Positions 1 through 64,000 of a stretch of DNA of 64,000 bases are shown here, in pieces. The position numbers and the translations under genes are program-made. Position 1 is the stretch's first letter, and every line of letters starts with the position of its first letter. Where the stretch lies: the NCBI RefSeq assembly GCF_037392515.1, contig NC_090295.1, positions 13,535,001 to 13,599,000 of the forward strand, in the 5' to 3' direction. The notes under the pieces are model-generated. The model saw only the letters and a program-made list of their open reading frames with translations, was not told where the DNA came from and did no database searches. Source of the stretch: Haliotis asinina (taxonomy: Eukaryota; Mollusca; Gastropoda; Lepetellida; Haliotidae).

Positions 1-144
1 ACCAGAGCTGTTTGTGATGTCTATTTTCACTTTCACCCGTGAAAATTCGGTTCGGCTGAAAAGTATGTCACTGTCTGAATAGGTTAATGAGACTCATACA
101 TTACGTATCGTGGAAAATTCACCAATATCAAAATCACCACGTGA

Positions 145-515
145 TGATAGGGAGTATCCATCAGTGTGGATCATAGGGAGTATTCGTGAATATGGATCAT
201 GAGCAATATTCAACAAAATGGACCGTAGGGAGCATTCATCAATATGGGTCATAGGGAGTATTCATCAATATGGATCAATATGAATCATAGGGAGTATCCA
301 TCAACATGAATCATAGACAGTATTCATCAATGTAGATCAATATGAATTATAGGGAGTATTCACCAATATGGACCATAGGAGTATTCATCAATGTGGATCA
401 ATATGAACGATAGGGAGTATTCATTAATATAAACCATAGAGAGTATCCATCAATACGAATCTTTGGGAGTTTTCATCAATATGAATCATAGGGAGTATTT
501 ATCAGTATGGATCAT
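145..515. repeat. Degenerate minisatellite, TAGGGAGTATTCATCAATATGGATCA-like units
   Basis: Imperfect head-to-tail copies of a unit of roughly 26-50 bp built from 'ATAGGGAGTATTCATC' and 'AATATGGATCA'. Unit length and sequence drift along the array. No coding signal is seen. Confidence 0.8.
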
Positions 516-1166
516 ATTTAGCACACAAAGCAACCGGAAACACAGTTCGTTTGATAAATGATTGCGGATATTAGTATATAATATATATACTGTGGCCCCA
601 AGATGGAAAATGTTAAGATGAGCACATCATCACCTCCCATCATACCCAACCTAGAAATTTAACATCATGTTTATGATCAACGATGGTCAAACGGTTTAGC
701 CTCTCATCAAGCTCATGGCGGAGGTGCGACGTGATGAGTTTTTTAACGGGATAACGTGGTGTTTTCACGTGAAGAGGCGAAGAGGCCGAGACTGTAACAG
801 AAGTAGAAGCAGTACAATGTAAATGCAATGACAATGAAATAGAATCATGCATCATTAATGACTAATTAAAAGAACAAGGAATGCAAAATCAAAGACAGTA
901 TATCAAGTCGTGTAAGTTTAAGAAATGTGTTTTGTTGGTTGATATCAATGAATTGTAGAGCAGGTCATTACCAACCGATAACTTTCAGCAGACGGTCATA
1001 CAGAGTGTCCCTGTATGAGGCCACCTTAATCTCCACACCACTGGTGTAACCACATGACCTTACACAGCTTTGGTCACGAGTGGATTATGGAAGCTGTGTA
1101 TGTAGTGATAGCGCAGGATTTTCAAAAGGGGTGATTGTCATGGTGACGTTTATGTGGATGTACTGG

Positions 1167-1174
1167 TATAAATA
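1167..1174 (+). promoter_or_regulatory. TATA box of the HG-peptide gene
   Basis: TATAAATA lies 78 bp before the start codon. The same box sits at the same distance in the duplicated copy at 7644-7651, inside a block of about 300 bp that is strongly conserved between the two copies. Confidence 0.75.
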
Positions 1175-1251
1175 TGACACTTGAAAAACAATTAACATCA
1201 TTCAACCAGAGTCACTCACAAGACATTCTTCTCTTTGTTTTATCAAGAACC

Positions 1252-1688
1252 ATGAAGTATTTCAGTGTGACTCTTCTTGTGGCACTGGGTAAGTGATTCA
1301 GAAAAGTTTACTATTTAATGTTTCTCGTTACAGATGGATGTGGTTTCTGTGCGGAGAATTTGATATTCTCGAAATAATTCCTCCTGTTTATTGCTTTTCA
1401 GCTGCAGTGGTGTGTTTGTCAATGGTTGAATGTCATGGACACGGACACGGTCACCATGGTCACGGACATGGTCACCATGGACACGGTCACGGGCACCATG
1501 GACACGGGCATGGACATGGTCACGGACATGGACATGGTCACCACGGACACGGTCACCATGGACACGGGCACGGTCACCATGGTCACGGACATGGTCACCA
1601 TGGACATGGACATGGGCACCACGGACACGGTCACCATGGACACGGGCATGGTCACGGCCATGGTCATGGTCACGGGCACCATGGTTGA
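1252..1688 (+). CDS. Secreted histidine-glycine repeat peptide, 107 aa, two exons (1252-1288, 1402-1688)
   Basis: Exon 1 is 37 bp and encodes MKYFSVTLLVAL, ending in phase 1 at a GTAAGT donor. Exon 2 starts after TTTTCAG and gives AAVVCLSMVEC, completing a signal peptide of about 23 residues. The remaining 84 residues are only His and Gly, in blocks such as HGHGHGHH, up to a TGA stop. His codons (CAC, CAT) and Gly codons (GGA, GGT, GGG, rarely GGC) are mixed, so the repeat looks kept at protein level rather than freshly slipped. A TATA box lies upstream and AATAAA 55 bp after the stop. A second CAG 6 bp into exon 2 could remove two residues. His-rich secreted proteins often bind Zn, Cu or Ni, and some are antimicrobial or structural. 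The role here is unknown. Long open frames on the opposite strand are shadows of the repeat. Confidence 0.85.
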
Positions 1689-1742
1689 GGGAAATCTGTC
1701 GAGTGTCCTTCTTGGTATCGGTCAGTTTGTAGCAATATTTAG

Positions 1743-1748
1743 AATAAA
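1743..1748 (+). terminator. Polyadenylation signal of the HG-peptide gene
   Basis: AATAAA 55 bp after the stop codon. The equivalent signal in the second copy is at 7901-7906. Confidence 0.65.
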
Positions 1749-1790
1749 TCAAACATACATCATCATTTGTTTTCCTTGACCTTTCTGAAT

Positions 1791-2184
1791 TTTAGGGAAA
1801 CTGTACCAACAGACTATTTGCTGACATCACCTAAATGTTTGCAACATCTCACTGATCTACGAATAAGGGAATTCTCACCACTATTGTCAGATGTCCATTG
1901 CCCACTTGTCCTCAGCCTGAAAATTTATGAAGATTTATCAAAATCGGTGCACTATGTACCGAGTAACATTGCTTGGAACTCGGGAAAAGATAACTTTTTT
2001 TAACTTGTACACCAAAAACCTGCCCATGAAAATCAGCGTCTCTCGAGCAAGAAATACTATGTATTTCACTTGAAAACACCCGATCGGTGAAAAAGCAAAA
2101 CCTTTCCATAATCGCTAGATTTTCCGCTTTCGTTCTACAACGTCTCAAATGAAATAGGTAATTCAGTTACCTGCAATACTATAG
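1791..2184. other. Spacer with no feature seen
   Basis: About 390 bp between the HG-peptide gene and a hairpin element. Short open frames occur on both strands but none has splice signals, a signal peptide or a recognisable domain. Confidence 0.5.
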
Positions 2185-2319
2185 AATTATAGACTGGTGA
2201 TGAGGTCAATACCTGTTTTTATGGACCCGCGAAAAGCAATATTGACTTCGTCCTCGGTCAATATTGCTTTTCGCGGGTACATAAAAACAGGTATTGACCG
2301 AATTCACCAGTCTATAATT
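2185..2319. repeat. Hairpin (fold-back) element, about 60 bp arms
   Basis: The left arm begins AATTATAGACTGGTGA and the right arm ends TCACCAGTCTATAATT. The inner parts (GGTCAATACCTGTTTTTATG and its complement, GACCCGCGAAAAGCAATATT and its complement) also pair, leaving a loop of about 10 bp near 2245. This is a near-perfect palindrome with the shape of a MITE. It lies 130 bp beyond the stop of the recombinase gene. Confidence 0.8.
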
Positions 2320-2450
2320 GTTTTATTATGTAATTACAGAAAATGAACTTCTAAAAACCAAAACATAATCATTCAGTCAAGAAAAGTAATTTTATTTCCA
2401 CTACAAACCAATAACCTTACGTCAACAATACTGTGAATACAAAGCTCATT

Positions 2451-4121
2451 TTACTGGTGTTGGTAGAAATTGTAGTTAATAGTAACATTGCAGCCATGCA
2501 TTACAGGTCCGGGCATTCGGGTCAAGCAGTTATGTACCATGCTGCTCTGCATCTGCACATTAGGCTTAATTGCAGAGTCAGTAGTTTCATGAACATCAAT
2601 TGTTTCCAGAAGTCTGTCAAAGTCAACATCATTCAGGAAGTTATTGATATCATCAACAGGCGCGGCAGCATCACAGGTTTTCTCAGCTATGGTTGCTGAC
2701 ATTTTCTTCTTGGCTTTCTCATCAGTGTAGCCAGTGTATGTTTTTAGGCTGGACTCAGACTTATGTCCAGTCACGGTCATAATATGGCGGGAAGGGACCT
2801 GAGCTGCGTCCAAGACGTGAACAGTTGTCGCTCTCAGTGAGTGATTAGTATATTTCATGGAGAGCCCTGCCTTGATGCTCAGATTTGGCATCATTGAACC
2901 GATACGGTTGTGGCCAAGGGCAATGGGATAATAGTGCTGGTTATATTCCATCTTCGTGTTCGGTTGTTGGAACAACTTTGGGCAGTTTTTATTCAGAAGT
3001 CTTATGTACTTCACATAAGAACGGACTGGGCATCTTGTATTGTCTGTAAAAGAATGAATAAATTGTTTGAATAAAAGTGCATAATAATGTAACATTTTAT
3101 GGATTTGAACCTTTGAGCAAGCTTTTATCAAAACTTAAAACAGCCGAAGGAAATTGAATGAGAGTGACGTCCCTTGATATTTGTAGTCACGGTTGCCTCG
3201 CCAGCGTCATTTGTTGTAACTGTGGTATGTATCCTTTCAGTGTTTACAATCATATTGGCTTACATTCAAAATAATGTGTTCAATAAAATTGCATACCTTT
3301 CTTCTCATACATCCTCCCTCTAGCACGGTCTCCGTCATCTTGATGGTTCTTAGTCTGTTCGTCCGTGCACATGTAAACAAACATGTCTCCCTCAGCGTCC
3401 GTGGTAACCGCTAGGTCTGTTACCCTTAGTGCTGCCAGGTTCTCTCTCCCTCTCCTTCCAAAGTGAAGCATTATATCCAGGAACACCTGATCGTCAAATA
3501 TTAGGTCTAATTAATGGATTTATAGAATCATGATTGATCAATATTGATACTCATTAAAATTGTAAATACATTGAAGTGTAGTGCATCAAAAACATTTTGA
3601 TTACATAACGATTTTTGTATTTGTCTATTCACCTTGTATTGTAGAAATACGGGACTGTCATCACTGCAAACGTAGTCGTACAGTTTAATCAGATCTGCGT
3701 CGGCTATGGGGGCATGATGATTTACTTCGCCGAATCCAGTGCGCTTCAATTCTTTTCCCATCGCCTTGAAAGTCTTGCTTGATGTCTTGAAATCTGCGCC
3801 TCGTATTATGTCAATGTCAGGTCTTGTTTTTTCGATGTACCTCTGTATTCCATGTCTGTAGGCCATGAGCGTTGATTTTTTGTATTTTTCTCCTTTTTCG
3901 GTCCTTGCTTCTAGGTAAAACTCTGATAAAATAGCGTCAAGATCTTCAGGGGTGAGATTTTCAAATTCGATAGTTTTGCCCTTTTGGCTCAGGTATTCCC
4001 TTAAAACACGTATCGCCGTTGAAGTGGCCTTCTTTGTGTTTTTGGCTTCAACATTTTCCAAAATAATCGTTTTTTCAGTATCCGAAAGTTCCGCAAAACG
4101 AGTTTGTTTACTTTCTGTCAT
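2451..4121 (-). CDS. Crypton-type tyrosine recombinase (DUF3504 family), three exons, apparently intact, 423 aa
   Basis: The exons on the minus strand are 4121-3633, 3486-3297 and 3043-2451, with CAAG|GTGAAT and AAAG|GTATGC donors and CAG acceptors. Phases 0 and 1 match and no stop interrupts. The first real ATG is at 4121 (MTESKQTRFAEL); the open frame extends further upstream only from a TTG. Residues 1-163 form the N-terminal DNA-binding half. The catalytic half shows an Arg in GRRGRENLAALR (about 173-184), HSLR (294-297), GHKS with His320, and Tyr329 in LKTYTGY as the likely nucleophile. This is the C-terminal domain shared by Cryptons and the vertebrate KIAA1958, QRICH1 and ZMYM2-like proteins, where many copies no longer recombine. 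The acidic tail after the catalytic domain is not recognised. Whether it is a live element or a host gene cannot be told from one copy. Confidence 0.82.
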
Positions 4122-4199
4122 CTCAGCTTTACGAATGAAGCGTATCGGGAATTCCGTCAAGCAAAGCTATCTCATTGGTTGAATCATAGGGAAGTCCTC

Positions 4200-4570
4200 A
4201 TCCGGGTCTCTCAAAATCTATTTTTAGTAACTCAAGTCAATACGAATATTGGTCGGACCTGGGTTGGAGTCAATATGCTTTTCTGTCGACGGTCACGTGA
4301 CCGCCTCTGGACCAATCAAATAGCCAGGAAAATGTGCGTACATAATAAACGACTTTATTGGGAAATTAGCGGCATCGAGTGATCGAGTCCACCATGTTTG
4401 TCCTTCACCCTTCACCCTCAATAGGCTTGCATCAACGACGAGCTGCTCTCTGATTGGTAAAAAATCCACCAGTATTATTTTTATTTCGTGGGGCGATATA
4501 TCGTGTTGGTGCAAGCAAGACCCATTTTTAACCCAAGTCAGTTTCGAGAATAGTCGGACCTCTCAAAAAT
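4200..4570. other. Upstream flank of the recombinase, with a short degenerate direct repeat
   Basis: About 4203-4262 and 4521-4563 share a pattern like 'ACTCAAGTCAATACGA-ATA-TCGGACC' next to a CTCAAAA motif. It may be an element end or a regulatory repeat. No exon is seen here. Confidence 0.35.
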
Positions 4571-4734
4571 GGCGAATCTTCTCAAATCCAAAAGAACACA
4601 CTTTATGAAACTTAGAAAAATATGTTAGAATTGGTTTCCAAAAGGCTCCAAATAAGATCTAATTTGTAATAATTACGTATTTAGCTGAGAAAACATAAAC
4701 GGATTAAGCATCAATGAACGTTGAGACCCGGGTC

Positions 4735-4915
4735 AAGTACAGATGAAGACATCACCCGATTTACAAGAATTTCCTGTTGATGTAACCCCTACAAACATCC
4801 AGTTTATGACGTCAAAGCCAAATAATAGACTCAAACATCTTAATGAGTTCCATGGGGCTTTAGTCAAAGCAGTGTCTGCTGCTGCCACAAGACGACGGCT
4901 CCGAGAACAGTCTCG
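4735..4915 (+). repeat. Dispersed coding-like repeat, copy 1 (pairs with 8580-8760)
   Basis: This stretch aligns with 8580-8760. One frame reads SPDLQEFPVD ... TSKPNNRLKHLNEFHGAL, and the other copy gives PPELLAFPG ... TSKPEKVSK before breaking. The shared protein-like reading suggests both derive from a once-coding repeat. The family is not recognised. Confidence 0.55.
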
Positions 4916-4954
4916 ACCTGAAAATACGACAATCAGATGGATCTACGAACATCA

Positions 4955-5292
4955 GTGATGACCCGGATGTGGAACGGCATGACCAAAGGGCTAATTCACA
5001 AATCTCATTATAACGGCTTGACAGTTGGGGAAAATACAACAATCTCATCATCACGGCATGACCATAGGGGCTATTCACCAAGGTCGTCATGGCACGACCA
5101 TAACGACTATTCACCAATCTCATCATCACTACATGACCACAGGAGCCCATTCACCAAGTTTCTCATGGCATGATCATAAGGACTATTCACCAATCTCATC
5201 ATAACTACATGACCACTGGGGCTATTCACCAAGTTTCTCATGGCATGACCACAGCGACTATTCACCAATCTCATCATCACTGGGGCTATTCA
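4955..5292. repeat. Minisatellite, ATTCACCAATCTCATCATCAC / CATGACCA units
   Basis: Repeats of about 33-45 bp built from 'GACTATTCACCAATCTCAT' and 'CATGACCACAGGGGC'. The motif (TATTCACCAA, TCATAAGGA) is similar in style to the array at 145-515. It is not coding. Confidence 0.7.
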
Positions 5293-5314
5293 CGAAAGTC
5301 ATCAAGACGGGATC

Positions 5315-5463
5315 AATGGAATAGCCAAGTGGTTAAGGCCCTCTCTCATCACGTTGAGGAACAGGGTTCGATTCCCAATATTGGGTCGAGTCCGTTTCTG
5401 GTGTCCCCGTTCGTGATATTGACGGAATATTGCGAAAAGAGTCGAAAACCAGTTCACTCACAG
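5315..5463 (+). repeat. tRNA-derived SINE
   Basis: The A-box-like 'ATAGCCAAGTGGTTAAGG' and B-box-like 'GGTTCGATTCCC' are followed by a GTGATATTG-ACGGAATATTGC core and a CACTCACAG tail. This is the common gastropod SINE of this window. Confidence 0.8.
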
Positions 5464-6026
5464 TTCAACAAGGCAAGGTGCATGCGCTTAATTGCACAAG
5501 GACCTATGTTTCTATGTCGGATGCTGTGTTTCAAACATGTGGAAAGGGCAGTCCAGGGAATACACAACGGAGTCACTTTGCTGTGTCCAGGAACGATAAA
5601 AAGGATCAGAGTCACAAAGGCTTGTTTGAGTGATAATGGTGGGAAACACTTAATCTAAACAATACATGTTTTCACAGACTGGCGTTTTAAGTTTCTAGGA
5701 AGAAAATATGATCACATTTGGGTGTCTGAGATGAAGAAACCTGTCAAATCCAGGTAACACTCACTCCACTTGTTCCCTACCTAAATGCTGTATTTGTTCC
5801 CCCAACCCTCACGCAGCGATCGCGCAAACGTGTGGTACTTCGAGGTGTTTACAAGAGAGTGAGTATGATCTGATTTACGCCGCCGTTTTGAGGAATATTC
5901 AAGCAGTTCACTATAAGGAATCGAAAACGTGCATGTGTTCCTCTGAGGGTAGTGGCTATAATGGGTACACGATTATATCCTCGTGTCCTAGGCTGATCTC
6001 CTTTAAGCACAGGCCTATTATCTTCG
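5464..6026. other. Spacer with no feature seen
   Basis: No splice-supported exon, repeat or domain was recognised. Confidence 0.4.
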
Positions 6027-6167
6027 AGGCAAATACCCACTGACTAGTAATGTACTATATCATTACCTTATTAAGGCAAATATCCACTGACTAGTAATGT
6101 ACTATATCATTACCTTATTAAGGCAAATATCCACTGACTAGTAATGTACTATATCATTACCTTATCC
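6027..6167. repeat. Tandem triplication of a 47 bp unit
   Basis: Three nearly identical units start at 6027, 6074 and 6121 with AGGCAAATA[C/T]CCACTGACTA. The near identity points to recent expansion. Confidence 0.9.
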
Positions 6168-6232
6168 AGTCATTCTTACTGATACAACATACTTGAAAAA
6201 CATGAAAGAAGGCCACAAGTAGATTCTTGATT

Positions 6233-6238
6233 TTTATT
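6233..6238 (-). terminator. Possible polyadenylation signal of the 45-aa HG-peptide gene
   Basis: AATAAA on the minus strand about 300 bp after the stop codon. It is the first such signal noticed. Confidence 0.4.
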
Positions 6239-6533
6239 GTCCAACATGTTTCCCAGAAAACCCAGCTTTTACTGAAAATGAAAAAAATACACACATACAA
6301 CAAAGAGAAATTATATTAGGCAATGTTGCTTCAACCGGGTTTAATTCTGCAGAAAGGAATGTGCTAAGTTCACAAACTGGTGATAACGTTTCAATATCGG
6401 AAGTGACAGTAACAGAATATCGCCCAAGCTCAATGCATTCACAAAGGACTCAGCCCAAATACCATGTTCAAGTAATTGTATTGATACCACTTATTTTTGA
6501 AGGTAATGCCTTACATGTGGTAATGGTTTCTTC

Positions 6534-7036
6534 CTATCCATGGTGACCATGTCCGTGCCCATGCCCGTGTGCATGGTGACCATGTCCATGCCCGTGTCCA
6601 TGGGCATCAGAGTAGCTTACCGCATAAAGCCATCCTGAAACAAACAGGAAGCCCTTTTATACATGATTCACGGACAATTTTAATGTTATGTGCATACTGC
6701 GATACAAATGGGAAATTTGGAAATTTGTACAGCCTTAACAGTAGTAGACATGGAAAACAGAGACATATTGACATTCCCACTATGAAAACATACGCAAGAG
6801 CTAATTAATGCTTCATGTTTTACCACAATGTTTGTTTTTACTCCGCTTTCATCAGTATATTCAGGCAAACCATATGAGGCACAAGACAATGGTCTTTACA
6901 CTTTGTACCTATATGTGTATCGAAAACGAGTGATCAGTGTGACTAACCACTAGGCTACACCACCGACCAGGTTGGTTAAATAGAAAATTATTCACTCACC
7001 AACAACGACAAATAGGAGAACTGTAAAATATTTCAT
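6534..7036 (-). CDS. Very small secreted HG peptide, 45 aa, two exons (7036-7000, 6634-6534)
   Basis: Exon 1 on the minus strand is 37 bp, the same length and phase as in the 107-aa gene, and encodes MKYFTVLLFVVV before a GTGAGT donor. Exon 2 follows TTTCAG and gives GWLYAVSYSDA, completing a signal peptide of 23 residues. The mature part is 22 residues of only His and Gly plus one Ala in the middle: two similar halves of HGHG...HH joined by that Ala, then G and a TAG stop. A TATATAT box lies about 62 bp upstream. The gene diverges from the repeat-less copy at 7729, with the two start codons about 690 bp apart. It is a clear paralogue of the 107-aa gene in exon plan and signal start (MKYF), with a far shorter repeat. 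A metal-binding or antimicrobial role is plausible but only inference. Confidence 0.75.
6930..6968 (-). repeat. SINE head fragment inside the intron
   Basis: 'TAACCACTAGGCTAC' is the reverse complement of the SINE A-box region. Only this piece is present. Confidence 0.5.
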
Positions 7037-7097
7037 CTTCGATATTACGTCTTTTGCAATGTTTAGTGTAGTGTCTGTCTTCTGATTCACACCCTGG

Positions 7098-7104
7098 TAT
7101 ATAT
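7098..7104 (-). promoter_or_regulatory. TATA box of the 45-aa HG-peptide gene
   Basis: TATATAT about 62 bp upstream of the ATG on the minus strand. The duplicated block shared with the first locus starts about 40 bp further upstream. Confidence 0.55.
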
Positions 7105-7139
7105 GGATGACATAACACCAAAGTCACGATGATCACGAG

Positions 7140-7950
7140 AAACTTAACATCACATTTATGATCAACGTTGGTTAAATATTTAAGGCTCTCGCCAAGCTTA
7201 CAGCGAAAGTACGTGGTGATAAGCTTCTTAAGGGATAAAGTGTTTTTTTCACGTGAAGAGGTCGTTCCTGTAACACCAATATAAGCAATGCAATCTAAAT
7301 ACAATAATGATAGCGAAACAGAATCACGTATCATTGATGATTACAACATGAGATGCAAAACCTACAGACATATCATACATCATAAGAAAGAAATATGCTT
7401 TGTTGGCCTATGTATTGAATGGATCGTAGAGCAGTACAGTCCTTACCAGTCAATAAGTGACCGCAAACGGTCATTCACAGTGTCCCTGCATGAGGCCACC
7501 TTAATCTCCACACCACTGGTGTAAGCACACGACCTCACACAGCTTTGGTCACGAGTGGATTATGGGAGCCCCGTGTAGATGGTGGTGGTGCATGATTTCC
7601 AGAAGGGCTGACACTCATGGTGACGTCTATGTGGATTTACTGGTATAAATATGACCCGAGAAAAACAGTTAATATCATTCGACTTGTGTCACTCATAAGA
7701 CATCCTTTACTTTGTTTTGTCCAGAACCATGAGGTATTTTAGCGTGACTCTTCTTGTGGCACTGGGTAAGTGATACAGGCATTTTTACAGCTTAATGTTT
7801 CTCATTAACTGTGCAAATGATCTCAAAATATTTCCTCGTTTATTGTTTTTTTTGCAGCTGCAATGGCGCATCTGTCAATAGTTGAATGTCATGGACATAT
7901 AATAAACAAACCATCGTCATTTGTCTTTCTTGATATTTTTCAGTCTCTCA
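7140..7950 (+). repeat. Duplicated gene block, copy 2 (pairs with 653-1790)
   Basis: Same-orientation copy of 653-1790, diverged but readily aligned. The best-kept stretch runs from about 7465 to 7790: the GTGTCCCTGCATGAGGCCACC motif area, CACACCACTGGTGTAA, GGTCACGAGTGGATTATGG, the TATA box and exon 1. Confidence 0.8.
7644..7651 (+). promoter_or_regulatory. TATA box of the repeat-less HG copy
   Basis: TATAAATA 78 bp before the ATG, matching 1167-1174 in spacing and context. Confidence 0.65.
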
Positions 7951-7979
7951 TTTTTCGACCCGTGAAGGTCCCAGGGTAG
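7729..7979 (+). pseudogene. HG-peptide gene copy that has lost its repeat (exons 7729-7765, 7858-7979)
   Basis: Exon 1 encodes MRYFSVTLLVAL and ends at the same GTAAGT donor. Exon 2 starts after TTTGCAG with AAMAHLSIVECHGH. Directly after CATGGACAT the sequence becomes the 3' untranslated part of the intact copy (ATAATAAAC...), so the HG array and stop codon were removed in one deletion. Reading continues about 29 residues through former 3' UTR into a SINE and stops at 7977-7979, giving 52 aa. The polyadenylation signal AATAAA (7901-7906) now lies inside this frame, so a normal transcript would probably lack a stop codon. Promoter, signal peptide and splice sites look intact, so it may still be transcribed. 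Confidence 0.75.
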
Positions 7980-8217
7980 AATAGGCATTCAGCAACCCAC
8001 GCTTGCCATAAAGGTTACTATGCTTGTCGTAAGAGGCGACTAACGTTATCGGGTGGTCAGGCTCGCTGACTTGGTTAACACATCGGTTCCCAATTGCACA
8101 GATCGATGCTCATGTTGTTGATTACTAGATTGCCTGGTCCAGACTCGACTATTTATAGAGCGACGCCATATAGTTGGAATATTGCTGAGTGTGGCGGAAA
8201 ACTAAACTCACTCACTC
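7957..8217 (-). repeat. Gastropod core SINE (non-tRNA family), near full length
   Basis: Read on the minus strand it has the GAGTGAGTGAG tail motif, 'CTATATGGCG', 'GAGTCTGGACCAG', 'CATGAGCATCGATCTG', 'GACCACCCGAT' and 'CGCCTCTTACGACAAGCAT'. Copies with the same order occur at 46228-46501 and elsewhere in the window. Confidence 0.85.
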
Positions 8218-8579
8218 TAATTATTCCGGAAAGCGTTAGCAGCAGACACACGACATGGTCGTTGTATATCCAACGTGTAAGGGCGTCCAATAGAGCTGTA
8301 GGTTCACCCGTGTATATGTCAGGGTTGTTAATCATTCTTTGAGTCAGGTTGGGAAATTTGCTCAGGTTACTGTTTCTAATCATTTCTCTTAAAGATGCAA
8401 CTCAACACATTTTCGCAAATCGTTAAACAACGCATATCTCACAAACATGTTTGAATGTGAATACCCTGAATAAACAACATATCTAACATCCGCTTTCTTG
8501 AACCAAATGTTTTGTTCCAAACATCCCCAGCAACAAGAATAATAAACTGATTTGTGAATCAGTTGTCATCGACATGGCG

Positions 8580-8760
8580 GACAAGTACAGGTGAAGGCAC
8601 CACCCGAGTTACTGGCATTTCCAGGTAGGGAAACCTCACGAAACATCGCATTTACGACATCAAAGCCAGAGAAGGTCTCCAAGATCTGAACGAATTCCAC
8701 GGAGCCTAAAAGGCAAGGTAACGCATACTCCTGCGAGAAGACGACTCCCTGTAAGGCCAT
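8580..8760 (+). repeat. Dispersed coding-like repeat, copy 2
   Basis: Partner of 4735-4915. Its protein-like frame breaks at a stop after TSKPEKVSKI. Confidence 0.55.
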
Positions 8761-9339
8761 CCACATTTGTCATTTTTCATGTTTCTCATCTCCAAAGTTG
8801 TGCTGACGAGGGACAGGCGGGCGGAAAAGAAAGAAACAAGCTGTTTGCCATCTTCTTTCCAAGCTGGTGACAGAAAAGGATTCTACCACAGTACCCAAAC
8901 CATAAAATACTTTTATTATTGTCAAAATAATTTTACTCAATTTTAGACAGGTCATATATCAATACATTTAACGAAGCTGTTATGACATTCTCAGAGAATG
9001 CATGTATTGACTCTTCAAGTTATGCTACAAACTTTTTGATGGAAAATCGGACATACACCTCAAACCAACGGACATGTACACATCCCTGTGAAATCCCGTC
9101 TTGAATGTAGCATTTAGGTATAAATATGAAGAGTGCGTTTTGATTAACAATTCCTCACACATTTCATTTTGTTTTTAAATTGTGACACTATATATGTGTC
9201 TCATACATACTTAATGTACCATGCACCTATTATACAATTAGTCGGTGGCAGCATAAATACCAGTCATGATAGTTTGAAATGAAAGATTTATCCCATGTAA
9301 ATATATTGGTATTTCAAGAAAGCGAGTTTAGTTGTCTGT
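8761..9339. other. Spacer with no feature seen
   Basis: AT-rich, with a TATAAATA-like string at 9119-9127 but no start exon that I can support nearby. Confidence 0.4.
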
Positions 9340-9625
9340 TTATTGGTAGCCAACATAAATTGACAGAAACTGTGGCGAAATTGCCTTCAATGTGGGGGAC
9401 TCGGTTTTCCGCAAGTCAAACAAGGTCTAGTAAAAATGCGACAGCGACATTAGCATTGTGACGTCATAACTTTGAAACATTCTGACGTCATATGGCAAGC
9501 GGTACAAGACCAGTGTAATATGCGCTAAGAGAGCTTCGATAATCTAGGCCCGGCAGTATCTTCAACGTTCGTTTGATACCAAGTCATTAACTCGTTTAAA
9601 AATGTCATTACACGGAAGGTCGTTT
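9340..9625. repeat. Dispersed repeat with TGACGTCA motifs (related to 31940-32085)
   Basis: Shares 'CCAACATA-ATTGACAGAAACTGTGGCGA', 'ACATTAGCATTGTGACGTCATA' and 'CAGTATCTTCAACG' in the same order with 31940-32085. Two TGACGTCA (CRE-like) palindromes lie inside. Confidence 0.6.
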
Positions 9626-12600
9626 TGAATAATCTTTGTCACGACGAAATTCACATGTTGCATAAGAATACTTTCATATTTCGCCCGTCCACCGCAACAG
9701 CTTCCGGCCGTACTGAATCACATGAATGCAACCTAATCGGCGTCATATGATACAGATTTGAGTATATATGTTATGAAAAATATACTGCAAGCTTAAAAGT
9801 GTGATATTCAGACTTTTAGTGCCAGACTTAAATTACCGATTGCAAAACGTCAACAAAACGACAAAACAAGACCTGAAAACGATCAGTTGGCTTCGAATAG
9901 TCATATCGAGATTCGTTATTGCAATATAAGCAGTCATGGCTATACCAGGTGTACCATGGAATCACGGGACAAACATTTTAGGACATAACATCTAATATAT
10001 CGTGGGTCAAGATAGAGGATATAAACTGCCCATTAACACCAGCGTGAACGTAACGGTGAAGGCTCTTCTGGTAAACTGTCTTCAAAGTGTTTAGTAACAC
10101 ATACGGATTCCATTGTGTGTAAGTCATGCGCTGTCAGTTGTGAGTGGTTGGACCTTCCTTATCGGTTCATGACCGGGAAGGCTAAAATCGTGACGCTTCT
10201 CGGTTCAATGACCGGTACTTCCAACCTTTCCCCCTGGATGCCACAGGGACATATATGGCCCTCCTCTTCACCCCTCACTTTGAAGACCAATAAAATTCTA
10301 AATTTACCACGCACATATATATACTTCACAGCTTTGAATTCTGCGGAAAATTCCCTGTTTCTTGATACCATCCACAATTATCTCAGACCAAGCTAAAGTG
10401 CTTAAAACTGCCTTTCAAAATAGGTTTCATAGTAAATGATTCAAAACGTTATTTGCAGTATGTTTTGAAATGTGAAAATCGGATAATTACTGGGAGTAAT
10501 GAATTTCAAAAATAGCATATTAATGATCACTGATATCAAGTTTTCATGTAACCAGTAATGATAATTCTGAAACGTCGCCGATGAACCCAGAATCGGTTGG
10601 GATGTTTTCGAAAATACACTTATACGAACGCCGAAGTGCACTTTACGCCATATTGGTTAGTGTTTACAAAATCACGTTTCGAGAAGCTCGGTATTGAGAC
10701 GCCTGTTACATCACGTATATTTCATAGTCAGCTGCGACAAATGCATCATTGAATTCCCCACACATCTTAGAATCAAATTACAAATGGTCTTTGTCACCAA
10801 TACCAACTGTCTAGATAAAACGAAACGAAAGATATTTGGTATGAAAACGAACGCTGTGCTAGAAAGACAGCACTTGTTTAAAATGTAAACAAAGTAAAAA
10901 TTCCAATTTTACACTGCGTAGCATTTTCGGAAATTTTCCAACATCCAGTCGTCTAATCATAGCTTACAATGGTTCAATACGCTTATTATATTCAGGGGAA
11001 GAGTGTCGTAGCAAGAAAAAGCAAATTAAAAATACATACAATGAAATAATTTGGTAATTCTTAAGAAACTGTCAAACATTTAGTGCGGCGCGACGCCATG
11101 ACTGATGCAAAATCACGCGGAACGACAACGGTACTTATCGGCATTTCTGGCTTCTTCCGTCATTGACTATGTAAACGATAAAAACATATAACAATACACA
11201 GATAGCCAGAATAATTCTGATTACTTACATCTCACATTTATGAACAAAAGATTGCTGAATCAAGGAAAACGTCCTCGCAAAATCCTGTGTAACCTTGTCA
11301 GCGAAGCCGCGCGCCGCTTTGAAAGAAATCGGTCATCCGTAGTGATGTCACACGTCAACATTGTTGCACATATTAGGCACTTTCTTTGAGGTGAAGGTCG
11401 GTTGAACAAGATTAAACACAATGCCCATACCATTCCGATTGCACTTTTAGTATTGTGATGTATATTTTACGTTTCGTTCAGATATTTTTTCATGAAACTG
11501 ATTTCAGTATCTACATATATCCATGTTCAACACCATGTCATATGTGGATATAAGGTATGCGCTTTTATTCTTTGAAAGCTTTTGATTGTTTAAATAATAT
11601 TTACATGGGAAACTGTCTAAGTAAGTGTACTATACCACATTTTAAGCCTCTACAAATGTGTTGGAAGATCACACGTAGCCATTACTGCAACATGTGCTTT
11701 AGTTCCCGAGATGTACAATATTCAATACGCTGGGACGAATATTGCAGTTTCATATGAACAGGTTAAGGAATAGTGATTTAATTCCAACTTATAAGTAAAA
11801 CTGATAATATTTATGAAAATGATTTGTACATTTTATGAAATTTTTATTTAAAGGAATTGTCTTGTTCATTGTATTGGTTTGTGTCGTTTTTATAGACAAA
11901 ACAATTATGAATACTGATTGACCAGGTGCGACTTTGTCAAGAATGATTCATTATAATTTTGTTTCGATAATAAAGTCAATTCAAATTCGAATAAAGTATA
12001 TCTGATGGCAGAATATCTAACTCAAACAATATTTATACGAAAAAACATATAAACCAGGTCATGTCTTAATTTGGACAAGCCTTACATCCATATTCTAATA
12101 CCTGTGTACTGAAAAAAACCTGATCTCTTTGTACCTTTCATTGCATACTTATGAAGTGAAATAATTTCATAATCATAAAAAGAAAAGTCTATTTCCTAAA
12201 TGAAGATTAAAGAGTTGTGAAATTTTCATTTACGCTAAATTGATGCAAGAGAAATGAGCGTGTTGCACACAATAAGATATGTAGTAAAACCGGCGTAATT
12301 GTTGATATATTTAGGACACTATTTCAGTGGCAAAGCCATTCATTTTATATTTTGGCTAAAAAGTGTTGAATTCTGACACAGAAGCCGAGATCTTTTACAC
12401 ATTGAGTGGAAATTAGGTTAGATATACACTAATCAGCAACCAGTGTCGTCTTTTCCAGACGTCACAAAATGCACAAAATATGCCGTGACGTCAACTAAAA
12501 TGTCGCATTATTTTCAGTTATTTCATTACATTTGAAAACATGACTGTTACTCCGTTAATAATGATGCAAAATTAATCAAAATACATCTACACAAACAGGA

Positions 12601-14241
12601 GAATATGGGTATCTAGGGACTAAATTATGTCCAGGGACATATGGGGACATCCAAATCGCTATTACCTGCTTTTTGATGTAGTACACTGGCATTTTTTCTT
12701 ACAAATTGTAAAACTACCAAAAGGTATCCTCTCACACTGGGGAACTTTGTATTGGAATAGTTTGGTTCACTGTGAACAAAACATCACGAAAATATACTGT
12801 CCATATCCACAGCAAATTCTCTCCATGTAATCTGAGTTACATTGACCTAAAGTAAACCATAGCTGAGTTATGCCCCCTTATCTTTATACGTGCATGACCT
12901 CTCTGTCGACGTTTGACGTCATAGAAGAAAATCGCTTTTTGACATTTATTGCATTTATTGATTTTGTGAGTATGACGCTATGCATTAGCACATACATCCA
13001 TTTCATATACACTTATGTCGTTCAGATATCAAGCTGTATTTTCTTCGCTCACTCTTTCCGTAAAGATGCCAAATTAAATCGAGGATGATGTTTCCAACAT
13101 TATTTCTTCAGCGCCACCTTGATGATCTTGTGGTGGTGTCAGAAAATCCAACCCAAACTTTATGGTTTATGGTGAATTTGGTAGAGCCCCATTAGATAGA
13201 AGAATCCATGTCAACATGCTTGGCATAAACTCGCATCTGCTGAGACCGTCAAATTATCTCATGTATATATAATACCAAAATAAAAAATACATTCGTCATG
13301 AGTATGAACAACATACTATCGCACACTCTTGGTTACACTCCATAAAACAATTATTTGACAGAATATTATGTAAAGTTGGTGATGAATTTAGTCGGTGAGG
13401 AATTCAGTTATCTTCATAAATGCATATCACTGAATTCCAACAGAAAATCATCCAACCCCTAAAAATATCACAGTTGGATCAATTTATCAAGACTTAACAA
13501 GGTCATGTCGATTTTAAGCTTAGCAAGTGTTTATCATCATTTACCTCCCACCTGTATAACTTGTTACGAAAAAAACTCATCATCATGGCGCATGTTTATA
13601 TTTATGTACATTTGTTAATATTATATATTCTTTGTTCTTGTACCACTGATGGTTGTTGATGAGAATAAAGCAGTTGAAGCTGAAGTATAGTTCTAAAGAA
13701 GCGAATATTATTACGTTTTGAAAAGAATTCTCGCTACTCCCGACATGGATTGTGCTTCCCGGCACCTTATGTTTAGTTTTGGTGGTACTTCCCTAATTGG
13801 CTTTCCCGGGAAAACCGAACTATACATTTTAGCCTTCCCTGGACGTCTTAAAAATAAAGTTTAGCCATCACGGTACGACACCTCCTTATCAGCGCTCGTA
13901 GCGAATTAGTGAAGGGATGATAAACTGAAAAAGATCACCAATTTACACACTTGAGAGACTTGTATTTTATGTATCTTATTTACTTAAAAGTTGACTTTTA
14001 AGACGCATTTTTCGTTTGATCCGGATGAAAATATTGCTGTCGGCGATATGTTGTTCAACTCAAAAATGTTATTTTGTTCCATCCAAAGGAAAATTTGGAT
14101 CGGTAGGGAAATGAGAAAAACAGATAAAAAACGGCCTGAAAAGTCTAGACCAGATAATCGAGTGATTTGTACCGGAAATCAGTGATGACCCAGGTATTGA
14201 TAGAGAACCATCCACTGATCACACAATGAGAAAGGTGAGTT
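9626..14241. other. Gene-poor AT-rich spacer
   Basis: I see no exon with splice support, no recognised domain and no clear repeat array in these 4.6 kb. Short open frames such as 10115-10396 and 12870-13088 lack supporting signals. Confidence 0.4.
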
Positions 14242-14372
14242 GAGGCGGTAGCCTAGTGGTTAAAACGTTCGATCGTTACACCGAAGACCCGGGTTCGATT
14301 CACATGTTCGTACAATTGGTATTGCTGGAATATTTGTAAAAGCTGCGTAAAACTAAACTCACTTACTCACTA
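14242..14372 (+). repeat. tRNA-derived SINE
   Basis: 'GGTAGCCTAGTGGTTAAAACG' then 'GACCCGGGTTCGATTC', and a tail 'GCGTAAAACTAAACTCACTTACTCACT'. A textbook A box / B box / tail arrangement. Confidence 0.88.
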
Positions 14373-14982
14373 GAAAAGCGGTGCCAGCGGGAAGAGAGGT
14401 GGGCAAGTTGAACAGGGAAATTCTAACAGATTATCCCTGGTTTGAAACAAGGAATAGCGTCACGTAACATGCTGACGAAAAGTGTGTCAGTTTTGGTTAA
14501 TATCTCCGAATGTCTCCCATAAATATCCCTAAATGACGCCTGTAGACGTTTCATTGTGTAACCGTGACTAAACCGCTTATTTTAACAACATTTTAACACC
14601 CTGATATGTATAGATCACAAGAAATGTTAGTACACGTGAACCGGCATTTGCAAACTATACATGAATTGCTTGGAGAAAACAGGTTTTAAACCAACAATAT
14701 TACGACAAATAACATCTGATATCTTCTTCACACGTGATCTGCTGACGTGGGTAGCCGAACCGAGGTTCTTGGAAGCAAAAGCGCATGCAACCATGATTGG
14801 AATCGTACAAATACTACAGACTGAAATGCGTCATTTTAATAATGCGACACATGTACAGACGCATTTTTCGCATTAATAAAATGTTCGCATTAATTTCATG
14901 ATTTACAGTAACTCTGCCTTTAGCAGCGATATATTAAGGATCTGAAGAAGTGTTTTGTTGCTATGTGTATCGGTCAAAGGAA

Positions 14983-15048
14983 ATAGCGCCCTGGTATATA
15001 AAATGGCAAGTGAACATAGCGCCCTGGTACATAAAATGGCAAGTGAAC
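14983..15048. repeat. Direct duplication of a 33 bp unit
   Basis: 'ATAGCGCCCTGGTATATAAA' starts both units (14983 and 15016), with one C/T difference in this part. Confidence 0.85.
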
Positions 15049-15349
15049 ACGTTACCCACTACACTACCCAGCCCAGCCCATATTTGTGGTGTTTCGTTTT
15101 CAGTTGGTGGTGTTTTCGTCTGAGATATTATCCTCTTTCAAACAGAAATATGAACATATTTATGGAGACCCGATACACGCATTTGTTTTCCCCAGCATTT
15201 CGAGGACAGAGTACCTCAGAATACCAGCTGTTCAGCAACTTATAAAGCAGAGTATTTCTTTCAAGAGACTTCGAAAATCGCGGTGCATGTTTCAAAACCG
15301 GACTACTCAAGGGTCAAGATTGAAAATACGAACATCGTCCCCTTAACCT

Positions 15350-16030
15350 ACGTAGGCCGGCGACACATTCGCCTACGAAGGCGATACTTTCATTCACGCA
15401 GGCGAATCGTAGGTCGGTGACACATTCACCTACGAAGGCGAAAGTTTCATCCACGTAGGCGATACTGTCATTCCAACAGGCGATACTTTCTTCCATGCAG
15501 GCGATACTTTCATCCAAGTAGGCGATGATTTCATCCAAGTAGGCGATGATTTCATCCACGCAGGTTTTTTTAATTCACACAGGCGATACTTTCATTGACA
15601 AAGGCGATACTTTCAACCACATAGGCGATACTTTCATTCACACAGGCCATACTTTCATCCACGTAGGAGATACTTTCATCCGCACAGGCGATACTTTCAT
15701 TCTCAAAGGCAATACTTTCATCCAAGTAGTCAATACTTTCATTCACAGAGGAGAAACTTTCATCCAAGTAGGCGATACTATCATTCACACAGTTGACACT
15801 GTCATTCACACGGGCGAAACTTTGATCCACGTAAGGCAATGCTTTCATTCACACAGGCAATACTTTCATCCACATAGGCAATACTTTTATCCACACAGGC
15901 ATACTTTCATCCAAGAAGGCGATACTTTCATTCACGTAGGAGATACTGTCATTCACACAGGCCATACTTTCATCCACGCAGGCGATACTTTCATTCACGT
16001 AGGAGATACTTTCATTCACACAGGCCATAT
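15350..16030. repeat. Minisatellite, 24 bp unit GGCGATACTTTCATCCACGT(A)
   Basis: About 28 units of 24 bp. Because 24 is a multiple of three and the unit lacks stops in several frames, long open frames appear on both strands (GDTFIHTG on +, ACVNESIA on -). The copies drift, including non-multiple-of-three changes early in the array. No start exon, signal peptide or splice site ties it to a gene, so I treat it as non-coding. Confidence 0.85.
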
Positions 16031-16712
16031 TATGAGTGACACTGAATATATAAACGTTATGCTTTACGTTTAGGAACAATGTTCATTTAAAAAATGAATT
16101 ACCGATCACTAGAGCCCACAGAACTGTTAAGCTGTTCATTGTGTAACAGGCTGTAGTCACCTTCCAATGGTGGGAATGACAAAAACAGAAGCCTGTATAT
16201 CGGGTAAACTGCATTGGTCATGGTCGGTCATCATACATGACGCGACGCACCTCAGCAAGACCACAACGATTGCCCCGAGTAGAAGGTGGCGATCCTCTAC
16301 CAAGTCACAGTTGGGGCTCCAGTATTACCTATGTATGTAAACAAATTTGAAATTTATGAGAATATTAAATATACAGTTTTGATAAGATGTTAAAATTTGA
16401 ACATTTGATCAAACGTATTACACAGAAAAAGGACCACTTCTGGTTTTCAACAGTGATATTGCTGGAACATTGCTAAGAAAGCAGCGACATTATGTATCTA
16501 ACATAGCAATAAAAATGAAAAGATATACTTTGTTCAGATTTATACAGTTGACCAAATGTTTTACACAAACAGGCGCACTTGTGGTAACATTGTTATTTTA
16601 TTGCTAAAAGGCGGTGCAAAACATAATATGTTCTCACAGAAAAACCCATACTGATCCATTACAAACCAACGCAGCATGCTGTGACCGTCACGCCGAGTGT
16701 TCCTGCTTCCTG

Positions 16713-17850
16713 CAGCCCCTCTATCCGCTCTAGGGGATAGCGGCTCTATCCGCTCTAGGGGATGTAGCGGCTCTATCTGCTCTAGGGAATGTAGCCCCTC
16801 TATCCGCTCTAGGGGACGTAGCGGCTCTATCCGCTCTAGGGGATGTAGCCCCTCTATCCGCTCTACGGTATGTAGTCCCTCTATCCGCTCTAGGGAATGT
16901 AGCCCCTCTGTCCGATCTAGGAGATATAGCCCCTCTATCCGCTCTAGGGGGTGTAGCGGCTCTATCCGATCTAGGGGATGTAGCCCCTCTATCCGATCTA
17001 GGGGATGTAGCCCCTCTATCCGCTCTAGGGAATGTAGCCCCTCTATCCGATCTAGGGGATGTAGCCCCTCTATCCGATCTAGGGGATGTAGCGGCTCTAT
17101 CCGCTCTAGGGGATGTAGCGGCTCTATCCGCTCTAGGGGATGTAGCGGCTCTATCCGCTCTAGGGGATGTAGCGGCTCTATCCGATCTAGGGGATGTAGC
17201 GGATCTATCCGATCTAGGGGATGTAACCACTCTGTCCGCTCTAGGGGATGTAGTCCCTCTATCCGATCTAGGGAATGTAGCCCCTCTGTCCGATCTAGGA
17301 GATATAGCCCCTCTATCCGCTCTAGGGGATGTAGCGGATCAATCCGATCTAGGGGATGTAGCGGATCTATCCGATCTAGGGGATGTAACCACTCTGTCCG
17401 CTCTAGGGGATGTAGCGGTTCTATCCGCTCTAGGGAATGTAGCCCCTCTATACGATCTAGGGGATGTAGCTCCTCTATCCGCTCTAGGGGATGTAGCGGC
17501 TCTATCCGCTCTAGGGGATGTAGCGGCTCTATCCGATCTAGGAGATGTAGCCCCTCTATCCGCTCTAGGGGATGTAGCGGCTCTATCCGCTCTAGGGGAT
17601 GTAGCGGCTCTATCTGCTCTAGGGAATGTAGCCCCTCTATCCGCTCTAGGGGATGTAGCGGATCTATCCGCTCTAGGGGATGTAGCCCCTCTATCCGCTC
17701 TAGGGGATGTAGAGGGGTCTATCCGCTCTAGGGGATGTAGCGGCTCTATCCGCTCTAGGGGATGTAGCCCCTCTATCCGCTCTAGGGGATGTAGCCCCTC
17801 TGTCCACTCTAGGGGATGTAGCCCCTCTGTCCGCTCTAGGGGATGTAGCG
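16713..17850. repeat. Minisatellite, 27 bp unit GATGTAGCGGCTCTATCCGC TCTAGGG, about 42 copies
   Basis: A 27 bp unit alternates between variants (AGCGGC or AGCCCC; CCGCTC or CCGATC). The frames read SGSIRSRGC on + and PRADRAATS on -, both open over more than 160 codons. Variants occur in blocks (such as CNHSVRSRGC groups), which suggests multi-unit duplication. Local GC is well above that of the surroundings. No promoter or splice evidence supports translation. Confidence 0.88.
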
Positions 17851-18342
17851 GAAGTCACGCGCCTACTGTCACCAATCACCATGAACAGAAGGAGCCTGTT
17901 ACAGTCGGTTCCTTTTGCTTGATGATAGTTTGTATTTTCTAAACCGAGAAAAGGTTTTTCAGCAATGAGAGTAATTTTAATCATACACAGGACAATTCGA
18001 GCAAATTAATATGCCAAAAATTAAAAATACTCAAAGAGGCTATAAACATAGTATAATATGACACGGCGGTGCAAGAAACCTTATCTGTCTCCATCTAAAT
18101 TTTTAGGGAATATTTGTTTGGTTTTCTTTTTAAAATTGTACTTATCTAGAGAGAAAACGTCAGTCTACAAGTAACCAGTCAGTATGAATATCCGATTCGG
18201 ATTTGACTAGGTGTAAAAGGCAAAACCTTGGTGAAAATGTACTAGATGAAGCATGGATGCCACGTGGAGAGTGTGTAGACTGACTCGGTTTATTGGCGTG
18301 CACTTCTGCAGTTCTCTCACAATGTCCACCAATCGCTCTACT
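17851..18342. other. Spacer between minisatellite and fold-back element
   Basis: No exon seen. A short stretch near 17865-17905 (GTCACCAATCACCATGAACA GAAGGAGCCTGT) resembles 16150-16195 on the other side of the array. Confidence 0.35.
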
Positions 18343-19640
18343 CACAGGCAAACTGTAGCTCAAGTGGGGTTGCGCAGCGTAGAGAAAATGACCAGTCTTC
18401 ATATATGCGAGCGAAGCGAGCAAAGGTTGGCAACACACTTCCCTCGCTTCGGTTCAAAAAGTATTTTTCGTGTCAACATAAAATATCGCCACCATCAAAG
18501 GTATACTCCCATCTCCTCACTAGGTTGTGCTCTTCGATTTCCAACCCCATATTTAATAATTACTCACGTGAAATATGTTTTATTCAACATTTTAAACGCC
18601 ACTCGTGGTATTCAGTTCGTTCTTCGCCTCCATTACCCCTGCCAGCTTCCGGCTCAACGGAGTGAAGGAACAAGAATAAGCAGAAATTATTAAGATATAC
18701 CATATTGCCTAAGTTTATCATGATTCTGTTGGAATGTATTTGTCTCAAGTGTCGGCGTTGTTGTTAGATCTTTTGTAACATTTATTTAGGAGATAAACAT
18801 CATGTGTTGGCCAATTTCCGGGTGTTATTGAGTATTTGAAGCACGGGAATGCATTTGGAACCGACGGCGTCAGCCAACACATGATGTTTATCGACATTGT
18901 AAACACAAAAGTAAACCAAAGGGTTTTACTGTCTGCACTCGTTTACATCGAGAACGAGTACAGCAGTGAAATGTCATCAGCTGGCCGTTTCAACTGGTTC
19001 CCATGGTAGCATCTGGATTTGCTCATTTGTGAGGTCATTCTAACTTTACGTCACAATATGATTTGAATGACGTCACCACTGTTGATGACGCACCAAAACA
19101 ATTGTTTGCGAGGTTTCTACGTGTCAGTACGCAGTAAATAGTCTTGCAGTTTCCGGGAATCTAATACCATTTAATCATGTTTTTCAACCAATCAGATTAC
19201 AGGACACAGTGACTTTTGGTTTACAATTTACAATAAACACACTTCTGGCGTAGTAGGCGTACGAAGCATGGGAGGTAACTCTTTATGTATTTCATACGGA
19301 ATAACAACTTGTTCCTTCACTGCTTTCAACCGGAAGCTGGCAGGGGTAATGGAGGCGAAGAACGGTCTGATGTACCACGAGTGGCGCTTAAAATGTTGAA
19401 TAAAACATATTTCACGTGAGTAATTGTTAAATATGGAGTTGGAAGTCTGAGATCACAACCTAGTGAGGAATTTGGGGTGTACCTTTGATGGTGGCGATAT
19501 TTCATGTTGACACGAACAATACTTTTTGAACCGAAGCGAGGGAAGTGTGTTGCCAACCTTTGCTCGCTTCGCTCGCATATATGAAGACTGGTCATTTTCT
19601 CTACGCTGCGCAACCCCACTTGAGCTACAGTTTGCCTGTG
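18343..19640. mobile_element. Fold-back element, 1298 bp, with 332 bp inverted arms and a 7 bp target duplication
   Basis: The left arm (18343-18674) starts CACAGGCAAACTGTAGCTCA. The right arm (19309-19640) is its inverse and ends TGAGCTACAGTTTGCCTGTG. CTCTACT directly flanks both sides (18336-18342 and 19641-19647). Within the 634 bp centre lies a second small inverted pair, GATAAACATCATGTGTTGGC (near 18802) and its complement (near 18875-18895), so another element may be nested inside. No transposase is present, so it would be non-autonomous. The superfamily is not assigned: 7 bp is unusual, and hAT would give 8 bp. Confidence 0.8.
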
Positions 19641-20077
19641 CTCTACTCTACCAAGGACTTGAAATATTATAGTACCGTCTTTTGAGCACTACACACTTTC
19701 TTTCGTCACAGCTATATTCAGGTTCATTTCTTCATAGCCCAGTGTTAATTCCAAGGCTGATTTGGCTATCATTATGAAAGTGTCACACACAAGTATTCTG
19801 AATGTGAACAGCTGCGTTTTTGAGTGACGTTTTGTTAAGAATTCACCAATTTTTACTGACTTTCAACATTTACTGAACTCATGACAATAATTTTTCTAAC
19901 ATTATGAATTTGTTTTATACTGCATCGGTTCATGTGTAAACAGTACATTTAAACAGAATGGAATATTTTGCTAAATCTAGTTTAGAACAGTTGACTGAAG
20001 TGAGTGGCTACATTAACAGTAGGGGGTCTAATCTTGTGATGGGGAGTACATAAGTAGAACTGTATGATACACATATA
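19641..20077. other. Spacer with no feature seen
   Basis: No gene or repeat family recognised between the fold-back element and the Tc1 element. Confidence 0.4.
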
Positions 20078-21342
20078 CTCACCGCAGAAAGAAACGCATA
20101 ATTCAACCAAATCTACTGTGGCTTAAATCCACAGTGTTGAATGGGTTTTTGATACATAATTGTTTCCGCTAAAACTGTTTTTGCCAATGCAGACAGGTCG
20201 TGAAGTTAGAATTGCATTCCTTGCATGATGTTCATGCTGTTGCGATGCTACTTAAGGAATGGATACTTAAAGTCAGTGCATTTTATGCAACAGTGAACAC
20301 GCCACGTTTGAGAGCTAAACGAACGTCAGAGAGCAATAGGGAATACATGTACTGAGGCAGGTTGGAGGATTATGGAACACATCAGTCCACCATCTACAGA
20401 CAGCTTGACCGCCATCAGCAGACAAACACCGTCTCTGACCATCTTCGTAGCGGAACTCCACGTGTAACGTCATATCGGCAACACCGCTACATTGTGACCT
20501 CTCACTTGCAAAATCGCTGCATACCAGCTACCACAACAGCCGTAGCACCACACAAAGACACAACAGATCACATCAGCGACGGTACTGTACGTCGTCGTCT
20601 CACTCAGACTGGTTTATGTTTGACGACATGGACGTGCTTGTCTGAACTGGGCGGCAGTTCATCGCAACGGACAGCAGCAGAACACGCAGAGTTGCTTTTG
20701 TATCGATACAGCAGACGGCAAAGTGATGATATGGCGTGTCAAGGTGAAAGACTCTCAGAACCCTGTGTTTTGGGGAGAAATTGTTGGAGAGGGCCTTTCC
20801 TCATGTTTTGGGGTGCCATAATCGTCATGTTCAGCATGTAATCTTTAAAAAAAATGGGCAAGGTCGTGGTAGGGATCTTACTGTGCGGCGCTACATATTG
20901 AGACCAGTATTTTGTCCATTGTCGTCAAAGACGTCACTTTGTTTTTCAGAAAGATAACGCGACCGCGCACACAGACATTCCCCAAGAACAACAACATCCA
21001 GACTATGGATTGGTCAGCTTAATTAAAGTCCAGATTTGAATCTCATCGAACATGTCTAGGTTGAGACGGAATGACAAATTAACCATCTGCGAGTACGTCC
21101 AGTTAACTTGCAACATCGGCAACGGAGTGTTGTGGACGCTCAGAACAACATCCCCATGAAATTCTTTCGACATGACTTCAACAACATGGGGAGACGTGCA
21201 GCTGTTGATGATTATTGACGTCAACGTTCGTCTCCCTTTTGAGGAAAATACCTAAGAACGTGTGCATATATATGTGGTTTCCATATTGACTCACTGGAGT
21301 TTATTGTCATGTGGAGAATAAACTATGTGATTTCTTTCGGGT
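20078..21342 (+). mobile_element. Decayed Tc1-like DNA transposon, about 1.27 kb
   Basis: The ends carry AAAGAAACGCAT (left, near 20086) and ATGTGATTTCTTTC (right, near 21324) next to TA dinucleotides, as in Tc1 elements. The frame at about 20362-20841 reads STIYRQLDRHQQTNTVSDHL with RSGTPRVTSYRQHRYIVTSH, the helix-turn-helix region of a Tc1 transposase. GERLSEPCVLGRNCW and FLMFWGAII belong to the catalytic core. Downstream DNA still recalls the AENA/DNARPHT and NLIEH segments, but several frameshifts and stops interrupt it, and the start region is also broken. It cannot encode an enzyme. Confidence 0.85.
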
Positions 21343-21978
21343 TATCAGCGTCTCTTGAAAAAGTAAAGTTACTTTTAAAATGCCATGTTTTCACTCATTG
21401 GCAATATCATCATTTCATACGATTCGCGTTTCTTTTGGCGGTGAGTATTCTAAAGGAAAAAATCATAAAATTGTATAAAACAAAAAAAAAATTGAAACGT
21501 TATAAAAATAACCATATAAGCAAACATGTAGCAAAACATTTTGCCACTGCATCTGTTAAAGGTGTGCCACGATGCCAAGGGTCAAATCATACAGATTTTC
21601 GCTATCATCTTGTCAACAGGTAAACAGAATCACCACAAATCGTGTGATTATCTTTTTGCATGAAAAATGGCATTATAATGCACCATCACTTTATTCAAGT
21701 AATACTGAACATCTTGTTTGCGAAAGTGCAACATTTATTACGCTTTCTGATGTTGAATCAAGTACACAGACAATGTCTACAAAACTAGCTTCCACGCAAT
21801 CGTTAGGTATCTCCAACTGCAACTCCAACCCCCAGACATGTACTGACAGTGGGTGAAGATGCGAGAACCACGACCAACAGAAGGAAATTGGCGCTCTAGA
21901 AAGAAGAGACAGCATCGGAGATAATGCCACGTCAGGAATACATACAACAGCCTCCACAACGTTATGCCAACCTGTCTC
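21343..21978. other. Spacer with no feature seen
   Basis: Open frames on both strands here lack splice or domain support. Confidence 0.4.
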
Positions 21979-22137
21979 CTTTATGGATAACAAGTTCATT
22001 ATTAGCGAGAGTGCGACGTTGTTTCGATACAGATTCTTGTACCGTTGCCCTGTAGCTGCTTGATAACGGTAGAAGAATATTATCAGTACCGAAACGTCGC
22101 ACTCTCGTTCGAAAGAAGTTGTTGTCCATAAAGTTGT
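21979..22137. mobile_element. Hairpin MITE A
   Basis: The left arm reads CTTTATGGATAACAAGTT...GAGAGTGCGACGTTGTTTCG and the right arm is its imperfect inverse, ending AACAACTT..GTCCATAAAG. The arms are about 48 bp around a loop of about 60 bp. It sits 15 bp from a second hairpin element. Confidence 0.75.
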
Positions 22138-22152
22138 CAAGTTTGTACACAC

Positions 22153-22295
22153 CTGGGCCCCGTTTCACAAAACCCTCGTAAGCCTAAGATCTCGTAGCAT
22201 TCGTACCTCCCTATGTTACAGTATAGGAGGGACGAGTGCTACGAGGAAGGTTACGAGATCTTAGACTTACGAGACTTTTGTGAAACGGGGCCCAG
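22153..22295. mobile_element. Hairpin MITE B, CTGGGCCCCGTTTCACAAAA ends
   Basis: Starts CTGGGCCCCGTTTCACAAAA and ends with the exact inverse. Inner parts (CTCGTAAG, AAGATCTCGTA, GTACCTCCCTAT) also pair, making nearly the whole 143 bp one stem. GGGCCCCGTTTCACAAA-ended MITEs are widespread in marine invertebrate genomes. Confidence 0.85.
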
Positions 22296-22590
22296 CTTCT
22301 AAAATGCCTCTCAAAGAAGTTGTCAGCCGCCACGCTGTGGTTTCCTGATAGCGTAAACAAGTCTTCCTGATTGGCCACCTCTCGGAAGGCCGAACCATCA
22401 ATGGTCAATGCTATGCTTATCTGCCTATAGCAGGCAGGTCTCTGGGCGAGGCTGTTAAGGTTTAACGTGGTGAACATGCGTTGCTCTGCCAGGACAATGT
22501 ACCCATTCATAGGTTTTTGCAAGCATTTCATGGCTATGAACACAGTCTCTGGAGTCAACAAATGAAGCATTGCCGAATTCCCAAACAATT
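22296..22590 (-). pseudogene. Possible coding fragment cut at the edge of MITE B
   Basis: On the minus strand a frame of about 98 codons reads smoothly (NSAMLHLLTPETVFIAMKCL, then LAEQRMFTTLNL, LAQRPACYRQISIALTIDGS and DNFFERHFRSWAP) and meets the end of MITE B. The composition looks protein-like rather than random. I cannot place the family, and I see no convincing acceptor upstream. It could be an exon remnant or part of an old element. Confidence 0.3.
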
Positions 22591-22734
22591 TTGATGATTG
22601 ATAATGACATCATGTCTTTCTGGGAAATCTTTTCATGAGCAGTTGAAAAAAAACGTTCTGCTCCAGAAATCAAGGCACTCACGGTTTTCCATACTACTTT
22701 CCTAAAGCATATCTGATGCTTTGTTGTAACCCTA

Positions 22735-22866
22735 ATCAAAAGTGAGAGACTTTTAAGTCACACACCAGCAATATTACTGCACTGAACACCAGAAATGGGT
22801 TTCACACATTGCGCCCATGTGGGGAATCAAACGTAGGTCTTGATCGAAAGCCTCGTCTCGTATGAC
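22735..22866 (-). repeat. tRNA-derived SINE, degraded
   Basis: Reverse-strand copy with 'GCAATATTACTGCACTGAAC', 'CCAGAAATGGGTTTCACACA' and 'CCATGTGGGGAATC'. Confidence 0.65.
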
Positions 22867-23659
22867 GCTAGCTGAAATCTTTAGCTTGAAAGACAACTGT
22901 GTGACCTCATTCTATAACAGGAACGTACATAAAAGATCCCGGTTGATACCATGCTACAGGATTGTAACCACCATATCAACATGCATTAAAATCATTACCA
23001 TCAGATTTCCGGGATAGCTAACGTTGCAGTATTTTTAAATTATGTATCGGTATAACTTTGCCTGGATGTGTGTCGCTTTTCCCGACTATGAAATATATCA
23101 ATGGGTACAAATACAATAAGAACAAGCTCCGCGCAACAAAACAATAACATTGAAAACTGAGTTTATTTGAATACCAATGTTTGATTTTGTACAACAGCTG
23201 TCATTTTCGTATGAGCTTAATATAGTTACTATAGGCGTTTAAGAAAATGTTTTTTTTGAAAGAATAAATAGACAGCCATTCCGTTTCATGTGATATCTGA
23301 CATATAACATGTAACAGACAAAATAAACAACATATGCTCAAAAGTCGCTTTACGCCCTTTCAAATCTTCGAAGAAAAATCATGATCGACCTTTTCCGGAA
23401 ATTAAACGCTTCTGTGTTGTGTACATACATGTCTTATTTGCAGGAAAGTGTATTGTGGTCATTAATCCCATTCGAAGTCATTAATCCGTCCGGACCAACC
23501 ATGACTTTGCTCGGGTTCTATTTACCTGGAAATAGTCAACAACGTGCAGATAAAAACCTGCGTTTACCAAATAATGATAGTCCTAAAAGTGACAGGTATT
23601 AACTCTGCTTTATGTGTAACCGGATTTTTTTAACACTTTAACGTTTGAAATCAAATGAG
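22867..23659. other. Spacer downstream of the Reeler-like gene
   Basis: No feature recognised. It lies just beyond the polyadenylation signal of the gene's distal last exon. Confidence 0.35.
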
Positions 23660-23665
23660 TTTATT
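23660..23665 (-). terminator. Polyadenylation signal overlapping the stop codon of last exon 4b
   Basis: On the minus strand the sequence TGAATAAA contains both the TGA stop and AATAAA, sharing one A. This would give a very short 3' UTR of about 15-30 bases. Confidence 0.55.
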
Positions 23666-26600
23666 CAAGGTGCACTGGCTGGTTCGGCTGATTCAGCCGC
23701 TTCAGCCTGATTTCTAAATTCCTGCCATCGTTGCCTTGCCAACCTAAATTGCTGAAGCTGATGATTCCAACCTGAGAAAAAGAAAATATAACAAATAAAA
23801 CAAATTCTAATACTTTTTATTTCATCTTTGAGGTTTTTACCTAAAAAAGCAGACATAATGGAAAAACAACCTCTGTATAGCCTCTGGTTCTATTTTCTTA
23901 AAAACAACAACAATTATTCTGAATATATGTAATTGAGAGATATTGCACTATTTTGAATTTATTCTCCGACAATATTAACTTGAATTACATTATGATTTGA
24001 AATGTTTTCAAAGTTCAAAATGACATTATATATTTAAACAGATGTCAACTTAACCCACCACAATTGTTATTTATATACAAATTACATCACATACTGGAAG
24101 GGATCACCCAACATATATGCATTGTTAATATGTTAATACGCCCCATTGATATCTATCTCACACCGGCGTGCAAATGAAGAGACGCGATTCGTATTCTCGT
24201 AAGCGAAGAATCAGCAGGAAGCAACAGAAAAAACCCCCAAAGTGAGTGAGTGATAATAGTTCTACTCTGCATCAGCTGACTTGCAGCTACCCGCAAGACG
24301 TAGTTATTCTTGTAAGGTTTATACTTTTAAAACCCGATGTCGCTCACATTTACATACTACTCATCATCCTTTTGAAATGCGCTTTTCCCAAATTAATGAA
24401 AAGAGGTAATTTTGAATGACGTGTTGGCAAGATATCAGCAGGCATCAGTAAACTGGTTGAATGTCTTACCTTTTCCTTACGCAAGTGGTTTTCCGTTGTG
24501 GAGTCATGAGATTATCACGAATTCCCCCGGCACAAATTTGAAAAAAAAACAACCGAAATCATCCGACAGTCATTTAAAGTCAGACTTGATGTTTTTTAGA
24601 CCAAGTCCCATTCATTTCCATGGAAATCATGAGAAAATTATTGAATGCCCAAATCCGCAAATAGCAAAGGCACCACTTCAAGGCCTGTTTGATATACTAG
24701 TATCTTGCAAGTATTGTTGGAAGAAAACGAAGCGCATCCCTCCCATTTGAAACAAATATGTGTCCTAATCGATTTAAAAGAAACCGAGAAAAACATAAAT
24801 AGCAAAGGGCGCTACTTGAGAATCTCTTACATGTATCGGGCAGGTTTTATTTATAAACGAAATCAACTCCTTTTTGAGTCCAATTGTTTCCATGGAAATC
24901 GATAAAAATAGAGATGCTAAAAACCTGTAAATAGCAAAAGGCACCACTATAGGTTCTATTTGATATATCTAGAACTTTTTGTTGAAAAATACTGAACGGT
25001 TTTTGAGTCATGGTTCGAAAACAAAATTATTACGGACGGACAGACTGACAGACAAGACATTGACTATTTTCCAGCCGTTGGGATAAAACCCCACAAAAAT
25101 CGCCATGTATGATTTTCAGGAATAAATGTGTTACGTCATTATGACATAAAGAATTAAACACTGGCGATGACCCAACGTACAAACAGGACACCTATTGTCT
25201 ACTCCACGTGTGTGAAAAAATTTGTTGCACGTGCAGTCGACAGGTTGCAGCAACTAAATTTGACGCCTTCAGTGATGAAGAAATTCATCTATTTGGCTTA
25301 AATTGTTTATAAGAAATAATGCACATTCAGAACAAAAGTGACGTCCAAAGGATTATTTACCTTCAATACCGTTCTACTCATATATCAAATGGTCCAATCA
25401 CATGTTAGTATTAGTATTATATAACATACACAGCATGCACATATCCAACAGCGACTGTTGGCAGTATATAATTCAGCGTATCCCTGTTTGTTAAACACTG
25501 TACTGAGATAACCCATCATGCTGTTATCATGTATCAGTATAACTATTTTCAAATACAGCTTGTGGTATAGTTTATGTCGCCCGCTTAAACGATCCAATTC
25601 CCAAACTGAATGAAGGGAAAATCCCAATCAAACGATCATCATTTCCGGACCAAAGGAGCGAGCTGATCGGCACCGCACTTAAGGAACTTTGCATAGTAAC
25701 AAACGAAGCATATCTCTTATATTACACATGCAACATGTGGGGTTACACTTTCTTAAGTAAAGTGAGAGTTGAATGCTTTTATTGGGATGAGTCACACCCG
25801 GGATTTGAACACACACACTCAGGGTCAGGCACCTAATCGTTAACACATGTCAGGTATCTATCTCCCTCCGCCACTTCGGCTTCCACAAAATATAACCATT
25901 TTCTAAATGGCGTATCCACATCTCTTATTTTTTTAAAAATAGTCCTCGGTATTCACGACTGTGTCTTACGTTGTGTAACTGTTAGCACGAACAATATATT
26001 TTGGGGCGATAACTTTGACGTATTTAAGTACTTATCAGGTTTTATCAACAAATGTACTAAATGTTCAACCATTTATTCTGCACAATGAAAACCTTGATCA
26101 TAGTGTCCATATGAAATTTGCCGGATTAACACGCTTTCAAACTACCTTATTTACAGTGAAATGACCCCCGAAATGTTTCGTCTGCGTCTAAAAGAATATT
26201 TTATTTTATTTTCTTCGGAAAACTAGTGTCAGAGAAATAATGGTTTCGCTGTAAAGGAGTCATTTTAACAAAACCTTCACAATGAAATACAAATGTATAA
26301 TCGATTCCAGTATCATCAAATACAATTGAAGTGACATGAAAAATAGTGATTTCCCTGGAAGTACGCGTTTCGGGGCATTGGTGTGTCCATCAACTTTTGA
26401 TGTTGTTTCGATATTGTGAAATACGGTAGACTCAAACAGTAATGTTCCTCAGTGGTAAAGCACCCGTCCGCATCAGACGTTTTGTTCACACAAATAGGAG
26501 TGAATAAACTCGGATTTAAACTAACGGTCAGGTATTAAGAGGGCGGGACTCTTCACACTTTTGTACCCTGGTGTAGGAAGTCGTCTCTGAAGTTTCGTAT

Positions 26601-29600
26601 GATGGAATATGGTTTTACGTCGTTTTTGTAACATCCCGGCAAAATCACGGCGTGGGACATGAAAAATGGATTTCACACATTCTACCACGTGAGGAACCGA
26701 AACCAGATCTTCGGCGTGATGAGCGAACCACCAGGCTACTCCTATTTTTTGTATGAAGAACTAGAGCTTTAACAAACAGACCGCCCCAGTAATGCTGTAC
26801 GGTACCTGGTAACTGGTATATCGGACGAAGTGTATGATTAAATAACAAAGATTAAATACACTATGACAGAAGCACAATAGAATTCATTTCTTGTGTCAGT
26901 GGTGCTGCAGATTAATGCTCTTGTCATAATATCACAAGGGGGAAATTGTGTAAAATCTCTTTATTGCATAAATTACAGTCATGTGTAAGTTGTTGATTGC
27001 ATCATGTGTACACATATCCCCCTCCACATCCGACCTGATGCTTAGCTATGGACAGAGGCATCATGCCATAAAACAAGCAATTAAATAGAAATAACAACGA
27101 TTCTGATATGACCGTGTTATCGTTATCAGGCCTGTGTTCATACAATGGCTATACATGTACTAACTTTTAACCTTAATCATTCTGGGAAATATTTCACAAT
27201 AACTAATCCCTATATACTATTTGGTATTGTCAAATCCTCACAAAATAATGTCCTAAATGTGTTATGGGTTGTGGTATTGGAATCTATCGAGGAAATTTAA
27301 AGATGAGTGTACATTTTAGCTGAAGTTATATACACGTTTTCAAGCACGCGTAATTTAATCAGTTGAAATTTCAAGCATATAAAGTGACATTAGAAGTTTA
27401 GAATTGTTAAAAATTCTGAAAATCTTAAATTCCAAACAGCGACAAAATTGAAGTACAGGTGTTTATTTGACAAATGAATGCTATTTTCAGTGAAAATACA
27501 TTTCAAGTTTATTTCCATAGCATAATCAACCACTGACACTCCATGGAATAGTAATGAAATTGAATTTATCAAACAGTGTTCCGAGTCATTGTCATTCAGA
27601 TGTGTCCGATTCCCATCGTGTTATACATTCGGAAAATTCCGATCCCACTCGTCACTTCTTATGGCTCCGGTAATCCGCCGACCTGCTCCGAATGTCAAAG
27701 AAGACGGTGAATTCCTATGCAGCACCACCTGCAGCGGCCTGCGCCTCTGCTGCAGCGGCTTGTCTTTCAGCCTGCGCCATTCGCGCCTTCATCTGCTGCA
27801 CCTGTGTCATCTGCTGATTGAACGCTGGAAACACGACATAATGATACATACCAAGCAGAGAATACATACAAAAAGGCCAATCAGGGAATGTGTCTGTCTA
27901 AATTTCCCCTTACATAGAGCACCAGGGTGGTTGACTGGTTGTTGTTTTCCGCCGTATTAAGCGATGTTTCAGCTGTATTTCGGCGGTCTGTACATAAACG
28001 AGTCTGAACCAGATAATCCAGTAATCGAGCATGAGCATTGATTGAACTGGGATACGATAAGATATGTCAACCAAGTTTTCGAGCCTGACCACCCGATCCC
28101 GTCAGTCGCCGTTTAGGATAAGCATTGGTTGCTGAAGATCTTTATACGGATCTCCACGTGTCGAACACCAGGTCAGTCTACAATTCCCAGAATAGGGAAT
28201 CCTAGATCATATCTGTCTACACCCTGTCCATTCTTTAGCATGGAGCGATTTCAAACAGTCCCTAAACACATTTTGGGTACCTACATAACTGGAGGCCTTG
28301 AAAGACTTGGTATTTTTTCAAGTATGTCCCTGTGTGCATTGATTCATCCATTTGGACAAACTGTGAAAGGTTCGGACACTCACCGAACATCTTAATCTCT
28401 TTGTTTTGTTTTCATTATACTTAGTTCTCCTAGAAAGTTTGTATATTTCATACAAGAGGGCATATACTCATTTGATACTTTGATTTACATTGGGATTAGT
28501 TGGGAGCATATAATGTTAAACCGTTGCTGTTTCATGATCTCTAGATGTTATCCAAGAACACCAATCAGGAATATCTCAAATGTTTTATGCGTATGTTTTT
28601 CAAGCTGGGAGAACAGTATAAAATGGTAGCGCTAGAGAATAATAACCATATCTGCTATATAATATATAATATAAACATTTCTGGTTGGACAGAATTCAAT
28701 GGATGAATGTCTGTAAACCATATGTCCACGACAAGGGGTATCAACGCATATTCCGCTCCACTGATAGCACCTCCTGTTTGTACAATTTGCATAAGAACGT
28801 TTTCGTTTTTGCTGATACGGCACAGCCTCAGTCTTTTATAGATAACCACTGTTTTATTGTTTCTATCGAGGGTACAGGGCATCGTCTTCCGTGAATGTCA
28901 ACGCTAATGACTAGAGATAAATGTAGCATAGAGGCCACTATGTTTTTCCCATAAGGTATTATTTGTGTGAAAGTGATCGATGTTCTTGGCTCAATTACAT
29001 GACATGTGTTAGCATGGCCATATATCTTTCCTAACCGGAAGTCACGTTATTCTAAGTTCATGACCGCTGGTGAATTATGGGAGACTATGTAGAGTACAAA
29101 TCCAGGTGATGGTGATAGAGAAAGTTGTAAGCTCATTTCGTGACCAGTTTGATATTTTGCTTGCCAAAAAGGAATCATAAAATATGTCAGATGTCAACGA
29201 AAATAACACAAAACGCCGTCCCACATCATTCCTATTAAGAGAAAGCCATTATGACATCCCTTAATGGCGGCAATTGAGAACGATGGGGTGTACGTATATT
29301 CCTTTCAAAATGAATAAAACGACAGGAATCTGACAGGATTATATTTACCTTATTATCATATGCCAAGAAAATACCCTCCGGATAGTTATGGAATATATTA
29401 AAAGTAAATTGTGTTCAGATAAAGACTGCTGTATTCAAATCTGCAGACCCAAACTGGCATTGCTGACACAGTCCCTGTGTGCATAGCCTAAAACCATTCA
29501 CTTAGCTTTGCAGAAATTAAGAAATAGGTCGACAGACACTTTTCTAGGTCACAAGTAAACGGGAATGCTTGGACGAGTAAGTTTTAAGGTCATTAGGAAA

Positions 29601-32600
29601 CGCGTATATATGTGTCATAGAAGGAGGTGGCATAATAGGCATTTACGGTTAGAAATCTCAGACAGGAATAAGAACAAATGCAGTTGTGACGGTCACTGAT
29701 TAAAATTAGATATCGAATAAGCAGTTATTTCTGAATATAGGTCAATTGTAAGAAAAGTGTGGTTACGGCAATAAAGACCACAATAAATAAAAAAAGTGAA
29801 TAAATAAAAAGGGGAAAAACAGAATTAAAAGCAAGGAAAGCGTTTTTTTTGTATTGTAAATGGTTCAAGAGGTTGGATTACCCAATTGAGGTGAACTCAT
29901 TTCTTTTTAATGCGGAAATGAAAAGGCTTCAAGACCTCAACATCATGAACCCAATATGCCGCATGTTGACGTAAATCAACAAGCCCGAAGGAGATCCCCT
30001 TGCATGACCTCGTCTATTGTTGCTGTACCCATCGCAAGTTACTGCCCTTGTTTCACTGACATTCACGTCACTCACACGTTCCTGTTTATCACCTGCTGTC
30101 GGCAGGTTCAGTCTTGTCTATTTTTCTATGGCAGGTAAAGCAACAACACATTATACCGGTATGGAGAAATTTGCATTATGTAATTCTCACAGGTGACGTA
30201 TTTATATCTCGTAAAGGCGTGAATTTATGGATGTCAACTTCTCTATTTTGTGTTCCAAAAAATTAAGAAGCTGGCATTATTGAATTCTCGCCTTTATGTG
30301 TGTCACTTCTAAAATGCCGCTAGACTTTATAATATAGACTTTATTTATATCACCTTCCGTGAATTTGGATATCAAGAAACGACACATAAAAATAATATCA
30401 TATCCTCACATTGAAAATAGGAATCATGACAAGTATGCTTTTAATAGCTATGACGACGAGATAGTTAATTTTGTATTTTGCATCATTATATAACCTAAAG
30501 AACAAGAAGGCCAAAAACAAGGCCAAAAATAGATGCATTCTCAATCATCACGATTTAGCCTCATGTAACCACTATAAACAGTCACCCAGTGACAGCTTGG
30601 CATGCTACAGGAAGTAAACCGCTTTCTGTCATACAATGTGATGTATGAGTGACAGCCTCTTTTCCTAAAAAAATATATCTATGAGTGTTTGGATTGGGGT
30701 GACAATTATCGTGGATTAAGATGCCAGGTTTATCTTGAGAAATGTGTCACGAAATATTATTTTTGAATTTTCGCAAAGTAAAATATCTAGTTAATATTAA
30801 AAAAAACCCCACACAGATAGATCAAGTCGGTATTGTGGAAGACATGTTTAGCAATGCTTTTTAACACAAATCATTAAATGGATGTTTTAGCCAGGACCGA
30901 CTGGAAGACTGCAGGCTCTGGAAGGATATTGAGCATGGCTATTGTGGTTTATATTTGAGAAACTACCTACTCGGTCCAGTTTGAGTGTACAATTCCCATG
31001 TATTAACAACATGATACCCAGTTGGGGTGTAATACCCAGGGCGGCAGAACGACGACAGCATGCATACCCTACAATATCTTCAATAACGGTTTATTAAAGG
31101 CAATCATGTACTGGTGATTACATATGGATCATGCATAATTCCACTGTAGCGACATACATGAGAACAGACTTCAGATCCATGCATATATAAATATGAAAAG
31201 TAAATACTTAATATTTCCTTATTGTTACCCTATTTATAGTGTTCTTGTGCATCGAAACGTCGCTCAAAGTAATAAACAAGAAGTTGTAATCCATATAGCT
31301 GTATGTTTCAGTTTTATACGGAAAATGTCGAATGGCAACTGTTTTCAAAAGGCCAAACCTCGGCTCACATTTTGGCTAGGAATATTTCCAACCATGAATG
31401 CGAGGTGTTTGAATGTATGAATCATCGTGCAGTCATACCACATTAGAAAAATGGGGCATTTGTTTCAAGTGATTCCAAATATAAACGAAAGCATGATATG
31501 AAACAAGTACATGGAAAATAAAACGTAAATGATGTATAACATAACAGTAACAAATAAATAAGTAATAATTTACATGCGCTTAGGTTATGATATCATGTAG
31601 GTTTGTGTAAGGAATAAGAGAAAATCAAATCAAGGCGTAATATATAATGTAAGTGGAGCGCAGGAGTGTAAGTATTGGGAATATCACTTACTTTGCCAGA
31701 AGGATGGTGGGTTGTAAACGGTCCATGGACGGGAGGTTAACCTGAACCACTCGTTCCTGATTTTAATGATGGCTCTGCAAGGGAATAACATCAGAATATT
31801 AATAGAGGATACCAAACGACCTTCCGAATAGTACCACTTTTATGAAATAAGTTAATGATTTGGTATCAAACGAGCGAGTTTTATACTAAATCTTTAAAGA
31901 GTTTAATAAGAATAGTATTTCACGGAAGCGACTTTGTCATTCTGTTCATTACTCGCCAACATACATTAACAGAAACTGTGGCGACATTAGCATTGTGACG
32001 TCATACGTCAAGCGGTATTACACTAGTGTAATATTGCCGTAAAAATATTACACTGCAGTATTTTCAACGGACGAGTAATAACTGATAATATTGCATTCAA
32101 ATCCACACTCGTAAGCATGATCATCTTGCTGACTCATTATTACCCCGGATAATCCAAGCTGATGGTTAGGCGCTAGATAAGAAGGTTATAGTCATATGGC
32201 TTATCCCACTGGGTACCCATTTTCTGCTGGGCGAACATATATTAGAATGACTGATGCAGCCAACCTGTTTCTTTTATATACTATTCTAGACATGAACATA
32301 ACCAAAACCTGTCGTCCCGTTCCGAACTTTGACACCTCACGTGACACGATTCTGCTCCATCATCAATTGACATCTGCTTCCTCTTTTCGCGAAGACCTTA
32401 TTTTCAATAGTCCATTCACATGATACTCACAACTATTTTGCCCAATACAACAAATGGAATTTGTTACTGATAAAAACTGTGTTTTCTCTTGCACAGACGT
32501 TTTACATCACACTGTCAGCTTGAGATGACAACACACCTGTACATTGTGTGAGTGACATGTGCTACCAATGGAGCTGGGCGTGTTCGTCTTTCTCGTGATA

Positions 32601-35600
32601 GTCCCATCACTGATTGTACAGTGTGCAGGTAGTACCTTTCGCTAGTTAATTTATGTTCAGTCTGGAACCGGGCCCTTCAGATATTCGAGACACAGTTATA
32701 AACGGCGTAAACGTTTTGAATTCAGATTAAGTCACCTTCAGTCAATGCTTGTATTAAGAGACGACCCAAATCAGACCGATGTTCCTGTCATTGTTTTTCA
32801 TGGTCAGCGTTCGCAAGTAGCCGTGATATGTATAGAGTCAAAAAAGAAACTTCACAAAATGTAATTTTTAAAAATAATGAATATTTTTTTCTGATAATAC
32901 ATCTATGTATCCGAAATGGGCTCCTTGTCTTTCGACATTAGCAAAACCCACTGAAACCCATCCATTCGCCGTGCAAATGACGTTGGTGCCAAATCAGGTT
33001 TTGCACGTGCAATCGATCACGTGATCTTCGCATCGACGTTTTCTTCATTTGCACGTGTTCGCACTGGCTTCAAGAACTCATAAAACACTTTTAAACAACA
33101 GTTCTAACTGTACTTTAAATGCCACGATTGTCAAATGTGCAACGTGAACGTGCCTTGGCATGTTGCAAACGGGAAGATCAGTTATTGACGCCGCAAGAGC
33201 AATGGAATGCAGCCGTCGTACTGTGTATGACAGGCGAGGTCGTCTACAACAAACTGGCACCACTTCTGATTCCCGACTTCTGGTCATCCGTTGAAACCTC
33301 ACAGCTGTTACTTACCGCTACCAGGTGCTCAACCCTGGACTCGTTCCTTTCATGGCGGTTCATGGCACAGGTTTACAGCTCCAGCATGATAATGCTCGAC
33401 CGCATACCGCGATGTCGACACGAAATTCCCTTCAAAATTCTGGAATCAACGTCATGGACTGGCCATCGAGGTCCCCTGACCTGAATCCTATAGAGCACGT
33501 TTGGGAAGCATTTGGGAGAAGGCTTCGTGGTCTTAGGAACCAACCTCAGAATTTGGAGGAACTTGACGCTGCCTTGCAAGAGCAATGGCACAGAATCCCC
33601 AACCACGTGTTCACAAACATCAGGCAGTCGATGAGGAGACGGTGTTTGGCAGTGGTGAATGCGTGGGGCGGCCATACACAATATTGAACTGAGATATTTC
33701 GAATTTTTATTCTTGTGACTTGTGGAACGGGTGTGTAGCCTAATGGAACTAATTGTGTCACTGTCAGTATATCGAGTACATCAGACAGATCTCAGCAACG
33801 AAATAATAACAATTTAACCATCTTACCATCTCTTGTTCTTTTATAGTACCCTGAAGAAAGAATGTGAAGTTTCTTTTTTGACTCAGTAAAGCTGGAAAAA
33901 TGCCAGATCTTACTCTGAAACACATTGCATATCACGTCATTTACCACATGTGACCTGGAACATGTATATAATATTCCTCTGAACTCTTTGTCCAGTGACT
34001 TTGTCCAGCCATTTGGAGGAAAATGAGAGAGTTGAGTTTTACGCCACTGTCACCAATATTTCAGAAATTACACGGCAGACACCAGAATAGGGCTTCACAC
34101 ACTGAACCCATGTGGTACATGGAACTAGGGTGTTCTGAGTGACAAATAAACGCTATGCCCTCCCCTCCCCTTAATTCACATAGAGGTCAAGGTTTAGAAT
34201 TAGGTTAATGTTGAATACAGTCCCAAACGTGAACATATGGGTGTATACTCTCATCACAAGTCTGGGGGCAGTGGGGTAGCTCAGTGGTTAAAGTGTTCGC
34301 TCGTCAATCCGCAGACCCGGGTTCGATTCCTCAATGGGTCCATGCGTAAAGCCCATTTGCGGAGTTTCGCAATCCGTTATATTCTTTGCTAAACGCGCCG
34401 TAAAGCCTCACTCACTCATCACAAATTAGGAGACTAAAGTGTATAATCAAGCAGCGTCTGGAACCAACATTTTCAGCAAATAACAAAAGAATTGGAATGG
34501 CGGGCGATATGGTTGTATGACTTACACGAAAACAATCTTCTCCGACTTCATTGCCCCTTCACTTGGGAACCAGATGAAGGCGGCGCTCTTTCTCTGTCTT
34601 GGTCCGTAACGGCGAAGGTTGGGATCGTTCGGGTACCGCATTCTGTAAACTTCAAGATGGCGCTCTTCCACACTCCCTACAGCGTCATAACCCTGAGCTC
34701 CGCGGTTACACCTGAATCCGACACCTCCAGCCGCGTAATACGGGTAGATAGAAAACACACCCACTGGCCTCCATGGGGCTCCAGCTTCAGAGTTGGCAAG
34801 GGCAGGCTCTGCGTAGATGACGAAGTCGGTGAAGTTTTCGAAACTGTAAATGGAGTTCTCCCACTGGTGGATACGCACTGAAAAAAAGATTAACTTGCGT
34901 TACAGTTTAAATGAGGCCATAAAAAGCAAATACAATGTCTTTTTTCCACAGTTGTCATTTAAAACATGCGTGTTGAGCGATTAGGGTGTTTGGTTGTATT
35001 TTGTAATGATGGTACGAATGTCAGGATCGTTTAGATGGATATTGCAAAAAGATTGATCTATCCTTCTGTAGACAAAATTCCATGCTTTGTCTTACGGAGA
35101 TTGAAACTATTAGATTGCTTCAATGACAAAAACTTCGAACGGGTATCATTATACAAGGCATATCTTCACGCTTTTTCCTCCCCAAAACGAATTTCCTCAA
35201 TTTAAAACTCGTGGAGATCAGGGTTAGAAACGGTCGTCAGCAACCCATGCTTGTAAGAGGCGACTAACGGGATTGGATGGTCCATGACTTGATTAATACT
35301 TGTCATCGAATCCCAACTGCTTAGATTGATGCCCATACTGTTGATCACATGATTGTCTGTTCCAGACTCGTTTTGTATGGACCGTCGCCATATAGCTGGA
35401 ATATGGCTGAGTGTGGCCAACTAACCAACCAGCCTTAGCGTAAAAACCACAACATAGTTTTTGGTCAAATGTTACCTATAAAAGCTTGCAAACCCACGCG
35501 AAAATGTACAACCACGCGCAATTGTACAACCACGCACAATTGTACAACCACGCATACAGTGTCTGGTGACCCTGCTCACACAAGTCTATATATACTCTAC

Positions 35601-37758
35601 AACCCCAAAACGAGGAACAGATGGATTCGTAACCAGAGAGACGGCCGTACAGTGAAGTGTATCTCAGAAGTATACTGAAGAGCAAAAGAAACGCATGTTT
35701 CGAAAACATGAAAGCTCATAAAAGTAAGTGTTCACGTTTATGTCTTTTATTTAAAACTTTACAAAAAGCCACAGTTGCGTTTCTTTTGCTGTTCAGTAGA
35801 CATTGACGTCGGGTTGTCTCTGATCAATCATACTGTAACTGAACATTGACTTATTGAACATAAATATATGATGCAGGTGTTTCATATGTGCTCCTATTTA
35901 TTCAGTGCCTGGGCCAGTTGGGTAGCCTTGTGGTTAAAGAGTTCGCTCGTTACGCCGAGGATCCACGTTCGAGTCCCGACATGGGCACAATGTGTGAAGC
36001 CCATTTCAGCTGCCTCCGTCGTGATATTGATGGAATATTGCTAAAACCGGATTAAAGCAATACTCACTCATTATTTAATATCTATTATTGTTTACAGTTC
36101 CTGCCTTGCAGGGTTATCTTTCCTGTGAAAGTGTAAATTATATATGCCCAAACATATGGTTGTTGAATTCATTGCTTATGCTTAAATCTCCACTACCGAT
36201 TACATATTAATTAATCGTAGATGTTATGTATCAAATTCTGGATGTAATCCCAGACTTTCAAATAGCTTATCAACATTCAACCGGAACTGATGAAAGCTGT
36301 TTAAATTATCATAATTACATTTACGTTTTGGCGTAAGGAAAGCGATGCGTTGTATAAAAGATTTGAATAATGAAAAAAATCATTTAAAATTTTGCTTTCT
36401 GGTGCCGTTATCATTGTTACGATTGTTTATATTACTGAAGTATTTCATTTGCTTAATACTTTGAAGACGCACTTAACATCCGCCTTTGTGAAGCTCATTT
36501 CTGTTGTCCCCACCGTGATATTGCTGGGATATTGGTAAAAGCAGTGAAAACTCAACTCACTCACCCACATCTACTATATTGCGTGACCATTTCAACCGTC
36601 ATTAAACGTTATACCTTTAAACATGTCAAAGAATTAAGATTAGGATTAAGAACGTATGCCTGCATCATATAAATGCGTAAATTCTTCTTATGTGCGACTT
36701 GTGTGGGAAAAATAATGTCTTATTATACTGACATTATTCGAATATGGATTCGTTCATTAGAAAATGTGATTAGCAGAGTATTTCCTCTGAGCCTACATCT
36801 ACGGGATATTCTTTGATAATGGCTGACATGCGAATGTATTTTCAATACTATCTCAATAGAAGATGTTTAACTCTGAAAGAAGCAGATTTGTTCTGAACAA
36901 CACATATTTTGAATTCAAGAATTATAAGGAATATGAATACATTGTATTTAAAAAAACCGAGACCAATCGTGAAGGCTTCATACGATCTCTCCATTTCTCT
37001 CACTTGGAGTCTCAAGATAATTTAAAGCACACGTTCACCCACGTAGGGAACAGCGATTTGCTGTTAAGAGGGCACCATGGATAACATTTCACAAGATAAC
37101 ATGTTAAGTCCTATTTCTGTCACATCTTCTAGCAATACAACAAATGACCACACATGAGATCCAGCTCTGTGAACTCAAAGGTATTTTTCATATTATTTAT
37201 TTGTGTCTTTTATTGGGGAGATAACGGCTATTAACTACGGGGTTCATGAATAATTCCAAATACATCTGACAGGCGGGACAACGTGGCACTGACCATGTTT
37301 CAAAGTACCAGTGTACGCGTTAACGCAGAAATCTGATTTTTCCTCGTAGATTTTTTAAAATAAAAACACGCAAAAGGTTATATGCAACGAAAACAGTCCT
37401 CGGAAAAACGATTTCTGTTGGAAAAAATCAAATTCAAATTTTGATATTCCACGTCTTTCTTGAGATGTATAAAATCTATTGAAATCAAAACATGGAAATA
37501 ACGAAAAAATAGTAAAAGAAGTTAAATTTAAATGAAAATACCTTCGATAGGTTTGCCTCTTCTGACATCATTGTGTAATCCGCGAGTAGAAAGCTCGAAA
37601 GGTGCGGAATTTTCAGGCCAAAGTGTTGGTCGAGATGTGAGGTACTGGCACGGTGTTTCGTACCTCATTCGCGGAGTCCGTCTATACTGGCTATCTACTC
37701 CTACACAGACACACAACGCCAGAAGCACACCCGCCAACACTCTGTTGAGACTCGCCAT
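23665..37758 (-). CDS. Secreted Reeler-like protein, isoform B, 252 aa (exons 37758-37542, 34877-34526, 31774-31692, 23771-23665)
   Basis: The first three exons are shared with isoform A. The last exon follows TTTTTCTCAG and reads S-WNHQLQQFRLARQRWQEF, then an Ala/Glu-rich end with PASAP and a TGA stop. It enters in the same phase (1) as the other last exon and has the same design: an aromatic residue plus Asn at the start, a Gln/Arg/Ala-rich amphipathic helix and a small-residue end. The two exons therefore look like ancient duplicates used one at a time. To reach this exon the transcript must skip exon 4a at 27824-27715. Evidence is splice signals, phase and similarity; there is no transcript. 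Confidence 0.6.
24545..25070. repeat. Molluscan dispersed repeat with internal units, ending in GACGGACAGACTGACAGAC
   Basis: Units of about 170-180 bp recur at about 24600, 24790 and 24910, each with 'AAATAGCAAAGG(G)C(G/A)CC/TACT' and 'TTCCATGGAAATC', then GTTTGATAT-CTAG. The 3' end reads ACGGACGGACAGACTGACAG. Elements of this style are common in mollusc genomes. It lies in intron 3 of the Reeler-like gene. Confidence 0.7.
25786..25862 (-). repeat. Possible SINE head fragment
   Basis: 'ACCCGGGATTTGAAC' resembles a reversed B box and 'CACCTAATCGTTAAC' a reversed A box. It is strongly decayed. Confidence 0.35.
26605..26747 (-). repeat. tRNA-derived SINE
   Basis: Reverse copy: 'GGTTTTACGTCGTTTTTGTA', 'GGATTTCACACATTCTACCA', 'GAGGAACCGAAACCAGATCT' and 'AACCACCAGGCTACTCC'. 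Confidence 0.75.
27462..27467 (-). terminator. Possible polyadenylation signal for last exon 4a
   Basis: AATAAA on the minus strand 250 bp after the TAG stop of exon 4a. Confidence 0.4.
27715..37758 (-). CDS. Secreted Reeler-like protein, isoform A, 253 aa (exons 37758-37542, 34877-34526, 31774-31692, 27824-27715)
   Basis: Exon 1 encodes a signal peptide (MASLNRVLAGVLLALCVCVG, then VDS) and a basic, Tyr-rich start (QYRRTPRMRYETPCQYL). Exon 2 encodes most of the domain, including FTDFVIYAEPALAN, WRPVGVFSIYP, GFRCNRG and FIWFPSEG. Exon 3 gives AIIKIRNEWFRLTSRPW and ends FWQ. Phases 1, 2 and 1 match across GT-AG borders with GTAAGT-type donors. Two mature cysteines (37 and 129), the Gly-x-Phe element, the F-W-x-P turn and the final strand ending in Trp fit the Reeler fold of reelin N-termini and invertebrate defence proteins; this is similarity judged by eye. 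Exon 4a adds T-FNQQMTQVQQMKARMAQAER, an Ala/Gln-rich helix, and GGAA before TAG. A TATA-like box lies 38 bp upstream. Secretion and an immune, matrix or shell role are inference. Confidence 0.68.
27945..28165 (+). repeat. Core SINE (non-tRNA family)
   Basis: 'GGCGGTCTGTACATAAACGA', 'GAGCATGAGCATTGATTG', 'GAGCCTGACCACCCGATCCC' and 'TCGCC...GATAAGCATTGG' in the family order. It sits in intron 3, just upstream of last exon 4a on the gene's strand. Confidence 0.8.
28166..30218. other. Intron 3 of the Reeler-like gene, no further feature seen
   Basis: AT-rich; several short open frames lack support. Confidence 0.4.
30219..30305. repeat. Short dispersed repeat (related to 54720-54815)
   Basis: Shares 'GAAT..ATG.ATGTCAACTTCT.TATT', 'AAGAAGCTG.CA' and 'TTATGTG..TCACTTCTAA' in order with 54720-54815. 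Confidence 0.5.
31940..32085. repeat. Dispersed repeat with TGACGTCAT (related to 9340-9625)
   Basis: Shorter copy: 'CCAACATACATTAACAGAAA', 'CATTAGCATTGTGACGTCAT', 'TCAAGCGGTA' and 'CAGTATTTTCAACG'. It lies just upstream (+ coordinates above 31774) of exon 3. Confidence 0.6.
32568..32628 (+). CDS. Possible first exon of a nested secreted-protein gene (signal peptide only)
   Basis: ATG in a good context (ACCAATGG) opens MELGVFVFLVIVPSLIVQCA, a clear signal-peptide pattern. It stops at a G|GTAGTA donor in phase 1. It lies on the strand opposite the Reeler-like gene, inside its intron 2. No matching second exon was found with confidence, and a Tc1 element starts about 200 bp further on. It may be a real nested gene, a relic or chance. 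Confidence 0.3.
32833..33886 (+). mobile_element. Internally deleted Tc1-like transposon, 1054 bp
   Basis: The terminal inverted repeats (GAGTCAAAAAAGAAACTTCA and inverse) are flanked by TA. The transposase starts MPRLSNVQRERAL (33119); a one-base loss then shifts the frame, after which the helix-turn-helix part can still be read. About 0.45 kb of the middle is missing, including the first catalytic Asp. The C-terminal part is well kept from 33325: LQHDNARPHT (second Asp), SPDLNPIEHVWEAFGRRLRG (Glu) and a final VVNAWGGHTQY. It would be non-autonomous. It sits in intron 2 of the Reeler-like gene. Confidence 0.9.
34024..34170 (-). repeat. tRNA-derived SINE
   Basis: Reverse copy: 'GAGTTTTACGCCACTGTCAC', 'AGGGCTTCACACACTGAACC' and 'CATGTGGTACATGGAAC'. 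It ends near 'ACAAATAAACGCTATGCCC'. Confidence 0.75.
34263..34420 (+). repeat. tRNA-derived SINE
   Basis: 'GGGGTAGCTCAGTGGTTAAA' and 'GACCCGGGTTCGATTCC', then 'TGCTAAACGCGCCGTAAAGC' and a CTCACTCACTC tail. It lies 106 bp from the 3' end of exon 2 of the Reeler-like gene. Confidence 0.88.
35210..35430 (-). repeat. Core SINE (non-tRNA family)
   Basis: Reverse copy: 'CAACCCATGCTTG', 'AGAGGCGACTAACGGGAT', 'TGTTGATCACATGATTGTCT' and 'CGCCATATAGCTGGAATATG'. Confidence 0.8.
35498..35555. repeat. Short tandem repeat, AATTGTACAACCACGC units (16 bp)
   Basis: Four neighbouring units of about 16 bp, nearly identical, with the TTGTACAA palindrome in the middle two. Confidence 0.75.
35675..35796. mobile_element. 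Tc1-type MITE, 122 bp
   Basis: The terminal inverted repeats are 21 bp (CTGAA[G/C]AGCAAAAGAAAC then GCA), with one mismatch and TA on both sides. The ends resemble those of the Tc1 element at 20078-21342 (AAAGAAACGCAT), which suggests mobilisation by that family. Confidence 0.85.
35907..36071 (+). repeat. tRNA-derived SINE
   Basis: 'GGGTAGCCTTGTGGTTAAAG', 'GATCCACGTTCGAGTCCC', 'TGTGTGAAGCCCATTTC' and 'GATATTGATGGAATATTGCT'. Confidence 0.85.
36487..36567 (+). repeat. SINE 3' fragment
   Basis: Has only the body and tail: 'GTGATATTGCTGGGATATTG', 'AAAACTCAACTCACTCACCC'. Confidence 0.75.
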
Positions 37759-37795
37759 TTTGAAAGTAGACAACGAATCACGGAAAAAATGCCTT

Positions 37796-37801
37796 CTTAT
37801 A
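37796..37801 (-). promoter_or_regulatory. TATA-like box of the Reeler-like gene
   Basis: TATAAG on the minus strand 38 bp upstream of the ATG, implying a 5' untranslated region of only about 10-15 bases if it is used. Confidence 0.5.
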
Positions 37802-38714
37802 CCCTCAGCTCTATCTGCCTCTTCTAAGCCACGCCTACCATCACTCATATGCAAATGAGACAGCCCATGGACAAAACTGGCCTTTGTTTTGTCCTCTGAC
37901 CGGAGCACGAGTAAAATTACTATTACCGTGGTGCTAATCAATCACTCCTATCGACGTCAACGTCTTTCTGACGTGCATTATCCAAGGCAATTAGCTGGAC
38001 GGTGCATGTTATCTTATTCTGCCCCTTGTTGTATACTATGGGTGAGCATCTTAATCCATCGTATTTGTTATGTAAGAGTACAACATGCAGCGATTAATGT
38101 GAATGTCATGGTTATATGAAATAATGAAGTTGTGACTTCAGTCACTGTAAGTCTGTTGCCTGACCTCAGCATCTATGGGCAGGTTTTGCATAATGCAGAG
38201 TGTTCGACACAGGCTGATCTGTACTAACACAGAGGTAAAGTGTCCACGTGGTCAAGATGAGCGCCTTGGGCTAAGCCTATATTTTTACCGTAGCATAAGA
38301 AGGTAAGGAGAGGAAGATGGCATCTTGCTCAGTCAAGTGTCTTGTCATGTACTTTCAGATACGTATACGTACAGCATTCATTGCGGTTAACGTATGTCCG
38401 TGATGCGTATCTATAAATACACCTCTTTTTATGAGATAAGGACCCAAACGTGAATAAATGATTTTAAAGAAATAGGTTGATAAATGTATGTGATTTTTTT
38501 AGTGATAGAGTGATGGCATATACAAGCATTTTCTGTCTTTTGATTTTGGAAAGAGCCTGTCGCTTTCTTACTGTGTCAATGCTCTTGGTGTCCCCATTGC
38601 AAAGATTCTGTTGCTTTTAATCCTAGATGATTTGGTTGTCCATACATTATTTGCACTCTACTATTATGTACGGAAACGGAGTATGCCTACAGTGGATTTT
38701 TTTTGTCTCATTAT
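37802..38714. other. Upstream region of the Reeler-like gene
   Basis: Promoter side of the gene. Apart from the TATA-like box I see no recognisable element or exon. Confidence 0.35.
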
Positions 38715-38915
38715 CTCCCACGTAGGAGATGCTATCTCCTACGGAGTACTTAATATCTCCTACGTAGGACGTAATGTCTCCTACGCAGAACATAATATCT
38801 CCTATATAGCACTTAGTATCTCCTACGTAGGAGTTATTAAGTCCCTACGGAGGACAAAATATTTCCTACATAGTACATAGTATTTCCTAAGTAGTATTTA
38901 ATATCTCCTCAGTAG
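38715..38915. repeat. Minisatellite, 21 bp unit with the CTCCTACGTAGGAG palindrome
   Basis: Units such as ATCTCCTACGTAGGACGTAA T repeat about nine times, with drift. Several units contain the self-complementary CTCCTACGTAGGAG, so single strands could form multiple hairpins. Confidence 0.8.
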
Positions 38916-38999
38916 GAACTGATCGATATATGTTAATATACATTAATCTGAAATGGTCGACTTAAATCATCAGACACGCAAACAGTCTTCTTTTTCTAC

Positions 39000-39290
39000 T
39001 GTTACAGTCTACAATCGTTTTGTTTTAGAGTCTACAGATATGTGTTACATTTACCATTAGAGTCTACTATCATATGTTTCATTTACTATACGAGTCTACT
39101 GTTGCATTCACCATTAGACTCATGTGTTCAACTAATTGGTGCACATTACTGTCATGTGTTGAACCGGCTGTTGTACTCTACTGCCTCGCTTTCAGTTTGC
39201 TCTACCGTTACGCGTTGCAGTTAGTTCACAGTTACATGTAGCATTTTGTTACACTTGACTATTATGCGTTGAGTCATTATCTGCCTACAC
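39000..39290. repeat. Degenerate tandem repeat, GTCTACTATCATGTGTTGCA-like units
   Basis: Imperfect units of about 35-40 bp containing 'GTCTAC', 'TGTGTT' and 'ATTTACCATTAGA'. The array is old and drifting. Confidence 0.55.
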
Positions 39291-39525
39291 AGACGTGTCT
39301 TAGGCTGTCGGTGGTAATCTAAGCGTATGTATTCCCCCATACTTATTCAAACAACCGTAATAACAATCTTTTGCGTTTTTGAATGTCGTATTGCTTTCCT
39401 CCGCACTCAACACAATTCCACCCCAGTCAAGACAACGTGTAAACAATCACGAAAAAACAAACCGCAAGCGAGCGTTGTATTTGATCCATTCTTGCCCCAT
39501 CTGTAGACAGAGGGTTTTAGTTTCT

Positions 39526-39573
39526 ATGGCTGCAGTATTGCCGATGTGACGTTACGTTTTAACATTACTCACA
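39526..39573 (+). repeat. SINE tail fragment
   Basis: 'GGCTGCAGTATTGCCGATGTGACGTTACGTTTTAACATTACTCAC' pattern (shown as GGCTGCAGTATTGCC ... TTACTCAC), matching the CTCACTCAC tail class. A similar tail is at 42042-42098. Confidence 0.5.
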
Positions 39574-40762
39574 GACAGAAGAGAGTCTATACACTGTATC
39601 CATTTGGGGAACTGAACACGCACATCGGCCCAACGAGCGAATGCATTTAACACTAGATTGCCTGAACTCCCCGAGAAGCAGAGAGACCCAAATACAAGAT
39701 GTCATGACCTGAGAAAAACCTGCCTGGAATATCATCAACAAAATGTTGTCTGTGACAAAAGACAACAGCGGTGGAAACTAAACGAACAGGCCACTGCAAA
39801 TCAGTGAAGATGGTAGGTGTTCCTGACAGTGACAAACACGTCCTCATTTAAAGACTCGGGGGAATGTTTTATTTCTGTGTTACATCACCAACTACGGCAT
39901 CGTCACGCTCAGACACGACGTATACTGCATACCTTGTGTTCATTAGTATCTGTCTTGCCAGGGTACGTGCAGTGGTTTTATGCTGCCCCAGGCTTATTAA
40001 GTGGGTCAGAGGTGTGTAACAATACAGCTGAGGAACGATGAGACGGGCTGAAGGCGACAGCGACTGCTTGAACTAGTTTATTTCTTCTGTAGTTCCATTT
40101 TTCACGACAGGAGACGATTTAACTATGAGGAAATCACTTCCACGTGCGTTTTTACCTGTCCTCTTTATCATAAATATTTGTCCTAAGTATAGAAGTTCCA
40201 ATATCAGAAAACTATGAAATTATAGGTTTTTGATATTCGTTTGTTTTATATAACATTTTGCACGATGGAAGTGTTTTATCCAACGAAACAACTGGACACA
40301 GCTAAACATCGCCTCAGTGTATTTCGTCGGGAGGGACCCGAATGTAGAGACAAACCATTTTCGAATCCGAACGATAACATATCTGACTTATATCTGGCTC
40401 ATTTTTAACTGGCACTGTTTATTCAAATTACTTTATGTTGAAACGACGAAAGAATATAAATTGTCACTTATTGACATTTATACCATTGTCTAATCTATGA
40501 CACATTTGTACCACGCTCTGATCTACACACGTCCCATAAAAAGTAACATCTCGAGAACAGTCACACCACGTTTTTATCGAAACAGGTCCCGTAAACGTAT
40601 CATCTAAATCATTTTGCTATGCTTTCATCTACATACGTCCCACAAAATGAAACACTAACGATGATGAGGGTTTCATTTAAGGCTAAGTATTATGTTTTCA
40701 CGATTGTAAAGCTCCTTCACATATGAACCGCCTCAAAAGAACTGCACCGTATGTTACTTCAT
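39574..40762. other. Spacer with no feature seen
   Basis: Weak internal similarity near 40485-40640 ('ATCTACA.ACGTCCCA.AAA') may be an old two-unit duplication. No gene seen. Confidence 0.35.
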
Positions 40763-40925
40763 ACACTGAGTGAGTTTAGTGAGTCTGGACCTGACAACCC
40801 AGTGATCAATAGCATGACTGTCAATCTACGTCATTGGGATACGATGTTAACCAAGAAACCTTAACCACCCTATCCTGTTTGTCGTCTTCTACGACAAGCT
40901 TGAGTTACTGAAAACACATTTTTAC
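40763..40925 (+). repeat. Core SINE (non-tRNA family), partial
   Basis: 'GAGTCTGGACCTGACAACCC', 'AGTGATCAATAGCATGACTG', 'GATACGATGTTAACCAAG' and 'CTTCTACGACAAGCTTG'. Confidence 0.75.
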
Positions 40926-42041
40926 CCGAATCTGACACTGAACAAACGAAAAATACACGAGGAAAGACAAACCTTCCCTTCACGTATAATTCTCCCACTC
41001 TATGCTATTTTGATAGCTTGTCACTGTCGATTTTAAATGCTCATCTATCACTCGGTGTTGTTGTTTTTTCTCTAATAGGACAAGGTTAGCGTTTTTTCAA
41101 AGACGGAAACATTTGAAAACGACATATGATACATCAATGGGAAAAAGGTGAAGTAAAATGTCATTCAGATGTTGACCTTTACCTTATAAAGAAAGTCTGG
41201 CTGAACCTGTGTCGAAAACTGTTACATAATTACATAATACAGCAGAGGGTGTATTTTCTTTTTTTTTAAAAAACCCTCAAAACATCGGCTTCTTCAGTTC
41301 TCCAGGAAGATGCTATAAATTACATACGTTTCCTGCGAACAGGTGTATGTACAGTAAATGACATCTACATCTATGTATTATATTTGGAGACCCTAGTTTT
41401 ACACCCCAAATCCACAAACATAAACTTAATGGTTGTGATAACAGAAATGTCATTTGTGATTTGATTTTGAGGGATTGTGTTTTCTTTTTTATGAAATGTG
41501 TTGCAATGTAAAAATGCTGATTTGACAGTTAATTACAATGAAAAACATACATGTGTATGGACAAGGAACAAATAATTTACATCTGAAACAAACACAAACA
41601 CCTTGCATCTTACCTTCAAATATTCTCTTTTTATGACTGTCCTGCTGAGAGGGAACGTAAGCCCCAAAGCATTCAATGTAAATTTAAAGTCTAACATTAT
41701 TTTTATCGTAGTTTATATGTCCTTTTAATTGGTGGCTAGAATATGTACAAGTGCTAATAGCTGAAGGGATGGTGTAAATCCAGCTATAGGGTTCATGCAG
41801 GAAGCAAATGTACTGTAAGTCCCCATGGTCCCCAGTATAATGATCTACCTTCTGTTGATGGCAGTTTATAGTCTGTTTCTATATTGTATTGTCATTTATA
41901 GTTCAACTGTTTTAGATTAAATTACTAGTTTTAAATGCGTCTCTGTGATGATTAAGTTATTTTATGGTCCTGCATAGACAGTTTTTTTAAAAAAAAAATT
42001 ACCATTAATTACTGTGTATACCAATTAAATGTTCTTGTTGC
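40926..42041. other. Spacer with no feature seen
   Basis: AT-rich, no recognisable exon or repeat. Confidence 0.35.
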
Positions 42042-42098
42042 GATATGGCTGAAGTATTGCCGAAAGGGACGATAAATTTTAAGTCACTCACTCACTCT
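42042..42098 (+). repeat. SINE tail fragment
   Basis: 'GATATGGCTGAAGTATTGCC', then 'TTTTAAGTCACTCACTCACTC'-type tail. Confidence 0.6.
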
Positions 42099-42631
42099 AT
42101 TTATGGTTTATGTCAAGTGAATAAATGTTTGTTTTTTGTATTAATGAAGGAATAAGGTTAAAGGCATGCAAGAGAGGTTCATGACTGGCACAGTATCAAC
42201 ATACATACAACGTCGTTATTCAACATGCGTGTGGTGTCAGTCAAGTAGATTTTCTTTGTCTGGGCTTATTGTGACTTTAAGGCCACATGCATCAATCACA
42301 TTTTCAAGCCTTTCAAAGAGAACCATTTTACAACATACATGAACTCATTACTATCATGCATCAACTTTGACAGGGACTGTCCGTCACTGCGATCTAAATA
42401 GAAGAAGAAGACTTGTGACCCTGTTTTCATGTATGCCGATCACACACCTCAGGATCCCCGGGTTGTGACAGTTTGTCTCCTGGGTTCACAATAGAAGTAA
42501 ACGTCTCTGACTTGTGTCAGCCTGGGATGTCCTCCCACGTGGAGGCGGTAATCCGTGAGTAACTGTAAACGCTGTCAGACACAACTTATATACTCACTAC
42601 CGTCATGGCAGATGCTACACAAGTACCCCGT

Positions 42632-42885
42632 GAAGATTCGGGTTAGAACTGATTTCACTAACCCATGCTTGTTGTAATAGGCGACTATCGGGAGCGGGTG
42701 GTCATGCTCGCTGGCTTGGTTGACGCGCGTCATCGAATCCCAATTGCTCAGAACGATGCTCATGCCATTGATCACTGGATTGTCTTATCCAGACACGGAT
42801 TAATTACAGACCGCCGCCCAATAGCTGGGCTAGTGATGGGTGTGGCGTTAAACCAGCCAACCAACCATGGTAGACAAGTGGAGGA
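42632..42885 (-). repeat. Core SINE (non-tRNA family)
   Basis: Reverse copy: 'AACCCATGCTTGTTGTAATA', 'GAGCGGGTGGTCATGCTCGC', 'GATGCTCATGCCATTGATCA' and 'CCGCCGCCCAATAGCTGG'. Confidence 0.8.
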
Positions 42886-43985
42886 CATTTCAAACTAAGG
42901 CATCAGTGATAAAAAGGAATTAAGACCGATGCAACACCCCATTTGTACTATACATTCACGATGTTTTTTCAGGTGACAACTGACAAGCCTCTGTGTGTTT
43001 ATATCACCACCGCGAGAGGGATACGTTCAGTGTTCGTGAACACAAGTTTCTGATACTGATATTTGAACATATGGTCATGAAATCATGTATCGGCTCTTGG
43101 CAGAGATATCACGTGGACTTTGAACTGGTCCTGTTGGTTTTATTTCGACATCACCCAACCGGCATTACGTGTTTTTCTTCACAATATTCAATGCATAAGC
43201 ACTGAAAGCCAGTTTCCCTCCCGACACCAACATCTCCGTTAGAATCACATGCATGGACGTCCACGCCCTCGTCACGGCTGCCAATCATATTTGTCAGTTA
43301 TCCATACAAGGTGTATACACGATGACATGTAATAGTGATGGACACTGGTCAGAACAATTGACAAGACACGTAACAGTGACCCATTGTCCAGTCGGTGGAT
43401 TTATTAGTCTGTGCGACAAGTACGTTAAGATGGCGATTGACAATGAAATGTCTGACAGATCCCCGAGGCAATGTTCGTTGACGCGCTACATACATTACAG
43501 CTGTCGTGACAGGCAGCATGAAGTTATCATATTTCTAAAACATGTCTGATTTATTCCTGGAATGTATTTTAATTAAACTTTTTATTTTAAAGTCAAACGT
43601 ACATTCAATGTGAAATATGAAATTTAATGATGTCATTACCCACTTATTCCATGTCTAATTATACACATTGAAAAAGTTTGTTGAAAACGAAATTGATGTG
43701 AACATAAAATATACTAATACAGAGGGAGAGGGTGGGGGAAAGGGAGGGTTGTATTTGGGGTTGGAGTAACCCGCTATTCCGACGCACGAGCACAACCTTG
43801 ACACGCGTCACTTTACCGAAGCAGGTTATAACATGAAAACTCAAATTTCTGTTCAATTGAAGACAAGTTGATTATAACTTTACTTGATTTCATGAACACA
43901 TGTTAATTCTGTGATAAATGCATCCTTTACTCTTACAGTCGACTCAGCCAATCTGTATTAGGTCATACATTATTCATGTCAGAAT
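42886..43985. other. Spacer with no supported gene
   Basis: An open frame at 43253-43549 (+, about 98 codons) has neither a recognisable domain nor splice context; I do not call it. Confidence 0.35.
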
Positions 43986-43989
43986 AGCA

Positions 43990-44926
43990 TAGCAAAACTA
44001 TGAGAAGAGAGAGAAAACTAAAGTCGGTTGAAACAAGAGTTATATCATAAAATCGAAAATCGACTGAAACAGGAAACATGAAAACAAAAGTCGGTTGAGA
44101 CAAGCCTTACAACATGTAAGTTCGAGTCTGTTGAGACAAGAGTTATTCCGTGAAAACAAACGTCATTTGAAACGAGTTTTCATGTATACGAAAGTTGATT
44201 TAAGCAAGAATTATACCATGAAATCTAGAGTCTGTTGAGACATGAGTTATGACATGAAACTTCATGTCTGTTGAGATAAAGGTTAAAGACAGAAAACAAA
44301 GGTCAGTTGAAGCAAGAGTTAATCATGACAGTTCAAGTATGTTGAAATAACAGTCATACCATGAACACTAAAGTCATTTGAGACAAGCGTTATAACATGA
44401 AAGCTCAAGTATGTTGAAATAACAGTTATACCATGAACACTAAAGTCATTTGAGGCAAGCGTTACAACATGAAAATTCAAGTATGTTGAAATAACAGTTA
44501 TACCATGAACACTAAAGTCATTTGAGACAAGCGTTATAACAAATAACAGTTGTACCATGAACACTAAAGTCATTTGAGACAAGTGTTATAACATGAAACC
44601 TCAAGTATGTTGAAATAACAGTTATACCATGAACACTAAAGTCATTTGAGACAAGCGTTATAACATGAAAGTTCAAGTTGGTTAAGCCTTAAACCGCGAA
44701 AACTCAAGTCGGTTCAAACAATAGTTATACCTAGGAAACTAAAGTCACAAGCTGACACAATAGCTATTCCATGGAAACTCATGTCGGTTGAGACAAGAGT
44801 TACTCCATGCAAACTAAAGTCGGTTGAAAAAACAGTCATACCTAAAAAACTAAAGTCGCTTGAAACAATAGTTGTATCATGAAAACTAAAGTCGGTTGAA
44901 ACAACAGTTATACCATGAAAACTAAA
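43990..44926. repeat. Minisatellite, about 35 bp unit ACTAAAGTCGGTTGAAACAA CAGTTATACCATGAA
   Basis: About 25 imperfect units. Two sub-types occur: 'AAGTCGGTTGA' and a block-duplicated 'AAGTATGTTGAAATAACAG / AAAGTCATTTGAGACAAGCG' pair near 44330-44670. A short detached part of the same array is at 46625-46789. Confidence 0.85.
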
Positions 44927-45405
44927 GGCAAGGGTTATCACACGAAAGCTCATATTGTTGCTTTATATGAAGGTTTACGGGATGTAGTGAAAGATGACTG
45001 TATATCTCTGTGACGTGAGCATACTTTACCTTCACATGCGACTAAACAGGTCACAAATTATTCATGTTGTAAGTGCGTTGTAAAATGGGAAATCACTCCA
45101 GCTTATGCATGGTAAGTGGGTGTGATAGTTTTAGCAGTTTTTATGTGACAACGTTAATACTCTTCCTTGTCACATAAACACATAAACCAGACAGGAGGGT
45201 GGTCACATAGTATACAGGACTTCTGTGACTCTCGGATGTAGTAACAACAAAGGCTATAAAGTCGTGTACTTGTATATGGCTCATTTGGAGATCGCAGGAA
45301 AGAGTACTTCTCTATCCGATAGTACCGTGGCGACTACAACTGTAAGGAGTATTTCCACAAATGTAGGAGGGAGGTATTTGGGTCAAATGACATCTTTCAG
45401 TTGCA
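44927..45405 (+). repeat. Segmental duplication, copy 1 (pairs with 46790-47255)
   Basis: Nearly identical to 46790-47255 over about 470 bp, in the same orientation, and likewise preceded by the 35 bp minisatellite. Both copies hold a frame ending MAHLEIAGKSTSLSDSTVAT, TTVRSISTNVGGRYLGQMT, but with no start or splice evidence. Confidence 0.88.
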
Positions 45406-45699
45406 GCGATCCCTATCTGAATATTATGGAAGAATTATCCGAGATGGGACATTGACGCGTTATCGCCCTCTCAAAAACAAGCAAAATGAGGCAAACATTC
45501 ACCAAAGCGCGACAATGTGACATATTTCAACCTTGAAAATTGTCGCTGTCGCGTGTGGCCCTCTGGGGTAATAGAAAAATATTATTTAAAACGTGCCATG
45601 CGATATTGGATCTTTTAAGAATCACATAGAAATCAAAAGCTATAGAGGACACCAGACAGCGTCCCTGAGGACTAAGTTCCTAGAGAGCGGGTATGGTTT

Positions 45700-45842
45700 T
45701 ACGCCGCTTTTAGCAATATTCCAGCAATATCACGCAGGAGACACCTGAAGTAGGCTTCACACATTGGCCCAATATGGGGAATTGAACCGGATCTGTGTCC
45801 TCGCAGTGATGATCAAACGTTTTAACCAATAGGCTAGCTACG
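45700..45842 (-). repeat. tRNA-derived SINE
   Basis: 'GGTTTTACGCCGCTTTTAGC', 'GTAGGCTTCACACATTGGCC' and 'GGGGAATTGAACCGGATCTG'; the head 'AACCAATAGGCTAG' is at the right end. Confidence 0.85.
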
Positions 45843-46227
45843 TGAACGCCCACTTAGTTCCCAGGTAAACCTGACCAGTCGTCATACGTTTACTTAAGTG
45901 CACTTTCAAGCATTCTGAAATGTCTTATTTATTCCTGTAACTCATTTATTCACTTACACAACTGCACAAAAGGCGTAACTATCCAATCCATGTCCTACAA
46001 GCACGAAGAATATACACGGAACAGAAACCGCTGTACTGCAGTCCTTAAAGAGAACACTCCTCTCAGCTGAATTATTAAAGGCGTTGAAGAAGTACTGGGC
46101 TTGACAAATGTGCAATTCCTCCCTGGAAGGCAAAGAAATATGCCAAAATTAAAGTCGAAATGAGAGACACGCGCCAGGCGACTGTATACAGTTTGCTTGT
46201 TGTTTAACGTCGCACACGGCAATATTA

Positions 46228-46501
46228 CAGCTATATGGTTGAGTGAGTTAAGTTTTACGCCGCACTCAGCAATATTCCAGCTATATGGCGGCGGTCTGTA
46301 AATAATCGAGCCTGGACCAGTCAATCCAGTGATCAACAACATGAGCATCGATCTTCGCATCTGGGAACCGATGACATGTGTCAACCAAGTCAGCGAGCAT
46401 GACCACCCGATCCCGTTAGTCGCCTCTTACGACAAGCATTGTCGCCTTTTATGACAAGGATGGGTTGCTGAAGGCCTATTCTACCCCGGGACCTTCACGG
46501 G
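46228..46501 (+). repeat. Core SINE (non-tRNA family), best copy in the window
   Basis: 'GAGTGAGTTAAGTTTTACGC', 'GCTATATGGCGGCGGTCTGT', 'GATCAACAACATGAGCATCG', 'GACCACCCGATCCCGTTAGT' and 'CCCGGGACCTTCACGGGT'. A second partial copy, 46502-46612, follows directly. Confidence 0.9.
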
Positions 46502-46624
46502 TCCAGCTATATGGCGCTGGATACGAATACGTGTCAGCCAAGTCAGCGAATTTCTTACGACAAGAATAGTTTATCCATCTCTAACCCTGACTTTGACGGG
46601 TGGACTATCACTACATTATATTCT

Positions 46625-46789
46625 TCACAGGACTAAAGCCGGTTGAAACAACAGTTATACCATGAAAACTAAAGCCGGTTGAAACAACAGTTATACCATG
46701 AAAACTAAAGTCGGTTGAAACAAGAATAAATCATGAAAACTATAGTCGACAGAAACTGGAGTTATATTATGAAAACTCAAATCGGTTGA
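46625..46789. repeat. Minisatellite, same 35 bp family as 43990-44926
   Basis: About five units of ACTAAAG[T/C]CGGTTGAAACAACAG. It precedes the second copy of the duplicated block, so the array end was duplicated together with it. Confidence 0.85.
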
Positions 46790-47255
46790 GGCAAGAGTTA
46801 TCACACGAAAGCTAATATTGTTGCTTTATATGAAGGTTTACGGGATGTAGTGAAAGATGACTGTATATCTCTGTGACGTGAGCATACTTTACCTTCACAT
46901 GCGACTAAACAGGTCACAAATTATTCATGTTGTAAGTGCGTTGTAAAATGGGAAATCACTCCAGCTTATGCATGGTAAGTGGGTGTGATAGTTTTAGCAG
47001 TTTTTATGTGACAACGTTAATACTCTTCCTTGTCACATAAACACATAAACCAGACAGGAGGATGGTCACATAGTATGCAGGACTTCTGTGAGAACAAGAA
47101 AGGCTATGAAGTCGTGTACTTGTATATGGCCCATTTGGAGATCGCAGGAAAGAGTACTTCTCTATCCGATAGTACCGTGGCGACTACAACTGTAAGAAGC
47201 ATTTCCACAAATGTAGGAGGGAGGTATCTGGGTCAAATGACATTTTTCAGTTGCA
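46790..47255 (+). repeat. Segmental duplication, copy 2
   Basis: Partner of 44927-45405, with a small deletion near 47092. The following 'CTTTGACGGGTGGACTATCA' also occurs at 46589, at the junction before the minisatellite, marking the duplication boundary. Confidence 0.88.
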
Positions 47256-47380
47256 ACTCACTTTGACGGGTGGACTATCACATTATATTCTTCACAGGAC
47301 GTCTTTTCAAAAGGAAACGTGAAAGTGTGTTTATTGCTTTTAGTCGTGTTTTAGTGTTTTAGAGTAAAGTAACAATAAAG

Positions 47381-47468
47381 TAATGGTGGGCTTTACACAT
47401 TGTGGGGAACGGAACCCGGATCTTCTGCGTGACGAATGAGTGCTTTAACCACTGGGCTACCCCAGTGT
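47381..47468 (-). repeat. tRNA-derived SINE head fragment
   Basis: 'TGGGCTTTACACATTGTGGG', 'GAACCCGGATCTTCTGCGTG' and 'TTTAACCACTGGGCTACCCC'. Confidence 0.8.
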
Positions 47469-48292
47469 GTTCTAAGAATCTTACACAGTGACTGCACTGA
47501 CGTTTGGAAAACACGGCATAGAAAGTAGCTGCTTCTGTTTGGACAGATTTACAAGGGTGTGAATATGATGTGCATGTGTAATGAATGTTTTAGTATTAGT
47601 TTTAGTGTGTGTATAGTATATTTTATGGAAAATGTCTCCCATAACTCCCAGACTCACATTCTCTTAAACTTGACAGGACAAAAAACAATCATGTGGTGGG
47701 CTGATATCAACATTTATTACATTTGAAGCAAGTATATATAACGATACAACCACAAGATACAGTTATGTACACAAACAAGGAAAACAAGCTTGTCTTTGGT
47801 TTAGATTAACCAGTATATACAGATATTATACACAAGACAGGCGTGCTTCACACTTGAGATTGACAAGATGTATTAGGGATGTGACGTCAGAGGAATATTC
47901 CAGCAATACCCATTGCACCCACGTGACCAGCAGACACTTTCACCACTAGGATACTAGGATGAGGAGTTGAGATTCTTCACCCTAACTTGCAAAACAGACC
48001 ATACATACTGCTGACTAAGAATCATATTCTGGGTGGATATTGAGGAGTACTATCACAGGAATCTGTCCTATCTAAACCATTTACCAGCACCTTGAGCATG
48101 CACTTTGTGCGCTATATGAATATCCTCTATCAGTTAAAAACATTAAAGGAGACGGTTGATGAGCTGATTCGGGGAGTGTGGTTCACTGGTGGGTGCTAAC
48201 ATCGAGAATGCAATGTCAGAGAATGCAAGGCAAGTGGTTAAAGTGTAAGGTCACCTCGGAAAAAGCCCATATTGGATCATCCAAAGTGAGCG

Positions 48293-48432
48293 AGTGAGTG
48301 TAGTTTCAGGCTCCTTTTAGCAGTATCAAGATGCAGTACACTAGAAATGGGCTTCATGGCTTCACACATTCTACCTATGAGAAGAATCGAACCCAGGTCT
48401 TCAGTGTGACCACAAGGTTATCACTGATCACC
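48293..48432 (-). repeat. tRNA-derived SINE
   Basis: 'GAGTGAGTGTAGTTTCAGGC', 'GAAATGGGCTTCATGGCTTC' and 'GAATCGAACCCAGGTCTTCA'. Confidence 0.8.
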
Positions 48433-48654
48433 AGAAGAATACAATGTTTGAATAATATCTCTTAAACTGGGGTTTATTCCTTAAACACAAAATCTTGTTC
48501 TCACTCCAGCTGGTTAACAGAGTGTATCAGGATTTTACAGGTGTTGGCTGAGAGAAAACTGATTTAAAAAGTTTAAGGTTACCATTAGAATGTGCTGCTG
48601 GCTCTCTTGAAGTGACTGGGGTCAAGGTTGTTCTTAGGGTAGGTGTCGGTGTTA

Positions 48655-49215
48655 AAATTGGTTGATGGTGATGGTGATGGTAGGCGTGCAGATAGTGATA
48701 GGCATAGTAGTGGTTGGTGGAGATAGTGGTAGGTATAATAGTGGCTGGTGGTGATGATGGAGGTGGGTAGGTGGTGATGACGGTGGTGATGATGGTGGTG
48801 TTTTGGGGTAAAGTGGTTGATGATGGTGTAGGATAGAACTGGTTAGTGATGATGGTGGCTGGTCAGTGATGATGGTGGCTGGTCAGTGGTGAAGGTGGTG
48901 ATGTGTTGGTGGTGATGATGGTGGTGTTTGGGGGTAAAAGTGGTTGTTGATGGTGTAAGATAAAAGTGGTCAGTGATGATGGCGGATGGTAAGTGGTGAT
49001 GGTGGTAATGCGGGTCAGAATGAGTGAGTGAATTTGGTTTTACATAACTTTTAGCAATAATCCTTCACTATCACGTATAAACGGGACATCAAAAATGTAT
49101 GTGGGGTAGAAGTGGTAGGTGGTAATGGTTGTGGTAGTGTGGTGGTGTGGTGTACAGGTGGGTGTTGGAGGTGTGGTAGAGTGGGACAGTCGTGGTTGTT
49201 GTTGGTGTAACTGTA
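48655..49215. repeat. TGG/TGA-rich low-complexity region (GGTGGTGATGATGGTGG)
   Basis: Strongly strand-biased G and T repeats built from GGTGATGATGG and GGTCAGTGATGATGGTGGCT units, interrupted at 49021-49086 by a SINE tail piece. Confidence 0.85.
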
Positions 49216-49897
49216 AGGGTCTAATGGTTTGTGGCAAAAAGTGTTGCTGGTAGTGACTGAAGACAACACAGTAACAGTTTATCTACATGGCAGTGCACAA
49301 TGGAGGATGAGCTGAGCAGCTACCTGTCTGTGTACAGTGCTGGAATGTTGGTATACAAGAATCAGCTTCGAGAACCTTCAAGTGTCAACCACTCTCTTCT
49401 TCATTCCCACACTATAACACAGCTGTGCCAATAAACACCCATACCTCACACGAAAAAAAAATATACTCCAGGAAATATTTTCCAGTTAAAAATTGCAACG
49501 AAAAGGAGTCAAAAGTCATAAAGAAAGAAATCTAAAACACACTTTCATGATCATTCAATCCATGTTCAATAAATTACTGAAGTTAAAGCACAGAAGACAA
49601 ACAAAATCAAAACAGTTACTGTCAAAATAATAAACCGTTTAAATGGTAATTGCTCTGAGAAATTGCATGGCATAACTGTTAAAACTGCAAAAAAAGAATC
49701 ACCAAGAAAACAAAACACTTATATTGCTGTAAAGAAATTAAACATTCCACACTAGCACCAGTTTTACCTAAACCAATCCCAAACAATAAAAACTAGTGAC
49801 CCACACCATATATAAATGTATCATGTCACCCAACCCAAGTTAACATACACAATATCAGGTGGACATTGTTCTAACTCTCAAGGTGACTAGCCTGAAT

Positions 49898-50060
49898 AGA
49901 GTGAGTGAGTGAGTACATGCATATTTCTACATCAGGTTTAGCAATATTCCAGTAAAAATCAGAGAGGACACCAGGACTGGGTTACCCATGTGGGGAATTG
50001 AACCCAGGGGCCTCGGCATGATGAGTGAACACCCTAACCATTAGGTTACCAAACCGCCCC
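49898..50060 (-). repeat. tRNA-derived SINE
   Basis: 'GTGAGTGAGTGAGTACATGC', 'AGCAATATTCCAGTAAAAAT', 'GGGGAATTGAACCCAGGGGC' and 'CTAACCATTAGGTTACC'. Confidence 0.88.
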
Positions 50061-50144
50061 CAGTCTAAGTAGTCATCATGGATCCAGGAATTTGAAAAAA
50101 AGTGATGATCGAATTACATACATGTATAAGTTTGTTGAGGGATG

Positions 50145-50250
50145 CAAATTACACCTATTTTTGTTCAGGGATGCAAATCCTACCTAAGTTTGTTGAGGGA
50201 TGCAAATTATACCTAGTTTTGTTCAGGGATGCAAATTATACTCCAGTTTG
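50145..50250. repeat. Three to four tandem copies of TTTGTTGAGGGATGCAAATT (about 33 bp unit)
   Basis: 'TTTGTTGAGGGATGCAAATTA', 'TTTGTTCAGGGATGCAAATC' and similar units follow each other; another single unit lies near 50465-50500. Confidence 0.7.
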
Positions 50251-52074
50251 TTGAGAGAAAACTGTGCATGAAACAAGCCAAAAACCAGCCACACATCAAG
50301 CTGGTAACCTCAAAATACTACCTGCCCAAAATGTATTTCACCAGATCAGATACCAGTATATACTCTAACAAGTGGAACATCTAAACTTCTTACCGGACTA
50401 CTGGACTGGCCAGCTGTAAATTTAGACTGTAAGGTTCTAGCCGTATTAGTCAGTCGGTTTCATACACTGATGCAAATCATATCCAAGTTTGTTCAGGGAC
50501 ACCTCAACCGCTAGGCTACCCCACAGCACCTGAATCTCCTAAATAAATCTATCCCATGAATCTGCAGTGCAGTGTATACAAGACAAGATCGAACTTGAGT
50601 CTTCACACATTTTTGTACCTTTACCCAAAGAGAGGATGTTGTCACACTTTCACACAATTCCAACATTTTTGTACATAAAATGATATGCAAAATATACACA
50701 GTGAAAAAATAAACAAGTACAATAAAAGCATAGAACTGGCATAAAAAGCACTGGTCGTTTACAGTTCCCACATGAACTACACACAACACTAAACAAACTG
50801 GAAATAATCAGAGAAGAAACAGAATCAATATATCAAATTCAATTCAGTGTGTTTTGTTGTGAAAACAGAGAAATGAAATGCATGATATCAGAGAAACTGA
50901 AACAAAATGCTAATAAATATTTTGAATACACAAAAACAATTTGAATGATAATGTAAAATAATGCCATAAGTTGTGAAGTTGGCAAGAGGAGGGTTAACAG
51001 CACTCTTTCTTATATCAACTTCAAATTTCATAACAAACCTGTCTGCATTAATTTCAAGGATATAAAAGTCCAAGCACACAATTTTCCCTAAGAAACTGCC
51101 ACAAATATAAGGACACAAACGGATTATCAGATTTTCATCCCGGTCTAACGATAAGCATGTCTCACATGATTTTATTTTCCATAACTGCTAACAATAACCT
51201 TGTTCTTTCCATACTTGTTCTTTGTACTTTTGTATGTACACTTGAGAACACTACACACATAATCCTCCAAACAGCCAAGCTTCATACGAATCACATCAAG
51301 CAACAGATATAACACATTTGGTGTGAAGTAAATAAATAATACAAACCTCTCACCTTACAAGCTATCAGAACGAGAAACAATGACAAAAATCACAGACCAA
51401 TCTCACTTTGAGTACATTTGTGAAAACACATTGTCACCTAAAAAGTGATCACATGTAACATGTTATATTTGTTATATTCATGTTATATAAATTTTATTGA
51501 CGCAAAAATTTCCTGGTTTACAGTACTCAAATATCTACTTCACTGAGAAAGTGTTATCTCAAATATATAATAGTTTATCACTTTATGACTTCAGCACACA
51601 CGCATTAAGGACGTTATAGTTTCAAATGGAAGCAAAAATGTTACTGATTTGTCCAAATCATATTTGTGTTGGTTTTTTTAATCACTGATCACCATGTCAT
51701 TTTCTTGTGTGACTTGTCAGCAGAAGAAAATATTTGCTATCAATTTTGTTTTGGTACAAATATAGGACAACAGCCCATTCAGAAAAAGATAATCAGTCCA
51801 TATGATATGTAACTGGAACAAACACTCTCAGAGTTTAGTCTCCCGTTGTAGCCAATGGTAACTAATCATATTCCTTTAATAATTCCTTTAAACCACGAAA
51901 CCATCAAATACCTCTATTGTAACAAATGTATGCTTGAAAAAAATGTGCAACTTTGCTTTGAACCAAGAATTTAATAAATAAAAAAGTATGGCCTTACCAT
52001 AACTTCATAAAACACCAAATACACACAAAAAAACCCCACCCAAATGAAAACAAATAAGAGGTTTAAGTAGTTTT

Positions 52075-52295
52075 TGTTTGTTTGATGTATAATGCTGCAC
52101 TCAGCAGTATTCAAGCCAATGGTAGTGGTTTGTAAATGATCAAGTCTGGACCTGACAATCTAGTGATCAACATCATGAGTTTCTGTTTAATCACTCTTAT
52201 GACGAGAATGAGTCTGACCACCTGATCCCATTTGTTGCCTATTATGACACGCTGAAGTTGCTGGTTGCTGAAGACCATCTCTGGGGTGGTTAAAG
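52075..52295 (+). repeat. Core SINE (non-tRNA family), degraded
   Basis: 'GCTGCACTCAGCAGTATTCA', 'CAAGTCTGGACCTGACAATC', 'GACCACCTGATCCC' and 'TTGCTGAAGACCATCT'. Confidence 0.75.
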
Positions 52296-53088
52296 TAGCA
52301 CTGGTGAGGGGGTGATAAAGTGGTATTTGAGTGATTTCTCCTTGCTCTTTACTTCATATAGTAGACTGCTGACTAGCACAAATTGACATGATAATTAAAG
52401 GAAAAAAGAGAAATGACTTTTTTTTTCTTTAGGCATAAACATAAAAAATGATAAAAGACACCTCATTACTGTCTTCATCAATATGAAACACTTTTCTCAA
52501 ACTCCTTTGTCAGGTCACATAATTGTTTATTTCATCGTTTAAAATGGTTGCAACACTACTTTCATGTGTGGCTTCATGACACTGAAAAACAGATTTTTTA
52601 ACACACCACAAAAAACAACCAACAGACAAGGTTACACTTTAAAGTGGCTCAGTCGTTTACAAACTTTGTAAACATTCATAATATATGTATATTGCCTTGT
52701 TTTGAGATGTGTGAGCTTGGTGAAAGATCACCTCATGTGTAAACTTATACAATGGTACTTAAAATGTAATACTTGTTATACCCACATAACAAAATACATG
52801 CTTAAAATTACTGACTAAACTGATGTCTTACAAACTCCTTTTAAACCTCTCTGTTTACATTAGCAGCTGTTCAGCATCTTGGACAGAGTGGTTTCAAAGT
52901 TTTCAAAAGAGAAAATTTAAAAGTCTGACAACAGATAACCAATCATGAAAAGGTCATAAATATACTGGGTGCTCTCAGCTATCATTTCCATTCAGTCACT
53001 TCAAAAACAATCACAGTACCCATTGATTAACAAAAACACTGCCTGTAAAACACTTACCAAATATCAGTTCTATGGCGGTAAATATAAT

Positions 53089-53247
53089 AAGTGAGTGAGT
53101 CTAGTGATATGCTGCTTTTAGCAATATTCCTGCAATTTCACGTCAGGGACCCAAAAAATGGGCTTCACACATTGTACCCACATGGGAAATTGTACCGTGA
53201 GCAAACACGAGCAAACACTTTAACCATTAGGATACCCCAATGCTCGG
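53089..53247 (-). repeat. tRNA-derived SINE
   Basis: 'GTGAGTGAGTCTAGTGATAT', 'ATGGGCTTCACACATTGTAC' and 'TTTAACCATTAGGATACCCC'. It ends about 70 bp from the phosphatase stop codon. Confidence 0.85.
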
Positions 53248-53314
53248 TAAATATGATGGTGATTAATAAACGGCACTAATAGACACTTAACCATATGATC
53301 TACTTTCAAACAGC

Positions 53315-56300
53315 TTAATTTGTTGTCTTCTGCTCACAGGCCTGAGCATAAGTCTTACCATTGAATAAGGATAAATTCTCCTTCTGAACAAACTCAACAA
53401 AATATTTCAATTTACAGAATCCACTCTTAGCCTGGCCCTTGCAGAAGCTGACCTTGGCGGTAACATCTTCACCGTTCATCAAAATACGCAGAAAGTGATG
53501 TTTTTTTGGCTCTTCTCTTGAATACAACTCAAATGCGATTCTAGTTGCATACTTTGGCCACCGTCCATGTCCGATTCCTAATGCAGTGGCCAAAGGACTG
53601 ACCGTTGTGTCATGGCCAGAGTAGAGAACAAACTTAACCTTTGCCTTTTTCTTTGTGGTGAGAACCATATGTTGTTTAATCTCATACAGCAATGGATGAA
53701 TACCCAGACGAGCATACTTTTGATATGAATTTAATTCATCTAGTCTGGCACCATGCAAATCAAGCTGATGCCACAACTCAGCTAGATACGCTGGTTCAAT
53801 GCAGTCATTATTCTTGTTGCAAGGGAGAGGTATCTTATGACAAGCATATGCCATGAGGGTGTCTATCATTGACCAAAGCCATGGTAATTCCTGTCTCTTT
53901 ATATTATACACATTAGCGATATATTGTCGAACCTGTTTCAAATCTGTGTTGTTCCTATCATACACACCTGCTTCTCCATCACTCATTTTCTTGTACTGTC
54001 TCAGCACAGGACACGAACAGGAATGTCCAAACGATTTTTCAGAGCAGAAAAACAAATTATCTGACCGAAAGATGTTCAGATCTGTCAAATTTAAAGCTGG
54101 GAGGAATGTGTAGAGAAAAGCTATTGCGCTTTGGTATGTTCGGCTATAACCAGTGCTTTTTACATACACCTGACTTGGGCTGAAGGGCTCAGAGAACAGC
54201 CGCCATTTTTGGACGTATCGTTGGTGAAGGTGCCAGCCAGCTAGAAGATGCTGTAATGAGCCCTGTCCAGTGAGTTCTGAACTATCACATGTCTGTGAGC
54301 GAGGGTACAGATGGAAAGGAAAGGTGTTTCCGGAATGGAGACGGGTTTGATAATACTGCATTGTTGAGACAAATTTGTCAAAATTAGGGATGTCAAATTT
54401 CTTTGATGAATCATGCTGGCAGCTGAGGATGGGATTTGGTGAGCCTTTGAAGCTCCCCATAGGGGAACGGTCTCCGTGCCGTACAATGAGGTACACAGAC
54501 TTGAGAGAGTAGCCAGGAGGAGCTTCACCTGGGGATGAAACAAGAATATATGAGCTGTGATAATAACAGGGCATTATCTAGATCTTCCCGGAGTTTGGGA
54601 GAATGAGCCTGCTACAAATGCCAGTAATCAAACCCTATTAATCATAACTCACTCAGAAACATAAAATGAAATTCAGTTGTGACAAAATCAAAAACTTCAT
54701 TAATTTGCGGAAGGGAATTTAAATAATGAATGTCAACTTCTTTATTAAGTTCCTCGTATTAAAGAAGCTGACACCCCAAAAACTCTCTTCCTTATGTGAA
54801 TCACTTCTTAATTCAAAAACCTTTACTACAGAAATTTGAAATCAACATATACCATTAAAAAATTGGCGATATTCCACTTTGCAAGCATACCACTAGCCAA
54901 TGCAAGTGCATATGAGAAAAAGTAATATATATCCATACAGATGAAACATTTCCAAAGGAATGGAATAAATTGTCATATTTTCCCTTACTTTCTCTACAGC
55001 ATCTGTTCCTCTTTGGCTTTATTATCAGCATCGCATCAATCTTGTAAAACCAATATCCCCTACTTTTTTTAAAATGGTGTGTAATGCAGTATTTCAGATA
55101 CGAGAGTCAGGATAATGTAGGTAAGTAAATGTTATTTCATGGCTCAGTGAGCAATACTCCAGCCACGTCATGGCAGCCTGTATCCTCTGAAATAGTGTCT
55201 CAACTGTGACCATGGTAACGGGCAAAATATGTAACATGGAGTCCCATTTCAGGTATGATTTAAGTCCTCTACTGGTGAGGCCAGGTCTATTTACTTCCTT
55301 GCTATACAGATGGGCAACGAGGTCTATATGCAAACAGACAAAATAGAGGTGTATGTTCATCACGTTCATGTATATTCATGACAAAGCACCAAAGCACCTT
55401 TAGAGTTTTGTTGTTAAATGTGTATGAATTTTGCAAACATCCCCAGTCCTGTAGTGAAATGCAATGTAACAGCACTAATATGCTGTTAAATTGTTTTCCC
55501 ATCAGCCTAAAATGCCAGCAAAGATACACAGCTACTGTCAGCATTAGAATTAAAGTATTTTCTGTATATATCACATAAATAATGATGATAAAACAAATGT
55601 TGATGAAATTGGAAAAATGTGATATCTACTAATAAAATCAGATGGTTATTGATCAGCAGAAATGCATCAGTGTTTGGGGAAAAACTAATGAAACTTAGAA
55701 ACCGGAGTGTGAGGTGGCTATAAAATTTCAATGATATTTTGGGGAGTAGATTCTGTGTTTCGGTGTTCATGGCATGATATTCTACTAATGTACATTAAAG
55801 CACTTGATGACAACCATTGCCAAGAATTTTCCTTGTAGGGACTGGATTTTTCAGGATGACAATGCCCTTGTGCGTTTTTAACAGATAGAATTGCGACTGG
55901 AAAGAGGAAAATCGTATGGCATGACATGTCAACAGACCCCTTATCAACAGAGATCAAGGTAATTTCATCCCCTCGGAATATGACAATCTAGATTATTTCA
56001 TCCCAACTGCATATGACAATCTAGGTTATTTCATCCCCTCTGTATATGACGATTTAGGTCTTTTCATCCCTTCTGCATATCATGAACTAATCAACCAACC
56101 CTAGTGCTTATATAACTTACATAAACATGTCCCAACTCTCCTGCTCAGTACATCACACTGGCTTCTGTATGCAATCTATTGTCACTGGCTTCTACATGCA
56201 ATCCCTCGTCATCACATTGTTACTGTGTTACCGCTCTACCAAACCTAACTATCCTGCTCAGTACATCACACTGGCTTCTGTATGCAATCTATTGTCACTG

Positions 56301-59300
56301 GCTTCTACATGCAATCCCTCGTCATCACATTGTTACTGTGTTACTGCTCTACCAAACCTAACTCTCCTGCTCAGTACATCACACTGGCTTCTGTATGCAA
56401 TCTATTGTCACTGGCTTCTACATGCAATCCCTCGTCATCACATTGTTACTGTGTTATCGCTCTACCATACCTAACTATCCTGCTCAGTACATCACACTGG
56501 CTTCTGTATGCAATCTATTGTCACTGGCTTCCACATGCAATCCCTCGTCATCACATTGTTACTGTGTTACCATACCTAACTATCCTGCTCAGTACATCAC
56601 ACTGGCTTCTGTATGCAATCTATTGTCACTGGCTTCTACATGCAATCCCTCGTCATCACATTGTTACTGTGTTACTGCTCTACCAAACCTAACTATCCTG
56701 CTCAGTACATCACACTGGCTTCTGTATGCAATCTATTGTCACTGGCTTCTACATGCAATCCCTCGTCATCACATTGTTACTGTACTTCCCAATTAAGGTC
56801 TTGTTTTTATTGATAACTGTTTACTGTACATATATCTATCTATCTTATCTGTCTCATATCTGTCTGTATTGAAACGTAGCTTCACCTCAGTAAAGAAATT
56901 GTTCATCCATAAAATCTGTCCTTACCTGATAACATCAGCACCCATTTTGATAACTCACTTGTGGTTATATACTGTACACAACTGGGATATGATGATGTCA
57001 GCCAAGTCTCTGAGCCTGACCAACCAATCCTGTAAGTCCCCTCTTTTGACAAGCATGGGCTGCTCCATGGATATATTAACGACACTTGTCTGATACATAT
57101 ACTCACCCTCACGTCCTCGGACTTCCCTCACTGGTACATTACAATATTCTGCTATCCGTGGCACATCAAGAGGATCTGTCACCCTCATGAACTCATTCAG
57201 TCTCTGAGATCTATGCTTGGAACTATGGACTTTAGCAACTTGTCTCCCCTTATCTCCCTTCCTCTTGTCTGGCCACGACATCTTCTCCACCAGTTTGGAT
57301 TTCTTACCCTTGGAAGGTGTTTTCTCTCTCACAATATTGCTGTTGATTATTCTTCCATCAAGATTTTTGTTCCTGACACCCACAACATCTTCAGCATTGC
57401 CTTCCTGTGCATGCTGGTGTAGAGGTTCTTTATTGGCAGTGTTTGAATCTGGTTCCTCCATCAACGACGTCATGCCTTCCTCTGACTGCCGTTGCCGAGC
57501 TCGCAACTTCACCATCTGACCTTGCTTCACACCTGGAAGACTCGGGGAATCCAGACTTAGGGAATCTGAAACACATTGAAAAATTTCTGTCTCTTTAATG
57601 TTGTCAATTAGCAATTCTACAAGTGCTGATCACAACAGCTTCATGCAAAAAATAAAGATTTTAATTTTTCTTAAAAGGTCATCTGAATATGCATTTGGCA
57701 CCATTTACCCACCCACACCTCAAAGAAGAGGTGCAAAATGATGTGTGAAATATGACCAACCAATCTGAATGTGCTTAATGATTGTAGATCTTCGATAAGA
57801 AAATATCTCTGAGTACTTAAATTATTTATGGCATCTTGTGATTACTTACAAAATAATGAAAATCATTACAAATGACAACATTTGCTATCTGGTTTATCAT
57901 GGAATAACACAAAACTGGTCATAAATGCAGAATATGTTCTCTAGTCAGAGCGTCAAAACTCCCATCACCTGTAGCCAGGGACAAGTCATTTTTCTTTTTG
58001 GGCAATCAAATAATGGTATCACGCTTGTCTGTGGGCTACTATATAATTACAACTTATGGTTTCAAACGGCAAATATAAACTTGGATTTCATTTCATATCT
58101 GCTTAAAATGTAGCTTTTAAATCTAGCAATGATGATAAAGCAGAGTTATCTTTCTTTGCCATTTATTACTTCTTGATAAATAGTCCAGTAAACAATAACA
58201 TCAAATACAATGTTGATTTATTCTTTCATAATTACATCATTATGATCATGTCATACAATCAGCCATTATTAGGGCAAGTGGAACACTAGTCAGGAAAGGT
58301 TACTTTCTTAAAGTCACTTGCCCTGTGGCATGGCTTTAAAAAAAACACAAATTAGTCCCTGCTAATTCTCCATGATCTACAGAATATGCAATTTTGAGTT
58401 TCCGTTTTATTGAGTGAGCATAGGTTTGTACCCCTTGAAAAAATACTAGTATTCCAGAAATGGGTTTTACTCATTGTACCCATGTGGGAATCGAACCAGG
58501 ATCTTCAGTGTGATGAGTGGATGCTTTAACCATTCAACTTTCACACAGGCCCTTTCCAGCTATAGAGTCAGGGTGATTTATTACCTCCCTTTGCTAGCTT
58601 TTTATCTACTCACAACTAACTTTTGCTTTTAAAGTTAAGTCGCGTTAATCCAGCCTTCATTTACCCAACAACGGGCTTTATCCTATGTTTTTGTTGGTAA
58701 TAAATTGAATAAACATAATTTAGTCTCAATTATTTAGTCCGACATCCTCGTTAATCTGACAATTTGCTGTGTAACGAATGATGTCAGATTAACAAAACTT
58801 GACTGTATCTAAGGCCAGACCAATTTTATTTCTTGTCTTACGGATCTGCCTGCCATATTTTTAAAATTAATTCTTCCTACTTAAAAAATAAAATCCTAAT
58901 GTTTTCATTGGCCATAAATGCATCCTTATAAGCACAATTCATTTAGATTCTTTTTGGCCCCATATACACTTCATCAATTGCCAAGAGTATTTCGAAGAAA
59001 TATTACTTAATTAGTGATTCTATTTTCATTTTTTTCCCTCCTGCCTTCAGGTTTTCTGAAAATGAAAATACAAAAAGCAAGAAATAAAATTTGTCTGGTC
59101 TAACCGATTAAACTTGGCAACACAAAAGATGCAGCGGTACTCTGATAGGGGTAGAAAGAATTCTTACATATTTTGTAAAAGATTCAGGCCTGTCAATCTG
59201 ACTGTCTTATTTCCCCAAAATCTGAGTCACACTGCGGACAAACCATTGCAGCTGCAACCACTATCTTTGTTGACACTGGCAAGCTCGGTTGTGATGACGC

Positions 59301-62300
59301 CTTAGCTGACTGGCTACTTTAAGAATGTAGAGCCAGCTAAGGGAGGTAACAAAATAGTTGTGAGCTGTATATGCATCCAGGGTATGTTGATGATGTGTTG
59401 TAATATGCTTACAACCATATGGGTAACTGAAATGAGGTTTTCTGTTGTCATCAAATACGACTTTCAGAAGGGAATTCAGAAGAGACAAACATTGGACATT
59501 GGGAGTCACAGCCTTTTTAAGAAGGAAACTGCTCAAATATGGTGAGATACCTACATATGAAAAATGTGATGGTTGCCATGACAGACAGCGTCGCGATAAT
59601 GACGACGAGCCTGCGGAGCGAACACCGACCCATTGTGTGAGACACTGTGTAGCGACAGCATCTGGTGACCAGCATCACATGACCTGGTCGTCACACTTCA
59701 GCACATGGTCACATCAAAGAGACCTGGAACAGAACACAGAAACAGTTACATGGTGCCACCTATAACATGTTCTAGGATGGCTTCAAACAGTGAGTGAGTG
59801 AGTGAGTGAGTGAGTGAGTGAGTGAGTGAGTGAGTGAGTGAGCGAGCGAGCGAGCGAGCTGGCGTCCTACTACCCCATACCCCATGAAGTTCATACATAT
59901 TACATAAAGTTTATGTTTTCTTTATATTCTTGATGTAGGAATAAATGATGGAATATTATGCTCAGTATAATTTAGGAACTTCTTAAAGGACACACAGTAA
60001 ACTCCCTGGATATCGAACTCATGAATCTCAAATCTTCTACATATCTTGAAACTAATCTTCAGTCCAAACCTCTTCTTAAATATTTATCATTATGTTTGTA
60101 TTTATAACTTGAAGTTCAAGACACACATATACATATCTTGAACCTGAAAATTAGTCCCACGATCACCAAATCATATAAATTTTGTATCTCATTCTGAACT
60201 GTACTCACAACAACAAACATTTAGCAGACATGTTCAATGCATTGGCAACTAACAGTTAGTTGTATAAACAATTGCACTTACATGGTTAAACATAAGGATT
60301 AGTTAAATTGAGTGCACCATGTCCCTGCCACTGAACTGAATTATTCTGCTTTTTTTTGACATTAAATGTCACATGATCAATATGGTTGCTAAAGTGATGT
60401 ACGCTGATGTGCTTTTTAATACAGGTACATGTACGTGTAATAAATTGTTAGAATAGTCTTTATTTACACACAATTTATGCTTTTAATTACATATCTTGTG
60501 CATGATGATTATAATGATTACTATGAAACGAATAAAAGAATGAAACTAAAGATTTTTTGCTTTCTATGTATACAAGTTGAGTGTGTATGTAAGTACTATG
60601 GACACAATGTACATGTGTATAATGTATTTCAAACTCGAATCACACGATATCTCAAACCTGTCTTGTTGGTCCCTTGGGGTTCGAGATCCAGGGAGTTTAC
60701 AGTACTTCTTGGCATGATTGCATCTTATTGAGTGCAACTGAATTGCGCTTATTGCCATGGGCCTCCAATTATTGATCTTGTATGTTGCTTCAATTCCATC
60801 CCATTCAACAAGGTAAGTTATATAAGTTACCAAGGCAGGGCTCCATTTAAGAGATTAACCTACTTGCACCAGGTGTAACCTAAGATAAAAACCTAGTTGC
60901 ACCAGCCAAATTCCAGCTGCACTGCTTTCATTTTAATATGTAGATGCAAATACTTAGATGTTTTACTCAGAAGTTTAAATAGTCAAAAATTGAGTTTACC
61001 TACTCAAAAATAATATGAGATATGGAAGTTTGGAGCAGAAATGCTAATGCAGCCTGAAACAGGACAACATGACAATTTATTCATCTCTGTGTGAATCAAA
61101 TGAATATCAAAATTTTCAAATCTGAATGACTTATAGAGTTTTTCACACAGTGCCAAGCCTTGAACTTAATACACATTATTTACAATAACCTATAAGTTTT
61201 CCTAGTGTGATATAACAGGCTGTTTAGAAATCAAAACTTCAATATCCATTTGATAAACATTTAGATTAGAAAAATCTGAAGCCAAGATAGGAAGGGTCAT
61301 TGGATTTGGAAAGGGCAGTGAGCAGAATGACAAAATTCATATAGATTAATTTCTCTTACACAAAATTGGGAAAATTGTGGAAAGATGGGACTGGATGACT
61401 AAGGAAATGAATGTTCAATTAGGACGCTAGAAATCAGTAAAGCGACATGATTAAATGTCTTCTGAAAACTACAAGTCAGGAGTAATGCATTGTTGTTACG
61501 TATGCATGGCTGAGAAATGAATTAAGGCAATTGCATAGTGGAAAAAAGTTCTGCTGGGGTAGGAGTTATTTTGATATGACACAGGACATTATTTCGAGGG
61601 GAGGAGCCAAAATTGTTAGAAGTTCTATTTTCTCAGTTGTCCAGGGTGTGGTGTGTGATTCTCGGCCCCACCACAGACTTGAGAGGCTTTCTCTGTATAC
61701 TGAGACAAAAGCTCAGATGAACTTACAGTGGTAAGACTTGTGCAAGAAACCATCAAGTTCCTCCAGAAAGTTTGTGAATCAATGTTGTGTGTAATCCAGG
61801 AACACTAGCTAATATCTGAGGACCACTGTGCGATACTTCATGCTAAAAACAAAATGCCCTGGACACCATACTGGCTTTTATTTCACTTTACATATAAGCT
61901 GCAATATCCTCAGAACAAGAGCGGAAAGACAGAGAGCCTAGAGGAAAGGGTACAACACCGGACAATACAACCGGATGATCATGACAAGACATTTATTTGC
62001 ATTATAACTTATCAAATATAAGTGAATTGATAATGCCAGGATAACAATGACACTGATCTGGGATTTAAGATGTTAGATCCATAGTTGACACATTCCGTTA
62101 TGATTGCATAATGCTTAGTCTGGTCAAGCATGGTTGAAATGCCAACATACACCAGGTGAAAGCTATTTCTAAGATCCATATATTAAACCCAGTTGCCCTC
62201 AGAATGTCTTTAGCCTATGGGTCATCTTTCCAATCAAGAACCACTTTGTTATTGTTAGGGTTAAACATTTTCATCATGTAAAACACTTCCTGGCCTTTGG

Positions 62301-63112
62301 GGTACCTGGTCAGATAAATTTGAAGAACCCAATTCTGTCTAAAAATGTACAATTTACATCAAGTTCTCCAGAAAAGGTAGCTACACCACCTGCACCCTTA
62401 ACTCAGGTACTGACAATTTGTTGTTGCATCCCTGATCCCTAGGAGATGTGTTGGCAAATTTGTGAGCCTAATTATTCTTGACAAACTTCAACCTGACACT
62501 AGCAAAGCTAAGTCTTCTATTCTCAAATTACAAAATGCAATTACGAAAATGTAACCATAACAAGAAAACGAACAAATTAGATTTCTAGCACCATATATAT
62601 TCATGATAACGCAAATCATTTTTACAACAAAACGTATAGAGCATCAGGAAGAATTCAAATAAATTACTAATAACAGTAAGAGATGATAGTGATCGTGACA
62701 GACCATCTACCTCAAAGTCTGAACTATCGACCATTGTCGACATGACCGTCACGTAATCGGAGCGCGTTATGGTAGGTCGGCATTTTCCAACTTGAATTAT
62801 AATTTTGCTCATCGGCTGATACAACGGGACCACATTCACTGAAGATCCCGAAGATAGAACTGTTATTGTTTGGGCAATGACACAGCACTAATGACCGTCA
62901 CTGACGTAGACAACATAATCTCTAGGAACATCAACCTCAGCGGTTATGGTTAGAAATGATGCAGTAAAAGTACAATGGCACAAGAAAAATGCAAACAGTT
63001 TTACAGATATACAGTCGTCTGCCTTTTTGCAATGGCAAAGAAATAATCGGGTATTACCTTGAATGTGGTTGGATGATGTGCCTAATATCAAAATATTTCT
63101 GAAGAAAAACAT
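53315..63112 (-). CDS. PXYLP1: 2-phosphoxylose phosphatase 1-like enzyme, about 575 aa (exons 63112-63058, 57565-57107, 54528-53315)
   Basis: The large last exon encodes a complete histidine-phosphatase domain: VYLIVRHGDRSPMG (nucleophile His189), a long insert with CSEKSFGHSCSCPV, and YSGHDTTVSPLATALG (His477-Asp478 proton donor), with ILMNGEDVTAKVSFC near the end. These match vertebrate PXYLP1 (ACPL2), which removes the 2-phosphate from xylose in the glycosaminoglycan linker in the Golgi. The middle exon ends IAEYCNVPVREVRGREG, like the vertebrate YCNIP motif before the domain, and joins in phase 1 at G|GTGAGT. Its first 130 codons are a basic, Ser/Lys-rich stem longer than in vertebrates (human protein 480 aa). 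The proposed first exon (MFFFRNILILGTSSNHIQ) fits in phase and resembles the human MLFRNRFLLLL start, but its hydrophobic stretch is short, so that exon is less certain. The enzyme domain is near certain. Confidence 0.85.
54720..54815. repeat. Short dispersed repeat (related to 30219-30305)
   Basis: 'AATGAATGTCAACTTCTTTA', 'AAAGAAGCTGACA' and 'CCTTATGTGAATCACTTCTTAA'. It lies in an intron of the PXYLP1-like gene. Confidence 0.5.
54816..56129. other. Intron 2 of the PXYLP1-like gene, first part
   Basis: A weak repeat of 'TATGACAATCTAGGTTATTT CATCCC' (about 33 bp units) lies at 55955-56090. Nothing else recognised. Confidence 0.5.
56130..56792. repeat. Tandem repeat, 113 bp unit, six copies
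   Basis: CTGCTCAGTACATCACACTG starts copies at 56141, 56254, 56367, 56480, 56585 and 56698. Spacings are 113 bp except one of 105 bp. Copies are almost identical, so the array is young. Since 113 is not a multiple of three, the long open frames across it are accidental. It lies in an intron. Confidence 0.92.
56977..57070 (+). repeat. Core SINE fragment next to an exon
   Basis: 'AACTGGGATATGATGATGTC', 'GAGCCTGACCAACCAATCCT' and 'GACAAGCATGGGCTGCT' pattern. It ends about 35 bp from the donor of the middle PXYLP1-like exon. Confidence 0.65.
58409..58540 (-). repeat. tRNA-derived SINE, degraded
   Basis: 'TTGAGTGAGCATAGGTTTGT', 'GTACCCATGTGGGAATCGAA' and 'TTTAACCATTCAAC'. Confidence 0.7.
59788..59860. 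repeat. Microsatellite (GTGA)n passing into (GCGA)n
   Basis: About twelve GTGA/GAGT units followed by four GCGA units. It may be the expanded tail of a SINE whose body is gone. Confidence 0.92.
59861..63050. other. Intron 1 of the PXYLP1-like gene, 5' half
   Basis: No supported exon or repeat recognised; a small intermediate exon encoding more of the membrane anchor could be hidden here. Confidence 0.35.
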
Positions 63113-63122
63113 CACATTATTT

Positions 63123-63200
63123 CTTCCGGATGTGAGATAGCCCCATCAAAGGGGCATAACTCTGAACAGCGACCAATACATCACACCGCTAAAATATCGA
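63123..63200 (-). promoter_or_regulatory. Possible promoter of the PXYLP1-like gene with an ETS-type site
   Basis: CCGGAAG (63123-63129, minus strand) lies 11 bp upstream of the proposed ATG, a position typical of ETS sites in TATA-less housekeeping promoters. A start-stop ATGTGA lies just before the ATG and overlaps it. The promoter call depends on the first exon being right. Confidence 0.35.
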
Positions 63201-63519
63201 TCAAGACGCAAATCATACATTCAGTCTATCATCAAACAATGTGAGACACTCTCTGTGATCTCGCTAATATGAATATGCAATGTAGGGAAATGAAATGTTC
63301 ATAAGAAAAGTGTTTTTAGAGTGTTTCCCTTTATAGTAAATTATCAGCTGTAATCGCATCAACATAAATAGATTATTTACATGCTCGTGATTTAAAACCG
63401 GTGACAATTTATCTTAAAAACCGAAAAAATACTCAACGAAATAGGACAACATCGAGAATTGGGAGATTCAGAACGCGGGGTTCATATTAGGTTTGTGCAT
63501 TACAGAATTAAGGGGTTTG

Positions 63520-63605
63520 GTGGATTGATTGATTTATTTAATCATTTATTTGTTTATTTAATTATTTTAGTAGTGTTGGTAGTGTTAGTATTGGTAGTAA
63601 TGTGC
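63520..63605. repeat. Low-complexity (ATTTATTT)n and (TAGTGTTGG)n stretch
   Basis: GATTGATTTATTTAATCATT-type AT repeat followed by GTAGTGTTAGTATTGGTAGT. Confidence 0.75.
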
Positions 63606-64000
63606 TGGAACTTTGAGCGCAACCCAAACCCCATTTAATGTTACCTCACTTCATGTCATAAGGGAACATTCCAAACTGTCGGAAGCGTACGTACAATCTC
63701 CCAGTTTGACCACATTTCAAGTGAAAACACAAGTTCTTTTGTTGAGACAACCTCAGTAATTAAAACGTTTACAAACATTCCCAATTCAATGGAATGAAAT
63801 GAAATAAAAACCGCCCGAATTTGTGCAGGTGCCCACATGCTCTTTATGATGGATTATAATAGCATACAATTCCAATGAGGATAGGTTCTCACGGATGCTG
63901 CACAATAGCATTTACCTTGCATCTGAGGACACACGATTTCTATATTCCTGTCCCTGGACAATATACAAGTGATTCCAGATGGGCTTCTGAAATATATCTG

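What the first reader, a model, noticed from the sequence alone, without database searches (positions are those of the whole stretch)
653..7979. A cluster of tiny secreted histidine-glycine peptide genes built on one exon plan
Seen: three loci have a 37 bp first exon with M[K/R]YF starts (VTLLVAL, TVLLFVVV), phase-1 donors, and a second exon that finishes the signal peptide and opens with HGHG. The mature parts are 84 residues of pure His/Gly, 22 residues of His/Gly plus one Ala, or nothing. Known: His-rich secreted peptides elsewhere bind Zn/Cu/Ni, act as antimicrobials or harden structures. Inference: a lineage-specific peptide family with rapid change in repeat length.
Basis: partly seen in the sequence, partly recalled or inferred. 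Interest (0 to 1): 0.78.

Follow-up and report, generated by a model that had tools for sequence, protein, structure and literature searches.

The report
Two secreted histidine-glycine peptide genes
Two small animal genes, and the wreck of a third, appear to make secreted peptides built almost only of histidine and glycine, which most likely grab metal ions outside the cell; the chemistry has known parallels, but the animal's use of it is unproven.

Summary
Gene A (1252-1288 + 1402-1688, +) encodes a 23-residue signal peptide and 84 residues of pure His/Gly (47 H, 37 G). Gene B (7036-7000 + 6634-6534, -) encodes a 23-residue signal peptide and 22 residues (12 H, 9 G, 1 A). In A's repeat, 15 of 15 mismatches between aligned halves fall at codon position 3 and both gaps are whole codons, so the protein sequence looks conserved. 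A and C lie in an apparent tandem duplication. B shares exon plan and signal length with A, but sequence similarity is weak and confined to exon 1. Best mechanism, inferred: a secreted, disordered, pH-switching metal-binding peptide; HGHGHGH is also the four-His stretch of the plant IRT1 loop, which binds Zn2+ at 33 nM. No animal genomes or RNA data were available, so expression, sister species and 'rapid repeat change' are untested. The kind is known; this is an extreme two-letter member.

The parts
1252..1288 (+). Gene A exon 1 (37 bp, MKYFSVTLLVAL + 1 nt, phase-1 donor GTAAGT)
1402..1688 (+). Gene A exon 2 coding part: end of signal peptide 1402-1433, mature His/Gly 1434-1685, stop 1686-1688
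1743..1748 (+). Gene A AATAAA poly-A signal
1167..1174 (+). Gene A TATA-like element TATAAATA, 78-85 nt upstream of the ATG
   Evidence: read from sequence
7000..7036 (-). Gene B exon 1 (37 bp, MKYFTVLLFVVV + 1 nt, phase-1 donor GTGAGT)
6534..6634 (-). Gene B exon 2 coding part: end of signal peptide, mature HGHGHGHGHHAHGHGHGHGHHG at 6602-6537, stop 6536-6534
6233..6238 (-). Gene B candidate AATAAA (an ATTAAA also starts at 6345)
7098..7104 (-). Gene B TATA-like element
   Evidence: read from sequence
7729..7765 (+). Pseudogene C exon 1 (34 of 37 nt identical to A), donor GTAAGT intact
7858..7979 (+).
7957..8214 (.). Dispersed SINE-like repeat (87% to 46240-46503 in inverse orientation, weaker pieces elsewhere) that holds C's in-frame stop
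653..1441 (+). Duplicated segment, A copy (75% to 7138-7897)
7138..7897 (+). Duplicated segment, C copy
4731..4896 (+). Probable downstream continuation of the A copy of the duplication (70% to 8579-8745, same order and orientation)
8579..8745 (+). Probable downstream continuation of the C copy
1001..1100 (+). Upstream block 93 of 100 identical between A and C, with the near-palindrome ACACCACTGGTGT at 1035 (C copy at 7510); candidate cis-regulatory module

Best explanation
A and B are small secreted-peptide genes whose mature products are disordered metal-binding chains. Shown: gene anatomy; a coding constraint that keeps His and Gly while third positions vary; A's chain split by HH into 10 H-to-H blocks of 5, 7 or 15 residues plus a terminal HG, 6 of the 10 being HGHGHGH, with 36 HGH motifs, 10 HH and no GG; loss of the third copy by deletion. 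Inferred: after signal removal the peptide has no acidic, aromatic or (besides His) basic residue. At about pH 5.5, as in secretory granules, A would carry roughly +36 to +43; at pH 8.1 almost nothing (about +0.4 to +1.2). It would therefore stay soluble in the granule, and outside it would lose charge and take up Zn2+ and Cu2+ through the imidazoles, each four-His block holding about one ion, bridging chains or sequestering metal. The predicted N-terminus H-G-H also fits the XXH (ATCUN) copper/nickel site (recalled). The most likely use is loading or cross-linking metal in an extracellular material or mucus of the animal, or buffering metal there; which of these is not decided.
For: Anatomy. 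Constraint: the best gapped alignment of the two halves of A's repeat gives 15 mismatches, 0 at position 1, 0 at position 2, 15 at position 3, with 40 sites each, and both gaps of 3 nt; two further overlapping splits give 6 of 6 and 6 of 6. At the 37 His-to-Gly junctions the silent CpG change is common (20 CAT, 17 CAC), while a G-to-A change at the Gly first position is never seen. B's two units differ at five sites, four at position 3 and one at position 2, the Ala. Charge model; block structure. Chemistry: the Arabidopsis IRT1 loop with PHGHGHGHGP binds Zn2+ at 33 nM (1:1 assumed) and Mn2+ at 114 nM, lost when the four His are changed (PMC12203963 passages). Shepherin I, a Gly/His-rich peptide, binds Zn(II) and then forms antifungal fibrils (PMC10698721 abstract). 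His/Gly-rich secreted Nai11527 was identified in the zinc-rich tip of Nereis jaws (PMC13120676 passages).
Against: No metal, expression or tissue datum exists for these loci. The only metal-response-like core (TGCRCNC, motif recalled) in the first 8 kb is inside B's repeat, none in a promoter. 15 mismatches within one repeat array are not independent if units were copied from each other; ungapped self-comparisons at lags of 46 and 48 codons do show position-1 and -2 differences (6, 6, 23 and 4, 4, 20), which are H-for-G swaps. In IRT1 an aspartate, absent here, also contributes to binding. B carries one Ala and is only 22 residues. No Pfam family matched A or B above cut-off, no NCBIfam family matched either, and no solved structure matched A.
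Confidence: 0.55

Rival explanations
1. An antimicrobial peptide, active when its histidines are charged at acid pH or when zinc makes it assemble, made in haemocytes or epithelium.
For: Shepherin I shows fibrils and strong anticandidal activity only as its Zn(II) complex (PMC10698721 abstract). A palmitoylated 13-residue Gly/His peptide kills S. aureus, and the authors attribute loss of activity of several such peptides at neutral pH to their histidines (PMC6399351 passages). Signal peptide plus short linear mature part fits a peptide effector.
Against: At marine or haemolymph pH the peptide is nearly uncharged and has no hydrophobic face. In the table seen, the palmitoylated Gly/His peptide has the same LD90 at pH 5.5 and 7.0, so its activity may owe much to the lipid. 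An 84-residue two-letter chain is long for such a peptide (judgement). No haemocyte expression is known.
Confidence: 0.2
2. A structural coacervate-forming polymer of shell, radula, jaw, operculum, periostracum or egg capsule, in which metal is incidental.
For: Short repetitive low-complexity sequences are a conserved feature of molluscan shell proteomes (PMC6003135 passages). A Gly/Ser-rich radular protein with a His-rich region is known in a chiton (PMC6351634 passages).
Against: The structural proteins seen in those passages are chemically mixed; a pure H/G chain lacks the Tyr, Cys or Lys used for covalent cross-linking. No proteomic evidence, though the mature peptide has no K, R, D, E, C, W, Y, F, M or L and would escape ordinary trypsin-based proteomics.
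Confidence: 0.15
3. Not functional peptides: a minisatellite that happens to be open in frame behind a signal peptide.
For: Tandem arrays abound in this window (61 rows), one with a long fortuitous ORF (16697-17731). Pseudogene C shows that copies decay.
Against: Third-position-only divergence and whole-codon gaps. Two copies without shared flanks have matching splice phase, signal length and stop after HHG.
Confidence: 0.07

Closest known systems
Arabidopsis IRT1 regulatory loop (PHGHGHGHGP)
   Same: Same alternating His-Gly block with four His in a disordered chain; nanomolar Zn2+ and Mn2+ binding measured (PMC12203963, passages seen)
   Different: A short cytosolic loop of a transporter, not a whole secreted peptide; an aspartate also contributes
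Shepherin I (Capsella bursa-pastoris)
   Same: Gly/His-rich peptide; Zn(II) binding (PMC10698721, abstract and outline seen)
   Different: Plant peptide; its sequence was not compared here, and no homology is claimed
Nereid jaw proteins Nvjp-1 and Nai11527
   Same: Rich in Gly and His (Nai11527 with a signal peptide), tied to zinc in a hard tool (PMC13120676, abstract and passages seen)
   Different: Partial Nai11527 is about 53 kDa with 29% Gly and 16% His, mixed composition; no homology shown
Mytilus EP-like histidine-rich proteins
   Same: Molluscan, found in the shell, His-rich (PMC4517812, passages seen)
   Different: Carry a C1q domain and 14.3% His; here there is no known domain and 47 of 84 mature residues are His
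METTL9 substrates such as SLC30A1 GHGHSHGGHGHGHG
   Same: Dense HxH motifs with small x, the METTL9 recognition motif (PMC13027442, abstract and passages seen)
   Different: Membrane transporters, not free peptides; methylation here is only predicted

Membership tests
Secreted His/Gly-rich metal-binding peptides (a kind, not a homologous family) | Signal peptide and a short mature part dominated by His and Gly | tested here: met
   A 84 of 84, B 21 of 22 residues H or G; signal peptide judged by eye, no predictor run
Secreted His/Gly-rich metal-binding peptides (a kind, not a homologous family) | Binds Zn2+ or Cu2+ | not testable with these tools
   Only analogy to IRT1 and shepherin I
One homologous family A-B-C | Sequence homology of A and C beyond the repeat | tested here: met
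   75% over 806 columns, E 7e-151; co-linear downstream piece
One homologous family A-B-C | Sequence homology of A and B beyond the repeat | tested here: inconclusive
   Exon 1 p 0.017-0.028 by codon shuffle, 0 of 5000 by nucleotide shuffle; upstream, intron, 3'UTR and exon-2 signal part not significant
One homologous family A-B-C | C encodes a complete peptide | tested here: not met
   First in-frame stop only at 7977-7979, in a repeat and downstream of AATAAA at 7901
Any Pfam-A or NCBIfam family, or PDB relative | Profile or sequence match above cut-off | tested here: not met
   Pfam: none for A at E 0.1, Chorion_3 at 13.6 bits against a cut-off of 22 for B; NCBIfam 0 for both; PDB 0 at E 1 for A, B not searched
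METTL9 substrate | HxH motifs with small x in a disordered region | tested here: met
   A: 36 HGH, 46 of 47 His lie in an HxH; disorder assumed from composition. The review warns that the motif is often not sufficient
METTL9 substrate | 1-methylhistidine present | not testable with these tools
   Needs mass spectrometry

The most novel reading that the evidence does not exclude
A is a free, secreted HxH polymer that passes the ER as a multi-site substrate of the histidine methyltransferase METTL9, whose methylation sets how much zinc or copper the released peptide can hold: a tunable extracellular metal sponge made of two amino acids.
Probability: 0.1. Interest if true: 0.7.

Novelty: new member of a known kind. 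Interest (0 to 1): 0.42.

Why it matters
A protein made of two amino acids is about the simplest natural metal-binding polymer one could study, and such genes are easy to miss: low-complexity filters can mask them in sequence searches (general knowledge), and the mature chain has no site for trypsin or the other usual proteases (composition). If expressed, A and B would give a natural series (84 and 22 residues) for testing how His/Gly length sets metal capacity and phase behaviour, and a searchable gene plan for other molluscs.

Tried and rejected
Third peptide gene at C: rejected as a deletion pseudogene. Promoter metal-response elements: none of the TGCRCNC type upstream of A, B or C in the first 8 kb; 19 matches in the whole window. 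Relatives: 592 stretches in the prokaryote genome collection and 87 in the viral contigs matched a back-translated pattern, but none passed tblastn confirmation; I give this no weight, because low-complexity filtering may hide such matches (my inference) and neither collection is meant to hold animals. No Rfam match in the window at gathering scores. Literature: all 10 searches used. 'HGHGHGHG' is in 4 papers and 'GHGHGH' in 8 of the 5.39 million held; by their titles none concerns a mollusc (not all were opened). Haliotis + 'histidine-rich' gave 21 papers, 20 listed, no gene of this kind by title. Supplementary files could not be searched, so an earlier listing of these genes is not excluded. 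The codon lines printed at the end were shifted by one codon and are replaced. The global alignment did not place C's 3' end; the local alignment did. No structure prediction was run: a pure H/G chain would give no meaningful model. All nucleotide shuffles were mononucleotide shuffles.
Full report
What was checked. The first 9 kb were read directly and the three loci re-derived by script. Gene A: exon 1 at 1252-1288, GTAAGTGA donor, acceptor ...TTTTCAG, exon 2 from 1402, stop at 1686-1688; protein of 107 residues, the last 84 being 47 His and 37 Gly. Gene B, on the minus strand: exon 1 at 7036-7000, exon 2 from 6634, mature HGHGHGHGHHAHGHGHGHGHHG. TATA-like elements lie upstream of each ATG (read) and AATAAA signals downstream. 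Nothing else in the window reaches 14 of 20 H/G with four His in any frame.

Is it coding? The long repeat could be a minisatellite. Aligning its two halves, with nothing forcing the frame, gives 15 mismatches over 40 sites of each codon position: 0, 0 and 15; the two gaps are each one codon. Under equal rates the chance is about (1/3)^15, or 7e-8 (hand calculation), an overstatement if units are copied from each other. Ungapped self-comparisons at lags of 46 and 48 codons do show differences at positions 1 and 2 (6 and 6, 4 and 4, against 23 and 20 at position 3); since each of the 84 codons is His or Gly, these are H-for-G swaps from shifted register. At the 37 His-to-Gly junctions a CpG arises when His is CAC; its silent decay product CAT is found 20 times, a changed Gly first base never. 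The chain has 10 HH and no GG, and splits at HH into blocks of 7, 7, 7, 15, 5, 7, 7, 7, 5, 15 and 2 residues. B's two 11-residue units differ at five sites, four of them silent.

The third locus. Segments 653-1441 and 7138-7897 are 75% identical, and a piece further downstream repeats in the same order and orientation (4731-4896 against 8579-8745, 70%; no other copy in the window at E 0.01; score 89 against a maximum of 27 in 300 shuffles). I infer a tandem duplication later interrupted by a recombinase-like element in the A copy and a short dispersed repeat in the C copy. C keeps its promoter-side sequence, both splice sites and signal peptide (34 of 37 and 34 of 40 nt; three silent and five replaced codons). 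After HGH, however, it jumps to the sequence around A's poly-A signal (local score 38; maximum of 500 shuffles 32). The AATAAA at 7901 predicts RNA cleavage near 7917-7937, before the first in-frame stop at 7977-7979, which itself lies in the dispersed repeat beginning at 7957.

Is B a sister of A? Exon 1 is identical at 22 of 37 nt, which none of 5000 nucleotide shuffles reached; with M and K held fixed and B's codons shuffled the support falls to p 0.017 (amino acids, 5 of 10) and p 0.028 (nucleotides, 16 of 30). Exon length, phase, signal length and the terminal HHG agree. The exon-2 signal part, upstream 100 bp, intron and 3'UTR show no significant similarity (p 0.77, 0.33, 0.12, 0.58). 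Old common descent is likelier than convergence in my judgement, but not shown.

A side observation: of the seven stretches of the A/C alignment that I compared, the best kept is a 100-bp block at 1001-1100 (93 of 100), about as well kept as exon 1 (34 of 37) and better than the distal upstream part (251 of 321 aligned), the TATA-to-ATG part (70 of 85), the intron (73 of 88 aligned, 25 gapped) and the exon-2 signal part (34 of 40). It holds the near-palindrome ACACCACTGGTGT. It may be the regulatory module; in the C copy it lies between B and C, which are head to head, and might serve B.

How it would work. The mature chain has no K, R, D, E, C, W, Y, F, M or L. A Henderson-Hasselbalch sum with pKa 6.0-6.5 gives about +36 to +43 at pH 5.5 and +0.4 to +1.2 at pH 8.1. 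The same four-His alternating block occurs in the IRT1 loop, which binds Zn2+ at 33 nM (1:1 assumed) and Mn2+ at 114 nM, fails without the four His, and is helped by an aspartate that is absent here (PMC12203963, passages). Shepherin I binds Zn(II) and forms antifungal fibrils (PMC10698721, abstract and outline only). Zinc-bearing nereid jaw tips hold a Gly/His-rich protein with a signal peptide (PMC13120676, abstract and passages). From these I infer metal uptake on secretion as the primary property, and leave open whether it serves a material, a buffer or defence. HxH with a small middle residue is the METTL9 motif; GHGHSHGGHGHGHG of SLC30A1 is methylated in vitro, methylation lowers zinc binding in substrates tested, and METTL9 seems active in the ER among other compartments; but the same review says that the motif is often not sufficient and that long HxH tracts would rarely be methylated completely (PMC13027442, abstract and passages). 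46 of A's 47 His lie in an HxH, so A would be an extreme substrate if it meets the enzyme. This is a prediction only.

Limits. No genome of the organism is held, no animal collection was on hand, and no expression data were available. Absence of such peptides from abalone shell proteomics would say little: without trypsin sites they are invisible to the usual method, and the one occurrence of 'histidine' in the main text of the H. laevigata shell paper is in a reference title (PMC6003135). The kind of molecule is known; a mature peptide of only two amino acids is an unusual form of it. That I found no earlier report rests and on a library without most subscription journals; automatic annotation of such genes in public genomes could not be looked up.

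Noticed in passing
2185-4160: Tyrosine-recombinase-like element on the minus strand between A and B: ORF 3528-4160 matches QRICH1 (E 3e-6) and ORF 2451-3131 matches Phage_integrase (E 6.9e-5), both below Pfam cut-offs, beside a 136-column self-inverted repeat at 2185-2319; resembles a Crypton (recalled).
   Followed up: partly
7957-8214; also 46240-46503, 42665-42853, 35247-35417, 27944-28125: Dispersed short repeat, SINE-like, with ACTCACTCACTC at the end of the copy at 7957, several copies in 64 kb; this copy supplies the false stop of pseudogene C.
   Followed up: partly
1001-1100 and the matching C block around 7510: Upstream block kept at 93% between a gene and its dead copy, higher than the coding exon-2 part; possible shared regulatory module that may now serve gene B.
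   Followed up: partly
16714-17849: 27-bp minisatellite of about 42 copies; ORFs of 344 codons on + (Ser/Arg/Gly/Cys repeat, 16697-17731) and 166 codons on -.
   Followed up: no
15436-16029: 21-bp tandem array, about 28 copies, 76% matches, overlapped by an ORF of 175 codons.
   Followed up: no
53315-54574: Minus-strand ORF of 419 aa, histidine phosphatase branch 2 (Pfam E 2.5e-30).
   Followed up: no
37528-37941: Minus-strand ORF with a signal-peptide-like stretch (from MASLNRVLAGVLLALCVCVGVDSQ, judged by eye) and no Pfam match at E 0.1.
   Followed up: no
56134-56783: 113-bp tandem array, 5.8 copies at 95%, looks recent.
   Followed up: no
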